Shown piece by piece: positions 1 to 64,000 of a stretch of 64,000 bases of DNA. Positions within the stretch are counted from its first letter, which is position 1, and the number at the start of each line of letters is the position of its first letter. Both the position numbers and the translations under genes were made by a program. This DNA is from Candidatus Nitrospira nitrificans (lineage in GTDB: Bacteria; Nitrospirota; Nitrospiria; Nitrospirales; Nitrospiraceae): positions 1 to 64,000 of the forward strand of contig NZ_CZPZ01000012.1 of NCBI RefSeq assembly GCF_001458775.1, in the 5' to 3' direction. The notes beneath the pieces are model-generated. The model made no database searches, was not told where the DNA came from, and worked only from the letters and a program-made list of their open reading frames with translations.

Positions 1-127
1 CGAATACATCGAGGGGTTCTACAATCGGCAGCGTCGGCACTCAACCCTCGGCTATCACTCCCCAGCTGAGTATGAAGCGCGGGCAGCAGTCGCGTAACCA
101 CGTGTCCATGAAATCGAGGGAAGATCA
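1..127 (+). mobile_element. 3' end of an IS3-family insertion sequence (partial)
   Basis: The window opens inside an insertion sequence. The last codons of an IS3-type transposase run to 97. They are followed by a terminal-repeat-like end at about 103-127 that begins TGTCCATGAAATC and ends in TCA, the typical right end of IS3-group elements, whose inverted repeats start with TGA. The exact outer boundary (127 or a few bases either side) is inferred from the TCA end. The left end and most of the transposase lie outside the window. The element sits inside the minus-strand ATPase gene that follows. Confidence 0.7.
2..97 (+). CDS. IS3-family transposase OrfB, C-terminal 31 residues
   Basis: The frame starting at base 2 encodes the C-terminal end of an rve-type DDE transposase. 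It contains FYNRQRRHSTLGYHSP, the hallmark tail of IS3-family OrfB integrases, in which a YN-x-RxH-x-LGY-x-P pattern follows the catalytic glutamate. The stop codon is TAA at 95-97. The catalytic core is outside the window, so activity cannot be judged. Confidence 0.85.
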   Translation, partial: EYIEGFYNRQRRHSTLGYHSPAEYEARAAVA

Positions 128-1337
128 AGTTACCCGAGTGCACCTCAAAGACGGCCCTTCTCTCATCCGAAGAAAGGTCAACAAAAGTCAGAGTTTCACC
201 TCTGAGATGCTGCGGTAGCTGTAGCGGACTCTGAGCGGTGATAATGACGGGAAGCGGCTCCTTGAGAACCAAAGATTGGAGCTCCTGTAAGAATCTGTCT
301 TTCTTATCATGGGGGCATTCGTTGAACGCATCTACGATGAGGGTTGTCCGCTTATTGAGGACCTTGCATCGCTTCAATAAGTCAGCAAAGCTACTGGGAT
401 GAAGGTAAGACACGCTCGCATCGAGAAGATGCGACAGTTCGCCGTCATAGTGTTTCACTTGCGCGAAGATGGTCACGATGCCGTTCGCCAGAGAATGTAA
501 GGCGATGTGAAAAAGTAGCTCCGTCTTTCCGGTCCCAGAAGGCCCAATGATTTGATAATGCTTTCCCTCTGAAATGAGACTGAGCACCTCTGTAGCTTTA
601 TATGTCCGATCTGTTCCACGAAGCGTAAGAGGGACAAGTTTTCCAATCCTCGGCTTCCAAAAGTCGGAAAAGCGCTCCGTATAGTTCGTAACCGACACAA
701 GAGCTTCATCGACCGTGGTGTCTCGGAGCTGACCATCTGTGTCCCATTTCGTCAGCCCGAGACACATGACAAGAGCTTGCCATTGCTTCTTGGTCCAGTT
801 TGGTGACCGGGAACCTGTAACAGTCAGAATTTTCAAACAATCCTCGTAGCCGACCACCTTTGCTCTAAAGTCTCCTTGCGTAACAGTTGAGCCCGTGGGG
901 ATCTCAGGATAAATGCAAACCATTCCTTCTACGGATTTGTACAAAGGGTTATTTCCATGTATCAGCCACTGCTCAGGGTCTTTTCCAGAAAGCTTGCGGA
1001 CTTCATCACTGAGCGCAAACTTGCATTGAACAATTTGCTCATGCGGATTGGGTAAGTGAAGCTTTTTTCTCGACCCATCTGGTAGGACCAAACCCCACGC
1101 GCCGTTAATACCTCCCTCCACGGGCTGGTTAAATGCCTTTAGCTCGATAAGTCCTGCACATCTTTCCGTCACAACAAGAAAATCAATCTGACGCGGATGA
1201 GTCGGCGGGTAAAAATTGGCCAGGATAATGGCAGCGCAATTGACTTGACGAAAATCATAGCAGATTTGATTGAGGAATGATCTTTCGGATTGCTGTTCCA
1301 GCGGAGAGCCGATGTAAACATCGATTGCAACAGCCAT
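128..1337 (-). pseudogene. NERD-domain/STAND-type P-loop ATPase, truncated by the IS element
   Basis: The minus-strand frame is open from ATG at 1337 to the window edge, with no internal stop where checked codon by codon. The N-terminal ~120 residues look like a NERD (nuclease-related) domain of the PD-(D/E)XK fold: QIDFLVVT followed by LIELKAF gives the D...E-x-K pattern. A P-loop NTPase follows, with Walker A IIGPSGTGKTEL and Walker B TTLIVDAFNECP; the DAFNE form is typical of STAND/NACHT-like ATPases. The native coding sequence ends abruptly at about 128, where the IS begins. The frame then reads into the IS on the wrong strand, so the C-terminal part is lost. NERD-plus-ATPase proteins occur among suspected defence genes, but the function here is unknown. 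No strong Shine-Dalgarno precedes 1337. Confidence 0.7.
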
Positions 1338-1600
1338 GGTGCAATGCCGTTTATTCAGTCGAGATAGAGTCCCGTTGGGCAATTGAAAGGATCAAGCAAG
1401 TTTGTGAGAGAGGGCCAGGATTGCAGAAGTTTTCCATGTCAGTGAACTTCGCTGCGACGCCACACCGCTTCATCTTCGTTTAAGCGACTGACAAGTTCCT
1501 GACAGTCAATGAACGGCTTCATGTTCTCTGATTTCATAGATAATCCTGCCATTGCTCCTTGTTCGGCGGCAGAAGTCTACCCAAATTGTTCGACCAAAAG
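1338..1600. other. Intergenic, no recognised gene
   Basis: Between the truncated ATPase and the peptidase there is no recognisable gene. A 32-codon minus-strand reading frame (1439-1537, MKSENMKPFIDCQEL...) has an AGGA upstream of its ATG and coding-like composition. It matches nothing I recognise and could be the remnant of a gene start. Confidence 0.4.
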
Positions 1601-2467
1601 CTATGGAATGTGCTGACCGGCCAATGCCATGACCACTGCTGTGACCCCGTCGGCTACTGAAGCGATGAAATCAAGATTCAACGTGTCGAGAGTATCGGTT
1701 GGACGATGATAATGAGGATTACGGAAGTTTGCCGTATCCGTGAGCATGACGGCGGGATACCCTTGTTCCCAGAACGAGGTATGGTCGCTCCGTCTGGTGT
1801 CCGGAAGCTTCTCACCGTTGCCCGGCACGACCAGTGGAACAATCGGGAGATGCGACTTCATGGACTTGGCGACGGAGCCGGTCAACGCGTGTGACTGTTT
1901 GTTGCCGATTACCGCAAGAAAATTTCCGGTCGTGGGCACGGCGATGGGCACGCCGGGAGGAATTTTCTGCGAGTGGTGTAGATGGCTCGCATAGCCGACA
2001 CATTCCAAAACGATCGCGCCGTGAATGGCTTCACGATTCTTTCTCAAAAGCGCCGTATAAGCGGAGCTGCCGAGCAACTTCTCTTCTTCTAAATTAAAGG
2101 CGATCAGCCGAATCGGTCTGGCCAGTTTCATCGCTCGGATTCTACGGGCGACGTGTAGCAGCACTGCCAAGGCGCTGGCGTTGTCATCGGCGCCGGGAGA
2201 CCCTTGAACCGTATCGAAGTGCGCGGCGAGAATCAGCGGCGGTGCCGATTGAAATGGCCCAGTGTCAGGAAGCGCTGTTCCGATCACATTATGGTACGTG
2301 CCGCCCAATGCCTGAAAGGGTTGCTTCGTGACGGCGAGGTCTACGTCGGAGAATTGGTGGTGCAGATAGGCTTCTGTCTCCTGAAGACGGATCGGAGAGG
2401 AGAACGGATGCCGCTCTCCAACCAAGCGGTTGAGATCTTCTTTGAGTCGATCGCGATCAACGGGCAT
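1601..2467 (-). CDS. M28-family zinc metallopeptidase (aminopeptidase-like)
   Basis: This 288-residue protein has the M28 peptidase pattern. It shows HFDTV with a first metal-ligand histidine, then GADDNASA with the bridging aspartate, NLEEEKLLGS with the general-base and metal-ligand glutamates, and SDHTSFWEQGYPAVMLTDTA with the late His-containing substrate/metal region. Family members are aminopeptidases or glutaminyl cyclases that use two zinc ions. No convincing signal peptide is visible, so it is probably cytoplasmic. It is the last gene of the minus-strand operon, 17 bases after argB. The proximity to argB does not by itself show a role in arginine metabolism. Substrate unknown. Confidence 0.85.
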   Translation of the reverse strand: MPVDRDRLKEDLNRLVGERHPFSSPIRLQETEAYLHHQFSDVDLAVTKQPFQALGGTYHNVIGTALPDTGPFQSAPPLILAAHFDTVQGSPGADDNASALAVLLHVARRIRAMKLARPIRLIAFNLEEEKLLGSSAYTALLRKNREAIHGAIVLECVGYASHLHHSQKIPPGVPIAVPTTGNFLAVIGNKQSHALTGSVAKSMKSHLPIVPLVVPGNGEKLPDTRRSDHTSFWEQGYPAVMLTDTANFRNPHYHRPTDTLDTLNLDFIASVADGVTAVVMALAGQHIP

Positions 2468-2484
2468 GTCCGTCTGCGGGATGA

Positions 2485-3381
2485 TTAAGTCACGATCTCC
2501 GTGCCGATACCCCTGTGCGTGAAAATTTCAAGCAGCACGGCGTGGGGAATACGGCCGTCGATGATATGGGCTTTCCCGACTCCCTCGGCCAACGCGTCCA
2601 GGCAGGCATGAACTTTGGGGATCATCCCCTCCGTGATGGTTCCCTTCTTCATCATGCGCTGCACGTCTTTGCGTGACACGGTGGAGAGATGGCGCCCGTT
2701 GGCATCGCGGATGCCTTTGGTGTCCGTCATCATGACGAGTTTTTCCGCGCGCAATGCGCCGGCAACCGCTCCAGCCACCAGATCGGCGTTGATATTGTAC
2801 GTGTTGCCCTCCCGGTCCGTTCCGATGGGCGCGATCACCGGGATGTAGTGATCTTCCTGGAGATTTCGTAACAAACCAGGATCGACCTTTTCGATATCGC
2901 CCACCAGCCCGAAATCACCTTCGCCGTCTTCTCCGTCGAGATCACGATCGAGGCTTTCCGCCCAGGCTTTCGCCGTCAACGGCTTGCTGAGAATCAATCC
3001 TCCGTCCTTCCCGCTCAACCCGACCGCGCTGCCGCCGTGCCGGTTGATGAGGTCGGTAATTTCCATGTTGATCTTTCCGGCCAGGACCATTTCAACGATT
3101 TCCATCGTGGCCTCGTCGGTGATCCGAACGCCATGACGGAATTTCGCTTCGATGCCGAGCCGGTTGAGCATTTTGTCGATTTGGGGTCCGCCGCCATGGA
3201 TGATGACCGGGTTGATCCCGACATACTTCAGCAAGACGACGTTCTGCGCAAACCGTTCCTTAAGGGAAGAGTCCGTCATCGCATGGCCGCCGTATTTGAC
3301 GACTACCGTCTTCCCGCGAAACGTTCGAATGTACGGAAGGGCTTCGATGAGGACGTTGGCTTTCTTGATCAGTTTGTCCAT
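2485..3381 (-). CDS. argB: Acetylglutamate kinase
   Basis: This 298-residue amino-acid kinase catalyses ATP-dependent phosphorylation of N-acetyl-L-glutamate, the second step of arginine biosynthesis, in the cytoplasm. Family signatures are present: VVKYGGHAMTD (nucleotide binding) near residue 28, HGGGPQID (acetylglutamate-binding glycine loop), and the C-terminal YNINADLVAGAVA and MMTDTKGI segments. Length is normal for bacterial ArgB. It lies 29 bases downstream of hslU on the same strand, so it is probably cotranscribed with the proteasome-like protease genes. Confidence 0.97.
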   Translation of the reverse strand: MDKLIKKANVLIEALPYIRTFRGKTVVVKYGGHAMTDSSLKERFAQNVVLLKYVGINPVIIHGGGPQIDKMLNRLGIEAKFRHGVRITDEATMEIVEMVLAGKINMEITDLINRHGGSAVGLSGKDGGLILSKPLTAKAWAESLDRDLDGEDGEGDFGLVGDIEKVDPGLLRNLQEDHYIPVIAPIGTDREGNTYNINADLVAGAVAGALRAEKLVMMTDTKGIRDANGRHLSTVSRKDVQRMMKKGTITEGMIPKVHACLDALAEGVGKAHIIDGRIPHAVLLEIFTHRGIGTEIVT

Positions 3382-3410
3382 GCTGAACTCCCGGCATCAA
3401 TGCCGGACCC

Positions 3411-4808
3411 TTATAAAATATACCGGCTGAGATCCTGATCCTTCACGATATCTTTCAATCGATCTCGCACATTGGCCGCGGTGATGCTGATCCGCTTGTC
3501 GGGCCAGTCGGGTCCCTCGAACGAAATATCCTCCAGTAATCGCTCCATGATGGTAAAGAGGCGGCGCGCACCGATGTTCTCGGTCCGTTCGTTCACCTGC
3601 ACCGCCACGTCGGCGATTTCCTCCAGGCCGTCTTTCGTGAACTCGATGGCGAGGCCTTCCGTGGCCAGCAGAGCCTGGTATTGCCGAACCAATGCCCCTT
3701 TCGGCTCCGTGAGAATACGGACGAAATCGTCTTTCGATAAGGGACTGAGTTCGACGCGGATCGGAAATCGCCCTTGGAGTTCCGGAATCAGATCAGACGG
3801 CTTCGCCACATGAAAGGCGCCGGCGGCGATGAAGAGAATGTGATCTGTCACGACCGGGCCGTGTTTGGTGGTGACCGTGCAGCCTTCCACGATGGGGAGG
3901 AGGTCGCGCTGCACCCCTTCTCGGGACACATCCGGTCCCGCGTTGCGCTCGCGGCCGGCGATTTTGTCGATCTCATCGAGGAACACAATCCCGGTCTGTT
4001 CCACCTTGGTGATGGCTTCCCGAGTGGCGTCATCCATATCGATCAACTTCTGGGCTTCTTCTTGCGTCAGATGTTTAAGCGCTTCGGGGACCTTCATGAG
4101 CCGCTTTTTTTTCTTGCCTTGGAACATGCCGCCCAGCATGTCTCGGAGATTGCTCTCGAGGTCGTCGAGTCCACCCACGTTGGAAATCACGCCGACGGGA
4201 AGGCCTCGTTCCTTGACCTCCATCTCCACCGTTCGTTCATCCAGCTTCCCTTCTCGAAGCTGCAGGCGCAGTTTCGATCTCGTCGCTTCGTGGGAATCGT
4301 GAGGGGCTTGAGCGGCCGGCTCGCTCGTGCTGTCCACGAAACCAGGCCGAGGGGGCGGCGGCGGTAGGAGAAGCTCGAGCAATCGTTCCTCGCCCTGTTG
4401 TTCCGCCTTTTGTTGAACGGACGCCAGCCGTTGCGTCTTGACCATATTGATGGCCAGTTCGGTCAAGTCTCGAATGATCGACTCGACATCACGCCCGACG
4501 TAACCGACCTCGGTGAACTTCGACGCTTCGACCTTGATGAAGGGGGCTTCGGCCAGCTTGGCGAGCCGTCGGGCAATCTCCGTTTTGCCCACGCCGGTCG
4601 GCCCGATCATGATGATGTTCTTCGGCATCACCTCATCGCGGAGGTCGGGAGACACCTGCTGGCGGCGCCAGCGGTTGCGAAGGGCGATGGCGACCATGCG
4701 CTTCGCGTCCTTTTGCCCGATGACGTAGCGATTCAGTTCCTCGACGATCTGACGCGGGGTGAGACTATTGAGATTCAATGGTTCGGCATCGTTCGTGAGC
4801 GGCTTCAT
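3411..4808 (-). CDS. hslU: ATP-dependent protease ATPase subunit HslU (ClpY)
   Basis: This 465-residue AAA+ unfoldase forms hexamers that feed substrates into the HslV peptidase. The N-terminus [17 protein letters not shown] is the HslU/ClpX family start. Walker A is GPTGVGKTE and Walker B is [11 protein letters not shown]. The I-domain lies between about residues 125 and 245 and contains a proline run and KKKKR. The C-terminus ends LSRYIL, the tail that inserts between HslV subunits. The gene starts 9 bases after hslV stops, the usual hslVU order. Confidence 0.97.
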
Positions 4809-4817
4809 GATGGTGAG

Positions 4818-5354
4818 TTATCCTCGAAGTTCTTCAACAATAATCTGTTGGTTGGTGTAGATGTCAATAGAACCCGCGATGTTCATGGCTTCGGTGACGA
4901 TCACCGGGGCCTCGAGTTGGGAATGGCGGAGCAGCCCCCGGGCAGCCGCCAGGGCGTAGGGTCCACCCGAACCGATGGCCAAAATGCCGTCTTCCGGCTC
5001 CACCACGTCGCCGGTTCCGGAAATAATGAACGACTGGTCACGGCCGGCGACGGCCAGCAGCGCTTCCAACCGTCGAAGCACACGGTCGGTTCGCCAATCT
5101 TTCGCCAGCTCGACCGCTGCCCTCGTGAGATTGCCCCGATATTCTTCCAATTTACTCTCGAATTTCTCGAACAGCGTGAATGCGTCAGCCGTGGCGCCGG
5201 CAAATCCTGCCAGGATCTGGTCATGATGCAGGCGCCGGAGCTTCTTGGCGTTGTGCTTCATCACCGTGGTTCCAACGGTCACTTGGCCGTCACAGCCCAT
5301 GGCGACCCGTCCATCGCGCCGGACACAGAGGATGGTGGTCGATCGAATGATCAT
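4818..5354 (-). CDS. hslV: ATP-dependent protease peptidase subunit HslV (ClpQ)
   Basis: This 178-residue threonine peptidase is homologous to proteasome beta subunits. The protein begins [15 protein letters not shown]. Family knowledge places the catalytic N-terminal threonine at the TT pair (residue 6), so a short propeptide must be removed. GCDGQVTVG and the later [13 protein letters not shown] are conserved core elements. The ATG overlaps the xerC stop by four bases, indicating translational coupling, and hslU follows directly. Confidence 0.96.
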
Positions 5355-6292
5355 GACGATTTCCGGTCCTTTCGTGACAAGGGGCTTGCTGCCGCCCGTG
5401 CTCGTGGGTGGGCGCTATCGTACACGGCGAGAAGCTGATCCATCGCCAAATGCGTATACTTTTGCGTCGTGCTCAGCGACGCGTGACCGAGCATTTCCTG
5501 TATCGACCGGAGATCCGCGCCTTCGTCGAGCAGATGAGTCGCGTAGGAGTGCCGCAAGGCGTGGGGACTGACCGCTCCACCGACGAGACGGCTGGAGTAT
5601 CGAGCAACCATTCGAGCGACACTCCTTGTGGTGATCCGGCCTCCACGATGATTCAAGAACATCGGGGCCGATAGTTGACCGCTGCGGGTGGGCGGTTTCA
5701 AGGACTTCCGATACGCTCGAATGGCTTGAACCGCCAGATCTCCCATCGGAACCATCCGCTCCTTGCGGCCCTTCCCTCTCAAACACACGCTTCCGTCCGT
5801 CTCGTTCAGATCATCGAGATTGATACCCACGACCTCGCTTACCCGAGCACCCGTCGAATACATGGTTTCCAGCAGGGCACGGTCGCGTAAGGTGAGGGGC
5901 GACTGCCCCGACGGAAACTCCATGAGTGCCGCCGCGTCGTCCTTTGTCAAGACACGAGGGAGCGGCTTAGGAAGCTTGGGGCTCCTCAGGTTTTCCGTGG
6001 GGTTCTTACGGAGCCGTCCCTCACAAACAAGAAAGCGAAAAAAACTTCGCAGGCACGCCAGTTTTCTCGCTAATGATGAAGCCTTCTCGCCTTGGTGATC
6101 CAAGCTGTGCAAGTAGGCCCGAATATCGTCGCTGGTGATTTCCTCAACTCGAAGGTGAGGGGACTCCTTCTCCTTTCGCCGAAGAAATCCGCCGAGCTGA
6201 TGAAGGTCGGAACGATAGCTGCGAATGGTCTCCTGTGAGGCGTTGCGTTCGACTTGGAGGTGCATTAGGAAAGCTTTGATCGCATCTTCCAT
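5351..6292 (-). CDS. xerC: Tyrosine recombinase XerC
   Basis: This 313-residue site-specific recombinase resolves chromosome dimers, normally with XerD at dif. The N-terminal SAM-like core-binding domain spans about residues 1-95. The catalytic domain shows Arg in [22 protein letters not shown] (His-x-x-Arg), [14 protein letters not shown] (third histidine and nucleophilic tyrosine). The start overlaps the trmFO stop by 28 bases. Together with trmFO, hslVU and argB it forms one operon. The alternative name XerD cannot be excluded from sequence alone, but the trmFO-xerC-hslVU order is characteristic of xerC. Confidence 0.93.
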
Positions 6293-7590
6293 GAATCAAA
6301 ATCCTCAAGGGCTCGCTGGCTCAAGGCGCGACGCTTCTTCTCTTTGTCTTTGGGCGTGTTCGACAAGGGAGGGAACAGGCCGAAGTTGGTGTTCATCGGT
6401 TGGAAATGGCGCGGGTCCGATGAGGCGATATGGGAAACCAGACAGCCATGCGCGCTTGTGGGGGGAGGCGTGATCAGCGGTTCATCGGCCAAGGCCCGCG
6501 CGGCATTGATGCCGGCCAGGCCTCCCATGGCGGCTGATTCGGTGTAGCCTTCGACGCCGACGAGCTGTCCGGCAAAAAAGAGCGTGCTGCGAGCCTTGAA
6601 TTGCAACGTGTTCAACAGGAGCTGGGGGGAATTGATGAAGGTGTTGCGATGCAAGCTGCCATACCGGAGGAACTCCGCTTGCTCAAGGCCAGGGATCATG
6701 CGAAACACGCGCTTCTGTTCCGGATAGGTCAGTTTGGTCTGAAAGCCCACCAGGTTGTAACAGGTGCGATGAATATTTTCCGTCCGCAATTGCACAACGG
6801 CCGCCGGTTCCACCCCGGTTCGAGGATCTTTCAAGCCCACTGGTTTCATAGGCCCGAACTGCATCGTCTGTCGGCCACGTTCGGCCAGCACTTCGATCGG
6901 CACACAGGCCTCGAAATAGGGCGTCTTTTCAAATTCCTTCGGCTGGACTTTTTCGGCAGCCTTCAGGGCATCATAAAAGACATTGTACTGTTCTGCCGTC
7001 ATGGGGCAATTCAAATAGTCATCTCCGCCCTTGTCGTAGCGAGAGGCGCGGAAGACGACATCCATATTAATGGAGTCCGCATCGACGATCGGCGAGATGG
7101 CATCGTAAAAATAGAGGTGCTGGGATTGGGTTGCGGCGCGGATGGCTTGCGAGAGCGTATCGGAGGTCAGCGGCCCTGTTGCAATAATACAAAGGCAATC
7201 CGTCGGGATCTCGCTGATTTCTTCGTGGAGAATTCTGATATTCGGATGGCCTTCTAGCGCGCGGGTAATATGCTGGGAGAACTGGTCACGATCGACCGCC
7301 AGTGCCGATCCAGCCGGCACACGGGCCAGCTCCGCAGCGGAGATGATGAGCGAATTGAGCCGTCGCATCTCTTCCTTCAAAATGCCGGGCGCGTTCAGCG
7401 GGTCGAGAGACCCGAGTGAGTTCGAGCAGACGAGCTCGGCCAAGTTTCCGGTCTTGTGCGCCTTCGTCATCTCCTTCGGGCGCATTTCGTAAAGCGTGAC
7501 CTTCGCGCCACGATTGGCTGCTTGCCAGGCGGCTTCAGAACCAGCCAGACCACCACCGATGATGACGACGTCATCCCTCATAATGGACAT
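6265..7590 (-). CDS. trmFO: Folate/FAD-dependent tRNA (uracil-54) C5-methyltransferase TrmFO
   Basis: This 441-residue flavoprotein makes ribothymidine at position 54 of tRNA using methylenetetrahydrofolate and FAD. The N-terminal dinucleotide-binding motif is VIIGGGLAGSEAA. It is followed by the family-typical YEMRPKEMTKAHKT and ELVCSNSLGS segments, and the late GYTESAAMGGLAGINAAR FAD-contact region. It is the first gene of the minus-strand operon. A TTGACT-N18-TAGAAT promoter lies just upstream. Confidence 0.97.
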   Translation of the reverse strand: MSIMRDDVVIIGGGLAGSEAAWQAANRGAKVTLYEMRPKEMTKAHKTGNLAELVCSNSLGSLDPLNAPGILKEEMRRLNSLIISAAELARVPAGSALAVDRDQFSQHITRALEGHPNIRILHEEISEIPTDCLCIIATGPLTSDTLSQAIRAATQSQHLYFYDAISPIVDADSINMDVVFRASRYDKGGDDYLNCPMTAEQYNVFYDALKAAEKVQPKEFEKTPYFEACVPIEVLAERGRQTMQFGPMKPVGLKDPRTGVEPAAVVQLRTENIHRTCYNLVGFQTKLTYPEQKRVFRMIPGLEQAEFLRYGSLHRNTFINSPQLLLNTLQFKARSTLFFAGQLVGVEGYTESAAMGGLAGINAARALADEPLITPPPTSAHGCLVSHIASSDPRHFQPMNTNFGLFPPLSNTPKDKEKKRRALSQRALEDFDSWKMRSKLS

Positions 7591-7611
7591 TCCTTGGGGT
7601 GAAAGGGGCTC

Positions 7612-7641
7612 ATTCTAGAAACCGTCTTTTAGTGAAGTCAA
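7612..7641 (-). promoter_or_regulatory. Sigma-70-type promoter of the trmFO operon
   Basis: On the minus strand, TTGACT (7641-7636) and TAGAAT (7617-7612) are separated by 18 bases, about 22 bases before the trmFO ATG. It matches the housekeeping consensus closely. It is back to back with the tRNA-Val promoter on the other strand. Confidence 0.6.
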
Positions 7642-7655
7642 GGAGAGAGACAACG

Positions 7656-7685
7656 TTGAACCATGCCGAAATCCCGTGCTAGACT
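7656..7685 (+). promoter_or_regulatory. Sigma-70-type promoter of tRNA-Val
   Basis: TTGAAC (7656-7661) and TAGACT (7680-7685) are spaced by 18 bases. Initiation would fall a few bases before the tRNA at 7696. Confidence 0.6.
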
Positions 7686-7695
7686 CTCGATCGGC

Positions 7696-7770
7696 GGGCG
7701 ATTAGCTCAGTGGTAGAGCGCTTCCTTCACACGGAAGAGGCCACAGGTTCGATACCTGTATCGCCCACCA
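7696..7770 (+). tRNA. tRNA-Val (anticodon CAC)
   Basis: The full cloverleaf is visible. The acceptor GGGCGAT pairs with ATCGCCC, the D arm is GCTC/GAGC, the anticodon stem is CTTCC/GGAAG with loop TTCACAC, and the T arm is ACAGG-TTCGATA-CCTGT. CCA is encoded at 7768-7770. The CAC anticodon reads GUG valine codons. Confidence 0.96.
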
Positions 7771-7940
7771 TCCCACCAGCTTGGAATCGCATTCCCCTAT
7801 TACCCCTATCAGGATCGTGATTTTCGACTGAACAAGCAAAAATTTGGACAGAATCCAGGATGTCGGCTACACTTCTATGGTCTTGTGAGAGATGCCCGGT
7901 TTGTGAGCAACAACAGAGACCGAACCAAGCGAGGTACTAC

Positions 7941-8282
7941 ATGAACGTAACACGGAGTGTTATCGGCATCGTGATGCTGACGATAGTCGCCGCAGGTTGC
8001 AGCACGATGCACCAACAAGGCGGAAGTGTCGATACCAAGGAATACACGCCCCCCACCAGTATCTACAACATTCTGGACAGCACCGCGCTGGTCTATTCGG
8101 ACCCTGCTGCCGGTTCGGCTGTCAACGATCATCCCCTTCGTTGGCTTGGATTTGTCTCAAACCCGATCGGCCATGCGTTCGATTATGCGATCAATCGCCC
8201 GATCTATTCGCTGGCAAGTGGATTCGCCTACCTTTCTGGCTATACTGCCGAAGACAATATGGTGAATGCCCAACGCCGATAG
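7941..8282 (+). CDS. Small lipoprotein of unknown function
   Basis: This 113-residue protein begins MNVTRSVIGIVMLTIVAAGC, a short lipoprotein signal with a lipobox ending at Cys20. The ATG at 7941 is preferred over an upstream frame extension because it has GAGG nine bases upstream and gives a clean signal peptide. The mature part has no domain I recognise. It is rich in aromatic residues near the end (HAFDYAINRPIYS). It is followed by a strong hairpin terminator. Confidence 0.7.
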   Translation: MNVTRSVIGIVMLTIVAAGCSTMHQQGGSVDTKEYTPPTSIYNILDSTALVYSDPAAGSAVNDHPLRWLGFVSNPIGHAFDYAINRPIYSLASGFAYLSGYTAEDNMVNAQRR

Positions 8283-8307
8283 TTCTGGTCATCCTTTCGT
8301 GAAAATG

Positions 8308-8337
8308 AAGGCCCGCTCTTTGAGAAGAGCGGGCCTT
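8308..8337. terminator. Intrinsic terminator hairpin
   Basis: A perfect 13-base-pair stem (AAGGCCCGCTCTT with its complement) and a TGAG loop span 8308-8337, 25 bases after the lipoprotein stop. The downstream tract is pyrimidine-rich (CTCATTTCCTCTT) rather than a pure T run. Confidence 0.75.
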
Positions 8338-8386
8338 CTCATTTCCTCTTCGCGAAGACCCCTTCAAATCGTGTATTGTTTGCTAT

Positions 8387-9556
8387 ATGCGGTATAGGGA
8401 ATACTCGGTGAATTTCGTCCGGTGCGTGTCTTTGGCCAGCCTCTTTATGGTGATGGGCCTTGTGATGGGGTGTGGCGGTGCAGCAGCTCCCGTCAAGCCC
8501 CCGCTTCCTCCGTCCAAAACCGATCTCACGCTGCTTGCCTCGACGGCGCTCTGCGAGCGCAAGACCGAATTCGTAAAGAAATATCCCTCAGCCGCCCACA
8601 CCTCGAAGAACTGGGGAAGTGGACAGGAACTCACGATTCCATTGGAGCATAGTGCTTCGCAGGGAGAAGAATCGTATTTTTTTGACGAAGATGGTGTCCT
8701 GGTCGGAGCCCTGTTCACGTTTCCCAAAGGGCTGGACCTCAAACCCTATCCTGTGCTCCGGCACACGCTGTCACAGTTGAAACCGTCGGTGGAGTTTTAC
8801 TTGAATGTGGCCCAACTAGAAGCCAGGACGAACATGGAGAGCAGTGCGCTTCTAGAAACCGGTGACGAGAAAAGTACGACGCAGTATCTCCTCATCGGTC
8901 AACCAGAACATCCCGTCCTACTCCAGGCCTCGTTCACCATTGACCCCTATGTCCGACTGTTCTCTCCGTATCGACGCGAGTTCCTTGATCGGCTTCGCAT
9001 TCCGGCAAGGGGCATGGCCGGACAAACAATGGAGAGTCAGGGAAGCGAGGACAAAGAGCCGTTCTCGTCGCTGCAGCAATTCGCTCGTGGTCAAGCTGCC
9101 CAGCTTGCCTACTGCGGGGACAAGAACTATGAGATTGCGGCCGATGCGTACCAAAAGGCGATCGCGACCGGATTCACGAACAAGGTATGGCTTGCCGAAG
9201 CTCGGCACAAACTGGGAGTCGCGTGGCAAGCGAAGGGGCAATTCGAAAAAGCAAAAGCGGAGTTACTGCAGTCACTGGCTCTCAGGCCCAATATCCCGGA
9301 AGTTCTGAACAATCTCGGCACTGTCCAGGTAAAATTAGGGGACACAGCGGCCGGCTTGCGCTTATTTGAAAAGGCAGTAACTCTGCGTCCCAACTATGCC
9401 CTGGCCCGGTTTAATTTGGCCGAAGCGAGTGAAGCCACGAACCCTAAACGCGCTGTCTCTGAGTACGAGACGTACCTGGCCCTTGTGGAAGGGATGCCCG
9501 AAGAGGAAGCCCGCATGGCATATGTTAAGGAACGGGTGAAGGCCTTGAAGCAGTAG
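8387..9556 (+). CDS. TPR-repeat lipoprotein
   Basis: This is a 389-residue protein. The N-terminus contains a hydrophobic stretch ending in LVMGC (Cys29), a lipobox. A GTG at 8408 with AGGGA upstream would give a shorter, more typical lipoprotein signal and is a credible alternative start. The middle (about 40-200) has no recognised domain. The C-terminal half has at least three tetratricopeptide repeats: LGVAWQAKGQFEKAKAELLQ, then LNNLGTVQVKLGDTAAGLRL, then a repeat starting YALARFNLAEA. It is likely a periplasm-facing scaffold. Partner unknown. Confidence 0.75.
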   Translation: MRYREYSVNFVRCVSLASLFMVMGLVMGCGGAAAPVKPPLPPSKTDLTLLASTALCERKTEFVKKYPSAAHTSKNWGSGQELTIPLEHSASQGEESYFFDEDGVLVGALFTFPKGLDLKPYPVLRHTLSQLKPSVEFYLNVAQLEARTNMESSALLETGDEKSTTQYLLIGQPEHPVLLQASFTIDPYVRLFSPYRREFLDRLRIPARGMAGQTMESQGSEDKEPFSSLQQFARGQAAQLAYCGDKNYEIAADAYQKAIATGFTNKVWLAEARHKLGVAWQAKGQFEKAKAELLQSLALRPNIPEVLNNLGTVQVKLGDTAAGLRLFEKAVTLRPNYALARFNLAEASEATNPKRAVSEYETYLALVEGMPEEEARMAYVKERVKALKQ

Positions 9557-9612
9557 TTCCGCGTCCTGTCGGACTTATCTTTGGTGTTTTCAATTCGTGT
9601 GAAGAAAAGGAT

Positions 9613-10056
9613 TCAGCCTCGAGCTCGCTCTTCTTGTTCTTGAAGGGTTTTGCATTCGATGCAGAGGGTGGTTACCGGCCGGGCTTTGAGCCGTTTGTAC
9701 GGAATGTCGCCACTGCAGCGTTCGCAAATTCCATAGGTCGCCGCACTCATCCGCTCCAGGGCTTCATCGATCTTCTTGAGCAGCTTCCGTTCGCGATCCC
9801 GAATGCGCATGGAAAAATTCTGGTCGACCTCGGCGGACGCTTGGTCGCTCACGTCGGGAAATGCCTCAATGTCACCCCGATGTGTCAGGACTTCCCCTGT
9901 CTCATTAAGGATGGCTTCCCGCTGGCGTTCAAGATCACGCCGGATGTCGGGATATTTCGCTCTCTTCGCACTCGTCTTCCCTTTCCTCGCGGAGGGGCGG
10001 GAGACCGTTGTGTTCGGCGGCTTGGGCGGGCGTTTACTGGGAGAACGTGTCTTCAT
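9613..10056 (-). CDS. DksA/TraR-family zinc-finger protein
   Basis: This 147-residue protein has a basic N-terminal extension (about 35 residues rich in Lys, Arg, Ser, Pro), a coiled-coil region, and a C4 zinc finger (ICERCSGDIPYKRL ... CIECK). The coiled-coil tip contains DVSDQAS, comparable to the acidic tip by which DksA enters the RNA polymerase secondary channel. It could be DksA itself or a paralogous TraR/YocK-type factor. The extra basic head argues for caution over the dksA symbol. It converges with the TPR gene. Confidence 0.8.
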   Translation of the reverse strand: MKTRSPSKRPPKPPNTTVSRPSARKGKTSAKRAKYPDIRRDLERQREAILNETGEVLTHRGDIEAFPDVSDQASAEVDQNFSMRIRDRERKLLKKIDEALERMSAATYGICERCSGDIPYKRLKARPVTTLCIECKTLQEQEERARG

Positions 10057-10142
10057 AAGTCAGTATCCTATGTGCGAGAGAGAAAAACTATACCAACCTG
10101 GCTGAGGGGGGTCAATCAGGACGGGAATGCCGTTCACACACA

Positions 10143-10745
10143 CTACAAATCCCGGCGGCCCTCGATGGATTTCAGCAATGTCACTTCGTCCGCATACTCA
10201 ATATCCATCCCCACTGGAATTCCATAGGCAATTCGGGAAACACGTACGCCGAAGGGCTTCAGCAACCGTGTCAGATAGATCGCTGTAGCCTCTCCTTCAA
10301 TGGTGGGGTTCGTCGCGAGAATGATTTCCTCAACCCCGCCGAGTTTCACGCGCTCAACAAGCTCATCAGCTTTGATGTCACCCGGACCTATACCGTCGAG
10401 CGGCGAAAGCGTTCCCAACAAAACGTGGTAGAGCCCACGATAGGCGCCTGCTCGTTCGACGGCATACAGCGTACTCGGTTCTTCAACGACGAAGATCTTG
10501 GTCCGATCGCGTTTCGGATCGAGACAAAACTCGCACAAGTCCGCTTCGGCGATATTGCGACATTGTTTGCAAAACGCCAACCCATCCTTCACGGCATGAA
10601 TGGCATCCGCCAGCCGCAAGGCATCCTCTCGCTCGGCCTTCATGAGATGAAAGGCCAAGCGCTGGGCGCTTTTATGACCGATTCCTGGGAGACGGACCAG
10701 TTCTTTGATCAATCTCGCCAATAAGCCCTGTTGATCGACGGCCAT
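10143..10745 (-). CDS. recR: Recombination mediator protein RecR
   Basis: This 200-residue protein of the RecFOR pathway loads RecA at gaps. Visible features are the N-terminal helix-hairpin-helix (LVRLPGIGHKSAQRLAFHL), the C4 zinc finger (CKQCRNIAEADLCEFC), the Toprim domain (IFVVEEPSTLYAVE, ATNPTIEGEATAIYL) and the C-terminal RIAYGIPVG segment. Length is typical. It ends the dnaX-ybaB-recR operon, starting 2 bases after ybaB stops. Confidence 0.97.
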   Translation of the reverse strand: MAVDQQGLLARLIKELVRLPGIGHKSAQRLAFHLMKAEREDALRLADAIHAVKDGLAFCKQCRNIAEADLCEFCLDPKRDRTKIFVVEEPSTLYAVERAGAYRGLYHVLLGTLSPLDGIGPGDIKADELVERVKLGGVEEIILATNPTIEGEATAIYLTRLLKPFGVRVSRIAYGIPVGMDIEYADEVTLLKSIEGRRDL

Positions 10746-10747
10746 CG

Positions 10748-11071
10748 CTAAAACAGGCCTGGAATTTTCATCCCGCCGGTCAACGCTTTCATTTCCCCTT
10801 CCATCAATTCCTTGGCTTTGCGCAACGCGTCGTTCGTCGCGGCCACCACAAGATCCTGGAGCATATCGACATCGCCGCTCTTGACGACCTCCGGGTCGAT
10901 CGCCACGCTGACAATCTGCATTGCCCCGTTCGCCGTGATGGTGACGATCCCGCCGCCGGCCGTCCCGCTGGCGGTTTTTGATGCCGCTTGCTCCTGAATC
11001 TTAGCCATTTGTTCCTGCATGGCCTGGGCTTGCTTGAGGATGTTGCTCATATTACCGAAGGGATTTTTCAT
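10748..11071 (-). CDS. YbaB/EbfC-family nucleoid-associated protein
   Basis: This 107-residue protein has the YbaB/EbfC layout. An N-terminal helix begins NMSNILKQAQAMQEQMAKIQ, the beta core follows (GIVTITANGAMQIVSVAID), and DALRKAKELMEGEM is in the C-terminal helix. Family members bind DNA as dimers and are commonly encoded between dnaX and recR, as here. Its start overlaps the dnaX stop by four bases. Confidence 0.94.
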   Translation of the reverse strand: MKNPFGNMSNILKQAQAMQEQMAKIQEQAASKTASGTAGGGIVTITANGAMQIVSVAIDPEVVKSGDVDMLQDLVVAATNDALRKAKELMEGEMKALTGGMKIPGLF

Positions 11072-12861
11072 TCGCTTGCCTCCTGCTGGGCTATAGTGCG
11101 GACCTCAGCCAAATCGACGCTGAATATCTCGAGGGCTTGCTTTATCATTGGGTTCGCTTTCGCGCGCTCGAACAACACCAGCCGTTGTTCTTGTTCTTTG
11201 GCTGCTCGTGCTTGGGCCATGGTCGGTCCCGGTGGATGGGTCTCAGTCAGCTCGATGATACGGATACGTATGGAAGACCCCAACTGACGCTCGCACAATT
11301 GTGATAACACCAGGAGGTTCTCTTCCTTCTCCAATCTCGCTCGGGCTACGGTGGCCTGCTTGGCAAATCCTATCGTGACGAAGCCACCCTCCATTCCAAC
11401 AAACCTGCCGGCTTCGAGAAACGGTGCGATATTGGGAAATGAAGCGGCAACCTCTTCTTGGACTACGTCCCACTGCAACGTCGGTTGTGGATCAACGGTT
11501 CTGGGAGGCACAGCAGTTGGGGTGGCTGTCGCCATAGCGGTCGGTGGATTGTGTGGGGACCTTGACGGGATCGCAGCCCCTTCATCTGTCTCCCCCTTGG
11601 AGGTGGGAGCAGGTTTAGAGATGGACCTTGACGCAACGGGCGCGCCCGGGCGTAACGCTGGGGGAGTTGATGACCCACTCTTGCGTTCTTCCGGTCTAAC
11701 CGGAGCTTTCTGGTTGGGAGATGACGAAGTCTGCGCCGGGCGGGCCCCCGTACTTTCTCGTTGGCGCAACAGTCGAGTGGCCCGAACAGCCGCCGTCTCC
11801 ACCACGAAGCGAGGGTGGCTGCTGAACCGTAAAGAATCTTCCGCCTGGATGAAGATTGCCAGCAGTTCCTGAAGCTGTTCCGGAGTCAGTACCTTGGCAT
11901 CCGTCGACAGCTGATTCAGATCATCATCCGAGGTTTCAATCAAGCTACGCAGCTCGGCCGTATCGGGAACGACCGCCGCCACGAGCAGATTACGGATGTG
12001 CTCCACGACTTCGGCGCAGAATGCCCGCAAGTCATGTCCTCGATCAAGCAGATTGGCCAGGCTGGCAAGAGCGGCAGGACTGTTTTGGGCCATAATAGCT
12101 CGGAGGAGTTCCTGTACCAGTTCTTGAGGCACGGCTCCCAACAGCAGTTCGAGATCCGCATGGCTGATGGTCTTACCCCCATAGGCAATCGCCTGATCAA
12201 GCAGGCTCAAGGCATCGCGCATGCTCCCTTCGCTGGCGCGAGCCAAGGCCACGAAGCTCCGTTCCTCAAGCGTCAAGTGATCTTGCGCTGCCACATGACG
12301 AAGTCGTTCGACGATTTCGGTCCTGGCAATCCGACGGAAGTTGTAATGCTGGCATCGCGAGAGAATCGTCGCGGGGATCTTGTGAATTTCCGTTGTCGCA
12401 AAGATGAACACCACATGTGCGGGCGGTTCTTCGAGCGTCTTCAATAGAGCATTAAACGCCGAGTTTGAGAGCATGTGCACTTCATCGATAATGTAGACTC
12501 GAAACTGGCCACGGAACGGAGTGAAGCGAACGTTTTCGCGGATCTCTCGCACATCATCCACGCTGGTGTTAGAGGCTCCATCGATCTCGATGACATCAAC
12601 CGAGCTTCCCTGCGCAATTTCACGGCAATTTTCGCAGGTGTCGCAAGGACGACTTGTCGGTCCCTGCTGACAGTTGAGTGCCTTGGCGAGGATTCGCGCG
12701 ACGGTCGTTTTCCCCACGCCTCGCGTGCCGGAAAAGAGATACGCATGGGCGACCCGCTTCGTCGAGACCGCGTTCATGAGCGTTTGGACGACATGGGGTT
12801 GACCGATCACATCGTCAAACGTGCCGGGCCGATATTTACGAGCGGAAACTTGATAGTCCAT
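11068..12861 (-). CDS. dnaX: DNA polymerase III subunits gamma/tau
   Basis: This 597-residue clamp-loader ATPase begins with the classic ARKYRPGTFDDVIGQPHVVQ. Walker A is FSGTRGVGKTT, a C4 zinc module follows (CQQGPTSRPCDTCENC), and Walker B is VYIIDEVHML. The SRC motif is in ATILSRCQHYNFRR. The C-terminal ~240 residues include a Pro/Ser/Thr-rich linker (about 365-450) and a terminal domain. I did not identify a clear programmed frameshift signal for a short gamma product. It is the first coding gene of the dnaX-ybaB-recR operon and sits just after the SRP RNA. Confidence 0.96.
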   Translation of the reverse strand: MDYQVSARKYRPGTFDDVIGQPHVVQTLMNAVSTKRVAHAYLFSGTRGVGKTTVARILAKALNCQQGPTSRPCDTCENCREIAQGSSVDVIEIDGASNTSVDDVREIRENVRFTPFRGQFRVYIIDEVHMLSNSAFNALLKTLEEPPAHVVFIFATTEIHKIPATILSRCQHYNFRRIARTEIVERLRHVAAQDHLTLEERSFVALARASEGSMRDALSLLDQAIAYGGKTISHADLELLLGAVPQELVQELLRAIMAQNSPAALASLANLLDRGHDLRAFCAEVVEHIRNLLVAAVVPDTAELRSLIETSDDDLNQLSTDAKVLTPEQLQELLAIFIQAEDSLRFSSHPRFVVETAAVRATRLLRQRESTGARPAQTSSSPNQKAPVRPEERKSGSSTPPALRPGAPVASRSISKPAPTSKGETDEGAAIPSRSPHNPPTAMATATPTAVPPRTVDPQPTLQWDVVQEEVAASFPNIAPFLEAGRFVGMEGGFVTIGFAKQATVARARLEKEENLLVLSQLCERQLGSSIRIRIIELTETHPPGPTMAQARAAKEQEQRLVLFERAKANPMIKQALEIFSVDLAEVRTIAQQEASE

Positions 12862-12878
12862 GCTGCGTCGTTCGTTAT

Positions 12879-12932
12879 GCGTGAAACGTATCTCGTCAGT
12901 ATTTCTGATGCTTCACGAGATACTTCCTCAAA
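12879..12932. repeat. Palindromic repeat element (REP-like), intergenic copy
   Basis: Two perfect 9-base arms, GTATCTCGT (12888-12896) and ACGAGATAC (12915-12923), are separated by 18 bases and flanked by GTGAAAC on the arm-proximal side. On the minus strand this reads arm-loop-arm-GTTTCACG. The same arrangement, with one changed base per arm, appears inside the kinase genes at 35909-35957 and 38275-38322. It lies between the SRP RNA and dnaX. Confidence 0.55.
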
Positions 12933-12936
12933 GAGT

Positions 12937-13037
12937 GGGGCTAGGTGATCCTGCGGCACATAAAACTGACTGCTTACCGTTGCTTCCTTCCGGATCTGGC
13001 GGGGTTCACAGGGTTCTATTGCACAGGGCCCAGCCCC
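12937..13037 (-). ncRNA. ffs: Signal recognition particle RNA (4.5S type)
   Basis: On the minus strand the sequence runs from GGGGCTGGGCCC to CCTAGCCCC, so the ends pair. The apex contains the conserved SRP domain IV core CAGATCCGGAAGGAAGCA, the Ffh-binding loop found in essentially all bacterial SRP RNAs. The length of about 101 bases fits the short bacterial form. It lies directly upstream of dnaX on the same strand. The exact ends are estimated from the terminal pairing. Confidence 0.9.
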
Positions 13038-13139
13038 TATTCTCGATCGAAACCCTCCAGCCCAAGCTTCAGGTGTCTATCCGCCCGCAGAAATCACGAT
13101 ACAGCGAGAAAAAGCAGGCGGTACACACGAAATGCGGTA

Positions 13140-13229
<90 letters not shown>

Positions 13230-13608
13230 GCATCGAGAAGTGTAAAGGGACAGCATCTTAGCATGCGTGTTCATGACCGGCAAGGTGAGCAGGGTGTCGG
13301 TCAGGATAGTAAGCCGGGAACCAATCGGCGTTCGTACCAAACTTCCCATTCGGCAGGACCACGGCCGCAAACTCATTCTTGCGCACACGATGCGTGTATT
13401 CCCCGTCCCCTGGGTGGAAGTTTTCGGTGGGTAACGGCGACAGACGAGATCAGTAAATAGCCAAGCTGGACCATGCATACTTAGGAGGAAGGTGTCCTCG
13501 GTCGTATGGGTTGACATTACAGGTGCCCAACGGTACAACGCTATACAACATCGCGTGTTTTTGCAGTCTCGGTCACTATAATAATAGCTCCGCAGACATC
13601 CCCACTGT
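13230..13608. other. Intergenic region before tRNA-Leu
   Basis: About 380 bases between the divergent tRNA-Ser and tRNA-Leu genes. I see no protein-coding gene. The only signals I can support are the promoter-like elements close to tRNA-Leu, listed separately. Confidence 0.5.
13511..13582 (+). promoter_or_regulatory. Candidate promoters for tRNA-Leu
   Basis: TTGACA (13511-13516) and TACAAC (13534-13539) with a 17-base spacer form a plausible sigma-70 promoter. A perfect TATAAT at 13577-13582, 26 bases before the tRNA, has only a weak -35. One of the two probably drives tRNA-Leu and perhaps tig. Confidence 0.4.
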
Positions 13609-13691
13609 GCGAGAGTGGCGGAACTGGCAGACGCGCGAGACTTAGGATCTCGTGGGCAACCGTGGGGGTTCAAGTCCCCCCTCTCGCACCA
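13609..13691 (+). tRNA. tRNA-Leu (anticodon TAG)
   Basis: The acceptor GCGAGAG pairs with CTCTCGC. The anticodon stem CGAGA/TCTCG closes loop CTTAGGA, so the anticodon is TAG. The variable arm TGGGCAACCG and T arm GGGGG-TTCAAGT-CCCCC are present. CCA is encoded at 13689-13691. Confidence 0.95.
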
Positions 13692-13730
13692 TTACTGCGA
13701 ACCCTTTGGAGTAGGAGTCCCATTTCAACG

Positions 13731-15047
13731 ATGAAAATGGAAGTGACCGAGTTAGGACCGATGAAACGCGCCTTGAAAATTGAAGTGCCGGCCGATGAGG
13801 TGACACAACAATTTTCACGAGCGTATTTGGAGCTCAACCGTCAGGTTCAGATTCCAGGGTTTCGACCAGGGAAAGCCCCGTTGGCTATTTTAGAAAAGCG
13901 TTATGCCAAAACAGTCGAAGAAGATGTGATCCGAAAGCTCGTGCCAGATTTCTATGATCGAGCCATCAAACAGGCCGGGATCAGCCCAGTCGTGGTGGAC
14001 ATTCCGCCGCTGGATCGGGTCAAAATAAAAAAGGACTCCCCATTTACGTTCACGGCGACCGTCGAAATCAAACCTACGATCGAACTTCGCGACTACAAGT
14101 CTCCAAATCCCATTTCACTCCAGGCCGACAAGCGTACGGTTGCGGAAGAGCAGGTAGACCGTGCCCTTGAGGTATTGCGTGAACAACACGCTCGGCTGGA
14201 CGAGGCTCAAGCCGGTACGGTTTTGTCCGAAGGAGATTATGCCATCGTCGATCTTGAAGGATTTCTGGATGGCGCTCCTCTTGAAGGCACAAAGAAGGAA
14301 GGCCAGCTCCATAAGGTAGGATCGAAAGCCGCCCTGCTGGGGATTGAAATCGATGCTCATTTGATCGGAAGACAGGCGGGGGATACGGTAGAAATTCCTC
14401 AGACCTATCCGGTGAGCCATCCGGATCAACGAGTCGCGGGAAAAGCTGTCGGGTTTCGCCTCGTCATAAAGGGAGTCAAACAAAAGAAACTTCCCACTCT
14501 TGACGATGAGTTCGCCAAGGACTGCGGACCGTACGAGTCGCTCCACGAGTTAAGGGACAAGTTGCGTGGCCAAATGGAAAAGTCGCTCAGGAGGGACATT
14601 GAGGAGTCCTACAAGGATACCCTCCTCAAACGCCTCATTGAGACCCATCATTTTGATCTCCCTGATACACTTGTGGAGCGAGAGCTCAGTACGATAGTGC
14701 GGCAGACATTACAAGCACGCCAGCGTGGCAAAGTCACGGATTCTCTTCCTGCGCCAGATGCGGAAGACCTGAAGAAGATTCGTGAAGAGAATCGTGAGGA
14801 AGCCAATCGTCGTGTGAAAGCGGGATTGATTCTTGAGGCTATCGCTGAGAAGGAAGGCTTGTCGGTGAGCCAGGACGATCTGAACCATGAAGTGACCCGA
14901 CTGGCCACAGAGCTCAGAGTGCCGGTGGCCGATCTCGTAAAAATGATCCAGGCGGGTGGTCAGGACTCCATTGAGGAATTGCGTGCAAGGATATTGGCTG
15001 ACAAGGCGCTGGATGCTGTCTATCGTCAAGCAGTCATTCAGGGGTAA
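13731..15047 (+). CDS. tig: Trigger factor (ribosome-associated chaperone)
   Basis: This 438-residue protein has the trigger factor layout. The N-terminal ribosome-binding domain contains the signature QIPGFRPGKAP. A central FKBP-like peptidyl-prolyl isomerase domain covers about residues 150-245 (GDYAIVDLEGFLDG, VGFRLVIKGVKQKKLP). A C-terminal helical chaperone domain follows. The ATG at 13731 has GGAG upstream and gives the expected MKMEVTELGPMKR start; an upstream extension would run into tRNA-Leu. It is followed by clpP and clpX, the common tig-clpP-clpX order. Confidence 0.96.
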   Translation: MKMEVTELGPMKRALKIEVPADEVTQQFSRAYLELNRQVQIPGFRPGKAPLAILEKRYAKTVEEDVIRKLVPDFYDRAIKQAGISPVVVDIPPLDRVKIKKDSPFTFTATVEIKPTIELRDYKSPNPISLQADKRTVAEEQVDRALEVLREQHARLDEAQAGTVLSEGDYAIVDLEGFLDGAPLEGTKKEGQLHKVGSKAALLGIEIDAHLIGRQAGDTVEIPQTYPVSHPDQRVAGKAVGFRLVIKGVKQKKLPTLDDEFAKDCGPYESLHELRDKLRGQMEKSLRRDIEESYKDTLLKRLIETHHFDLPDTLVERELSTIVRQTLQARQRGKVTDSLPAPDAEDLKKIREENREEANRRVKAGLILEAIAEKEGLSVSQDDLNHEVTRLATELRVPVADLVKMIQAGGQDSIEELRARILADKALDAVYRQAVIQG

Positions 15048-15096
15048 GCGCGGCGATCGTTGAAGCCGGAATTTCCCAGGAAAGGAATTGCGCACT

Positions 15097-15723
15097 ATGT
15101 TGGTTCCGATCGTAGTCGAACAAACCAATCGAGGCGAACGCGCCTATGATATCTACTCACGCCTTCTCAAAGACCGCATCATTTTCCTTGGAGCTCCGAT
15201 CGACGATGTGTTCGCCAACTTGGTGATTGCGCAGCTCCTCTTTCTTGAAGCGGAAGATCCGGAGAAAGACATTAATCTCTACGTCAATTCGCCGGGAGGC
15301 AGCGTGACAGCCGGATTGGGCATCTACGACACCATGCAATATGTGAAACCCCCGATCAACACCATCTGCCTCGGTCAGGCTGCCAGCATGGGAGCGCTCC
15401 TCTTGACCGCCGGAACAAAAGGCAAGCGGTTTTCCCTGCCCAATGCTCGGGTGATGATCCACCAGCCATTGGGCGGGTTCCAAGGACAGGCGACGGAGAT
15501 AGACATTCATGCCCGGGAAATTCTCAAGATTCGCGAACGGCTCAATGAAATCATGGCTAAGCACACAGGGCAGCAGATTGAGAAAATCGCCCATGACACG
15601 GAGCGGGACTATTTCATGTCAGGCGAAGAAGCGAAGCGGTACGGCCTCATAGACGAGGTCATCACACGACCACCCAAACTCATGAAAGCAGTGGAATCCG
15701 GCGACGGGATCAAAGGTAAGTAA
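15097..15723 (+). CDS. clpP: ATP-dependent Clp protease proteolytic subunit
   Basis: This 208-residue serine peptidase has the ClpP catalytic triad context: [11 protein letters not shown] (nucleophile Ser), [11 protein letters not shown] (His) and [19 protein letters not shown] (Asp). The protein begins [18 protein letters not shown] 15097 is preferred over a TTG at 15088 because of its distance from the AGGAAAGG ribosome-binding site and the usual N-terminus. It partners ClpX, whose gene starts 13 bases downstream. Confidence 0.96.
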
Positions 15724-15736
15724 CGCAGGAGGGTGC

Positions 15737-16993
15737 ATGGCCAAGCAGGAAAAGATGGATCGACACTTGCGCTGTTCTTTCTGTGGAAAAAGCCGTGATG
15801 AGGTGAGAAAACTGATCGCCGGGCCGACGGTGTATATCTGTGATGAGTGCGTCAATCTTTGCAATGACATCATTGCGGAGGACTGGGAAGAAGCCAAAGA
15901 AGAAATTTCGTCGAAACTCAAGAAACCGGCGGAGATCAAACATCACCTCGATCAATATGTCATCGGGCAGGAGCGGGCTAAACGTATTCTCTCAGTGGCC
16001 GTGCACAATCATTACAAGCGCATCTCGTCAAAGGAAAAAGAGGTCGATGATATCGAGCTCCAAAAGGGCAATATCCTCATGGTCGGCCCGACCGGCACGG
16101 GGAAGACCCTCTTGGCCCAGACCTTGGCCAAGTATCTGGACGTCCCTTTTACTCTCGCAGATGCGACGACGCTGACCGAAGCCGGTTATGTGGGTGAAGA
16201 TGTCGAGAACATCATTCTGAAGCTCCTGCAAGCGGCGGATTACGACGTGGAACGAGCGGAGCGCGGAATTGTGTACATCGATGAAATCGACAAGATCAGT
16301 CGGAAAAGCGACAGCCCTTCTATTACACGGGACGTATCCGGCGAAGGTGTTCAACAAGCCTTGCTGAAATTGATCGAAGGCACGGTCGCGAATGTCCCGC
16401 CGCAAGGGGGGAGAAAACATCCACATCAAGAATTTATTCAAGTTAATACCAGCAACATTTTATTCATCTGTGGGGGAGCGTTTGTCGGTTTGGAACAGAT
16501 CGTTGAACAGCGTCTGAATCGAAAAGCCATGGGATTCGGAGCTGAAATCCGCGGAAGAAGCGACATTCGCTTGGGTGATCTGCTGGCTAAGGTTCAACCC
16601 GAGGATTTCTTGAAGTACGGTCTGATACCGGAATTCGTGGGACGGTTGCCCGTCGTGGCCACGTTAGAGGAGTTGGACGAGCGAGCCTTGATCCGCATCC
16701 TTACCGAACCACGCAATGCATTGACCAAGCAATACGAAAAGCTGTTATCGTTCGAAAAAGTCAAACTCCGGTTCACCGAAGCGGCATTAGGGGCGCTCGC
16801 GCGTAAAGCCTATGCGCAGAAGACTGGGGCCAGAGGCCTTCGGGCGATCCTGGAGGAAGTGATGCTTGACGTCATGTATGATGCCCCCTCTCAGAAACAG
16901 ATCGTAGAGGTCGTCATTACGGAAGATGCAATTGTGGGTAAAAACCCACCGCTGCGTATATTTGAGCAGGAAAAAGACGCTAAGACCGCATAA
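15737..16993 (+). CDS. clpX: ATP-dependent Clp protease ATP-binding subunit ClpX
   Basis: This 418-residue AAA+ unfoldase has the N-terminal C4 zinc-binding domain (RCSFCGKS ... [10 protein letters not shown]). Walker A is [12 protein letters not shown], Walker B is [10 protein letters not shown], and the pore-loop and IGF-type loop regions are present. Length is typical. A GGAGG precedes the ATG. It forms the ClpXP protease with the gene upstream. Confidence 0.97.
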
Positions 16994-17173
16994 CAACTGA
17001 TAAAGTTCTGTTATTGATCTATAACTCTAGCTAACAACTCGTAGATGGGGAAGAATTGATATTCCCCCGTTGGCCAGTTAGCCTTCTCTCTCCTTTCGTA
17101 AGCCCCTCATCTTGCTCGACAATTAGAAACGCCGCGCTATACTTGCCTCGTACGTATTTCGGATGGAGGGGCT

Positions 17174-17701
17174 GTGAAATACCCTGTTTCTTTGAGTCTT
17201 CGTCATAAAGGCAAAGTCATTGAACTAGACGCGGCCCGTGAAATGGTCGTCTTGTTGGGTGTGAAGGGGGAGACAATCGGCTCCCTGTCCTGGGATTTTG
17301 TTATTGATCAAATACTTGCTTACCGCAAGGTGGATGTTGTGGGTGTTCATAAAGAAGTCCGGTCGGAGCCGCGGATTTCGCTCGCGTTCCGGGTGCGGTA
17401 CAACAGCCCAGAAGGACTTCGATGTGAAAGTCGGGCAGGTGGTATTGGCGGTGGAGGACTATTTATCGAAAGCCAGTCCCCTCTTCCTGTAGGGACCCGA
17501 TTGGCAATGGAGTTCTCGTTTCCGGAGAAATCCGAGGAATGGATGCCGGCAAAAGGAACTGTCGCCTGGGTTTGTCCGAAAGCTGATCAATACACATTCA
17601 GTCCTGGAATGGGGATACGATTCACTGAAATAGCGGAGAATGTCCGCGATCGAATCCATGAGTTAGTGAAATCAACCCAGAACATGGGACACGCAGCATA
17701 A
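17174..17701 (+). CDS. PilZ-like domain protein, first of a tandem pair
   Basis: This 175-residue protein starts at GTG with GGAGGG 3 bases upstream. A short N-terminal segment (about 1-65) is followed by a PilZ-like barrel. The first c-di-GMP motif RxxxR is present as RSEPR. The second, normally D/N-x-S-x-x-G, is replaced by GIGGGG in AGGIGGGGLFIES. Ligand binding may therefore be weakened or altered. The next gene is a paralog with the same substitution. Target pathway unknown. Confidence 0.75.
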   Translation: MKYPVSLSLRHKGKVIELDAAREMVVLLGVKGETIGSLSWDFVIDQILAYRKVDVVGVHKEVRSEPRISLAFRVRYNSPEGLRCESRAGGIGGGGLFIESQSPLPVGTRLAMEFSFPEKSEEWMPAKGTVAWVCPKADQYTFSPGMGIRFTEIAENVRDRIHELVKSTQNMGHAA

Positions 17702-17738
17702 TTCCGCTCCTGGTTTACACTATCCGGAAAAGGGATGT

Positions 17739-18257
17739 ATGACGTTTCCTGTCGTTTCCACTACGGGGCATCAAGGAAAATCTCTCAGTATTGATTCTGG
17801 GCGAGAGATGATCAACGTATACGACTCCTCTGGCCAGTTGTTGGGCACCATGTCGTGGGGTGCCATTATCGAGCAGGTGGTTATCAGTGGGGAAGACGGC
17901 CGGTTTGCCCATTGTCGCACGCAGCCCCGCGCGCCTCTCGCTCTGAAGATCCGATATACCACACCGGAAGGAAAACAATTCGATAGTTTAACCGGAGGAA
18001 TCGGCGGCGGCGGGCTTTTTATCGAAAGTGGCGCTCCTCTCAGTCCTGGCACCGAGTTGACGGTTGAATTTGCCCTTCCAGATCGGCCATGGGACAAGCT
18101 GAAAGCGAAGGCGAAGGTCGCCTGGGTCCGCAACAAGCCGGAGCGATACCTGCTGTTCCCAGGCATGGGCATCCAGTTTGTGGAGTTGGATAAGACGGTA
18201 CAAGAGGAATTGATCGGACTGGTTGAGGCCCTGAATCGCAATCGAAACGCCTCCTGA
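17739..18257 (+). CDS. PilZ-like domain protein, second of a tandem pair
   Basis: This 172-residue protein is clearly similar to the preceding one throughout. It shares an N-terminal GKSLSIDSGREMI segment, RTQPR as the RxxxR motif, and TGGIGGGGLFIES in place of D/N-x-S-x-x-G. AAAGGGATGT precedes the ATG. The pair is separated by 37 bases and likely arose by tandem duplication. Confidence 0.75.
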   Translation: MTFPVVSTTGHQGKSLSIDSGREMINVYDSSGQLLGTMSWGAIIEQVVISGEDGRFAHCRTQPRAPLALKIRYTTPEGKQFDSLTGGIGGGGLFIESGAPLSPGTELTVEFALPDRPWDKLKAKAKVAWVRNKPERYLLFPGMGIQFVELDKTVQEELIGLVEALNRNRNAS

Positions 18258-18531
18258 GTGTGAGCGAGCGCGTTCTGATCAGCATGTAACGTCCAGCCCG
18301 TCATTCTAACCGGCACCGGCTACCATTTTTTCAGGGTTCGAGTCTCGGCTGGCTCGCTCAGTCCTTCACTGCCCCGTCACCATCCTCCTCTTTTGTGGTC
18401 CTGCCTTTGCAAACCCATAGGTCCGACGCACTAAACAGGGGCAAATTGATGCATAATGCGCCAGGCAGCCTGGTTCGCTTGTCGCACTTTGGGGCAGGCG
18501 AAGCGTTGTACCTTGCTTGGGGGAGAATCTC

Positions 18532-19911
18532 ATGACCGAAGAATGGGGCGCGATCCTCGTCGTCGATGATGATGCAGACATGCGGGAATTGGCCTACGAC
18601 ATGCTGAAAGATCGTGGTCATCAGGTCACGATGGCTGGAAGCGGAGAGGAAGCTCTGAAACGATTGACCGAAGAAGACTATGCGGTCGTCCTCACGGATC
18701 TTCGCATGAAGGGGATGCAGGGGCTTGAATTGCTGACCCAGATCAAACGAGACCATCCGGAAATCAACGTGATTCTCATGACCGCCTTTGGATCGGTCGA
18801 AACGGCGGTCGAAGCGATGAAACACGGGGCGAGCGATTACCTCACCAAGCCGGTCAAGAAAGACGAGCTGATCCGCGTGGTCGAACGGGTGATCAGAGAA
18901 GCGGCGCTCCGGCGAGAGGTCAGACGGCTTAGAAAAGAAGTCCACAAGGAATACAGTTTTCATCACATCTTAGGTAAGAGCAAAGCGATCCAGGCGGTGT
19001 TCGATTTGATTCGCCGGGTAGCTGATAGTCCGACCAACGTCCTGATCACGGGAGAAAGCGGGACGGGCAAAGAATTGGTCGCCAAAGCCATTCACTACAA
19101 CAGCGACAGAAAGGACGCTCCCTTTATTCCGGTCAACTGCGCGGCGATTCCGGAGCAACTCTTGGAGAGTGAACTGTTCGGGCATATGCGAGGCGCCTTT
19201 ACCGATGCGAAGATGGATAAGCGGGGGTTGTTTGAAGAAGCGCAGAAAGGCACGTTGTTTCTCGACGAGATCAGTGAGCTGCCGCTCATGCTTCAGGCCA
19301 AAATTCTTCGGGCGATTCAGGAAAAGGAAATCCGGCGAGTGGGAGCGAACAAGCCGATCTCGGTGGATGTGCGCATCATCGCAGCCACCAATCTGAATCT
19401 CAATGAGGAGGTTAAAAACAAACGTTTTCGAGAAGATTTGTACTACCGACTCAACGTCATTGAGCTGAAGTTGCCGCCGTTGCGGGAACGACGCGAAGAT
19501 ATTCCGCTCCTGGTAGAAGCCTTTCTCAAGAAGTGCGGCGAGACCCGAGGGAAGGAAGTCAAGGGTGTCAGCGAGGCCACATTGGCGATGTTGATGGACT
19601 ATGCCTGGCCCGGGAACGTGCGTGAACTGGAGAATGTCATCGAACGGGCTGTGACGCTCAGCCGGGGGGAGAAGATCTCGCCCGATGATCTGCCCGCGCC
19701 GGTGCAAGGGGCACGCGGCGATCGGCGTGTCTTGGACGAAGCGGCCGAGCAGGTGTTGCCCCTGCATGAGCTTGAAAAAGAGTACATTAAAAAGATCCTC
19801 GAAAAGACCGGCGGTAACAAGTATCAGGCCGCTCATGCTCTTGGCATCGATCGCAAGACCCTGTATCGTAAGCTCGCCGAAATCGAGGGCAAGCCTCATC
19901 CAGAGGAATAA
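18532..19911 (+). CDS. NtrC-family sigma-54-dependent response regulator
   Basis: This 459-residue protein has a receiver domain (about 1-125; VVDDDADMRE acidic pocket, phosphoacceptor Asp56 in LTDLRMKGM, KPVKKDE), a sigma-54 AAA+ domain (Walker A GESGTGKE, Walker B LFLDEISELP, AWPGNVRELENVIERA) and a Fis-type helix-turn-helix (GGNKYQAAHALGIDRKTLYRK). The sigma-54-contact loop reads GAFTDA rather than GAFTGA. ATG 18532 with GGGGGAGA upstream is preferred over the TTG at 18517. The histidine kinase 68 bases downstream is the likely cognate sensor. Confidence 0.9.
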   Translation: MTEEWGAILVVDDDADMRELAYDMLKDRGHQVTMAGSGEEALKRLTEEDYAVVLTDLRMKGMQGLELLTQIKRDHPEINVILMTAFGSVETAVEAMKHGASDYLTKPVKKDELIRVVERVIREAALRREVRRLRKEVHKEYSFHHILGKSKAIQAVFDLIRRVADSPTNVLITGESGTGKELVAKAIHYNSDRKDAPFIPVNCAAIPEQLLESELFGHMRGAFTDAKMDKRGLFEEAQKGTLFLDEISELPLMLQAKILRAIQEKEIRRVGANKPISVDVRIIAATNLNLNEEVKNKRFREDLYYRLNVIELKLPPLRERREDIPLLVEAFLKKCGETRGKEVKGVSEATLAMLMDYAWPGNVRELENVIERAVTLSRGEKISPDDLPAPVQGARGDRRVLDEAAEQVLPLHELEKEYIKKILEKTGGNKYQAAHALGIDRKTLYRKLAEIEGKPHPEE

Positions 19912-19979
19912 TTGCCACGTTCTGATCATCGCGGCAAGATTGTGAACTGACACTCCCGCTCCAGGCCGAGATCGATCAC

Positions 19980-22301
19980 ATGAAGGATGTCGACCGTCTT
20001 GTCATGCGCACGGTGTCTTGGATGATCCCGCTCCTGACGGTAGGAATTTTTGTCCTAGACCTGTTGACGCCGGTCGGCGTGGCGGTGTCGATTTTATATC
20101 TCGTTCCACTGCTGCTGACGTATCCATCTCTCCGCCCCAGGGATCCGCTCTACGTCTCTGCTGTAGCCACGGTGTTCATCTGGGTTGACGTGCTGCTGAA
20201 GCCGGCCGGACTTCCGATTCCCTACGCCTTGTTTAACCGCACGTTAAGCATGATGGTCATCTGGATCATCGCGATAGGGTTGATTCGGTATAAACAGACT
20301 CAGCACGAGTTGAAATCTGCACTGATTGAGCAGGCCCATGCCGAAGGTCTGATGATGGAAGCGCAAGCGGCGCGTCATCACGCGGATCGGGAAGCGGTGC
20401 GTGCCACGGTCGGCCGCGAAGCGGCTGAAGAGCAGCTCCTCGTCAGCCAGCTCAGGCTGGAGGGCATCATCGAATCCACGATGGATGCGATCATCACCGT
20501 GGACGAGGATCAACGCGTCGTGTTGTTCAACCGCGCGGCCGAGCAGATGTTCGGTTCCTCCGTTCGAGACGCCATTGGGCAACCGCTTGATCGATTCTTG
20601 CCCGCGCGCTTCCGAGACGCCCATCGTCATCATGTCCACGATTTCGGGCAAGGGGGTGTCACGAGCCGGAAGATGGGCAAACTCGGCACAGTCATGGGGC
20701 TCCGCTCGAACGGAGACGAGTTTCCGATCGAAGCCGCGATCTCGCATATCGCTGTGGAGAGGAAGACCTACTATACCGTCATTCTCCGGGACATCACCGA
20801 ACGAAAACGAGCCGAAGACTCCCACCAGGAGAGCCAGCGGCAACTCGCCACCTTGATCAGCAATCTTCCCGGCTTCGTCTATCGGAGTCGAAATGACCGG
20901 AACCGAACACTCGAGTATCTGAGTGAGGGAGTGTCGAATTTGACCGGATATTCCGTCGAGGAATATCTCGCGCGGCAAACGATCTCGTATGGAGAAAATA
21001 CCCATCCAGGGGACTGTGAGCGTATCTGGCAAGAGGTTCAGGCGGCCGTGGAGCAGCATCACCCATTCGAGATGATCTACCGAGTCCTGACCAAATCGGG
21101 CGAAGTCAAATGGGTCTGGGAGCGGGGGGAAGGCATTTACGCTCAGGACGGCTCACTCAATTATGTGGAAGGGTTCGTCACCGACATCACCGAACGGAAG
21201 CGAGCCGAACATTTGCTGCGGCAAAGCGAAGAACGCTACCGGCGCTTGATCACCATTTCGCCCTATGCGATCTTGGTGCACCGAGGCGACCACATCATCT
21301 TTGCCAATGATCAAGCCATCAAGTTGTTCGGAGCGGTGAAGGCCGAGGAGATCCTCGAAAAGTCACCGATGGATCTGTTCCATCCTGATTATCACGTCGT
21401 CATTCGAGAGCGAATCCATGAACTGCTTGAAGGCCGGGCGCAAGTGCCCATGCTCGAGGAACAAATCATGACGCTCGATGGGAGAGCGGTTGAAGTCGAG
21501 GTCAGCACGGCGCGGTTCGTGGATGAGGAAGGTCCGGCTATCTTGGCCATGCTCCGGGACATCAGCGAGCGGAAACGATTGCAGGAACAATTGCGTAAGA
21601 CCGAGCGGATCGCCGAACTCGGCACACTGGCCTCCGGCATGGCCCACGAGATCGGGACGCCGATGAACGTCATTCTCGGCCGTGCCGAATATCTGATGGA
21701 CCGTGTGACGGAAGAGCCGGTGAAAAAAGGGCTTCAAACCATTGTCACGCAGGTTGAGCGGATTACGAAGGTGATGAATCAGTTGCTGACGTTCGCGCGA
21801 CGTAAAGCCCCGGAGCGGTGCCCCTTGGACCTCCGAGGAACTATAGAAGCCGGCATGGATTTGTTTCAGGAACGTCTCGCGCGAAGCCAGATCCAGGTGG
21901 AGCTGACGTTGGCCGACGACTGTCCGATGGCGCTGGCAGATCCGGATCAGATGAGCCAGGTTTTCATCAATCTCGTGATGAACGCCGTGCATGCCATGCC
22001 GGACGGCGGCACGCTACGGATCGGCCTGGCGCCGGAAAAACAGATGGTGAAACTTACGATAGCCGATACGGGCCATGGTATTCCACAGGATGTGGTCGAG
22101 AAAGTCTTCGAGCCGTTCTTCACGACGAAAGAATTCGGTCAAGGGACAGGATTGGGGCTGACCGTGGTCCAGGGCATCATCGAGGAACATCAAGGCTCCA
22201 TCACCGTTGAGAGTGAAGAAGAGAACGGCACGACGTTTACGATCCTGATTCCGCAAGCTGACAGCCGATCTCTCCCTCCTGTAGCATCCCGCAACAGCTG
22301 A
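19980..22301 (+). CDS. Membrane-bound PAS sensor histidine kinase
   Basis: This 773-residue kinase has an N-terminal membrane region of several hydrophobic segments (about 12-105). A short coiled coil follows, then three PAS domains (about 160-270, 280-405 and 410-530, each ending near DITERK or ISERK). The HisKA domain contains GMAHEIGTPMNVILG (phospho-His near 555). The HATPase_c domain has N, G1 and G2 boxes (ADTGHGIP, GTGLGLTVVQGI). There is no fused receiver. Its position between two sigma-54 regulators makes the upstream NtrC-type regulator the probable partner. Confidence 0.9.
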   Translation: MKDVDRLVMRTVSWMIPLLTVGIFVLDLLTPVGVAVSILYLVPLLLTYPSLRPRDPLYVSAVATVFIWVDVLLKPAGLPIPYALFNRTLSMMVIWIIAIGLIRYKQTQHELKSALIEQAHAEGLMMEAQAARHHADREAVRATVGREAAEEQLLVSQLRLEGIIESTMDAIITVDEDQRVVLFNRAAEQMFGSSVRDAIGQPLDRFLPARFRDAHRHHVHDFGQGGVTSRKMGKLGTVMGLRSNGDEFPIEAAISHIAVERKTYYTVILRDITERKRAEDSHQESQRQLATLISNLPGFVYRSRNDRNRTLEYLSEGVSNLTGYSVEEYLARQTISYGENTHPGDCERIWQEVQAAVEQHHPFEMIYRVLTKSGEVKWVWERGEGIYAQDGSLNYVEGFVTDITERKRAEHLLRQSEERYRRLITISPYAILVHRGDHIIFANDQAIKLFGAVKAEEILEKSPMDLFHPDYHVVIRERIHELLEGRAQVPMLEEQIMTLDGRAVEVEVSTARFVDEEGPAILAMLRDISERKRLQEQLRKTERIAELGTLASGMAHEIGTPMNVILGRAEYLMDRVTEEPVKKGLQTIVTQVERITKVMNQLLTFARRKAPERCPLDLRGTIEAGMDLFQERLARSQIQVELTLADDCPMALADPDQMSQVFINLVMNAVHAMPDGGTLRIGLAPEKQMVKLTIADTGHGIPQDVVEKVFEPFFTTKEFGQGTGLGLTVVQGIIEEHQGSITVESEEENGTTFTILIPQADSRSLPPVASRNS

Positions 22302-22401
22302 TCCACTCGTGACTGTGGTTTTTCTCGTCAGGCGAAGCGCCTTTTCTTCTCATCAGGGCTTGATTTTCATGGAATTAGCCCGCTTTCCGTTTCCCTTCTC
22401 A

Positions 22402-22417
22402 TGGCATGTCTCTTGCC
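22402..22417 (+). promoter_or_regulatory. Sigma-54 (-24/-12) promoter
   Basis: TGGCATGTCTCTTGCC has GG at 22403-22404 and GC at 22415-22416, exactly the GG-N10-GC spacing of RpoN promoters and close to the TGGCAC-N5-TTGC consensus. Transcription would start near 22428 and run into the small receiver gene at 22475. The surrounding genes encode RpoN activators. Confidence 0.7.
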
Positions 22418-22474
22418 AGTTAGCCAACCTAAGGGCTTGCGAAGACCGGATGGGGGCCGGAGAGGATGTCGCGC

Positions 22475-22864
22475 ATGACGAAGGAAAAGGCCGCTGTGTT
22501 GCTGATCGTTGAGGATGACCGCGAAATGCGCAGTCTGCTCTGCGATGAATTTTGCGGAACCGGGTATCAGCTGCGCGAAGCGCGGAATGGGGACGAAGCA
22601 TTTCTGGCCGTGCTGCAGTCCGTGCCGGATCTGATTTTAACCGATCTGCGGATGCCGGCGGGAGGAGATGATTACATCAGCCGGTTGCGGACCGTGGCGC
22701 CCACATGTCCGATCGTCGTCATCACGGGATTCGGCGATCCGGCATTGAAAGCCCGGGTATTCAAAGCCGGAGCGAACGCGTACTTCGACAAACCCGTCCG
22801 TGTTGCCGAGCTGAAGGCTTGTGTGCAACAATTACTCGACCACAGCTCCGGAGCCGATAGCTGA
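22475..22864 (+). CDS. Single-domain response regulator (receiver)
   Basis: This 129-residue protein is a lone receiver domain: [11 protein letters not shown] acidic pocket, phosphoacceptor in [18 protein letters not shown] and YFDKPVRV. It has no output domain. ATG 22475 is preferred because AGAGG lies nine bases upstream; the ATG at 22466 sits directly on that site. It may act as a phosphate sink or as a partner for the kinase at 19980. It is probably transcribed from the sigma-54 promoter at 22402. Confidence 0.85.
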
Positions 22865-22877
22865 CGGCATAGGCCAT

Positions 22878-24287
<1,410 letters not shown>

Positions 24288-24989
24288 TCCGGTGATTGCC
24301 CCCGTCCAGCCCTTTCTTCAGGTCACTGCTTTCCACGTATCTCAATAACCTCCTCCATTGACATTCTGGATCACGGTCCAGTTGCCTGCCGGAACCGTTG
24401 AGAACCGCATCAGCTTCTGGCATCTGGCCGGACAGAGCTGAAGATGAAGGTTGTTCGTGTGTTCCTTTTCGCCCTTTATCGCATGGACGAACGTCTATCG
24501 CGATGGACAGCATAAGGGACTGATATCTGAACGATCGAGCGGGAAGCTCCTTTGCGATTGTCCAAACTCATAGATTGCGTGAGCGCCGACAACGGCCACT
24601 GATACTGCGATGCGCAGCTCCCATCGTCGCTCTTCACGCACGAATGATCCGCTGAGCATCTACCAAGGATGATGGCACGGACGTTGCGGATGTGCGGTTT
24701 ATAGACAGAGAGGACCGGCTCTGTAGGTGTTGGGTCGTGATTTGCCCTATCACCATCCAGCCCATCGTTTTCAGGTGAGCGGTTGTCCCGACCGCCACCA
24801 CTCAGCGGTGAGGGGGGCACAGGTGAGAGTGCCTCCCTCACTTTCCATGCAGGTCGAGCCTGTAGGTGACACATAGGGATTGAGCGCAAGGCACCATTGC
24901 AAGAGGATGGAAAAACCATCGCTTGCACAGGGCTACGGATGGCGGTACGCACACGCCGTGAAGGCTGTCCGTTGAGAACGAGGAGGCGC
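24288..24989. other. Long intergenic region carrying a sigma-54 promoter
   Basis: About 700 bases without a recognisable gene. Reading frames here lack family features. The clear signal is the -24/-12 promoter at 24673, listed separately. Between 24288 and 24670 there is room for upstream activator sites, but I could not define one. Confidence 0.5.
24673..24688 (+). promoter_or_regulatory. Sigma-54 (-24/-12) promoter
   Basis: TGGCACGGACGTTGCG matches the RpoN consensus TGGCAC-N5-TTGC exactly. GG at 24674-24675 and GC at 24686-24687 are ten bases apart. Transcription would begin near 24699, giving a roughly 290-base leader before the oxygenase-like gene at 24990. The Cys-rich RpoN activator gene lies immediately upstream. 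Confidence 0.75.
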
Positions 24990-25847
24990 ATGCCGAGGGT
25001 CAGCCCAGCGGCCGACATAGAAAGCAATCTTGTCGAAGCTGTCGGGGGGATGGATCGATCTCTCCTCCACCAAGCCTATTGGGATCAAAACGAGTTCCTG
25101 TTGTTGGAACAGTTTATCCCGCCGTCGGTGATCGAGCCCTGCCTCTGCGAGATCGAACAGCTCAGCGGCGAAGTCCATCGCAATTATGTGCCGGGCCACA
25201 AACAGGGAGGAAGCGTCAGTTTTTACAGCATCCAGGAGAAGGCGCCGACGATACTTGCCTTGTATCGGTCGCTTGTGCTTCGCACGTTCTTCAGCCGACT
25301 GGTCGACGCTCCCCTCATGCTCTGTCCCGAAGACGATCCGCATGCCTGTGCCTTGTATTACTACACCAAGCCGGGCGATCACATCGGCTTTCACTATGAC
25401 ACGTCCTATTACAGGGGCGCCCGCTATACGGTCCTCATCGGATTAGTGGAGCAATCCGAGCACTGTCGCCTGGTGGCGCGGGTGCATAAGGGCAAGGCTC
25501 CCACCGAGATCAGCGAAACCCGCATTCCCATGGAGCCGGGCACGATGGTGGTGTTCAACGGGGACAAACTCTGGCACGCCGTCACCCCGCTTGGCGCTCG
25601 CGAACGGCGGGTGATCTTGACTCTGCAATACGTGACGGATCAGCGGATGGGGCCGCTGAAAATATTGTTCTCCAACATGAAGGATGCGTTCGCCTACTTT
25701 GGCCCCGCCGCACTGATGCACCGGCCCAAGGCGAAGCCGCCATCGATCAACGACCGCGCGATGATCCGGTCCGACATGGTGACCGATCATCCGACGCTGC
25801 AATTTCTCGCGGGAGCATGGAGTGCGTCTCACAATCGCGATTCCTGA
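24990..25847 (+). CDS. 2-oxoglutarate/Fe(II) oxygenase-like protein
   Basis: This 285-residue protein has a double-stranded beta-helix oxygenase signature. GFHYDTS gives His135-x-Asp137, LWHAVTP gives distal His196, and RERRVILTLQY supplies the arginine expected to hold 2-oxoglutarate. ATG 24990 has AGGAGG three bases upstream; longer forms start without a ribosome-binding site. Iron and 2-oxoglutarate use is inferred from the motif order. The substrate is unknown. The following Cys-rich gene overlaps its end by 26 bases, so the two are likely cotranscribed, probably from the sigma-54 promoter at 24673. Confidence 0.7.
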   Translation: MPRVSPAADIESNLVEAVGGMDRSLLHQAYWDQNEFLLLEQFIPPSVIEPCLCEIEQLSGEVHRNYVPGHKQGGSVSFYSIQEKAPTILALYRSLVLRTFFSRLVDAPLMLCPEDDPHACALYYYTKPGDHIGFHYDTSYYRGARYTVLIGLVEQSEHCRLVARVHKGKAPTEISETRIPMEPGTMVVFNGDKLWHAVTPLGARERRVILTLQYVTDQRMGPLKILFSNMKDAFAYFGPAALMHRPKAKPPSINDRAMIRSDMVTDHPTLQFLAGAWSASHNRDS

Positions 25848-26328
25848 AGCCCAGGTGGTTGAAGCTCCGACGTTGCTGCGGATGGTCCGGATGGCGCCGG
25901 CCTGCGATGTAGAAGCCGATGAACAGGGAGCGTCGTACGTCGCGCTCTTCGATGATTTCCCCGAATCGATCGACATCGTCATGCGACTGATCGAGGAGGC
26001 CTGGGATCTCCGCGATGTCCACATCACACTCGAAGGTAGGCCCGTCGCGAGCCGGATAAACTTCTATGCCGTCCTCCGCTGCTATCACGAGAGTCTCGGC
26101 GCGCCGGACGCAGACGCATATTGCCTTCAGCAGGCGGAAAAAGTTGGTACTGACGGAGGGTGTCCTGATCGATCCTGTGTGTCCCACTGTCAGTTTATGT
26201 GTTCACGTTGCGTGGGTGTCTCGCGCCATCTGGGCGCGAATCTCATTCCGATTCAGCTCTTGGAACTGGCGCGCCGGGCGGAAGTGGACTGGTGCCCGAA
26301 CCTTCGCATCGCGAAGGTGGATGCGTGA
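25822..26328 (+). CDS. Hypothetical Cys-rich protein
   Basis: This 168-residue protein starts at GTG with GGGAG upstream, overlapping the end of the oxygenase-like gene. The N-terminal part (about 1-90) is an alpha/beta-looking region. The second half has a cysteine cluster, GCPDRSCVSHCQFMCSRC, preceded by YCLQQ and followed by another Cys (DWCPNLRIAKV). This looks like a zinc or iron-sulfur site. I recognise no family. Its overlap with the oxygenase suggests a joint function. Confidence 0.6.
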   Translation: MRLTIAIPEAQVVEAPTLLRMVRMAPACDVEADEQGASYVALFDDFPESIDIVMRLIEEAWDLRDVHITLEGRPVASRINFYAVLRCYHESLGAPDADAYCLQQAEKVGTDGGCPDRSCVSHCQFMCSRCVGVSRHLGANLIPIQLLELARRAEVDWCPNLRIAKVDA

Positions 26329-26507
26329 GCTGTCACGCGCCGGTTAGGCGGACCACGATAAGGCGATAGGGCTCTTGCGCTCAAGGGCCGATTGGAAAGG
26401 CGCGGAATCGATTATTCACCAAGCTGATGCCTTGGGCCGGAAGGTGTCTATTAGCTGACCGCTCGAGGAGGGCAGCATTCCTCGATGCGTAACCAGGGAG
26501 GGGTATC

Positions 26508-27182
26508 ATGCAGGTTCAGAAGAGCAGGAGGAACATCGGGTTGTGGTCTGTCGTGGTGTCGCTCGCCGCGGCGTTCGCCCTGAGTGGTACGGGGACGGTC
26601 TTGGCCGAAGATACGACGTCGACGGGGAATCGCGTGTTCTTTCGCGGGGGCTATGGCCAGATGCTGAGCGATCGCGCCGGCGAAGCGATTACCGACGTCC
26701 ATACCAAGGGAAATACCGGGACCGGCGGCTATTACATCGGTGGTGGAGCGGAGCTCATGATCACCAAAGATCTCTGGGGCATGATGCCAGGAGTCGCGCT
26801 CGTGGGCGAGATCGGATTGGAGTTCAAGCGGTGGGCATCCAGCAGCGTCTTGAATGGGGAAGCCCTGGTCGGCAATACGGCTCCGGCCAAGGTGCAGATG
26901 ACCATGTTGACGGCGAGCGTGGCGCCCAAGGTGAAGTTCCGGCAGGGGACTGATTTCCAACCCTGGATCATTCCGGCCGGGTTGGATTTCCACGTCATCA
27001 GCCCGACCTCAAGTCAGGTGAATTATTTGGACATCGGGGTTCAGTTCGGTGGGGGCGCTGAGTTTCGCTTGTGGAAAGAGTTGTGGCTGGGTCTCGACAG
27101 CCGCTTCCATCTGGCGTCCAATCAAACCAACACGGTGAATAATTTCTGGACCGCCGGCGTCTATGGGGCGATCGGCTTCTAA
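26508..27182 (+). CDS. Secreted outer-membrane beta-barrel-like protein
   Basis: This 224-residue protein has a signal peptide (hydrophobic VVVSLAAAFALSGTGTVLA, cleavage near residue 33). A beta-rich body follows with alternating polar and hydrophobic strands and many glycines (VFFRGGYGQML, GGYYIGGGAEL), ending in a Phe: GAIGF. This resembles small outer-membrane beta-barrels. GGAGGGG precedes the ATG. Its function is not known. Confidence 0.65.
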   Translation: MQVQKSRRNIGLWSVVVSLAAAFALSGTGTVLAEDTTSTGNRVFFRGGYGQMLSDRAGEAITDVHTKGNTGTGGYYIGGGAELMITKDLWGMMPGVALVGEIGLEFKRWASSSVLNGEALVGNTAPAKVQMTMLTASVAPKVKFRQGTDFQPWIIPAGLDFHVISPTSSQVNYLDIGVQFGGGAEFRLWKELWLGLDSRFHLASNQTNTVNNFWTAGVYGAIGF

Positions 27183-27245
27183 CCGGCGTGATGGCGCCGG
27201 ACGTGCCGCGCTGTATCTAACCGCGGAAGCCTATTCGCGGGAAGC

Positions 27246-27316
27246 GTATTTCGTGAAGCGTGCCGCGCGGGACGAAAGGAGAAGGTCTCTCCTCTTGTGC
27301 GCGCTTCGCGAGATAC
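27246..27316. repeat. Degenerate palindromic element (REP-like)
   Basis: GTATTTCGT (27246-27254) and GCGAGATAC (27308-27316) pair at seven of nine positions. They resemble the arms of the repeat seen at 12888 and in the kinase genes, with GAAGCG beside the left arm. The loop is much longer here, so this may be a diverged copy. The rest of 27183-27437 shows no gene. Confidence 0.3.
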
Positions 27317-27437
27317 GAGCGACGAAGATCGGAACAGCGTATTCGATGGCAGCTGCTCATGAGGGTCAGACGAGGCGGCGGATACTGATGAACGAATAGG
27401 TAAGCGGTCGTCTCCAAAAGTTCTATAAGGAGTTTGA

Positions 27438-28160
27438 ATGTCCATCCCTGAACAAGCCCCGGCGCCCACGGCACCCGCACGCCAGTATGTCAATTTTGTG
27501 TTTTATCAGGTTGCCCCGGCGTGGCGGCGGTTACCGGAGGATACGCGTGTTCAGGGCAAACAGGAGTTTCTGAAGGCCGTGGAGGACTACGCCGGCAAGG
27601 TCCTCGTAGTGCCCTATTCCACCATCGGCATCCGGGGGGACTGCGACTTTATGCTCTGGCGCATCAGCTATGACCTGGACCTCTTCCAAGACATGAGCGC
27701 CAAGATTCTGGCCTCCGGCCTCGGGCAGTATCTCTCTACCCCCTATTCTTACTTGGCGATGACCAAGCGGTCCGTCTATGTCGACCACCATTCACACGCG
27801 GGGCAGGAAGGGAAACGGCTGACGGTGGTGCCGGGAAAAAGCAAATATAACTTCGTGTATCCGTTTGTGAAGACGCGCGAATGGTTTCTGCTCACAAGGG
27901 CGGCGCGACAGGGCATGATGGATGAACATATCGAAGTGGGGCATCGATTTCCGTCGGTGAAACTGAACACGACGTATTCGTTTGGATTGGACGATCAGGA
28001 ATGGGTGGTGGCATTTGAAAGTGATAAGCCGGAAGACTTTCTGGAGCTCGTGATGGCGCTACGCGAAACCGAGGGCTCACGCTACACCCTGCGCGATACG
28101 CCGATTTTCACCTGCATCCGCAAGAGTCTCAAGGAAACGCTCGATACGCTCGGCGGCTGA
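27438..28160 (+). CDS. Chlorite dismutase/HemQ-superfamily protein
   Basis: This 240-residue protein has no signal peptide. The C-terminal half carries the superfamily signature MMDEHIEVGHRF...SFGLDDQEW, with the presumed proximal heme ligand at His164. The distal position, Arg in true chlorite dismutases and Gln in HemQ-type coproheme decarboxylases, appears to be Leu176 here (VKLN). It may therefore bind heme or another tetrapyrrole without chlorite activity. It should not be called chlorite dismutase without testing. TAAGGAG precedes the ATG. The Rieske oxygenase gene begins 14 bases after its stop. Confidence 0.8.
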   Translation: MSIPEQAPAPTAPARQYVNFVFYQVAPAWRRLPEDTRVQGKQEFLKAVEDYAGKVLVVPYSTIGIRGDCDFMLWRISYDLDLFQDMSAKILASGLGQYLSTPYSYLAMTKRSVYVDHHSHAGQEGKRLTVVPGKSKYNFVYPFVKTREWFLLTRAARQGMMDEHIEVGHRFPSVKLNTTYSFGLDDQEWVVAFESDKPEDFLELVMALRETEGSRYTLRDTPIFTCIRKSLKETLDTLGG

Positions 28161-28174
28161 GGCCACAGAACTGA

Positions 28175-29215
28175 ATGCTCGAAGGTTTCTGGTACATTGC
28201 CGGGGAAAGCGCCGCGATCAGGACCGGACGGCCCTTCGCATCGGTTCTCTGCAACCAGCCGTTGGCGCTGTTTCGGGATGGGCAGGGTCGTGTGCATGCG
28301 TTGGAAGATCGCTGTCCTCACAAGGGCGTGCCGCTCTCGTCGGCGCGGCAGGAAGGGGATTCGTTGCGATGCCCTTTTCACGGGTGGCGCTTCATCGCTT
28401 CCGGCGAGTGTATCGAAGTACCGGCCATCGGCAAGGTCCCACATCCGTCGTCGGCCTCGGCCTGCGTGAAGATCTTTCCGGCGGAGGAACAGGACGGGTG
28501 GGTCTGGGTCTATATGGGCAACGAGCAGTGCCCGAAACCTTCGTCGCCACCACCGTCGTTGCCGGTTCCGGCCGACGGCAGTCCGATGGTTTCCGTGCGC
28601 GAGTCCGCCGAGGCGAAAGTCCGGTGGGATTTCGCGGCGGATAGTCTTATGGATCCCGCCCATGTCCCGTTCGTGCATAACAAATATTTCCGACGGCGCG
28701 AGGCAGCCAAGAAAAAGGAAAAAGTGTTCACGCGGCTGCCGTTGGGGTTTCGCACGATCTCGCAGAATGTCGTGCTGCCGGACACATTTATCTTTCGCGC
28801 CTTGTCTCCGAAGCTGGGATCAGCCACGACCACGGTCGATTTCGTGCTGCCCGGCATCCATCTGGAACGGTGGGAGATCGGCAAACGGTTCGCGTCCGTC
28901 ATGTTGGTTGCCACACCGCTCACTGATGAGCGAAGCCGGTTCGACATCTGCGTCGGGTGGAACTTTTTGCGCGGGCTCCCCGTGGGATGGCCGGTCCGCC
29001 GGACCTTGAGGACCATTCTGTGCCAGGACCGGGAAGTTCTGGAATTGCAGGAGCGTGGGTTCGGTCGGAAGGGAAGTATGCTGTTGAACTTGGAATCGGA
29101 CACATTGGCCGTCTGGTATCGGCGGCTGAAGAAATACCGTTTGGATCAATTGGCCGGTGTGCCGGACCCACAACATCCGGTTCCTGAGAAGACCACCCTC
29201 AGCTGGACCACGTGA
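28175..29215 (+). CDS. Rieske non-heme iron oxygenase, PaO/vanillate-demethylase type
   Basis: This 346-residue protein has an N-terminal Rieske domain with Cys47-x-His49 (CPHKG) and Cys66-x-x-His69 (CPFHGW). The catalytic domain contains DPAHVPFVH, giving His163 and His168 as mononuclear-iron ligands. The overall layout and length fit ring-hydroxylating or O-demethylating oxygenases such as vanillate demethylase and pheophorbide a oxygenase. No reductase gene is adjacent. It forms a two-gene unit with the chlorite-dismutase-fold protein, which hints at a tetrapyrrole substrate (inference). Confidence 0.85.
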   Translation: MLEGFWYIAGESAAIRTGRPFASVLCNQPLALFRDGQGRVHALEDRCPHKGVPLSSARQEGDSLRCPFHGWRFIASGECIEVPAIGKVPHPSSASACVKIFPAEEQDGWVWVYMGNEQCPKPSSPPPSLPVPADGSPMVSVRESAEAKVRWDFAADSLMDPAHVPFVHNKYFRRREAAKKKEKVFTRLPLGFRTISQNVVLPDTFIFRALSPKLGSATTTVDFVLPGIHLERWEIGKRFASVMLVATPLTDERSRFDICVGWNFLRGLPVGWPVRRTLRTILCQDREVLELQERGFGRKGSMLLNLESDTLAVWYRRLKKYRLDQLAGVPDPQHPVPEKTTLSWTT

Positions 29216-29378
29216 TAGGTGCGGTCCGCTGCAATCACATATTGAAGAGCAAGCGCGCAGAGGATTCAGCCTTGGCTCGCACCCAATGTCTTTGATGTCT
29301 CGGACCGGCGGGAATTGACCAGTCCTTCCTAGGGTAATGCCGAGCAGACACACTCAAGCCGCCGTTTAAAAATAGTAC

Positions 29379-29981
29379 ATGAACCTGCGAGGTCTCATCG
29401 TACTGGTCGGAAGGCTTGTCTTCTTGGTGATACCGATCGTGATAATCGGTCCACTGCACAAGGCGGCAGCGCTCGATTTTTCCGCGGAGTGGATCGTGAA
29501 AAGGGGACCAAGTGTGGTCACGGCTCACGTGAACGCCAAGGATGATCGCTGGCGGGTGGAGTACACGCAACCTCAACAAGGCGCCAGCATCATGATCGTT
29601 CGAGCCGATAAGCAACACGCGTGGCTCATCTTATCGAAACGTCGGCAGTACCTTGAAATTCCGATCGTGAACAACCACCTGTTGGTGGTGACTGAAAAGA
29701 TGAACGGAGAAGTCTCGCGCGAGTTCATAGGCGATGAGACATTGAACGGCCACCCCACGGAGTTGTTTGAAGTGACGGTCGTCGACCAAGGTGAACCGAT
29801 GCAATTCTACCGGTGGGTGACCAAGGCCCAACGGTTTCCACTCAAGACCGTGAGCAAGGAGGGACAGTGGTCGGAAGAGTTTCGCAGACCGATCTTCACT
29901 GAGCAATCTCCGTTCCTGTTCGAACTTCCACTGTTGCTGAGTAATGCGAATCCAGAAAGCATACGGCACCAAACAGAATGA
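29379..29981 (+). CDS. Periplasmic LolA-like/DUF4412-like protein
   Basis: This 200-residue protein has a signal peptide or anchor (VFLVIPIVIIGPL). A beta-rich domain follows, with DRWRVEYTQPQQGASIMIVR and HAWLILSKRRQYLEIP. This pattern, an extracted property of the cell envelope tested against a bound ligand, resembles LolA/LolB-fold and DUF4412 proteins. The assignment is by overall appearance only. A decayed partial duplicate lies just downstream at 30125. Confidence 0.55.
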   Translation: MNLRGLIVLVGRLVFLVIPIVIIGPLHKAAALDFSAEWIVKRGPSVVTAHVNAKDDRWRVEYTQPQQGASIMIVRADKQHAWLILSKRRQYLEIPIVNNHLLVVTEKMNGEVSREFIGDETLNGHPTELFEVTVVDQGEPMQFYRWVTKAQRFPLKTVSKEGQWSEEFRRPIFTEQSPFLFELPLLLSNANPESIRHQTE

Positions 29982-30124
29982 CCTGAAGAGAGTGACCCCC
30001 CATGGACTGAGGGAATCCAGCCGGTGAGCCGGTTCCCCTGCTCGAATCTCTTGGACGAAAGTTGTCTTGAACCCCTTCTGATCCATTCCGTGCAAACTAC
30101 GGCGGAGGCCCGACCACTGCCGAG

Positions 30125-30235
30125 CTTGATTTTTCGACTGAGCGGATCGTAAGAAAATAGAGAGTCTGTCGTCATGGCCCACGTCAACGCGCAAGGACGA
30201 TTGCCGGCGGTTCGAGTATGTCCGGCCGGCGGCAC
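30125..30235 (+). pseudogene. Decayed partial duplicate of the 29379 gene
   Basis: The stretch aligns with 29471-29570 of the preceding gene. CTTGATTTTTCG matches its LDFS segment, then GAGCGGATCGTAAG matches EWIVK, and after a stop codon and a frameshift SVVMAHVNAQ matches SVVTAHVNAK. It is too broken to be translated. It indicates an old tandem duplication, now eroded, between this gene and the cupredoxin. Confidence 0.65.
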
Positions 30236-30266
30236 CCAGCGAACTGACGATGTAGGAGGAAGAGCG

Positions 30267-31040
30267 GTGACACGATTAATTAGAAGAGGGCTCTATGTGG
30301 CGGTCTGCGTATATATGGTCCTGGCCTTGGGGTGGCAAACGGAGGGCTGGGCCTATGAGTCTGGAACGGTGACGGAGGGAGCCGTGGTGCGGGGGAAGGT
30401 CACGTTCACCGGCGTCGTGCCGGCCCCGAAGGAATTTGAGTTGCGCCGCTTCCCGGACCGCGAGTTTTGCGGGACCGTGTCGGATGGCAATGGGCATCGG
30501 CTCTTGCACGAAGTCACGGTCGGACCAGACGGTGGGCTCAAGGATGTGGTGATCGTCGTGGAAAACGTGCCGCACGGCAAGCCCTTTGCCTTCACCGATG
30601 CCGAAGTGGAAGCGAGTCTCTGCCAGTTCCTGCCCTTCGTCACGGTGGTCAGCGACAAGCGCCGCATTACGGTGTTTAATCGGGATCCGGTGTCGCACGA
30701 CATTCAAGGCTATGCATATGACCAAGCCGGCGTCGATATCGTCCTCCATCGGCCCGCGCTGCACGTGAGCGGGACCACTGATGTCGTACAGCTGGTCAAA
30801 GGGCGGAAAGTGTTTACCATGCAGTGCGGCATGCACCCCTACATGCAGAACTGGGGCTATGCGATCGACAATCCCTATTATGCCGTGACCGATCTCAACG
30901 GCTCGTTTACGATCGGTGATCTCCCGGCCGGGACCTATCACATCAAGGCCTGGCATCCGATCCTCGGCAGCCAAGAGCGGGAGATGACAGTGCAGCCGAA
31001 CGGGACGGCCACTCTCGATCTCGTCTTCAAAGCGCACTAG
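30267..31040 (+). CDS. Periplasmic cupredoxin-like protein
   Basis: This 257-residue protein starts at GTG with AGGAGGAAG upstream; this start gives a clean signal peptide ending near GWAYES. The fold looks like a cupredoxin. A His in PVSHDIQG and the cluster CGMHPYM (Cys-x2-His-x2-Met) match a type 1 copper site. The C-terminus has a carboxypeptidase-regulatory-like strand set (TDLNGSFTIGDLPAGTYHIKAWHP). Such proteins are usually electron carriers or copper-handling proteins. The SmbP-like gene follows six bases later. Confidence 0.7.
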   Translation: MTRLIRRGLYVAVCVYMVLALGWQTEGWAYESGTVTEGAVVRGKVTFTGVVPAPKEFELRRFPDREFCGTVSDGNGHRLLHEVTVGPDGGLKDVVIVVENVPHGKPFAFTDAEVEASLCQFLPFVTVVSDKRRITVFNRDPVSHDIQGYAYDQAGVDIVLHRPALHVSGTTDVVQLVKGRKVFTMQCGMHPYMQNWGYAIDNPYYAVTDLNGSFTIGDLPAGTYHIKAWHPILGSQEREMTVQPNGTATLDLVFKAH

Positions 31041-31046
31041 CCGCCA

Positions 31047-31475
31047 ATGATGTCGATGAACCGCCTGTCTGTTCCGGGAATGATGATGGGGATTCTCTCC
31101 GCCGTCTTGATGGTCGGGATCGTCGCGGCTGAAGCAGGATCGCCGGACGTGATTCAAGAGCAAGGCCGGGCGATGGTTCGAGACGCGGAAGAGATGGTCA
31201 TGCACGGAGGCATGGGCGACGGAAAAGCCATTCTTCATCATTGCGCGGAAGCGGCGAAACAAGCGCGCGCAATTCTGAAGGCCTTGCCGCCGACCGATGA
31301 GCAGGGCAAGGGGGCAGCGCCGCACTTGCAGGATGTCATCATGTACTGCAAGCGGGTCGCTGAGATGGGAGACCGGGTCGATCCCGGCGCCAGCTTGAAT
31401 CCAGCCGCAAAGGCTCGCGCGGCGGCGCGAGAGGCGATGAAACAGCTCTTGGCGATGAAAGACAGCGGCGCGTGA
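31047..31475 (+). CDS. SmbP-like small metal-binding periplasmic protein
   Basis: This 142-residue protein has an N-terminal signal peptide (MGILSAVLMVGIVAAEAG). The helical body contains MVMHGGMGDGKAILHHCAEAAKQARAI in one run, resembling SmbP of Nitrosomonas, which binds copper and other metals through periodic histidines. Here the histidines are fewer. It is close to the cupredoxin gene and likely cotranscribed, which supports a metal-related role. The start could be any of three nearby Met codons. Confidence 0.6.
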   Translation: MMSMNRLSVPGMMMGILSAVLMVGIVAAEAGSPDVIQEQGRAMVRDAEEMVMHGGMGDGKAILHHCAEAAKQARAILKALPPTDEQGKGAAPHLQDVIMYCKRVAEMGDRVDPGASLNPAAKARAAAREAMKQLLAMKDSGA

Positions 31476-31487
31476 CAGACGTTGACC

Positions 31488-31502
31488 GTCTCTCGTGAAG
31501 CG
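31488..31502 (+). repeat. Half copy of the palindromic element
   Basis: GTCTCTCGTGAAGCG repeats one arm and adjacent bases of the element at 12888 (minus strand, GTATCTCGTGAAGC). No second arm is nearby. The rest of 31476-31594 shows no gene. Confidence 0.3.
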
Positions 31503-31594
31503 CATCGGCCAGGGTTTCAGGTTTTTGCCTTCTGCACCACTTGAAACTTTGAACTCAGGATTGAGGGGACGAGCGACACTTTACGAAATACTCG

Positions 31595-32224
31595 TTATCG
31601 CGACTCCGGCTTCGGAACGAACGGGCTCACCGCATTCTGGTCTCTTCCAGGCTGGTAGGTTTCCAGAATTTTTTTGGTTACCGCCATGAGCCGCTCCTCT
31701 GCCGAGAGCGGGGCCTTCACACGGATGCCGCGTCCCTCGTTGCGACCAAGCGAAAAGATATGATGTTCGATCATCTCGCCCTGCGTATCGTCTTTGTACG
31801 TGAAGACGAGCTGCTTTCCCGGAAAGCCCGCAAGCGAGATCTCCCGATCAGGCCGCCAGCTGACGGCAATGTGTTTCTTGCCATAGAGGTCCGTAATGAT
31901 GCGGCGGTGCGCCGAGGCGAATTCATCCAGGGTCTGCCGTCCATCCTGACTGCTCCCGCTGACGACATTCATATGGCCGGAGACGGCCACCAGGCTGTGT
32001 TCGATGGAAGGGTAGAGTGTAATCCCGTTTCCGTCCGGCATCGGATTGCCCAGGCGCCAGTCTCCCGGATACCTGACGGAGAAACCGTATCGGGCATTCG
32101 TATAGAGTTTCCATCCGCCCGCGTCACTGTCCGATCCCGCGGCAATGGATGCCGAGTCTCCCACCGCGAGCGTCATCAGAATCAGCAGCGGGCAGAAAGC
32201 TCTGCCATGTCTCCGGATGTTCAT
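31595..32224 (-). CDS. Secreted protein of unknown function (PsbP-like start)
   Basis: This 209-residue protein has a signal peptide (LLILMTLAVGDSASIAAG). The segment YTNARYGFSVRYPGDWRLG resembles the start of PsbP/DUF1795-like domains, which are found in many secreted bacterial proteins. No catalytic motif is visible. It is the second gene of a minus-strand pair with the formylglycine-enzyme-like gene, 16 bases apart. Confidence 0.6.
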   Translation of the reverse strand: MNIRRHGRAFCPLLILMTLAVGDSASIAAGSDSDAGGWKLYTNARYGFSVRYPGDWRLGNPMPDGNGITLYPSIEHSLVAVSGHMNVVSGSSQDGRQTLDEFASAHRRIITDLYGKKHIAVSWRPDREISLAGFPGKQLVFTYKDDTQGEMIEHHIFSLGRNEGRGIRVKAPLSAEERLMAVTKKILETYQPGRDQNAVSPFVPKPESR

Positions 32225-32240
32225 CTCCAGGCTCCGTTCG

Positions 32241-33113
32241 TTATGGTTTCGACCGCGCGCAGCGAAACCCGATCGTTGCCGCCCGCTGTTCCGGCGAGGC
32301 GCCGCTTCGTGTCGCGGTTCTCAGCATCACAGGCGAGCTTTTCCACGATCCACCCCGCACCACCTTGTAGCGGCCTTGACCAGAGCCCCGTGGATTGCGG
32401 TCCGGCATCGTCGCATAATAATCGATTCCGAACCAGTCTTCGACCCACTCCGCGGCATTGCCGGCCATGTGATGCAGGCCGTAGGGGCTTCCGCCTTCTT
32501 CGCCGCTCTCGACCGGAGCCACAATAGGGATCTCATGAACATGGTACTGCCCAAACATGGCCAACCCTTGAGCGGGAGGTCTGTGCCCCCAGGGAAAGAG
32601 GTTGCCCTTGTCTCCCCGCGCGGCCTTTTCCCACTCGGCTTCGGTCGGGAGGCGCTTGTCCTGTGCGCGACAAAAGTCCGAGGCCTCGGCCCAGACGACG
32701 TAGAGCGCCGGCCAACGGGCGAGGGTGTCCGGCGACAGGGCATGGACGGTCGTCATGTGGTCGAGTAGTTTGCGCAAATCACTGGAAAGGGGACGTTGCT
32801 GCCGCTGTAACCAAAGTAGGAATTCACCGAGGCTGACTTCATGGCGATCGATCTCAAACCGGTCAAGCCACACATGGCGCTGCGGCTGTTCGGTGTCATC
32901 GTAAGGAAACTCAAGGCTGAACGAAGTCTGGCGAGTCCTGGCGGTTCCCATGAAGAAGCGCCCTTCGGGGATGGTGATCATGCCCCCCCCATGAGCAAAC
33001 GCGGCAATGCGGTCGTACAGCGATTCCTCTGTTGCCGTTCCGGCCGTCGGGCTTAGCGAGAATCCCAGAAATATCAGCAGAACCATGCCGAAGAGAGGCC
33101 GACGCTGGAGCAT
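32241..33113 (-). CDS. Formylglycine-generating-enzyme-like (SUMF1) protein, secreted
   Basis: This ~290-residue protein has an N-terminal hydrophobic signal (LFGMVLLIFLGFSLSP). The FGE/SUMF1 domain follows: MITIPEGRFFMG, RLPTEAEWEKAARG, MAGNAAEWVEDW, VVRGGSW, GFRCAR. In this superfamily the fold is often used for binding as well as catalysis; I do not see the paired active-site cysteines of true formylglycine-generating enzyme, so function is uncertain. ATG 33113 is preferred over the GTG at 33137. Confidence 0.8.
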   Translation of the reverse strand: MLQRRPLFGMVLLIFLGFSLSPTAGTATEESLYDRIAAFAHGGGMITIPEGRFFMGTARTRQTSFSLEFPYDDTEQPQRHVWLDRFEIDRHEVSLGEFLLWLQRQQRPLSSDLRKLLDHMTTVHALSPDTLARWPALYVVWAEASDFCRAQDKRLPTEAEWEKAARGDKGNLFPWGHRPPAQGLAMFGQYHVHEIPIVAPVESGEEGGSPYGLHHMAGNAAEWVEDWFGIDYYATMPDRNPRGSGQGRYKVVRGGSWKSSPVMLRTATRSGASPEQRAATIGFRCARSKP

Positions 33114-33216
33114 GGCTTTCTGTACCGGCAAGATCACGGAAGAGTCAAGGCTCTGGGTGGACGGTCAATCGTTCGGTGACGATTTTCTCCCCGCAGATCG
33201 ATTATGATAGCGCGGT

Positions 33217-33693
33217 ATGTATTCCACCCTGGTCGTCCTGCATATTCTTGCCGCGGTGAGTTGGGTCGGCGGCATGATCTTTCTCTCCGTGGTCTTGGCG
33301 CCTCTGGTCAGGGGACGGAAGGCGGCGCCGGAATTCATGGCGCTGTTTCGATCCGCCGCGCTACGATTTCGTCCCATGGTGTGGGTTGCCATCGCGGTAT
33401 TGCTCGCCACCGGCCCGATGTTGTTGTCTCTGCGCGGCATCGAGATCACGAAGCCGGTTTCGTGGCCGGCGATTGTGACCGTAAAGTTGACGCTGGTCGC
33501 CCTGTTGTTGTTCCTGACTCTACTTCATGATCTTGTCTTCGGTCCTCGGGTCAGTCGGGTCAGCGCCATACCGGATTCCCGGCGAACGGCGGGAGAGCAG
33601 ATAGTCTTCAAGACCGCGCGCTGGCTGCCGCGTCTTTCGCTGCTCATCGCGCTGGTCGTCCTGGTCGCGGCGGCGATGCTGGCACGGTCGTAA
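33217..33693 (+). CDS. CopD-like integral membrane protein
   Basis: This 158-residue protein has four hydrophobic segments. The first, LVVLHILAAVSWVGGMIFL, matches the CopD/DUF4149-type start with a conserved His and a WVGG motif. Such proteins are linked to copper import or are of unknown role. It diverges from the formylglycine-enzyme-like gene. Only 523 bases separate its start from the outward-facing kinase promoter motif at 33725. Confidence 0.7.
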   Translation: MYSTLVVLHILAAVSWVGGMIFLSVVLAPLVRGRKAAPEFMALFRSAALRFRPMVWVAIAVLLATGPMLLSLRGIEITKPVSWPAIVTVKLTLVALLLFLTLLHDLVFGPRVSRVSAIPDSRRTAGEQIVFKTARWLPRLSLLIALVVLVAAAMLARS

Positions 33694-33724
33694 CCGAAGC
33701 CTGCCCCCTTGCGCCCGATGGCTC

Positions 33725-33740
33725 CTAGGGATTCCCCTAG
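33725..33740. promoter_or_regulatory. Palindromic upstream motif, copy 1
   Basis: CTAGGGATTCCCCTAG is a 16-base inverted repeat (CTAGGG/CCCTAG) followed by a T run, 165 bases before the kinase gene at 33905. A nearly identical motif lies at 38807 before another kinase gene, with further similarity downstream (GTAAGCTGC). It is probably an operator or promoter element. The binding protein is unknown. Confidence 0.55.
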
Positions 33741-33904
33741 TTTTAATGTTCAGGCCTTTGCATAAGTTGCATCACCGCGAGTAAGCTGCGATTCTCTTCC
33801 TCACGATAATGCGTCGCGGGGGTCGATCGTTTTTTTACCACATCGGTCGGCTCTTTACCGGTGGAACCGGAGCAATGTAGGCGATCGACATCTGAGGCCG
33901 CATT

Positions 33905-36331
33905 GTGACCACTCACCATCCGCCAGCGGTGTCTCCGCATCCTGAAATACGCGCCGGGGTTTCGCCCTTGCGTCGGACCATCACGGAGTACGCCTTGGCG
34001 GTCGTGATGACGCTCCTGGCCTTGTTGACAAGATCGGCGCTCGATCCGGCGCTAGGGGACCACTTTCCGTATATCTCATTCTATATCGCAGTCGCCGTCA
34101 CGGCGTGGTTTGGAGGATTGGGACCGTCCTTGACGGCGATGGCGCTGGGGGGACTGGCCTCACAGTGGTACCTCGTGCCGCCGCGCGAGTCGTTGGCGAT
34201 TACGGAACCGATGCACCAGATCGGGTACCTGACCTATTTTGGGGTCTGTTTGGTCGTTGTGGGAATCGCCCAGGCGCGACGAACGGCTCAACTGCGGGCG
34301 GAAGCGGCGCTCGTGGACCTGCGCCATGAACTCTTCGAGCGCAAGCAAGCGGAGGCGAATCTGCGCGAGAGCGACGCGCGCTTCCGCGCCCTGGCCGACG
34401 CGGCGCCGGCGCTCATTTGGATCAACGGGCCTCAGGGGGCGGAATTCGTCAACCGTACCTATCTGGAGTTCTTGGGGGCGAATCCACCGGATATTCAAGC
34501 CTATGAATGGGCGCAATTCGTTCATCCGGACGACCGGAAGCGCTACCTTGACGGGTATCTGCAGGCCGTCGATCGGCGAGCGGTCTTCGACGCCGAATTT
34601 CGATTCCGCCGGCACGACGGCGAGTGGCGCTGGATGCGATCGGTCGCTCGACCGCGCATGAGCGAGCAAGGCGCGTTCCTCGGCTACGCAGGCGTGACCA
34701 TCGATATCACCGAGCGCAAGCGGACGGAAGAGGCCCTAATCGCAAGCGAACGGCGCTTCTCGATGTTCATGCGGAACCTACCGGGCCTGGCCTGGCTGAA
34801 AGACGCGGAGGGTCGATATTGCTATGTGAATGAAGCGGCCCAGCGCGTGTTCGGCAGACCCGCGGAGGATCTGTACGGCAAGACCGACAAAGAACTGTTT
34901 TCGACCGAGGCGGCTGAACAGTTCATCAAGCATGACAAGGAAGCCTTGGCCGGCTCGAACGGCATCCAAACGGTGGAGATTTTGGAACATGCGGACGGGA
35001 GACACTTTTCGCTTGTCACGAAGTTTCCGATTCACACGGGTCTCGGAGGGATGCCGCTGGTCGGCGGCATCGGGATCGACATTACGGATCGCATTCGATT
35101 TGAACAGGAATTGAAAACCAGCCAGGAGCGGCTTCAGATCTTGACCGACAAGCTGGAGCAGCTGGTGGACGAACGGACACATGAACTGGTGCAGTCCCGC
35201 GACCAACTGCGCTGTTTGGCGACGGAGCTGAATCTTGCGGAACAACGGGAACGCAAGAGGCTGGCGACCGAATTGCACGACCACTTGCAACAGACGTTGG
35301 TGCTGGGAAGGTTGAAAATGGGGCAAGGTAAACGGTGTGCGGTCGAGATGCCGGCGATGGCCAAGATACTCGAGGAAACGGATGCCGTCTTCTGCGAGGC
35401 GCTGAAGTATACCCGCACTCTCGTGGCCGAACTCAGCCCGCCGGTGCTGCGCGATCATGGCCTGGCCGCCGGGTTGAAATGGCTGGCCGAGTACATGAAG
35501 AAACACGAGATGTCGGTCGCCGTGACCGTGCCGGATACGGACAACGTGCGGTTGCCGGACGATCAGGCGGTGTTGCTGTTTCAATCCGTCCGCGAACTGC
35601 TCATCAACTCTTCCAAACATGCCGGGACCGGAACGGCGACGGTCTTGATGGAGCAGGAACATGGGCGCATTCGAATCGTCGTCCGCGATGAGGGGAAGGG
35701 CTTCGATCTTGCCGGCGCGGCGGGAGGTCACAGCGGCACGAGCGCCCCGAAGTTCGGCCTCTTCAGCATCCGGGAGCGCATGCGGGCGCTGGGCGGCTCG
35801 TTCGAGATTCAATCGGCACCAGGGAAGGGCACCATGGCCGTGCTGAGCTTACCGTTGGCTGTCTCCCTCAAGAGAGGAGACAACATGTCGACACCTCCCT
35901 CGTGGCTTGTCTCTCGTATTTCGCACGCGAACGACGCTTCACGAGAGACGTTTCACGGTCATCGCATTCATGTCTTGTTGGTGGATGATCACGTCATGAT
36001 CCGGCAGGGATTACGCGCGGTGCTCGACAACTATCCCGATATCGAGGTGGTGGGCGAAGCGGCCAACGGCGAAGAAGCCATACGCCTGGTGGACACATTG
36101 CGACCGGCGGCGGTGATCATGGACATCAATATGCCGACGATGGACGGCATTGAGGCGACGGAACAGATCACGCGCCGCTATCCGGAGACGATCGTCATTG
36201 GACTCTCGGTGAACGCCGCCGAAGAGAATGAAAAGGCGATGAAGCGGGCGGGGGCCGTCGGGCTCATGAAGAAGGAATCGGCGGTCGAGCAACTGTACAG
36301 CGCCATCGTGGAGGCGGTGAAGAAAGGGTAG
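33905..36331 (+). CDS. Hybrid sensor kinase with HisKA_3 core and C-terminal NarL-type receiver
   Basis: This 808-residue protein starts at GTG with GAGG upstream. An N-terminal DUF4118-like membrane region (about 25-110, ALDPALGDHFPYISFYIAVA) is followed by two PAS domains (about 140-265 and 275-395). The HisKA_3 domain has LATELHDHLQQ with His458. HATPase_c spans about 550-655. A linker of about 30 residues made from a palindromic repeat leads into a receiver (about 680-808) with LLVDDH and Asp740 in MDINMP. There is no helix-turn-helix. Three paralogs follow within 17 kb. Confidence 0.9.
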   Translation: MTTHHPPAVSPHPEIRAGVSPLRRTITEYALAVVMTLLALLTRSALDPALGDHFPYISFYIAVAVTAWFGGLGPSLTAMALGGLASQWYLVPPRESLAITEPMHQIGYLTYFGVCLVVVGIAQARRTAQLRAEAALVDLRHELFERKQAEANLRESDARFRALADAAPALIWINGPQGAEFVNRTYLEFLGANPPDIQAYEWAQFVHPDDRKRYLDGYLQAVDRRAVFDAEFRFRRHDGEWRWMRSVARPRMSEQGAFLGYAGVTIDITERKRTEEALIASERRFSMFMRNLPGLAWLKDAEGRYCYVNEAAQRVFGRPAEDLYGKTDKELFSTEAAEQFIKHDKEALAGSNGIQTVEILEHADGRHFSLVTKFPIHTGLGGMPLVGGIGIDITDRIRFEQELKTSQERLQILTDKLEQLVDERTHELVQSRDQLRCLATELNLAEQRERKRLATELHDHLQQTLVLGRLKMGQGKRCAVEMPAMAKILEETDAVFCEALKYTRTLVAELSPPVLRDHGLAAGLKWLAEYMKKHEMSVAVTVPDTDNVRLPDDQAVLLFQSVRELLINSSKHAGTGTATVLMEQEHGRIRIVVRDEGKGFDLAGAAGGHSGTSAPKFGLFSIRERMRALGGSFEIQSAPGKGTMAVLSLPLAVSLKRGDNMSTPPSWLVSRISHANDASRETFHGHRIHVLLVDDHVMIRQGLRAVLDNYPDIEVVGEAANGEEAIRLVDTLRPAAVIMDINMPTMDGIEATEQITRRYPETIVIGLSVNAAEENEKAMKRAGAVGLMKKESAVEQLYSAIVEAVKKG
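35875..35887 (+). promoter_or_regulatory. Internal Shine-Dalgarno and in-frame ATG before the receiver
   Basis: AGGAG (35875-35879) lies five bases before an in-frame ATG (35885) that begins MSTPPSWLVSRIS, directly upstream of the receiver domain. Translation from here would give a 148-residue free receiver. Equivalent MS-start segments occur in the paralogs at 38251, 46417 and near 50456, with a good site also at 46417. Confidence 0.5.
35909..35957 (+). repeat. Palindromic repeat element inside coding sequence
   Basis: GTCTCTCGT (35909-35917) and ACGAGAGAC (35941-35949) are perfect 9-base inverted arms with a 23-base loop, followed by GTTTCACG. The structure matches the intergenic copy at 12888. 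It encodes the kinase-receiver linker. A similar copy is at 38275-38322, and a partly decayed one at 46441-46490. Confidence 0.6.
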
Positions 36332-36507
36332 GCGACAAGTATCTTCCACCCCCCCGATCTTGATTAACCAGCGGAGCGTCTGGCAAGATTTCAGCTCAGA
36401 ACGAACCGGTCGGTCATTTCGATGAAACCTTCACCCAGACCCATACTGCGTAAGTCCCGCAGGCGCGCCATGGCGCGTTGCAGAGTTTGAACGGTGACCA
36501 TGGGACG

Positions 36508-38724
36508 ATGATTTACCTCGAACCGGGCTTCGAAGAAACGAATAAGCAATCGCCGACCGAACAGGATGCGCTCTCGGCGCGCGTGGAATCGGAGGCGAGA
36601 CTCTTCGAGCCAGGCCAGGCGCTGCCTGATGAGTCGGGCTCGTTGAAGCCGCGCCCGGCGCTTGATCAAGAGACGGAACAGCCGGACGACGCGCTGCGCA
36701 AAAGCGAAAAACGCTTCCGCGACATGATTGACGCCCTGCCGGTGGCGATCTACACCACCGACGCCCAAGGTCGGCTCACACACTTTAATTCGGCAGCCGT
36801 GGAATTCTCCGGCCGCACACCCAAGCTCGGCACCGACGAGTGGTGCGTGAGTTGGAAACTCTATCACCCCGACGGCACCCCGATGCCGCACGACGAATGT
36901 CCGATGGCCGTCGCGCTGAAGGAGGGCCGCATTGTGCGCGGCGTGGAGGCGATTGCCGAGCGGCCCGACGGCACGCGCCTCTGGTTCACGCCTTATCCCA
37001 CTCCGTTGCGTGATGCCGACGGGAGGATTGTCGGCGGCATCAACATGCTCATGGACATCACCGAGCGAAAGCGGGACGAAGATGTGAAAGCCAAACTCGC
37101 CGCGATCGTCGAATCGTCCGATGACGCCATTGTGAGCAAAAACCTCAATGGGATCATTACCAGTTGGAACCGAGGAGCCGAGCGCATCTTCGGCTACACG
37201 GCGCAAGAAGCGATCGGGCAGCCGGTGACCATGCTCATGCCTCCGGACCGGGTGAATGAAGAGCCGAGCATTTTAATGCGCATCCGTCGCGGCGAGAAGA
37301 TCGATCACTACGAAACCATCCGTCGCCGCAAGGACGGCACATTGCTGGACGTTTCACTGACCGTTTCTCCTCTTATCGATACGCACGGACGGGTCATCGG
37401 CGCCTCGAAAATCGCGCGGGACATCACCGAGCGTATCCGGGCGGAAGAGACGTTGCGGGAGGCGCAACTGCGCTTGCAACGGTGGAATGTGGAGTTGGAG
37501 CAGGCGGTGAGCGTCAAGACCGTCGAACTGCTCCACTCTCAAGATCGGCTCCGTGCGTTGACCACGGAGTTGAACCTGACCGAGCAGCGAGAACGAGCGC
37601 GCTTGGCCACTGAGTTGCACGACCATCTGCAGCAAATGCTTGTTCTGGCGAAACTCAAGCTCGGCCAAGGCAAACGGAGGTCGGAAGAGATGGTGCCGGC
37701 GGTGGTCACGTTGATGCAGGAGACCGACGAGGTGTTGTCCGACGCCTTGAAATATACCCGTACGCTGGTGACCGAATTGAGCCCGTCCGTGTTGCGCGAC
37801 CATGGGTTACCCGCCGGACTCAAGTGGCTGGGCGAGTACATGCAGAAGCACGATGTGACCGTGACGGTCACCGCGCCGGACGAAGCGCTGATGTTGCCGG
37901 AGGATCAAGGCGTTCTCTTGTTCCAGTCGGTGCGGGAATTGCTGATCAATTCGTCCAAACATGCGGGGACCGGAGCGGCGGCCGTGGCGATGGAACATCG
38001 CGACGGCATGCTGAGAATCGAGGTCCGCGATGAAGGCGCGGGCTTCGATCTTGCCGCTGTCGCTGTCGCTGTCGCCGCGGCTGCCGGCGAAACCTCCGGC
38101 GGAGGCGTGTCTTCCAAGTTCGGCCTCTTCAGCATCCGGGAGCGCATGCGGGCATTGGGCGGCTCATTCGAGATTCAATCGGCACCAGGGAAGGGCACCA
38201 CGGCCGTGCTGAGCTTGCCGTCGGCCGCCTCCATCGAGAGAAGAGACAACATGTCGGCGCCTCCCTCGCCGCTTGTCTCTCGTATTTCACACGCGAACGA
38301 CGCTTTACGAGAGACGTTTCACGGTCATCGCATTCGTGTCTTGTTGGTGGATGACCACGTCATGATCCGGCAGGGATTGCGCGCGGTGCTCGACAACTAT
38401 CCCGATATCGAGGTGGTGGGCGAAGCGACCAACGGCGAGGAGGCGGTGCGGTTGGTGGACCAGTTACGCCCCTTAGTGGTGGTGATGGACATCAACATGC
38501 CGACGATGAACGGCATCGAAGCCACCGCCCGGATAAAAAGCCGGTTTCACAAGACCGTAGTGATCGGGCTCTCGGTCAATGCGGAAGCCGACAATCGCGA
38601 CGCCATGACGCGCGTCGGCGCCGTCACGCTGCTGACCAAGGAAGCGGCCATGGAAACGCTCTATGACGCCATTCGCCGCGTCATCCCGAAAAAGGTTCGG
38701 CAACCGCAAAGCATTGACGCGTGA
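36508..38724 (+). CDS. Cytoplasmic PAS-HisKA_3 kinase with C-terminal receiver
   Basis: This 738-residue protein starts at ATG 36508; a TTG at 36478 would add ten residues. It has no membrane segment. Two PAS domains (about 70-185 and 200-325) precede HisKA_3 with LATELHDHLQQ (His371) and HATPase_c. The receiver follows a palindrome-derived linker and contains LLVDDHVMIRQG and VVMDINMPTMNG. In the ATP lid, three copies of GCTGTC encode AVAVAV. From the HisKA_3 domain on it is closely similar to the preceding kinase, so the pair arose by duplication with different sensory halves. Confidence 0.88.
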   Translation: MIYLEPGFEETNKQSPTEQDALSARVESEARLFEPGQALPDESGSLKPRPALDQETEQPDDALRKSEKRFRDMIDALPVAIYTTDAQGRLTHFNSAAVEFSGRTPKLGTDEWCVSWKLYHPDGTPMPHDECPMAVALKEGRIVRGVEAIAERPDGTRLWFTPYPTPLRDADGRIVGGINMLMDITERKRDEDVKAKLAAIVESSDDAIVSKNLNGIITSWNRGAERIFGYTAQEAIGQPVTMLMPPDRVNEEPSILMRIRRGEKIDHYETIRRRKDGTLLDVSLTVSPLIDTHGRVIGASKIARDITERIRAEETLREAQLRLQRWNVELEQAVSVKTVELLHSQDRLRALTTELNLTEQRERARLATELHDHLQQMLVLAKLKLGQGKRRSEEMVPAVVTLMQETDEVLSDALKYTRTLVTELSPSVLRDHGLPAGLKWLGEYMQKHDVTVTVTAPDEALMLPEDQGVLLFQSVRELLINSSKHAGTGAAAVAMEHRDGMLRIEVRDEGAGFDLAAVAVAVAAAAGETSGGGVSSKFGLFSIRERMRALGGSFEIQSAPGKGTTAVLSLPSAASIERRDNMSAPPSPLVSRISHANDALRETFHGHRIRVLLVDDHVMIRQGLRAVLDNYPDIEVVGEATNGEEAVRLVDQLRPLVVVMDINMPTMNGIEATARIKSRFHKTVVIGLSVNAEADNRDAMTRVGAVTLLTKEAAMETLYDAIRRVIPKKVRQPQSIDA

Positions 38725-38806
38725 TCCCGGAACTCTGACTTTTCTTCCTCCGAAGCTTGTCCGATAGGTCATAGGGCGCATGGATTTTCCTCCTAGCCTG
38801 GACCCC

Positions 38807-38822
38807 CTAGGAATACCCCTAG
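38807..38822. promoter_or_regulatory. Palindromic upstream motif, copy 2
   Basis: CTAGGAATACCCCTAG lies 211 bases before the start of the large hybrid kinase at 39033. It matches the motif at 33725 in 14 of 16 bases and is also followed by a T run and later GTAAGCTGC. Confidence 0.55.
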
Positions 38823-39032
38823 TTTTTATATTGGAACCTTTACCTATACTGCGAGGCGGCTGTAAGCTGCAAGCTCCGATTCGTTTCGGCTCCTGATTTT
38901 GGAAGACAGCGCCATGCGTGGGCACGAAAGAAGGAAGATGACCGCCTTGCCTCGCCATGCACTCGTCGGCGTAGAAGCGGCTCGACCTTCCTCGCGTTAC
39001 ACTCGGCATCCGAAACGTGAAACGGAAACAAC

Positions 39033-42000
39033 ATGACTCGTTTTGAACGAACCCCTACTCCGCTGGTCTATGCCGCCATCGCCCTGTCGACGGCGATCGT
39101 AGTCATCAGCGACCTGTTCACGACTCTGGGTATCACCGTCTGGGTGTTCTATCTGCTGCCGGTGACATTGACGTATTTGGGATGGCGGCCGGCGGTGCCG
39201 CTGATCGTGGCCGGGGCGGCGACCGTCTGTACTGTGGCAGGCTTTTTCTTGAGTCCACCGGGTATCGATCCGGTTTCGGCGGGCATCAACCGCAGCTTCG
39301 GCATCGCCACGCAATGGGCCCTGGCGGCTCTTGGATATCAGTTCATCCGAAACAAGCTCGCCGTGCGCAAACAGGAATGGATGCAATCGGTCCAAGCTCT
39401 CCTGAATGAGCGGATGGCGGGCGAGCTGCGGATGGACCAGCTCGGGTCACAGACCCTCCGCACGCTGGCGGAGAGCCTCGACGCGCCCGCAGGCGCGTTG
39501 TTCATCGAAGACGGCGGGTCGTTTCATCGAATGGCGATGTACGGCGTGCCGGAGGCTGCCCAGGTCCCGGACAGAATTTCAGCGGGGGACGGTTTGCTCG
39601 GGCAGGCGCTCCTCGATCGGCGGGTATTCGTCGTCTCGGATGTGCCGGAGGGCTATCTCAGCCTCGGCTCGGCGCTGGGGCGCGGGATTCCGCGTCATTT
39701 ACTCATCGCTCCCTGCGCGGTGGAAGGCGCGGTGAAGGCCGTGCTGGAACTGGGCTGCTTGCACCCCGTGGGACAGGCGGAAAAAGAACTGCTGGAACGG
39801 GTGGCGGAATCGGTCGCCGTGGCGGTTCGCTCGGCGCAATACCGCGCGCGCTTGCAGGAATTGCTGGAAGAGACGCAGCGTCAGGCCGAAGAACTGCAGA
39901 CGCAGAGCGAGGAATTGCGCGTGTCCAACGAAGAGCTGACGGAGCAAAGCCGGTCGCTCCAAGACTCGCAGGTTCGCTTGGAAGAACAGCAAACCGAGCT
40001 GGAACAGACCAATATGCAGTTGGAAGAACAGACCCAGATCTTGGAGATGCAGAAAGAGGACATGACCCGCGCCAAGGAGGAACTAGAAGCGCAGGCGAGG
40101 GAGCTGGAACAGGCCGGACGCTACAAATCGGAGTTTCTCGCCAACATGTCGCATGAGCTCCGCACACCGCTGAACGCATCGCTCATCCTGGCCCGGCAGC
40201 TGGGCGACAACGCAACGGGCACGCTCACGCCCGAACAGGTGAACTACGCCAGAACCATCGAAGCCGCCGGCCGGGATCTGCTCGCGCTCATCAACGAAGT
40301 GCTCGACCTGGCCAAGGTCGAAGCGGGTCGAATGGAGGTGAATCCCTCCGCCGTGCGCCTCTCGGCTCTCATCCAAAATTTGCGCGGCCAGTTCGAGCCC
40401 ATGGCCCGAGAGAAGGGTTTGGAGCTGCGGATGCAGCTTGCCGCGGAGACTCCGGAGGTGATTGAAACGGATCAGCAGCGGCTGGAGCAGGTGCTCAAGA
40501 ATCTCCTGTCGAACGCGATCAAGTTCACCGAGCGGGGCGAGGTTTCGTTGGAGATCGCCCGCGCCGACGACGGCCGGATCGCGTTCGCGGTCCGCGACAC
40601 CGGCATCGGCATCGCGGAGGATCAGCGCCAGGTGATCTTCGAGCCGTTCCGCCAAGCCGACGGCACGACCAATCGGAAATACGGAGGCACCGGCTTGGGG
40701 TTGTCCATCGCGCAGGAATTCACGCGTCTCTTGGGCGGAGAGATTCGGCTCGAGAGCGAACCGGCAAGCGGCAGCGCCTTCACGGTCGTTCTGCCGGAAC
40801 GGTACGATCCCGCGCAAGTGGTCGGGGCCGAGAAAGGCGTGGGACGCGCATCACACACGGACACCTTGTTCGCGACGGAAGCGAGCCGGAAACAGCATCG
40901 GGCAGGCACAGGGATGCTTTCCGACTCCGGATCGCACATAGCTCCCGCCCCCGTCACACCCGCCGTACCCGACGATCGAGAACAATTGTCCGGCGACCGG
41001 CGCACCGTGTTGATCGTCGAGGACGATGATACCTTCGCCCGCATCCTCTCCGACCTCGCGCATGAGCAAGGATTCCAAGCCCTGATCGCGACCACCGCCG
41101 CCGAGGCGCTGATCCTCGCGCCGCAGTTCCTGCCGAACGCCATTCTCTTGGATATCGGGCTGCCGGATACGTCGGGACTGTCGGTGCTCGATCGGTTGAA
41201 AATCGACGCCCGGACGCGACACATCCCTGTCCATATCGTCTCGTTGCACGATTACACGCAGACGGCGCTGTCGCTCGGCGCCGTCGGTTATATGCTGAAA
41301 CCGGTCAAGCGGGAACAGTTGGTCGAGGCCTTTCGCGGCTTGGAAGACCGCCTGACTCGACGGTTGCGGCGCGTGCTGATCGTGGAGGACGACCCCGCGC
41401 AGCGGGAAGCGCTCGGCTTGTTGCTGGCCTCCCAGGACGTGGAAACCGTCGGCGTCGGGAGCGTCGCCGATTGTCTCGACCAGCTGCAGACGACGACGTT
41501 CGATTGCATGGTGCTCGACTTGAGCCTGCCGGATGCGAGCGGCTTCTCTCTCCTGGAGACACTCAGCCGCGAGGACCGCTATGCCTTTCCGCCGGTGATC
41601 GTCTACACCGGGCGCGACCTCTCGCCCGACGAGGAGCAGCGACTGCGGCGCTATGCCAAGTCCATCATCATCAAGGGAGCCAAGTCGCCCGAACGATTGC
41701 TCGACGAAGTCACGTTATTCCTTCACCAAGTCGTGACCCACTTGCCGCCCGAACAACAGGCGATGCTCATGCGGTCCCGTCGCGGCGATGCGGCGCTGGA
41801 GGGGGCCCGCATCCTGGTCGTGGAGGACGATGTGCGGAATGTCTTCGCGCTCATGAGCGTGCTGGAGCCCCGCGGCGCCAAAATAGAGGTGGCCCGCAAC
41901 GGGCGCGAGGCGCTGGCGGCGCTGGAGGGGTCCGTGCAGCCGGACGGCGCGCCGATCGATCTGGTGTTGATGGACATCATGATGCCCGAGATGGACGGGT

Positions 42001-42188
42001 TGACCGCCATGCGGGAGATTCGCCGGCGTCAAGAATGGAAGCAACTCCCCATCATCGCGCTGACGGCCAAGGCGATGAAGGCCGACCATTTGCAGGCATT
42101 GACCGCGGGCGCCAACGATTACATGGCCAAACCGCTGGATGTGGATAAATTGCTGTCCCTCGTGCGCATCTGGTTGCCGAAAATGTGA
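39033..42188 (+). CDS. Large hybrid histidine kinase with GAF domain and three receivers
   Basis: This is a 1051-residue protein. Hydrophobic segments occupy about 10-110, similar to the membrane part of the kinase at 19980. A GAF domain (about 130-265) and a long coiled coil rich in Gln and Glu (about 270-365) follow. HisKA has FLANMSHELRTPLNA (His374) and HATPase_c has RDTGIGIA and GTGLGLSIAQE. Three receivers begin near 660 (VLIVEDDDTF), 780 (VLIVEDDPAQ) and 925 (ILVVEDDVRN). No Hpt domain is seen. It belongs to a different kinase family (HisKA) from its neighbours (HisKA_3). Confidence 0.92.
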   Translation: MTRFERTPTPLVYAAIALSTAIVVISDLFTTLGITVWVFYLLPVTLTYLGWRPAVPLIVAGAATVCTVAGFFLSPPGIDPVSAGINRSFGIATQWALAALGYQFIRNKLAVRKQEWMQSVQALLNERMAGELRMDQLGSQTLRTLAESLDAPAGALFIEDGGSFHRMAMYGVPEAAQVPDRISAGDGLLGQALLDRRVFVVSDVPEGYLSLGSALGRGIPRHLLIAPCAVEGAVKAVLELGCLHPVGQAEKELLERVAESVAVAVRSAQYRARLQELLEETQRQAEELQTQSEELRVSNEELTEQSRSLQDSQVRLEEQQTELEQTNMQLEEQTQILEMQKEDMTRAKEELEAQARELEQAGRYKSEFLANMSHELRTPLNASLILARQLGDNATGTLTPEQVNYARTIEAAGRDLLALINEVLDLAKVEAGRMEVNPSAVRLSALIQNLRGQFEPMAREKGLELRMQLAAETPEVIETDQQRLEQVLKNLLSNAIKFTERGEVSLEIARADDGRIAFAVRDTGIGIAEDQRQVIFEPFRQADGTTNRKYGGTGLGLSIAQEFTRLLGGEIRLESEPASGSAFTVVLPERYDPAQVVGAEKGVGRASHTDTLFATEASRKQHRAGTGMLSDSGSHIAPAPVTPAVPDDREQLSGDRRTVLIVEDDDTFARILSDLAHEQGFQALIATTAAEALILAPQFLPNAILLDIGLPDTSGLSVLDRLKIDARTRHIPVHIVSLHDYTQTALSLGAVGYMLKPVKREQLVEAFRGLEDRLTRRLRRVLIVEDDPAQREALGLLLASQDVETVGVGSVADCLDQLQTTTFDCMVLDLSLPDASGFSLLETLSREDRYAFPPVIVYTGRDLSPDEEQRLRRYAKSIIIKGAKSPERLLDEVTLFLHQVVTHLPPEQQAMLMRSRRGDAALEGARILVVEDDVRNVFALMSVLEPRGAKIEVARNGREALAALEGSVQPDGAPIDLVLMDIMMPEMDGLTAMREIRRRQEWKQLPIIALTAKAMKADHLQALTAGANDYMAKPLDVDKLLSLVRIWLPKM

Positions 42189-42204
42189 GACGGAGCGTAC
42201 CCTC

Positions 42205-42441
42205 TTATCGCCGAGGCGACGCGGTTAGCCGGAGGATGTGGTTCGAGAGGTCACGACCGCGATGGTGGGCAATGAAGCAGCGGAACCGTCGAAGCAACTC
42301 AGCCAATGGAAACTCCTTTGATAGGAGAATGCCGGAATGCGAGCGTCCTTGCATCTGCCATTCCACAGCCGGTCCGTGAAAGTCTCCGCAGTTGAAGGTG
42401 AACAGGACTCGTTCTTCTCTGGCCGCGTCATGCCCCTTCAA
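42205..42441 (-). pseudogene. DUF5615-type toxin remnant, N-terminally truncated
   Basis: The minus-strand frame encodes the C-terminal half of a DUF5615 (PIN-like) toxin: ERVLFTFNCGDFHG, then GRSHSGILLS and a final helix LAELLRRFRCFIAHH. The normal N-terminal half, about 50 residues containing the first acidic catalytic residue, is absent. Only a TTG at 42441 is available as a start. It directly follows the DUF433 remnant, the usual antitoxin partner. The pair is therefore a decayed toxin-antitoxin module. Confidence 0.65.
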
Positions 42442-42768
42442 CCGGCTGCGGGAGGCAGAGACTCATGCTCGTTCTGCCGGGCGATTTCGGTATCGATCTC
42501 TGCGCGGTGATCATAGTAATAGGACAAGGCGTCGTAAATCGCCGCTAATCCGACGTGCGGGTAATAGGTAAGCAGCTCGTCCGGCGAGAGATCGTAGTGC
42601 AGGACGTAAGTGGCAATTGTCCGGACCGTGATGCGTGTGCCGGTGATGTGGGGGCTGCCTCCGCAGACGGCTCGATCGGACTCGACTATGGATGCGAGAC
42701 GTTCGGCATACCGCTCACTGTACCTGAGGCCGGCAGAAGGGGCAAGAGAAGTGGGGAGTGAGTCAGGA
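42438..42768 (-). pseudogene. DUF433-family antitoxin remnant without a start codon
   Basis: The minus-strand frame between a stop at 42771 and TGA at 42438 encodes a DUF433 domain: RYSERYAERLASIVES, CGGSPHITGTRITVRT, LSPDELLTYYPHVG, IYDALSYYYDHRAEIDTE. No ATG, GTG or TTG exists in frame before the domain; an ATG overlapping its start is in another frame and stops quickly. It either uses a non-standard start or is broken. The divergent cheR gene begins at 42776. Confidence 0.65.
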
Positions 42769-42775
42769 GCCTAGG

Positions 42776-43632
42776 ATGAAGCCAGGCAACGTTCCATCGG
42801 TCTCGACCCTGCCCGAGAAGACCGACGATTTGGAGGCGCAATTGCTGCTTGAGGCGCTGTACCAGGCCTATGAGTATGACTTTCGCGGCTATGCCAAGCC
42901 GTCGATCACCCGACGTCTTGCTCAAGCCCGCTCTCACCTCGGCTGTCGGAGCTATTCCGAACTGCAAGACAAGCTGCTCCACGATCCGGCGGTGTTGCCG
43001 CGGTTGCTCGGGTTCCTGACCGTGCAGGTCAGCGAGATGTTCCGCGACCCCGGCTACTTTCGCGCCTTGCGACAAGAGGTGGTGCCGCACTTGAAGACCT
43101 ATCCCTCGCTCAAGGTGTGGGTGGCCGGCTGCGGCGCGGGCGAAGAACTCTATTCGCTGGCCATCCTGTTTCGCGAGGAAGGGTTGGAGGATCGCACCAT
43201 ATTCTATGCCACCGATGTCGATGCCGACGCCCTCCGAAAAGCCGAGGCCGGCGTCTACGGCGTCGATCGCCTCGCGTTGTTCACGACGAATCACCGGCGT
43301 TCCGGCGCGAAGGGTTCGCTTTCCGAGTACTATCATGCCGACTCGCGGGCCGCGGTGTTCGACAAGACGCTGCGGAAGCGGACGGTCTTCGCCAACCATA
43401 GCCTGGTCTCCGACGCCGTCTTCGCCGAGGTGCATCTGATCTCCTGTCGCAATGTGCTCATCTATTTCGGCCGGCCGCTTCAACACCGCGCCGTCGGCCT
43501 CTTCAGGGACGCGCTCGCGCGGAGAGGATTTTTGGGACTGGGCGATAAAGAGAGCCTACGTTTCATCGGACAGCATGAGGTCTTTGAGCCGTTCGTGGCG
43601 AAGGAACGCATTTATCGGAAACGAGGCGAGCT

Positions 43633-43636
<4 letters not shown>
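42776..43636 (+). CDS. CheR-type methyltransferase
   Basis: This 286-residue protein has the CheR fold. The N-terminal helical domain (ALYQAYEYDFRGYAKPSITRRL) precedes the SAM-binding domain with VWVAGCGAGEELYSLAI, ATDVDADALRKAEAGVYG, and HLISCRNVLIYF. CheR normally methylates glutamates on chemoreceptors, but no receptor, CheB or CheW gene is in this window. Its stop overlaps the start of the next kinase gene by four bases (ATGA), so the two are translationally coupled. ATG 42776 has GGAG upstream; a GTG at 42758 is also possible. Confidence 0.88.
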
Positions 43637-46863
<3,227 letters not shown>

Positions 46864-47007
46864 TACGGTGGGCTTGCGCCTTGTCCGCATAGTGGTCGCC
46901 AGCGAAGACGGAGGACGAATTCGACAATAACCGTCTTATGTCGTGAGACCAAGACGATCTTCAATGACTAAAACGCGCTGTTCGAGGCTCTCCACTCTCT
47001 GATGCGG

Positions 47008-47259
47008 TTATTGATAGGAAAGGCGCAGCAAGGCGCGTGTCTCTTGAGATTCCTGGTGCACTTCAGCACGCATGCTTCCGAGGCTCTGCTGAAGAGCTTG
47101 TTGTCCCTCAATGACGAGTTCAAACTTGTGCTGAAGATCTTCGATCAACACGCCGGCATGGCGTTGCGCTTCATCGATTCGGTCACGCAGCCGACCTTCT
47201 ACGGCTCCTGTCGCTTCCGCAACGATGTGTCGGATCTGGGCCAGCGATTCTGTGTCCAT
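47008..47259 (-). CDS. Small coiled-coil protein, possibly shortened by a stop codon
   Basis: This 83-residue protein is fully helical in appearance (MDTESLAQIRHIVAEATGAV, RHAGVLIEDLQHKFELVIEG). It resembles a widespread family of small predicted coiled-coil proteins with a central H-x3-EDL-x2-K/E motif. The frame stops at TAA 47008-47010, but the next 23 codons in the same frame (to 46936) encode a typical heptad sequence, RVESLEQRVLVIEDRLGL. The stop may therefore be a mutation. It faces away from the double kinase at 47301. Function unknown. Confidence 0.6.
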   Translation of the reverse strand: MDTESLAQIRHIVAEATGAVEGRLRDRIDEAQRHAGVLIEDLQHKFELVIEGQQALQQSLGSMRAEVHQESQETRALLRLSYQ

Positions 47260-47300
47260 ACCGTCCTCCTGAAAGAGGGATACTCTAGGCGATTAGGATC

Positions 47301-50300
47301 ATGAATTCAACCGCGAGTGAGAACCGAGATGCGCCCATGAGCGATCAGGAGAGGAGCCGTCACAGGGGGAACCAGTCCGAGTGCTGGCTCATCGGTGGCG
47401 GCGAAATGGGCGACCTGGTGCGCGCCAAGGACTGGTCACACACGCCGCTGGGACCGATCGAGTCCTGGCCGCAGAGCCTGCGGACGACGGTGAGTCTGTG
47501 TCTCGCCTCCAATTTTCCCATTTCCATCGCTTGGGGGCCGCAACGCGTGCAAATCTACAACGACGGCTACTGGCCGATCTGCGCCGCCAAACATCCCCGG
47601 TCGATGGGGCAAGACTTCAAAGAATGCTGGCTCTCCGCCTGGCCGGTCATCGGCGATGCGTTCGAGCGCGCCTCCAACGGCGAAACCTGTTTTCTCGTCA
47701 ACCAGCGGATGTTCCTCGACCGTCTGGGCTACCTGGAAGAAACCTTCTTCACGTTTTCCTTCAGCCCCATCAGGGATGAATCGGGGCGGCATCGGCGGCC
47801 TGTTCCATCCGGTGACGGAGTTGACCCAGCAGTCGCTCGCGGAGCGGCGGTTGCGGGTGTTGCGCGATCTTGCCGACCGGAGCGCGACCGCGACATCCAT
47901 CGACGAGGGGTTGGCGGTGATCGCTCACACGTTGGAAGCAAGCGAGCTGGATGTGCCGTTCGCCCTGTTCTATCGCCTGGACTCAGAGGGCAAATCCGCG
48001 CGGCGAGTCGCGCTGGTGGGGTTGCAACCGGGATCGGCCTTGGCGCCGGATCGCATCCACTTGGATGTGTCCGGCGAGGCGTCCTGGCCGCTGGCCAAGG
48101 CGCAGGCCGCCGGTGAATCGCTCATGGTCGGGGATCTCGCCAGGCGGTTTGGGCCGTTTCAGTGCCGGCCCTACGACGAAGCGCCGCATTCAGGGATCGT
48201 CCAGCCCATTCTTCTGCCGGGGCTCACGCAGCCCTTCGGCTTTCTGGTGACCGGCGTCAGCTCCCGCCGTCCGTTGGACGAACCCTACCGCACCTTCCAC
48301 GACATGCTCGGCGAGGCCGCGGGTAACGCATTGGCCAAGGCTCGCGCCTATGAAGAAGAACGCAAGCGCGCCGAAGCGCTGGCCGAACTGGACCGCGTCA
48401 AGACGGTGTTCTTTTCCAACGTGAGCCATGAATTCCGCACGCCGCTCACGCTGATGCTCGGGCCGCTGGAGGATGCGCTGGCTCACGCCCATGGCATTCT
48501 CCCCCCTGGTGCGGCCCAGGACTTGGAGACTTCCCATAGGAACGCCCTCCGCCTCCTGAAGCTCGTCAATACCATGTTGGATTTTTCCCGCATCGAAGCC
48601 GGGCGCATTCAGGCTTCGTACCATCCGACCGATCTGGCCTCCTTGACCGCGGAGCTCGCCAGTAACTTCCGGTCGGCCTGCGAAAAGGCCGGTTTGCGGC
48701 TCGTCATCGATTGCCTGCCGCTCTCCGAACCGGTCTATGTCGATCGCGACATGTGGGAGAAGATCGTGCTGAACCTCATCTCGAACGCGTTCAAGTTCAC
48801 GTTGGATGGGGAAATTGAAGTGAGCTTAAAAGAAGTGGGCAGCGGGCGGTGGGTCGTGGATAGTGATGAGCGGGAGGGGAAAAGCGATGGCATCATGCTG
48901 CGCGTTAGAGACACCGGCGTCGGCATTCCATCGGATGAATTGCCGCGCATGTTCGAGCGATTTCACCGCGTTGAACGCAGTCGCGGGCGTACGCATGAAG
49001 GCACGGGCATCGGTCTGGCGCTCGTGCAGGAACTCGTGAAGCTCCATGGCGGCACTGTGCAGGTGGACAGCATCTTCGGTAAGGGAAGCGCATTCACGGT
49101 GACGATCCCGTTCGGTAACGCCCATTTGCCGGAGGACCGTATCAACGCCGGCCGCACCTTGGCCTCCACGGCCACCGGCGCCGCGCCCTTCGTGGAAGAA
49201 GCGCTGCGATGGATGCCCGAAAACAGTCTATCCGGTCTCTCTGGTCTATCTCGTGTACCTGGTGACCAGACAGACCGAATAGACAAGGCAGATTTCGGCA
49301 CCATCCGTCCCCGCGTGCTCGTGGTCGAGGATAATGCCGACATGCGCGAGTATCTCCGCCGGCTTCTGAACCGGAACTACGACGTTGAAGCCGTGGCGGA
49401 TGGGCAGGTCGCTCTGCAGCGGATTCAGGCTGACCTGCCCGACCTCGTGCTCTCCGACGTGATGATGCCGAGGCTGGATGGCTTCGGGTTGCTGCGCGCG
49501 CTGCGGGACGATCCCGCGACAAAGACGATCCCGGTTATTTTGCTGTCGGCGCGGGCCGGCGAAGAATCGCGGGTCGAGGGGCTGGGGCAGGGCGCCGATG
49601 ACTATCTCACCAAGCCCTTCAGCGCCCGGGAATTGCTGGCGCGCGTCGAGGCGCACATTCGGCTCCAGCGTGTCCGCCGCGAGGCCGAAGCGCGGCTCCG
49701 TTCGCTTGCCGGGCGGCTAGAAAGCTTAGTGAAGGAACGCACGCAGGAACTCGAACAGTCGCGGGAACGACTGCGCGCGCTGGCGACCGAGCTCAATCTG
49801 GCCGAGCAGCGGGAGCGTAGACGGCTGGCGACGGAGCTGCATGACCATTTGCAACAAATGCTGGTGCTCGGAAAGCTCAAGCTCGGCCAAGGCAAACGAC
49901 TGGCGAACGTGGAACCCACAGCGGTCAAACTGATCAAGGAGACGGACGAGGTGTTATCGGATGCCTTGACCTATACCCGCACCATGGTGGCCGAGTTGAG
50001 CCCGCCGGTCTTGCGGGAGTTCGGGCTCTCGGCCGGACTCAAGTGGCTGGGTGAGTACATGAAGAAGCGCGAGCACAGGGTGGCCGTCGTTGTGCCGGAC
50101 AGCGGCGCTCTCAAATTGCCGGACGATCAAGTCATCCTATTGTTTCAATCCGTGCGCGAGTTGCTGATCAATTCATCGAAACATGCCGAGACCAGTGAAG
50201 CCAAGGTCACCATGGAACAGCGCGATGGAAATTTGTTCATCACCGTGAGTGATGAGGGGAAAGGCTTCGATCTTGCTGCTGCTCCTCCTGCTGAAGTGCC

Positions 50301-50937
50301 TAGTGGCGGCCTCTCATCCAAATATGGCCTGTATAGCATTCAGGAGAGGATGCTTGCGCTGGGCGGGTCGTTCGACATCCGCTCCGCGCCCGGCCAAGGC
50401 ACGACGGCCATGCTCAGTTTGCCGCTGTCGGGCCGTGCCGATGACGCCAGGGTAATGAGCGCCGACCCGCCGGAGGTTCGGCCGTCGGTCCGCCTGGACG
50501 AGCCCGCGAGGCGAGCACCGAAGGCTCGGCAGCCGGTGAAACGAAAAGGGGTGAAAACGGTGCAGGTCTTGTTGGTCGACGATCATGAAATGATCCGACA
50601 AGGATTGCGGATGGTCCTGGAAAGCTACAACGACGTGACCATCGTGGGGGAAGCCGTGAACGGTGAAGAGGCGCTGGCGGCGGTCGAGAAGCTTCGTCCC
50701 GATGTCGTGATCATGGATATCAACATGCCGAGGATGAACGGCATCGAAGCGACGGGGCGGATCAAGCATCGGTATCCGGAGACGGCCGTGATCGGATTGT
50801 CGATGAACATGAGAGAAGCGGATCGACAGGCCATGAGGCAGGCCGGAGCCGTCCATCTGATGACGAAGGAATCGGCGGTCGAACAACTGTATGACGCTAT
50901 TCAAGAGGCCATGAAGAATAGGGAACCGGCGGGCTAG
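47301..50937 (+). pseudogene. Double histidine kinase with two receivers, frameshifted
   Basis: The N-terminal PAS-like domain (WSHTPLGPIESWPQSLR, ETFFTFSFSPIRDESG) is in one frame to about 47783, and GIGGLFHPVTEL continues in the next. One extra G in the run at 47783-47786 explains this. Repaired, the product would be about 1,210 residues: PAS, GAF, HisKA (NVSHEFRTPLTL), HATPase_c, receiver (VLVVEDNADMREY), then a second module, HisKA_3 (LATELHDHLQQ) with HATPase_c, and a final receiver (VLLVDDHEMIRQG). A strong palindrome at 49226-49284 lies in the first linker. Either a real mutation or a base-calling error. Confidence 0.8.
49226..49284 (+). repeat. Long palindromic element inside the double kinase
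   Basis: Two 21-base arms (49226-49246 and 49264-49284) are complementary at 19 of 21 positions, with a 17-base loop. The left arm begins GTCTATCCGGTC and the right ends GACCGAATAGAC. It sits in frame between HATPase_c and the first receiver and encodes SLSGLSGLSRVPGDQTDRID. It differs in sequence from the element at 35909. Confidence 0.8.
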
Positions 50938-51148
50938 CGGCCTCGCAATCGCCGGCTGATCGGTCGAGCGGCAGACGGTTGTGCGCGGCGAGGGGATGGG
51001 TCTCCTCTTCACCGATCTCATCCAAGATCTCGTCGAGAACGCCGATGGCTCGGTTGTAATCGTCCTTTGTCTGCAAGGGACCGATTGGAACCAATCGCCG
51101 AACACGGTGATAATCGGCATTGGCTTCATGAATGTATTCAGCCAGCAT
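50897..51148 (-). CDS. Small protein resembling the N-terminus of a HigA-like antitoxin
   Basis: This 83-residue reading frame has an excellent ribosome-binding site (GTGGAGGAATTA before ATG). The segment VPIGPLQTKDDYNRAIGVLDEILDE followed by HPLA recalls the N-terminal helical part of HigA-type antitoxins. The helix-turn-helix that should follow is missing. The end of the frame runs 41 bases into the 3' end of the convergent kinase gene. It may be a truncated antitoxin or an unrelated small protein. Confidence 0.4.
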   Translation of the reverse strand: MLAEYIHEANADYHRVRRLVPIGPLQTKDDYNRAIGVLDEILDEIGEEETHPLAAHNRLPLDRSAGDCEAASPPVPYSSWPLE

Positions 51149-51229
51149 TAATTCCTCCACTCGCCTCGGCTGTACTCAGCGTCACGCTACCGTATCAACA
51201 GAGCCGCGGCCTGAAAGTCTGCCCGCGGT

Positions 51230-52501
51230 CTAGGAGGTCTTGGCGCAGCGGAACCCGTAGCCGAACTGGCGACCAGACGGGTCCGCATTGAACCGGAATG
51301 AAGAGCGCAAAAATTCTTGAACATACAGCCAGTTGCCGCCCCGCACGACTTTAGACTTACCCGTGGTCGGTCCTTGAGGATTCTTCATCGGGCTCTTCTT
51401 GTAATAGTCATGGTCATACCAGTCGTTGACCCATTCCCACGCATTGCCGGCCATGTCGTAAATACCATAGGGGCTCTTGCCCATTTCGAACATCCCCACC
51501 GGCACCAAGGCCATGTGATAGGCCCATTCCTTCTTGCCGAAATTCGCGTGGAGCCTGGTGGGGGTCTCGTTGCCCCAGGGGTAGAGGCGGCCGTCCGTCC
51601 CCCGCGCCGCCTTTTCCCACTCCGCTTCGGTCGGCAGACGCTTGCCGGCCCATTTGCAGAAGGTGGCTGCATCCGACCAGCTGACGTTCACGACCGGACG
51701 TTTCTGATGGCGGGGTTCGTTCATGATCTCCCACTCCGGCGGCGCCTCCGCGCCCGTCGCCTCCAAATACTTGGCATACTGCCCCACCGTCACGTGGTAC
51801 TTGTCCATATGGAACGCGTCAAGATAGACGCGATGCACGGGCTTTTCGTCGGTTTTCAGCGTGCTCCCCATCGTGAATTCTCCTGCCGGCACCGGCGCCA
51901 TCGGCACGTCGCGGGGATCGGTCGGGAACGCCTCTCCCGCTGACCCATCCGGTTTGAGGCTACCCGGCGAGGTGGTCGCACGCCGTCCAGGGACTTTCGC
52001 TTGTAACTGTTGATAGACGGCCAGTTGCTCAGCATTGAGGCCCAGCTCATGAGCGCCGTCCAGGGCCTCCTCCGCCTGCTTCATCTTGTCGGCCTGAGTT
52101 TGCCCACCGGCAAGCAGACTCTTCGCTGTCTCCAGCAAACGCCACGCGGTCACTTCCTCCAGCGATTGCCACACCTTCATTTTGCTTAACCGTGGTTCCC
52201 TCGTCCCCGTGATCCGGGATTTCGCATCCAGATGCAACGCGGTCTCGTAATGTTCTTCCGCGCAGTCCCAGGCTGCTAATCCTCGACAGGCCTCGGCCAG
52301 GTTGAAATGAGCCTGCACATTCGACGAATTCTTGATGAGCCCTGCCTCCAGCGTCGCGCGCGCTTCGGCATATTGCTTGTGCTTTAAAAAACTCTCTCCT
52401 TTGGCGAAGTCCTGCTCGCCGGCGTCGGCTGCCAGCGCCATGGCGTTGGCGGTCATGTTCAAACATAGGACAACACTCAGCACCCCCAGCGTCTGTCTCA
52501 T
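51230..52501 (-). CDS. TPR and formylglycine-generating-enzyme-like secreted protein
   Basis: This 423-residue protein has a signal peptide (LGVLSVVLCLNMTANAMA) and tetratricopeptide-like repeats (about 30-180, with KHKQYAEARATLEAGL). A C-terminal FGE/SUMF1 domain covers about 200-420: MAPVPAGEFTMGS, NVSWSDAATFCKWAGKRLP, TEAEWEKAARG, DMAGNAWEWVNDWYD, VVRGGNW, FGYGFRCAK. It resembles the domain at 32241 but is longer. Catalytic activity is not established. It may act as a periplasmic assembly or binding protein. Confidence 0.85.
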   Translation of the reverse strand: MRQTLGVLSVVLCLNMTANAMALAADAGEQDFAKGESFLKHKQYAEARATLEAGLIKNSSNVQAHFNLAEACRGLAAWDCAEEHYETALHLDAKSRITGTREPRLSKMKVWQSLEEVTAWRLLETAKSLLAGGQTQADKMKQAEEALDGAHELGLNAEQLAVYQQLQAKVPGRRATTSPGSLKPDGSAGEAFPTDPRDVPMAPVPAGEFTMGSTLKTDEKPVHRVYLDAFHMDKYHVTVGQYAKYLEATGAEAPPEWEIMNEPRHQKRPVVNVSWSDAATFCKWAGKRLPTEAEWEKAARGTDGRLYPWGNETPTRLHANFGKKEWAYHMALVPVGMFEMGKSPYGIYDMAGNAWEWVNDWYDHDYYKKSPMKNPQGPTTGKSKVVRGGNWLYVQEFLRSSFRFNADPSGRQFGYGFRCAKTS

Positions 52502-52897
52502 ACACGCGTCCCTCCAACTTGTGACTGCCCTATGGCCGTGGATCCCGCCTCCCGGTAAGGCGAGCCGTCCGCCGTCGTGAACACAGCCGTCATGGCCGGA
52601 AAGATAACATAACCTGCTCTCAGCATAAAGAAGCCTCAGCGAGCGACCACGTGCGCGAGTGGATTCGCGACTCAGACTGTCGCCTTCTGGGACAAAGGTT
52701 CAGCGGCGCCTGTCGCAAAGGGCGACCATTGTCGATCGTTGCCCGTCCCATTCCGCAGAACTAGTCCATTTCCAAGGCGGACTATCAGATTTTCTTTCGG
52801 TTCCTTCCTTGCAATGACTGGTCGAAAGGGCCGGTCCATCGGTATAAAAAGATGATAGGCAGTGCGTTAACCATGAAGAGGAGGCACGGCAACAGAC
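52502..52897. other. Intergenic region between divergent genes
   Basis: About 400 bases between the divergent secreted-protein and cytochrome genes. Frames here overlap the cytochrome gene on the other strand and look like shadows. I could not define a promoter with acceptable spacing. Confidence 0.4.
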
Positions 52898-53413
52898 ATG
52901 AAATCGCGCTGGTGCACGGTGGTCGTTGTTCTTTGGGTCATGACAATCGCGGTGCTGGGATGGTTCTTCATCAAGGGCGTGACGGCGAAGGGAAGCGACG
53001 GGCGCACGGAAATACTGCTGGCGGCCGCTGAACGCGATCACATTCTTGCGGAAATGCGGCAGCTCTTGAAAGCGGTGGACGGCGTCGTCAGGGAACTGGG
53101 AGAGCCGAAGCCCGATCTGAAGCAGATGGAAGCAGCGGCCAGGGAGGTCGGGACGCACATGGCTGCCGATACAGAGCCGGCCATCATGGCCAAGCTGCCG
53201 CTGCCGTTTAAGCAGATGGGCATGTCGATCCACAAGGACATGGATGCGCTGGCCGATGCGATCGTGAAGGAGGAGACACCTCAACAAATTTTGAAACGAC
53301 TCTCGAGCATGACGGCCCGCTGCACGGCCTGTCATGACATGTACAGATTCAGCTGCAATCCCTCCAGTCTCTTCAAACACACACAGGTAAACCACGGTCC
53401 CGTCGCAAACTAG
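52898..53413 (+). CDS. Cytochrome c'-like monoheme protein
   Basis: This 171-residue protein has an N-terminal signal or anchor (VVVVLWVMTIAVLGWFFIKG), a four-helix-bundle-like body, and a C-terminal heme c motif RCTACHDMY (Cys142, Cys145, His146). The late CxxCH and helical character fit the cytochrome c'/b562 type. It is periplasmic or membrane-tethered. The role could be gas binding or electron transfer; the sequence does not decide. GAGGAGG lies upstream of the start. Confidence 0.8.
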   Translation: MKSRWCTVVVVLWVMTIAVLGWFFIKGVTAKGSDGRTEILLAAAERDHILAEMRQLLKAVDGVVRELGEPKPDLKQMEAAAREVGTHMAADTEPAIMAKLPLPFKQMGMSIHKDMDALADAIVKEETPQQILKRLSSMTARCTACHDMYRFSCNPSSLFKHTQVNHGPVAN

Positions 53414-53624
53414 GTCATTTACCAGGTCATATGGATGTCTCTTTCTTCTAGGCTAGAGACTTCGGCAGCAAGGAGGCGACTTTATCGACATGGCAACGCC
53501 GATGGAGGACGAACAGGCATAGGCCCGGCATCCTGCCGAGGCGAACTCGAGGCTGAGGATACGAGTCCAGGAGGAGTCCGCTCATCTACCGGAAATAATG
53601 CCCCGGGCGGGAATGGAGGTGTCC

Positions 53625-53804
53625 ATGTACATCCAGGCGATTCAAAACAGAGAGGAAGAAAGCGGCACAACCACCTTCAACAGTGCATGCGCTCATCAGC
53701 GTCTTATTGATGATATTTTGACCAGAGGCGGCAAACGCACAGGCAAGGTTCGCTGTCTTGAGTGTAGCGCTGAGATCGACGATCCATATCGCGGTCAAAG
53801 GTAA
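53625..53804 (+). CDS. Small Cys-containing protein of unknown function
   Basis: This 59-residue protein starts at ATG 53625 with GGAGG five bases upstream. It contains ACAHQ and, later, RCLECSAEIDDPY, a CxxC pair as in small zinc ribbons. No family is recognised. Its good ribosome-binding site and paired cysteines are the only support. The preceding 200 bases show no gene. Confidence 0.45.
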   Translation: MYIQAIQNREEESGTTTFNSACAHQRLIDDILTRGGKRTGKVRCLECSAEIDDPYRGQR

Positions 53805-53893
53805 CTGTCTTGATCGAATGAAGCGTGCTCGTCGTCCCGGTGTCACGTATAAAGGCCCATCCATTCAGCCTTATGAGCCGATAGGAGTGCCGT

Positions 53894-54370
53894 ATGTCGA
53901 GCCGTATGTCAGTAAGTTCAGTCGCTCCTGCGCGGAGTTCCGTCCCCGACCGGACGAAGATGAAATCCATTCGCGTGCTTCTGGTGGACGACCACTTCCT
54001 CGTCCGTCAAGAATTACGGAAGTATCTGAGCCATCACCTCGACATTGAATTGGTGGGCGAGGCCACGAATGGGGAAGAGGCGGTCAAGCTGACGGACCTG
54101 CTCAAGCCCGATGTCGTGGTGATGGACATCAACATGCCGAGGATGAACGGTATCGAAGCGACAGGATCCATCATGCGAAAGCATCCGCGCCTGCAAGTCA
54201 TCGGCCTCTCGTTTTACGTCGGAAATGGGAATCGAGAAGCATTCCTGGATGCCGGTGCCTGCCTGTTGCTCGAAAAGGGAACGGCCCATGAACATCTGCC
54301 CCATGCGATCTATCAGGCGGTCGACAAAAGCGTCGATACTCAATCGCCCGTTAACCATCCCCTCGCCTAA
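53894..54370 (+). CDS. Stand-alone NarL-type receiver protein
   Basis: This 158-residue protein is a receiver of the same family as the C-terminal receivers of the kinases at 33905-50937: VLLVDDHFLVRQE, VVMDINMPRMNGIEATG. It has no helix-turn-helix. ATG 53894 has AGGAG upstream. It begins MSSRMSVSS, comparable to the MS-starts inside the kinases. It could be an ancestor or free counterpart of the fused receivers and might receive phosphate from several of these kinases. Confidence 0.85.
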   Translation: MSSRMSVSSVAPARSSVPDRTKMKSIRVLLVDDHFLVRQELRKYLSHHLDIELVGEATNGEEAVKLTDLLKPDVVVMDINMPRMNGIEATGSIMRKHPRLQVIGLSFYVGNGNREAFLDAGACLLLEKGTAHEHLPHAIYQAVDKSVDTQSPVNHPLA

Positions 54371-54446
54371 CGGAAGGTGCCCAAAAAGCCCGCGGAGACT
54401 TCTCCTCCAACTCGCAACCTCACAAACCTATCGCCTGACCGGTCGT

Positions 54447-54602
54447 ATGAGCCTATCAATCCGTCGACTCTTGGAAACCGGCCGGGTCAATCCGCAGCCG
54501 CTGACGAGGCATCGATTCAATTTCAGCGATATGGGGAGGGCCTTTGAGTTGAGGAGAACGAAGGCAGACGGCGTGTTGAAGCCGCTCATCACGTTTGTGT
54601 GA
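54447..54602 (+). pseudogene. 3' remnant of a zinc-dependent alcohol dehydrogenase
   Basis: The frame ending at 54602 encodes LLETGRVNPQPLTRHRF and DGVLKPLITFV, the characteristic C-terminal end of medium-chain, zinc-dependent alcohol dehydrogenases. The rest of the gene (about 300 residues) is absent. An ATG at 54447 exists but no functional protein is expected. The remainder of 54371-54704 shows nothing else. Confidence 0.55.
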
Positions 54603-54704
54603 AGGAAAGCGCCGGCTGAAGACCGGGCGTGAAATTATCGATCGTTCATGCAACACCGAGGTCAGGTAGCGAGGTTCCGGAACAACCAAAAAGGAGGAGA
54701 ACTC

Positions 54705-55052
54705 ATGAGACCGAACTCTCTCACGGTTTTTGCACTGGCCATGCTGGTATCGCCGACTGCCGTCATGACGGTAGCCGACTCAGCCCTTGGAGGGGAACAC
54801 AACAAGATCGAGATGGCGGCCACGGCCAAGGTCACAATCGATGAGGCGATCAAAACGGCGTCGGAGAAAATCGCGGGCAAGATCATCGAGGCAGAGTTGG
54901 AGCGGAAACATAACAGACTGGTGTGGGAAGTCGAAGTCCTCACGGCCGCGGGCAAAGTCATGGAGGTCCATATCGATGCCGAGACCGGTGCGGTGATCGA
55001 TGTGGAAGAAGAGAAATCAAAGTCGGGGAAGCTCAAACGACCAGGGTCCTGA
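54705..55052 (+). CDS. PepSY-domain periplasmic protein
   Basis: This 115-residue protein has a signal peptide (LTVFALAMLVSPTAVMTVAD). A PepSY-like domain follows (VTIDEAIKTASEKIAGKIIE, VWEVEVLTAAGKVMEVHID, TGAVIDVEEE). The GKVMEVHIDAETGAV pattern is typical of PepSY, which often regulates peptidases or binds metal-stressed proteins. ATG 54705 is preceded by AAGGAGGAGA. It converges with the outer-membrane gene. Confidence 0.85.
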   Translation: MRPNSLTVFALAMLVSPTAVMTVADSALGGEHNKIEMAATAKVTIDEAIKTASEKIAGKIIEAELERKHNRLVWEVEVLTAAGKVMEVHIDAETGAVIDVEEEKSKSGKLKRPGS

Positions 55053-55097
55053 AAAACAGTAGGTTGTGACAGCCTCTTGAGCGGTCCGGTTCGTCCG

Positions 55098-56105
55098 CTA
55101 CATATACAGGAAGAGAGCCGCCACAACGCCGAAGAATTCCGTGGTGTTCCTGCCTCTGAGGCTGAACCATGGACCGGCGATAAGCCCGACGTGTTGATTG
55201 AAGTTGTATTCCACGGCCGGAGCAATCGTGAGCAGATTGCCATACCCTCTTCCAACCATCGCTGGTTCGCCGCTTACTCCGACCCCTGTTGTTCCGGAAA
55301 AATCCGTCGCATTGATCGTCTGAAACCCGATATCGAGCGCGAGGACCAGATGTCGTGTGAGGCTGTATTCTCCCGCGACAATCAACGTGGTCACCGATCC
55401 TGGCTCAACGCGGCCTTCCGTGCCGAACCCTCCGCCGTAGGTGTTGAATCCCTCCACAGTGACGGGTGAAAAGAAGCCGTATGTCGCGTTCACACGATAC
55501 CTGAATACCTGATCCTTCCCCAACCGTATCGCTTTCTGCAGTCCGATGCCCAGCGTCGTCGCAAACGAGCCGCCTCCGGTACCGCCCAGACCTTGTGATG
55601 GACCGAGACGGTTGTAGCGTCCGGTCGGAAATACCTCCTGGACCCAGATCCGGACATTGGGAAGCCACGAATCGGCGGGGCTTCTCAGGACTTGAAAGCC
55701 AAGCTGAAGCGGAAAGTCGCCGAACCCGGAGATGGACTCGCCTTCCCCGGAATTCTGGAGCCACTGCGGCGCGATTTCGACATCGATCCGGTTCGTTACG
55801 CCATAGATGAAGTACGTTTGTTGGATGATCGTGCGCGAGACAGTCGTCGATTGGAGGCGCCAATTGTCGTTATACAATCCGCCATATCGCGTATAGTAGA
55901 CGTACGGTTCAACCACGGCGCGTCCGCGATCGAGCGTCAGGCCTCGTGTCGAGAGCAGCGTGCCGGTGAACCAGGGACCGTCAGGTTGAGACTGACGGTT
56001 TTGGGAAGTTTCGCCCCACGCGACTTCTGAAAAACAGATACATGCGACGAAGAGGAAAAGAAATAACTGTCCTTCGGCAAGAGCGCGTTCACGGTTTGCG
56101 GGCAT
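55098..56105 (-). CDS. Outer-membrane beta-barrel protein (transporter-like)
   Basis: This 335-residue protein has a signal peptide (LFLFLFVACICFSEVAWG). Alternating amphipathic beta strands follow (RAVVEPYVYYTRYGG, IDVEIAPQWL, LGFQVL, IWVQEVFPTGRYN), and the chain ends in an aromatic-rich strand (VVAALFLYM). The layout resembles the MetA-pathway/transporter-like outer-membrane family often seen near efflux genes. Substrate unknown. No neighbour suggests a partner. Confidence 0.7.
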   Translation of the reverse strand: MPANRERALAEGQLFLFLFVACICFSEVAWGETSQNRQSQPDGPWFTGTLLSTRGLTLDRGRAVVEPYVYYTRYGGLYNDNWRLQSTTVSRTIIQQTYFIYGVTNRIDVEIAPQWLQNSGEGESISGFGDFPLQLGFQVLRSPADSWLPNVRIWVQEVFPTGRYNRLGPSQGLGGTGGGSFATTLGIGLQKAIRLGKDQVFRYRVNATYGFFSPVTVEGFNTYGGGFGTEGRVEPGSVTTLIVAGEYSLTRHLVLALDIGFQTINATDFSGTTGVGVSGEPAMVGRGYGNLLTIAPAVEYNFNQHVGLIAGPWFSLRGRNTTEFFGVVAALFLYM

Positions 56106-56512
56106 GTCACCGTATTGTTTCCCATTTCAATAGCGCAGACTCCACTCGCTTGTTCCCCAGTCGGTATTGAGGCATATCGCCCCAAGACGAGAAGGCTTTA
56201 TGCCGCGTATGGCGACAGTTGTCGTTACATTCAGGCTGCTGCAATTCTCCAGCGCCGTGCTCGCAACGCACATTACCCTCGACATTGCGCGGTGTTGATA
56301 GCGCGCGATGCGATCCACGATCGATGAGACGGGCCAATATACATGATCCGGCATTTGTCTTGCTGCAAAAGACGCTGTGTCCGCTGGAAGGTGATGGTGC
56401 GCCGAACGTTGGAATATACCGACTTCACCATGACATATTTTCTTTGTAGCACAAATGGAGAAGGTTATGGGAGGCCGGCGACCGTCGACGCTTCGCTAAG
56501 AAAGGATTCGGC
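56106..56512. other. Intergenic region, no recognised gene
   Basis: About 400 bases between the outer-membrane gene and the frameshifted stress protein. No reading frame has family features and no promoter was clear enough to call. Confidence 0.45.
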
Positions 56513-57465
56513 ATGAACGACTTGTTGATCAATCGGGTCCTCGTCGCCACGGATTTTTCCGAGTGCGCGAGGCGCGCCGGTGAGTACGGCATGTGTGTTG
56601 CGCAGGCTTGGTCCGCTCATGTGGACTTGCTTTACTGGTCGATGTGTGGCGAGGATTGGAGTTCGATGCGCCGATTGCCGATCCTCTCCTGGAGATGAGG
56701 CGGAAGGAGGCGGAGCGACGCTTGAGTGGCCTGGCGACTCGCGTGAAACAGGAAGGACTTGGGGTGGATTGGCATTTGCGCGAGGGCGTTCCCAGCGAGC
56801 AGATCGGACAGGCTGCGCTCGAACATCGAGCCGACCTTGTCGTCGTCGGCACGAATGGAAGGACCGGACTGGACCATATCCTGCTGGGCAGCACGGCGGA
56901 GCGCGTCATCAAGCAGGCGCCTTGTCCCGTGCTCACGGTGAGGGTCGCCCGTCTCCACGGTCAGAAGTCTGAGGAGGGACCGCCATGTATCCGGCATCTG
57001 CTGGTTCCCATCGATTTTTCGAGTCCGTCCCTTGACGCGCTGGAGTATGCGATTCAGGTGGTCGATCGCTTCGGAACCAAACTCACCCTGCTCCATGTGC
57101 TGGAACCGATCTATCACGATCTGGAATTGGGGTTGGGCCGGATCGAGCAGGAGGTCCAGAAGCGGACGCACTGGGACGCTCAATTGGATGGTCTTGCGCA
57201 AGTGGTGAGGGAACGAGGTTTGGCGGCGGGGTCGATCGTGCTCGGAGGGATTCCGTCGGAGTCGATTGTGACCCATGCCCGTGGGCAGGGCTGCGATTTG
57301 ATCGTCATGGGCACCCATGGACGGCGAGGACTCGCTCGTCTGCGGTATGGCAGCGTGGCTGAATCCGTCCTTCTGCAGGCGCCCTGTCCCGTGCTCACGG
57401 TCCGAAGTCCGAAGTTCAGCCCTAACCATAACCGCATGATGCCCCTGTCGATGACAGAGTCCTAA
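56513..57465 (+). pseudogene. Tandem universal stress protein (UspA domains), frameshifted
   Basis: The first frame encodes INRVLVATDFSECARRAGEY to HVDLLY (56513-56635). The next continues VDVWRGLEFDAPIAD and the rest, with VVVGTNGRTGLDHILLGS and a complete second UspA domain (RHLLVPIDFSSPSLDAL ... VMGTHGRRGLARLRYGSVAE). One base is missing around 56636-56637. Repaired, the protein has about 317 residues and two ATP-binding-type G-2x-G-9x-G sites. A one-base deletion or a base-calling error. Confidence 0.8.
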
Positions 57466-57566
57466 CAATGAATGGAGCAAGGCGTGGTTTCTCACCGCTG
57501 AGCGAGCCGGGCTTCGCCGCGTGGTACTCCGGTGTACCGGACGCATGCACATAAGGAGTATAGACA

Positions 57567-57982
57567 ATGGAATCTCGGGACATTTACATCACCAAATTCG
57601 ACCTGGTTAGACTCAAGGAACTGCTGGAGGTGGGGATCGGCTTCAAGGAGCGGGACCGAGAATATCTGGAGAGTTTACAGGATGAGTTGGACAGGCCCAT
57701 ATCGTCGAGCCTACCGCAATTCCTGATAACGTGGTCACGATGAATTCTCAAATTCGCCTCAAGGATATGGAGACGGGCGAAGAGAAAAGTTATACCCTTG
57801 TATTCCCATCCGATGCAGATATTGAGAAGAATCGAATCTCGATTCTTGCTCCCATCGGCACCGCCATTCTCGGCTATCGGGCGGGTGACACTGTGGAGTG
57901 GCTCGTGCCGGCCGGGAAACGCAAGGTGCGGATCGAAGAAATTCTTTATCAGCCCGAGGCAGCCGAACGCTATGATTTGTAA
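57567..57982 (+). pseudogene. rnk: Rnk/GreA-like nucleoside diphosphate kinase regulator, frameshifted
   Basis: The first frame encodes MESRDIYITKFDLVRLKELL to DELDR (57567-57694), typical of the Rnk N-terminal coiled coil. The next frame continues AHIVEPTAIPDNVVTMNS and the GreA/GreB C-terminal-type domain (VRLKDMETGEEKSYTLVFP-like, ILAPIGTAILGYRAGDTVEW, LYQPEAAERYDL). One base, probably a G in AGG-GCC, is missing near 57695. Repaired length is 138 residues. Rnk binds RNA polymerase like Gre factors. AAGGAG precedes the start. Confidence 0.8.
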
Positions 57983-58055
57983 CGGCCGTCCTGAGTCGTG
58001 CAAAACATTGATTGAGCACCAGCGGTGAGATGTATGGAATGGCGGCTTCCACGGA

Positions 58056-58697
58056 TTATTTCTGGTTCGCCAGGCCCGGAAGCAGTTCGGTCAAGCCATC
58101 GGCGAGGAATTCGACTCCCACGGCCGCCAGTAGCAATCCCAGCAAGCGGGTGACGATGTTGATGCCTGTCGTGCCCAACATGACTCCGATTCGGTCCGAA
58201 AGGCTCAGCGCGATCCACACTGAGCCGGCGACGCAGAGGACAGTGAGAAATAGCATGGTCATATCAAACCATGTTGTCGCCTGGTCGGCATAAATGATCA
58301 CGGTGCTGATCGCGCCGGGCCCTGCCACAAGCGGAATGCCCAAAGGAACGACGGCCACCTCGTCACGTACTGCCGCCTCTTTCGACTCTTCCGCCGTGTG
58401 ACGGGTCGGGCTCGGTCGAGCTTGCAGCATGGCGATGGCCATCAAGAGGATAAGAATTCCGCCGCCGGCGCGGAATGAGGCCATACGAATTCCGAATAAA
58501 TGGAGGATGGCCTCGCCCAGGAACATAGTTGTAATAAGGACGATGACCACCGTTGTTGCAGTGAGACGCGCCGTGTGTCGCCTCTGGTCCTCGGTTTGCC
58601 GGTTGGTCAGGCTTATAAAAAGCGGCGTGACTCCGATCGGATTGGCGATGACGAACAATGCCGTGGCATTGTGCGCATAGGTACCCCAGTCATGCAT
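58056..58697 (-). CDS. MarC-family integral membrane protein
   Basis: This 213-residue protein has six predicted hydrophobic segments and the MarC signatures LFVIANPIGVTPLFISL, VPLGIPLVAGPGAI and a final glycine-rich helix. ATG 58697 has AAGGAG upstream; an earlier start at 58742 lacks one. The MarC function is not settled; despite the name it is not proven to give drug resistance. It diverges from ackA with a 68-base gap. Confidence 0.85.
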   Translation of the reverse strand: MHDWGTYAHNATALFVIANPIGVTPLFISLTNRQTEDQRRHTARLTATTVVIVLITTMFLGEAILHLFGIRMASFRAGGGILILLMAIAMLQARPSPTRHTAEESKEAAVRDEVAVVPLGIPLVAGPGAISTVIIYADQATTWFDMTMLFLTVLCVAGSVWIALSLSDRIGVMLGTTGINIVTRLLGLLLAAVGVEFLADGLTELLPGLANQK

Positions 58698-58765
58698 CGA
58701 TACACTCCTTCGCCCGCGAGTGAATGGAGGCGGCAGGCGCATGTGAACTGTAGACTTCTGTTGAG

Positions 58766-59983
58766 ATGGCTGACAACATGAATCGACAGAAACCGAGCCC
58801 GTTCATTCTCATGATCAACGGAGGATCGTCCAGCATCAAGTTTGCTTTATTTCGACACATGGATTCTCCTGTGTCGGTGACACGCGGCATGGTCGATCGG
58901 ATCGGCCTGCCGAACAGCGAGATGCTTGTCACCGACGCGGCCACGCAACAATCGAGTCGTCGGACCGTTCACGCACCGGATCATCGTACGTGTGTCGGGT
59001 TTATAACCGAATGGTTGGATCAGCAGGTCGGTAGGGGGCGTCTCTATGCTGTCGGACATCGTATCGTCCATGGCGGCAAGACCTATAGCAGACCTGAACG
59101 AGTGACGCCCGAGTTGTTGGCGGAGCTTCGACGACTCTGTCCCTATAGCCCTGAGCATCTGCCGGCGGAAATTATCTTGATCGAATCGTTTCGTCGGTAT
59201 AATGCGAGGCTTACCCAAGTCGCCTGTTTCGATACGGCATTTCACCGGGACATACCGCGGGTGGCGCGACTGCTGCCGATTCCGAGGCGGTATGAGAAGC
59301 AGGGTATTCAGCGCTATGGGTTTCACGGGTTGTCGTACACATTTCTAATGCGAGAATTGAAGAGAGTGGGTGTGCCTGGCGAGGCCGAAGGCCGTGTCAT
59401 TCTCGCGCATCTCGGAAACGGAGCGAGCATGGCGGCGGTCAAGGATGGGCGTCCGATCGATACGACGATGGGCTTTACTCCGGCTTCCGGCCTTCCCATG
59501 AGCCGTCGATCGGGTGATCTCGATCCGGGGCTTGTGTCTTATTTGGCAAGAACAGAAGGCATGAACGCGGATGAGTTTCACAAGATGGTGAATACGGAAT
59601 CGGGTTTGCTGGGGGTCTCTGAACTCAGCTCCGACATGCGTGATTTACTGGAGCAGGAGCGGAGCGATCCACGAGCGGCCGAAGCCGTTGCGTTATTTTG
59701 TTATCACGCGAAAAAATGGATTGGGGCGCTCACTGCGACATTAGGAGGATTGGACACATTGGTCTTCACCGCCGGGATCGGGGAGAAGTCTCCGATCATT
59801 CGCGCGCGCATCTGCGCCGGCTTGGAATTTCTCGGCCTGTCGCTCGATCCGATGCGCAACGAGGCCGGTGAAGCGGTGATATCCAAAGAAGGCGGCAAGG
59901 TGGCCGTCCGCGTCATGCATACCGACGAAGAGAGCGAGATCGCCAGGTCTGTCCGGGAATTGCTCGGTGAACCGACACGATGA
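58766..59983 (+). CDS. ackA: Acetate kinase
   Basis: This 405-residue protein is an acetate kinase of the ASKHA superfamily, converting acetyl phosphate and ADP to acetate and ATP. Signatures are [67 protein letters not shown] and [10 protein letters not shown]. The stop overlaps the xfp start by four bases. A second Met at 58778 could be the true start. Confidence 0.95.
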
Positions 59984-62394
59984 ACGAGGAGATCATGCCA
60001 CGAATGAAGACGACAACACGAAACTCGGAATTGCTTGCGCGGATGGATGCCTATTGGCGAGCGGCCAATTATCTCTCCGTCGGCCAGATTTATCTGTACG
60101 ACAATCCGTTGCTGACACAGGGGCTGATACGCGCTCATGTCAAGCCTCGCTTGCTCGGTCATTGGGGCACGACTCCCGGATTGAATTTCATCTATGTGCA
60201 TCTGAACCGGCTCATCACGCGACATGATCTCAACATGATCTATATCGCCGGTCCGGGTCATGGCGGACCGGGTCTCGTCGCCAACGCCTACCTCGAAGGC
60301 ACGTACAGCGAAGTCTATCCGGACGTCTCGCAGGACGAGCAGGGCATGAAACGGTTGTTCAAGCAGTTCTCGTTTCCCGGCGGTATTCCCAGCCACGTCG
60401 CGCCGGAAACGCCGGGTTCCATTCATGAGGGCGGCGAATTGGGCTACTCATTGTCGCATGCCTATGGCGCGGTGTTCGACAATCCGGATCTCATCGCCGC
60501 CTGCGTGGTCGGCGACGGGGAAGCGGAAACCGGTCCCCTCGCCACGAGCTGGCATTCCAACAAGTTTCTGAATCCGGTCACCGATGGGGTCGTCCTGCCG
60601 ATTCTCCATTTGAACGGGTACAAGATCGCCAATCCCACGGTCCTGGCCAGGATCGGTCAGGACGAGCTGGAGCAACTGTTTCGCGGCTACGGCCACCGCC
60701 CCTATTTCGTCGAGGGCCGCGATCCGTCGGAGATGCACCGGCTGATGGCGGAGACGCTTGATGCCGTCATGCAAGACATCCGACGAATCAAAACGGAATC
60801 GCGCACAGAGGGCGCCCCAAAGCGACCGCTCTGGCCCATGATCGTGCTCCGAACACCCAAAGGCTGGACCTGTCCTCCGCAGATCGACGGCAAGCGGACC
60901 GAGGATTACTGGCGTTCGCACCAGGTCCCCATGGGCGACATGGACAAGCCGGCGCATGTGAAGATTCTTGAACAGTGGATGAAGAGCTACAAGCCTCAGG
61001 ACCTGTTCGACAAGTCGGGGCGATTGAAGCCCGAACTCGCCGAACTGGCGCCCAAGGGTGATCGGCGCATGAGCGCAAATCCTCATGCAAACGGTGGGTT
61101 GCTGTTGAAGGATTTACGGCTGCCGGATTTTCGTCGATACGCCGTTGCCGTGAAACAGCCCGGCGCCGTCCAAGCCGAGGCGACCCGCGTCATGGGAGCG
61201 TTTCTGCGGGACACGATGAAGATCAACATGGAGCGCCGGAACTTCCGCCTCTTCAGCCCGGATGAGAACAATTCCAACCGTTGGCAAGACGTCTTGGACG
61301 TCACCGACCGTGCCTGGATGGCGGAGCGCCGGCCCGACGACGACCACCTGGCGCCGGACGGCCGGGTGATGGAGATGCTCAGCGAGCACCAGTGCCAGGG
61401 CTGGCTGGAAGGGTATCTCTTGACCGGCCGACATGGCTTCTTCTCCTGTTATGAAGCGTTCATCCACATCATCGATTCCATGTTCAACCAACATGCCAAG
61501 TGGCTCAAGGTCTGCAACCGCATTCCATGGCGACGACCGATCGCCTCGCTGAATTACTTGTTGTCCTCCCATGTCTGGCGGCAGGATCACAACGGCTTCA
61601 GCCATCAAGATCCTGGGTTTATCGATCACGTGGTCAACAAGAAAGCCGAGGTGATCCGGGTCTATCTGCCACCCGACGCCAATACGTTGCTGTGTGTCAC
61701 CGACCATTGTCTGCGCAGTCGCAACCATGTGAACGTCATCGTGGCCGGCAAACAGTCGGCGCCGCAATGGCTCGACATGGATGCGGCGGTGAAGCATTGC
61801 ACGGCCGGCATCGGCATTTGGGAATGGGCGAGTAACGATCGGAACAGCGAACCGGACGTGGTCATGGCCTGTTGCGGCGATGTCCCCACGCTGGAAACGC
61901 TGGCGGCCGTCTCTTTGCTGCGGCAGTACTTGCCGGACGTGAAAGCGCGAGTGGTCAACGTGGTGGATCTCATGAAGCTGCAACCCTCCGCCGAACATCC
62001 GAACGGATTATCCGACAGGGACTTCGATGCCTTGTTCACGACGGACAAGCCGATCATCTTCGCGTTCCACGGCTACCCGTGGCTGATCCACCGACTCACC
62101 TACCGACGGACGAATCACAAGAATCTGCATGTGCGCGGGTACAAAGAAGAGGGGACCACGTCGACCCCGTTCGACATGGTGGTGATGAACGATCTCGATC
62201 GGTTTCATCTGGTCGCTGATGTCATCGACCGGATCCCCCTGCGCGGCTCGCGGGCCGACTATGCCAAGCAGGCCCTCCGCGACAAGCGCATCGAACACAA
62301 GCACTATATCGCCGAACACGGCGAAGACATGCCGGAGATCCGCCACTGGAAGTGGGGCGTGAGTCCGAAGCCTGCGCGAAAGGGGCGCAGGTAA
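59980..62394 (+). CDS. xfp: Phosphoketolase (xylulose-5-P/fructose-6-P)
   Basis: This 804-residue thiamine-diphosphate enzyme cleaves xylulose 5-phosphate or fructose 6-phosphate to acetyl phosphate. Family landmarks are [93 protein letters not shown] and the C-terminal [17 protein letters not shown]. It overlaps ackA, forming an operon that makes acetate and ATP from sugar phosphates. Confidence 0.96.
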
Positions 62395-62548
62395 ACAGCG
62401 AACCGCTCCAAGGTGAGACAACGTGCCGCGCATCCGGTCGGTGGTGCTTCTCCATATCTATGAATTTCCTCCCACAATATGCTATCGAATGGCCCCATGA
62501 AGGGTGTCCCGCTCGCGTCATGTGACAATACCAAAGGAGGGGAAAGGT

Positions 62549-63520
62549 ATGGGCCGGAGGGTGCTGTCTTGCGATCGATGGATGGTTGGAATACTTTCTC
62601 TTATGTTTCTGCTGGTAGGACCAGCCTATGCGGATGATGCGGACAACAAGAAGCCGGATGATCCGAAGCCGAAGGAGGTGCTCGATTGTCGATATGGGCA
62701 CACCTATAAAAAAAGCGACGGCGAAACCGTCGGAGAAGCCTTTCCTTCCGACGACGTCTTCCGTCCCCTCTTGGCGGACCCCAAGCAGCCGCAGTTCTTT
62801 GCGACTTGGCGAGCGACCCGATCACGAACCGACCGCACGACGTCCAACATCGGGTCGGTTGCGATCGGAGAAAACTTCGGCTTTTATACGAGGCGGGAAG
62901 GATGCAATGGATGGCAGATAAGCCTGCTCACCGGCATTTTTGCTCAATTCGACTTGGATGAAAAGAACGCCCAACTGATCAACACGGACTTCAATGTCGG
63001 CATTCCGATTACCTGGCGCTCGGGAAATTGGTCCGCGCGATTGCGCTATTATCATCAAAGCAGCCACATCGGCGACGAGTTTTTGGCGGCTAATCCAGGG
63101 TTCAAGTCGATCACGTTCATCCTTGAGGAAGTGGACGCGATTCTTTCCTATGAATACCGATGGCTGCGCCTCTATGGAGGAGGCGGGTATTTGGTGCATC
63201 GCGAGCCGGCCACGTTCGACCGCGGAAAGATCCAGTGGGGATTTGAGGCGCGGGCACCGTCGATGCGCACACGGATCTTGGGGTCGTTCCTTGACCAGCT
63301 GGTCGTGACGCCTGTGCTGTCGGCGGATTTCAAGTCGATAGAGGCGCACGGTTGGATCATCGACACCAATGTGCTCGGCGGTTTCGAATGGTCGCGAACC
63401 GGTTCGCTCCGCCGGTTTCGGATCTTGGCGACGTATTTCCACGGGTATAATCCCTATGGGCTGTTTGCGATCAACCAGAAAATCGAATCGATAGGGCTTG
63501 GGGCCTACTTCATGTTTTAG
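62549..63520 (+). CDS. DUF1207-family outer-membrane protein
   Basis: This 323-residue protein starts at ATG 62549 with AGGAGGGGAAAGG upstream. It has a signal peptide (GILSLMFLLVGPAYAD). The DUF1207-like body includes FPSDDVFRPLLADPKQPQFFAT, ENFGFYTRREGCNGWQ, LRYYHQSSHIGDEFL and a final GLGAYFMF strand. Such proteins are predicted to be outer-membrane beta-barrels. Function unknown. Confidence 0.8.
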   Translation: MGRRVLSCDRWMVGILSLMFLLVGPAYADDADNKKPDDPKPKEVLDCRYGHTYKKSDGETVGEAFPSDDVFRPLLADPKQPQFFATWRATRSRTDRTTSNIGSVAIGENFGFYTRREGCNGWQISLLTGIFAQFDLDEKNAQLINTDFNVGIPITWRSGNWSARLRYYHQSSHIGDEFLAANPGFKSITFILEEVDAILSYEYRWLRLYGGGGYLVHREPATFDRGKIQWGFEARAPSMRTRILGSFLDQLVVTPVLSADFKSIEAHGWIIDTNVLGGFEWSRTGSLRRFRILATYFHGYNPYGLFAINQKIESIGLGAYFMF

Positions 63521-63566
63521 CGGCTCTCGGAGCGCGGCCCCCGTCTTCTTACAAGGAGCGCGAGCG

Positions 63567-64000
63567 ATGAATAAAACAACCTCCTTTTCCATTTGGTACG
63601 TGCTCCTTGCCATTATGGCCGTGGTGCTCGTGCATGACTTTATTCATGCTCTGAACAAGGTCGAAGAACTGCCGTACAGTGAATTCAAGCGGTTGGTCGC
63701 AACGGGGAAAGTCGCGGAAGTGTCGGTGACCAACCATGTCCTGACCGGAAAGCTGAAAGCTGAGGGTGAATCAAAAGAGCAGAAGCCCTTCGCGACCGTA
63801 CGAGTTGAAGATCCCGACCTGGTTCGCGAACTCAACCAAAACGGCGTCACCTTCACGGGAGTCATCGAATCCACATTTTGGCGCGATCTCCTGTCCTGGG
63901 TGATCCCGGTCGCCCTATTCGCCGGCATCTGGTTCTTCATCTTTCGCCGGTTCGGCCAGGCCCAAGGCGGCTTCATGCAGGTCGGGCAATCCAAAGCGAA
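63567..64000 (+). CDS. ftsH: ATP-dependent zinc metalloprotease FtsH, N-terminal part
   Basis: The frame from ATG 63567 (AAGGAG upstream) runs to the window edge, 144 codons. A first membrane segment (SIWYVLLAIMAVVLVHDFI) is followed by the FtsH extracytoplasmic domain (VEELPYSEFKRLVATGKVAEVSV) and a second membrane segment (VIPVALFAGIWFFIF). RRFGQAQGGFMQVGQSKA is the canonical run-in to the AAA+ domain. The ATPase and protease lie beyond the window. Confidence 0.9.
   Translation, partial: MNKTTSFSIWYVLLAIMAVVLVHDFIHALNKVEELPYSEFKRLVATGKVAEVSVTNHVLTGKLKAEGESKEQKPFATVRVEDPDLVRELNQNGVTFTGVIESTFWRDLLSWVIPVALFAGIWFFIFRRFGQAQGGFMQVGQSKA

Follow-up and report, generated by a model that had tools for sequence, protein, structure and literature searches.

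Coproheme decarboxylases (ChdC) lack the distal Arg of chlorite dismutase (Cld). The firmicute enzymes have a Gln at this site and fill the propionate-4 role with a Lys, and the actinobacterial ones use a His located on the inter-domain loop (PMC7611857). In actinobacterial-type ChdCs neither Arg nor Gln is present, and a distal His is found instead (PMC7611857, PMC9953210). In the window, i.e. the whole 64,000-nucleotide stretch of Candidatus Nitrospira nitrificans DNA analysed here, a gene for a protein of the chlorite dismutase fold (ChdC2) is followed after 14 bases by a gene for a Rieske oxygenase (Rieske A) on the same strand (Table 1). A sequence-only reading of this DNA had noted a kept proximal His region and a Leu at the expected distal Arg or Gln site, and suggested a possible tetrapyrrole-processing pair. 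Overall this interpretation is partly supported: the observation was correct, the reading mostly not. As judged from its homology, ChdC2 is a coproheme decarboxylase; that it forms a novel pathway together with the Rieske enzyme is improbable.

Table 1. Features of the ChdC2 gene cluster, with positions counted along the window.
Feature	Position	Strand	Basis and remarks
PAS-histidine kinase, conserved cluster regulator	19980..22301	+	Pfam PAS/HisKA/HATPase; in register in related loci
Response regulator	22466..22864	+	By inspection; in register in related loci
NtrC-type sigma54 activator	22821..24287	+	Pfam Sigma54_activat E=5e-67, Fis-type HTH
Sigma54 -24/-12 promoter-like site TGGCACGGACGTTGC	24673..24687	+	Between activator and 2OG gene
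HalD/2OG-Fe(II)-type oxygenase, first gene past the promoter	24897..25847	+	Pfam HalD E=4e-10; start uncertain; conserved
Cys-rich protein, 168 aa, overlaps 2OG gene	25822..26328	+	No Pfam match; conserved neighbour
Outer-membrane beta-barrel protein	26508..27182	+	Pfam OMP_b-brl E=2e-5, under curated cut-off; conserved
ChdC2, accessory coproheme decarboxylase (by homology), 240 aa	27438..28160	+	Y141, H164, L176, W189, H118/H120; good Shine-Dalgarno
Rieske A non-heme iron oxygenase, 346 aa	28175..29215	+	CPH/CPFH cluster, D-P-A-H-x4-H
Secreted-looking protein, family c21, often downstream	29379..29981	+	Conserved neighbour
Secreted-looking cupredoxin-like protein with carboxypeptidase-regulatory-like domain	30174..31040	+	Pfam; cupredoxin-like by inspection; conserved
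Protein weakly matching SMBP (small metal-binding protein)	31047..31475	+	Pfam E=2e-5, under curated cut-off
CopD-like membrane protein	33217..33693	+	Pfam CopD E=1e-7; conserved

ChdC2 matched the Pfam family Chlor_dismutase (PF06778) with E=2.6e-57 and 194 bits against a cut-off of 25 bits. Its best matches among solved structures were the actinobacterial ChdCs (E about 2e-24; M. tuberculosis 2e-24). The similarity to the firmicute ChdC/HemQ enzymes (G. stearothermophilus, L. monocytogenes), which have the fold and the conserved catalytic Tyr in common with ChdC2, was weaker (5e-13 for 1t0t, 1e-9 for lmo2113). The placement of residue 176 comes from aligning sequences and profiles with chains of known structure. 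Leu176 aligned with R173 of N. defluvii Cld, a site read through the chains 4m09 and 3nn3, which have Gln and Ala there, and with an Ala in the ChdCs of M. tuberculosis and C. diphtheriae. Hence ChdC2 has Leu where the profile alignments place the distal Arg of Cld, at the very residue singled out in the earlier reading, and the alignments with Cld and the actinobacterial ChdCs likewise gave no distal Gln of the firmicute type. This absence is not anomalous, because actinobacterial-type ChdCs lack both residues and use a distal His. Leu was found at this position in 52 of 52 Nitrospira ChdCs compared; it is the normal state of the Nitrospira enzyme, which removes the apparent anomaly.

The active site of ChdC2 has further features in common with the actinobacterial enzymes (C. 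diphtheriae 6xub, M. tuberculosis 9mhq). Apart from the fold, these are the catalytic Tyr (Y141, at the position of Y135 in C. diphtheriae ChdC), the proximal His (H164, aligned with Cd H158), two Trp residues (Trp149 and Trp189, Cd W143 and W183), the Asn177-Thr178 pair (Cd N171-T172), a small or aliphatic residue for Gln or Arg, and, as a candidate distal base, a His in the linker loop. The proximal His has no Glu partner in either, and in ChdC2 it is G213 that lies opposite E210 of N. defluvii Cld. The differences are a Leu instead of an Ala at the Gln site, a longer linker with two invariant His, a Lys (Lys145) for Cd R139, and Ser214 at Cd R208, which binds propionate 2; the next residue of ChdC2 is an Arg. 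Lys145 is not diagnostic, as Cld also has a Lys there. The counterpart of the distal His was H120 in the alignment with the C. diphtheriae enzyme and H118 in that with the M. tuberculosis enzyme. The two lie two residues apart, and both were invariant in an alignment of 26 sequences. ChdC2 also differs in its host, a diderm member of the Nitrospirota, and in its score of 126.8 bits with the curated NCBIfam model HemQ_actino, below the cut-off of 235; no curated equivalog covers it. AlphaFold2 models were poor, with a mean pLDDT of 39.7 for ChdC2 (26 sequences) and 39.4 for Rieske A (8 sequences).

With Nitrospira Cld (that of N. defluvii and the genome's own, L003) ChdC2 has the fold and the organism group in common. 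Cld has a distal Arg, a proximal Glu and no catalytic Tyr, and ChdC2 is the opposite at all three. The genome's own Cld, to which ChdC2 is 27% identical, has Arg at the site of residue 176 and Ile at that of the catalytic Tyr. It is encoded at G000:C2:80680-81243, its distal Arg lies in the motif TVKRKLYHS, and by inspection its gene sits between ORFs resembling adenylosuccinate lyase and SAICAR synthetase.

Three genes of the superfamily are thus present in this genome: ChdC2, the true chlorite dismutase and a housekeeping ChdC next to cinA, which is on another contig and 91% identical to the window copy. The genes for CpfC (ferrochelatase) and a HemY/CgoX-type oxidase overlap on one contig, HemF was not found in the genome and HemN gave no match above the cut-off, as in the coproporphyrin-dependent heme pathway. 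With CpfC and HemY/CgoX present and HemF and HemN not found, heme b should be made by this route, the last step of which requires a ChdC. Flanking the cpfC and HemY/CgoX genes (L091, 4062-11319) are genes for a DesA-like desaturase and a homolog of cyclopropane-fatty-acid synthase; in clade B a comparable pair of desaturase and methyltransferase adjoins the ChdC copy (L209).

In phylogenetic trees the accessory copies, including that of the window, formed one supported clade (96/92) containing all Rieske-adjacent copies; a second tree recovered the grouping with lower support. The genomic context separates the copies as well. Among the named relatives cinA adjoins the housekeeping ChdC in 55 of 64 loci and only one of 16 other copies, of which eight have an adjacent Rieske gene and eight are in clusters without it. 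The one exception is Nitrospira sp. CG24E (L196), where the cinA-side housekeeping ChdC is joined to genes for an outer-membrane protein, a Crp-type regulator, a desaturase and CopD, possibly at a recombination junction.

The most likely activity of ChdC2, as suggested by homology, is the H2O2-driven decarboxylation of two coproheme propionates to heme b. Tyr141 would then be the radical site, His164 the iron ligand and one of the linker His (118 or 120) the distal base. Alternatively, ChdC2 could have ceased to be a decarboxylase and serve the cluster as a heme or coproheme chaperone, a sensor or a peroxidase, the essential job being left to the remaining housekeeping copy. The protein does evolve faster than the housekeeping copy, and purifying selection is about twice as lax (median omega 0.06 vs 0.03). 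Yet an omega of about 0.06 is still low, and the ChdC2 copies show no variation at the aligned active-site residues: across the 52 Nitrospira copies Leu176, Trp189 and His120 do not vary, and Tyr141 and His164 are missing only in a degraded copy in the genome G019. We therefore regard such a change of function as distinctly unlikely.

Rieske A was described in the earlier reading as similar to pheophorbide a oxygenase (PaO) and vanillate demethylase. The second half of this description holds: Pfam gave Rieske (E=4e-22) and VanA_C (E=2e-12). A PaO family match was not obtained; with Pfam at E 0.001 only Rieske, VanA_C and Rieske_2 matched. Kinship with PaO was rejected on these grounds, and the protein is VanA/DdmC/SxtT-like. 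It has the CPH/CPFH and D-P-A-H-x4-H motifs and the VanA_C domain in common with this type, and differs in that the full-length protein matches no curated subfamily. The cluster residues C47, H49, C66 and H69 and the iron ligands H163 and H168 are invariant; D285, assigned by motif only, is a candidate third ligand. No reductase gene was seen in the cluster. Nearly all members of the genus also have a second Rieske homolog, of 34% identity, which lies in an unrelated neighbourhood with no ChdC beside it. Rieske A is not specific to comammox Nitrospira, as some genomes with it are AmoA-negative (G006, G011, G026, G052) and one belongs to a different genus (G210).

The pair with ChdC2 was found in part of Nitrospira only. 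Where it occurs, the spacing of 14 bp is exact in 15 of the 15 pair loci listed, which include some genomes counted in two collections, and this despite diverged synonymous sites between the members. In at least six genomes, however, Rieske A is intact and ChdC2 is reduced to a stub, and the deletions responsible are of at least two kinds. The stub before the Rieske gene consists of about 70 bp from the 3' end of ChdC2 in G004, G006, G011, G140 and G146 (loci L071, L072, L074, L216 and L217), whereas in G028 (L075) a piece of the 5' half is left upstream of it. In G019 the gene is split between two contigs, apparently due to rearrangement, with residues 1-220 on one and 215-240 on the other (L107/L199 and L065); a further degraded ChdC copy was seen in the same genome (L108). 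No trace of ChdC was detected at the other Rieske A loci (G021, G026, G052 and G210). These findings show that the linkage is old in the lineage, that the loss of ChdC2 happened repeatedly and that the Rieske gene is independent of ChdC2. As the losses include several AmoA-positive genomes (G004, G140, G146), ChdC2 is dispensable.

These patterns bear on the proposal that ChdC2 and Rieske A act sequentially on one tetrapyrrole, for example with the Rieske enzyme oxidising coproheme, an intermediate or the heme made by ChdC2. The invariable spacing and the intact residues of Rieske A would fit it, and some Rieske oxygenases are known to open the chlorophyll ring. However, Rieske A outlives ChdC2, it is VanA/DdmC-like and gave no PaO family match, the second Rieske homolog of the genus does without an adjacent ChdC, and the ChdC copies of clade B have other partners. 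The persistence of Rieske A and the clade B copies in particular make an obligate tetrapyrrole pair unlikely, and sequential action on one tetrapyrrole is in our view very improbable. What stands of the earlier proposal is a heme/coproheme-type enzyme in a genuine linkage with a Rieske gene. Rieske A more probably acts separately, perhaps on a lipid or small organic substrate rather than on heme.

The repeated losses with stubs, the rearranged copy in G019 and the fragment in G028 could also mean that ChdC2 has no special connection with the cluster and is merely a redundant gene copy, which was kept by dosage or chance and is now being lost. Against this speak the long-term purifying selection, the exact spacing and the fact that related clusters have recruited a ChdC in both clades of comammox Nitrospira. 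We consider this reading rather unlikely. Instead we think it probable that ChdC2, as a paralog of the housekeeping enzyme, catalyses the standard reaction and was recruited to a sigma54 cluster for inducible heme b formation, with the Rieske enzyme working separately.

Our literature search found no paper describing this ChdC-containing cluster. The 2OG oxygenase, the Cys-rich protein, the outer-membrane protein and the sigma54 regulators are steadier neighbours of Rieske A than ChdC2 is. The Cys-rich protein is a candidate substrate or partner of the 2OG oxygenase, and the sigma54 activator may in fact begin downstream of the GTG given as its start. A giant, secreted-looking multicopper-oxidase protein (about 1585 aa), for which Pfam gave only partial coverage, recurs in the cluster in other genomes (L068, 9130-13887; L171, 10362-15119), and further downstream in the window (39033-50937) there is a row of three hybrid sensor kinases of very large size (1051, 1076 and 1093 aa).

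The exact sequence TGGCACGN4TTGC of the sigma54 promoter-like site has only two matches in the 4.1 Mb genome, and the other one (C12:248914) has no obvious gene within 3 kb downstream. Most related clusters have the site at the corresponding position, and where amoC is inserted it is still directly before the 2OG gene. The exceptions include G028, G026, G052 and G042, the last with a mismatch at the first base. Scans for sigma70 promoters and terminators gave nothing above chance. Going by the motif, expression of the cluster would be under sigma54 control; a separate promoter may be present in the 255 bp before ChdC2.

The window genome is of the comammox type and carries AmoA. AmoA was present in all ten pair genomes of the whole-genome samples and in the rearranged G019. 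In a sample of 59 genomes it was found in 9 of 9 pair genomes vs 34 of 59 overall (P=0.004, without phylogenetic correction), and among the named genomes with a cluster copy in 13 of 16, the other three being draft assemblies. In genomes which we take to be clade B comammox (CG24C, L.E.N.18 and others), from their AmoA score group and general knowledge, a related cluster holds a ChdC copy along with, among others, a gene for a fatty-acid desaturase, but no Rieske A. These copies group with the clade B housekeeping copies and are much closer to these, with a dS of 0.30-0.38 vs 1.2-1.9 in clade A, which points to a separate duplication or gene conversion. The check for co-occurrence thus gave a pair of constant spacing in part of Nitrospira, with deletions of ChdC2 and a clade that does without this Rieske gene.

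Several of the clusters (L068, L075, L171, L185, L209, L211) contain a singleton amoC. Non-operonal amoC genes are known in comammox genomes and are thought to be linked to stress in ammonia-oxidising bacteria (PMC6311188). One could imagine a module for ammonia oxidation under stress that has an AmoC of its own, and in which ChdC2 would produce or handle heme, or a partly decarboxylated heme such as harderoheme, for a modified cofactor of the sigma54-induced redox cluster, with optional tailoring by the Rieske enzyme; to this we give only the slightest chance. The preferred reading is that ChdC2 was recruited beside the Rieske oxygenase into an iron/copper redox cluster with a conserved putative sigma54 promoter. 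There it would probably provide additional, inducible capacity for making heme b at times when the cluster, in some genomes together with the singleton amoC, is switched on.

The picture that emerges is of an accessory cluster, mostly of comammox Nitrospira, which combines a second, predicted heme-finishing enzyme with iron/copper redox proteins and sometimes a singleton amoC. The conserved promoter makes its induction directly testable by transcriptomics. The recruitment of a ChdC in both comammox clades suggests that these organisms have a special need for heme b when the cluster is on.

Follow-up and report, generated by a model that had tools for sequence, protein, structure and literature searches.

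Palindromic repeats that lie inside bacterial genes are established for intragenic REPs and for the Rickettsia palindromic elements, as set out in the accessible part of PMC3733652. The Rickettsia elements (Ogata et al. 2002; Claverie and Ogata 2003, as cited there) occur between genes and in frame in functionally unrelated genes; RPE-4 and RPE-6 are short palindromes tagged with CGTC, RPE-1 is longer, and the accessible part of that article describes no mosaic of 7-base words (PMC3733652). It also reports that some REPs of the GTAG/CGTC type lie inside open reading frames (ORFs), and that in recB of two Xanthomonas species different REPs occupy approximately the same site (PMC3733652). The TAACTGA repeats of the Beggiatoaceae, according to the part of PMC4679880 that was accessible, are 7-base direct repeats, mostly intergenic, with some copies in ORFs, mostly at ORF ends. 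In-frame palindromes are thus already known, in Rickettsia and among REPs; neither a class of palindromes built from heptads nor the swapping of protein linkers was found in the literature searched, which included few subscription journals.

Here we describe in-frame palindromes in Candidatus Nitrospira nitrificans, in a stretch of 64,000 nucleotides (hereafter the window) that encodes four kinase-receiver hybrids (Table 1). The linker DNA concerned is, very probably, a translated copy of a mostly intergenic hairpin repeat made of 7-base words, which would have been captured in frame, tolerated there and spread among paralogues. An earlier note on this DNA had placed a palindrome with inverted arms at 35909, and its coordinates were right: the palindrome is exact over 35909-35957. 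Here and in hybrid 2 the arms read GTCTCTCGT-N23-ACGAGAGAC and are followed by GTTTCACG. Exact arm matches number two in the window, against a mean of 0.00 in 100 shuffles; GTTTCACG alone occurs eight times against 2.54 expected and, taken by itself, is weak evidence. The further copies that had been noted at 38275 and, decayed, at 46441 were both found, the decay at 46441 affecting the right arm. The element noted at 12888 does lie outside genes, with dnaX on one side and the SRP RNA gene on the other, and its arms do differ from those of the window kinases by one base each, with GTTTCACG adjoining on the minus strand; its spacer, however, is 18 nt against 23, so that arms and tail recur there but the 49-mer as a whole does not.

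Table 1. Positions of the palindromic elements, the hybrid kinase genes and neighbouring features in the window.
Feature	Position	Strand	Remarks
dnaX	11068..12861	-	
Intergenic copy	12880..12923	-	arms GTATCTCGT/ACGAGATAC, GTTTCACG tail, 18-nt spacer
SRP RNA gene	12936..13035	-	
Hybrid 1, DUF4118-PAS-PAS-HisKA_3-HATPase_c-[linker]-Response_reg	33905..36331	+	808 aa
Tract of raised DNA identity, hybrid 1 vs 2	35767..36086	+	contains the element
Shine-Dalgarno-like AGGAG and in-frame ATG	35875..35887	+	upstream of the element; read from sequence
In-frame heptad palindrome, 49 bp	35909..35957	+	kinase-receiver linker of hybrid 1
Hybrid 2, PAS-HisKA_3-HATPase_c-[linker]-Response_reg	36478..38724	+	748 aa
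Shine-Dalgarno-like sequence and in-frame ATG	38236..38253		upstream of the element
In-frame palindrome copy in hybrid 2	38275..38323	+	47/49 bases identical to hybrid 1 copy
Hybrid 3, Response_reg-PAS(n)-HisKA_3-HATPase_c-[linker]-Response_reg	43633..46863	+	1076 aa
CTG/GCT triplet run in hybrid 3	46220..46255		alanine run near HATPase domain
Shine-Dalgarno-like sequence and in-frame ATG	46402..46419		upstream of the element
Decayed in-frame copy in hybrid 3	46441..46489	+	left arm intact, right arm mutated
Hybrid 4, kinase-receiver hybrid	47656..50937	+	last linker without palindrome (empty paralogue)

Each of the three coding copies keeps the reading frame and lies between the HATPase_c and Response_reg domains. 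In an AlphaFold model of the fragment that starts at 35312, computed from a four-sequence alignment and with a mean pLDDT of 66, residues 184-216 score below 50, and the 49-bp element encodes residues 200-216; this part of the linker is predicted to be disordered, and it may be tolerated as a spacer. The AGGAG and ATG ahead of the element in hybrid 1 could be an internal start for a free receiver or the relic of a separate receiver gene; such sequences also stand upstream of the element in hybrids 2 and 3, where the Shine-Dalgarno-like sequence is weaker. The alanine run of hybrid 3 has a relative in an AVAVA stretch of hybrid 2.

The three window copies do not amount to three insertions. In 50-base blocks, hybrids 1 and 2 are 58-76% identical before 35767 (one block reaching 84%), 84-96% identical across 35767-36086 and less so again thereafter, while hybrid 3 shares part of this tract and has a second raised stretch further on. 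Because of this tract, the favoured reading of the copies is a single capture that would have spread by recombination, probably gene conversion, among the paralogues. The earlier note had allowed that the linkers might be a simple duplication of one insertion, which comes close to such a spread. In its strictest form, in which the linkers are alike only because the three paralogues go back to one hybrid and are unrelated to the intergenic repeats, duplication fits the end-to-end alignment of the three linkers, non-palindromic parts included, as well as the raised identity around the linkers of hybrids 1 and 2. It covers the window copies only, however, whereas the palindrome has further copies in this genome and in public records named Nitrospira, and as a full account it is contradicted by the intergenic copies and by the separate copy in CheB described below; we regard it as highly improbable.

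When the whole genome (G000; 4.12 Mb in 36 contigs) was searched for the arm ACGAGANACGNTTCACG with up to two mismatches, 76 copies were found, against five for a reversed-pattern control. The palindrome, which the earlier note had expected to recur across the genome, is thus abundant, and under simple gene models of our own making (sampled stretches being 87% coding) its exact copies are mostly intergenic: 13 of 18, with one overlapping a gene end and four in called ORFs, two of these being the window kinases and two lying at ORF edges. One-mismatch arms (n = 20) comprise 12 intergenic, four overlapping gene ends and four in ORFs, and two-mismatch arms (n = 38) comprise 21, one and 16, respectively, many of the last 16 probably being chance matches. 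Homologues without the palindrome, likewise anticipated in the earlier note, exist both in hybrid 4 and among the hybrids of congeneric genomes.

The copies are strings of 7-base words, of the form NNNNACG rightward and its reverse complements leftward; words of the right arm include CTTCACG, AGATACG and AACGACG. The window element starts with GTCTCTCGT; other copies show CGTC inside an arm. Read by hand, CTTCACG and ACTCAGC (a word of related species, see below) are free of stops in every forward frame. With one TGA in the reverse complement of each, two of the three frames stay open through a short left arm. A second family, AAGTTTC/GAAACTT, has 223 matches in the genome (control, 1). GAAACTT outnumbers the ACG family in this genome (223 vs 89 matches), and yet the three kinase linkers of the window hold ACG words, so that abundance alone does not predict which family a linker holds, and the same is true for CheB. 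A heptad family of the TGACTGG/TGACTAT type was also seen in gaps between called genes of this genome (L020, L032, L412).

A search of the genome for a dedicated transposase found none. The only Y1_Tnp match lies at C10:88009, its 3.3-kb locus shows no arm, and the contig has one listed arm, at C10:80459; with a single such match and no element beside it, mobilization by a RAYT was rejected. The description of the element as REP-like therefore holds in so far as it is a short, many-copy, mainly extragenic palindrome, and fails in that the copies are mosaics of 7-base words with no RAYT link found. No target-site duplication was found either, and no empty site was precise enough to show one.

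Among the public matches listed, the nearest copy outside this genome agrees at 45 of 49 bases and belongs to a record named Nitrospira (L093), followed by one at 44 of 49 (L126); both lie outside genes, the former upstream of, and not inside, what we take to be the start of nuoL. In the same set of matches the core occurs mainly in records named Nitrospira, and also in metagenome-assembled genomes (MAGs) named as Omnitrophota, Latescibacterota, relatives of Planctomycetota and others, where single matches can be chance but many are ringed by further words. CTTCACG and AGATACG words were noted in L073, L078, L092, L107, L142 and other loci from MAGs named as other phyla. The DNA beside two elements of the window's genome resembles that beside elements in records named Nitrospira (L010 and L114; L015 and L094). 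Across the loci of this public contig scan, eight of 128 matches (three of them in one locus) fall in ORFs of at least 250 aa with 60 aa on each side; most of the eight ORFs look spurious by eye, and coding copies in other phyla are not claimed.

A search of 79 congeneric genomes gave 109 close kinase-receiver matches in 26 genomes (E up to 1e-60). A motif search of the retrieved loci, some of them obtained outside this search, gave 86 different fused linkers, including four from the window; some matches yielded none. The identity of linker DNA to itself at a lag of seven bases is 0.343, against 0.261 when shuffled (z 18.7), with further excess at lags 14 (z 12.9) and 21 (z 6.7), whereas 171 flanking segments have a lag-7 identity of 0.232 and no 7-base period; the period is not given by codon structure. 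When single linkers were tested for heptads against codon shuffles at a 5% false discovery rate, 42 of these related, non-independent rows passed and 44 failed, and none of the flanks passed (0/85 upstream, 0/86 downstream). Hybrids 1 and 2 pass clearly and hybrid 3 marginally. Exact inverted arms exceed shuffles (p <0.05) in 20 of the 86.

The words differ from genome to genome: ACGAGAG/CTTCACG in the window's genome, ACTCAGC in G016, G040, G084 and others, and CTCAACG with CCTCGGC in G060. For two of these words the family matches the genome. CTCAACG, which sits in G060 linkers, has 28 matches in that genome, some of them outside linkers, and at most two in each of nine others; ACTCAG has 142 matches in G040 (control 31) and 74 in G016 (control 14), is abundant also in G084, and has one in G000 (control 1) and none in G060. 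On the hybrid tree, which is weakly resolved (stars on 20 of its 79 inner branches), the linker labels need 34 changes against a shuffled mean of 39.0. Linker lengths of palindrome-bearing and palindrome-free hybrids overlap (31-77 residues in the segments used), so that for the window kinases no empty site with sharply defined ends was seen.

A hairpin might also be kept for a role in the mRNA, such as pausing of the ribosome between domains or the start of a free receiver. Compared with codon-shuffled versions, the heptad linkers of the hybrids show better folding (mean z -2.29, 22/42 under -2), those of CheB do so to a smaller degree (mean z -1.18, 9/30 under -2), and a Shine-Dalgarno-like sequence with ATG precedes the element. 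Yet the median predicted folding energy, -38.2, is no stronger than that of the flanking coding DNA (-38.9 and -38.1), folding is weak in all three linkers of the window (z -1.6, -1.1 and -0.8) and 44 of the 86 linkers have no heptad signal. An mRNA role thus seems decidedly unlikely, and with energies not above those of the flanks a pause hairpin as the main function was rejected.

In the CheB gene of the window's genome, the receiver-methylesterase linker holds the same family as the window kinases in frame, a capture separate from that of the kinases; the encoded linker is of SRFTND type, against SRISHAND type in the kinases. CheB matches at E up to 1e-70 are present in 63 of the 79 genomes; 50 loci out of 77 listed matches were examined and 46 linkers recovered, four loci being missed by the motif. 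Thirty of the 46 linkers pass the heptad test and 16 fail, while none of the 46 flanks passes (one reaches p <0.05), the flanks being 72 nt long and so giving the test less power. Labelled by eye, seven linkers are ACG, nine CCTTACC, four AAGTTTC, six TCACCTC and 20 none or other, six of these last nonetheless passing the test. In G041 and G022, both poor in the ACG and AAGTTTC families, the CheB linkers belong to no named family, though one of them (L464, from G022) passes weakly. For the intergenic site 5' of cheB, six of 19 loci reaching far enough were significant, a result too mixed for a heptad claim, which was dropped.

The conserved flanks of CheB allow linkers to be compared between close orthologues, and families change between orthologues whose flanks are 95-98% identical. 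L419 (ACG) and L440 (AAGTTTC) agree at 928 of 951 flank positions (97.6%) and have unlike linkers; the flanks of L438 and L443 agree at 919 of 963. On a tree of the flanks the linker labels, assigned partly by eye, change 18 times, where four is the least possible and 23.7 the shuffled mean; the well-supported (starred) branches alone force only three to six changes per named family. Between L444 and L429 the same array differs by three words (21 nt), and the array of L421 is 21 nt shorter than that of L419. Some arrays are nearly pure head-to-tail repeats (CCCTTAC in L429), and elsewhere mixed words and inverted arms are found.

These orthologues bear on a further explanation, that the kinase linker is a former intergenic spacer, the palindrome having stood between a kinase gene and a receiver gene that fused when the kinase stop was lost. 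The Shine-Dalgarno-like sequence and ATG within the window linkers would fit such a history, as would short linkers such as that of L251, which retain AAAGGACGGTCCATG directly before the receiver, and a CTCAACG palindrome in G060 (L475) that spans the stop codon ending a histidine kinase frame. A separate-gene ancestor with the same element was not found for the window kinases, however, and fusion leaves unexplained both the changes of family between CheB orthologues with near-identical flanks and the elements in CheB, CheA and an MCP tether, each of which is one open gene here. Since receiver and methylesterase form one open frame in all 46 CheB orthologues examined, a spacer origin is a serious contender for the kinases and not for CheB; overall we hold it to be possible, though less than probable.

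The other captures belong to the second family: AAGTTTC/GAAACTT occurs in frame in an MCP, in the C-terminal tether ahead of a C-terminal EFEEF, and in the linker of CheA (L384:2435-5104 and L384:6808-8979, contig C1 of G000). Together with CheB, these cases come from loci that had been fetched for a nearby arm. When whole genes were scanned, the top heptad window coincided with the linker or tether in CheA (z 9.1), the MCP (z 7.7) and CheB (z 6.9), and with the linker in hybrids 1 and 2 (z 4.4 and 4.1); in hybrid 3 no window exceeded the threshold, and hybrid 4 has a weaker one elsewhere. In an unbiased lag-7 scan of 176 kb of the genome, four of 151 called genes and two of 80 gaps reached a score of 40, against zero to two genes and no gaps at five control lags; one gene match (L414) may precede the true start, and the window's own elements fell below the listing threshold. 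The small number of genes points to coding captures being rare genome-wide at that threshold.

The reading that we favour is therefore that of a class of hairpins, built of degenerate 7-base words, whose copies would land in frame between protein domains by insertion and be tolerated, perhaps neutrally, because the stretch that they encode is an unstructured spacer. One element would have been captured in a window kinase-receiver linker and then passed to neighbouring paralogues by recombination; similar captures would account for CheB, CheA and the MCP tether, and other word families for the linkers of related species, which were apparently exchanged as whole cassettes. A stronger version, in which entire cassettes of heptad palindromes are actively exchanged at the same codons, renewing interdomain linkers throughout the genus, seems rather unlikely to us. 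If it were true, it would explain near-identical CheB proteins with unrelated linkers, and the palindromes would be an agent of linker diversification and not passive insertions. More generally, mostly intergenic repeats appear to feed protein evolution, several palindrome families having come to serve as spacers in signalling proteins, seemingly on more than one occasion. With its conserved flanks and exchanged linkers, the CheB set amounts to a natural experiment on the movement of such elements and the requirements of a linker. The heptad-mosaic palindromes form a repeat class seen in Nitrospira-named records and in MAGs that bear the names of several other phyla.

Among described systems, REPs and REPINs resemble these elements in being short, high-copy, mostly intergenic palindromes, some of which lie within ORFs; they differ in their association with a RAYT, whereas here the build is a heptad mosaic and the sole Y1 transposase match has no such arm beside it. 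The TAACTGA repeats of the Beggiatoaceae share the 7-base unit and the mostly intergenic location but, as far as the accessible part of PMC4679880 describes them, consist of one word in direct orientation with one indirect case; the Nitrospira elements mix words, form inverted arms, comprise several families per genus and lie in interdomain linkers. The closest likeness is to the Rickettsia palindromic elements, to which the present case is a counterpart in an unrelated lineage: in both, in-frame copies occur in unrelated proteins (here the kinase hybrids and CheB) alongside intergenic ones, and by description the Nitrospira captures stand apart in lying in the linkers of signalling proteins and in differing in family between close orthologues.
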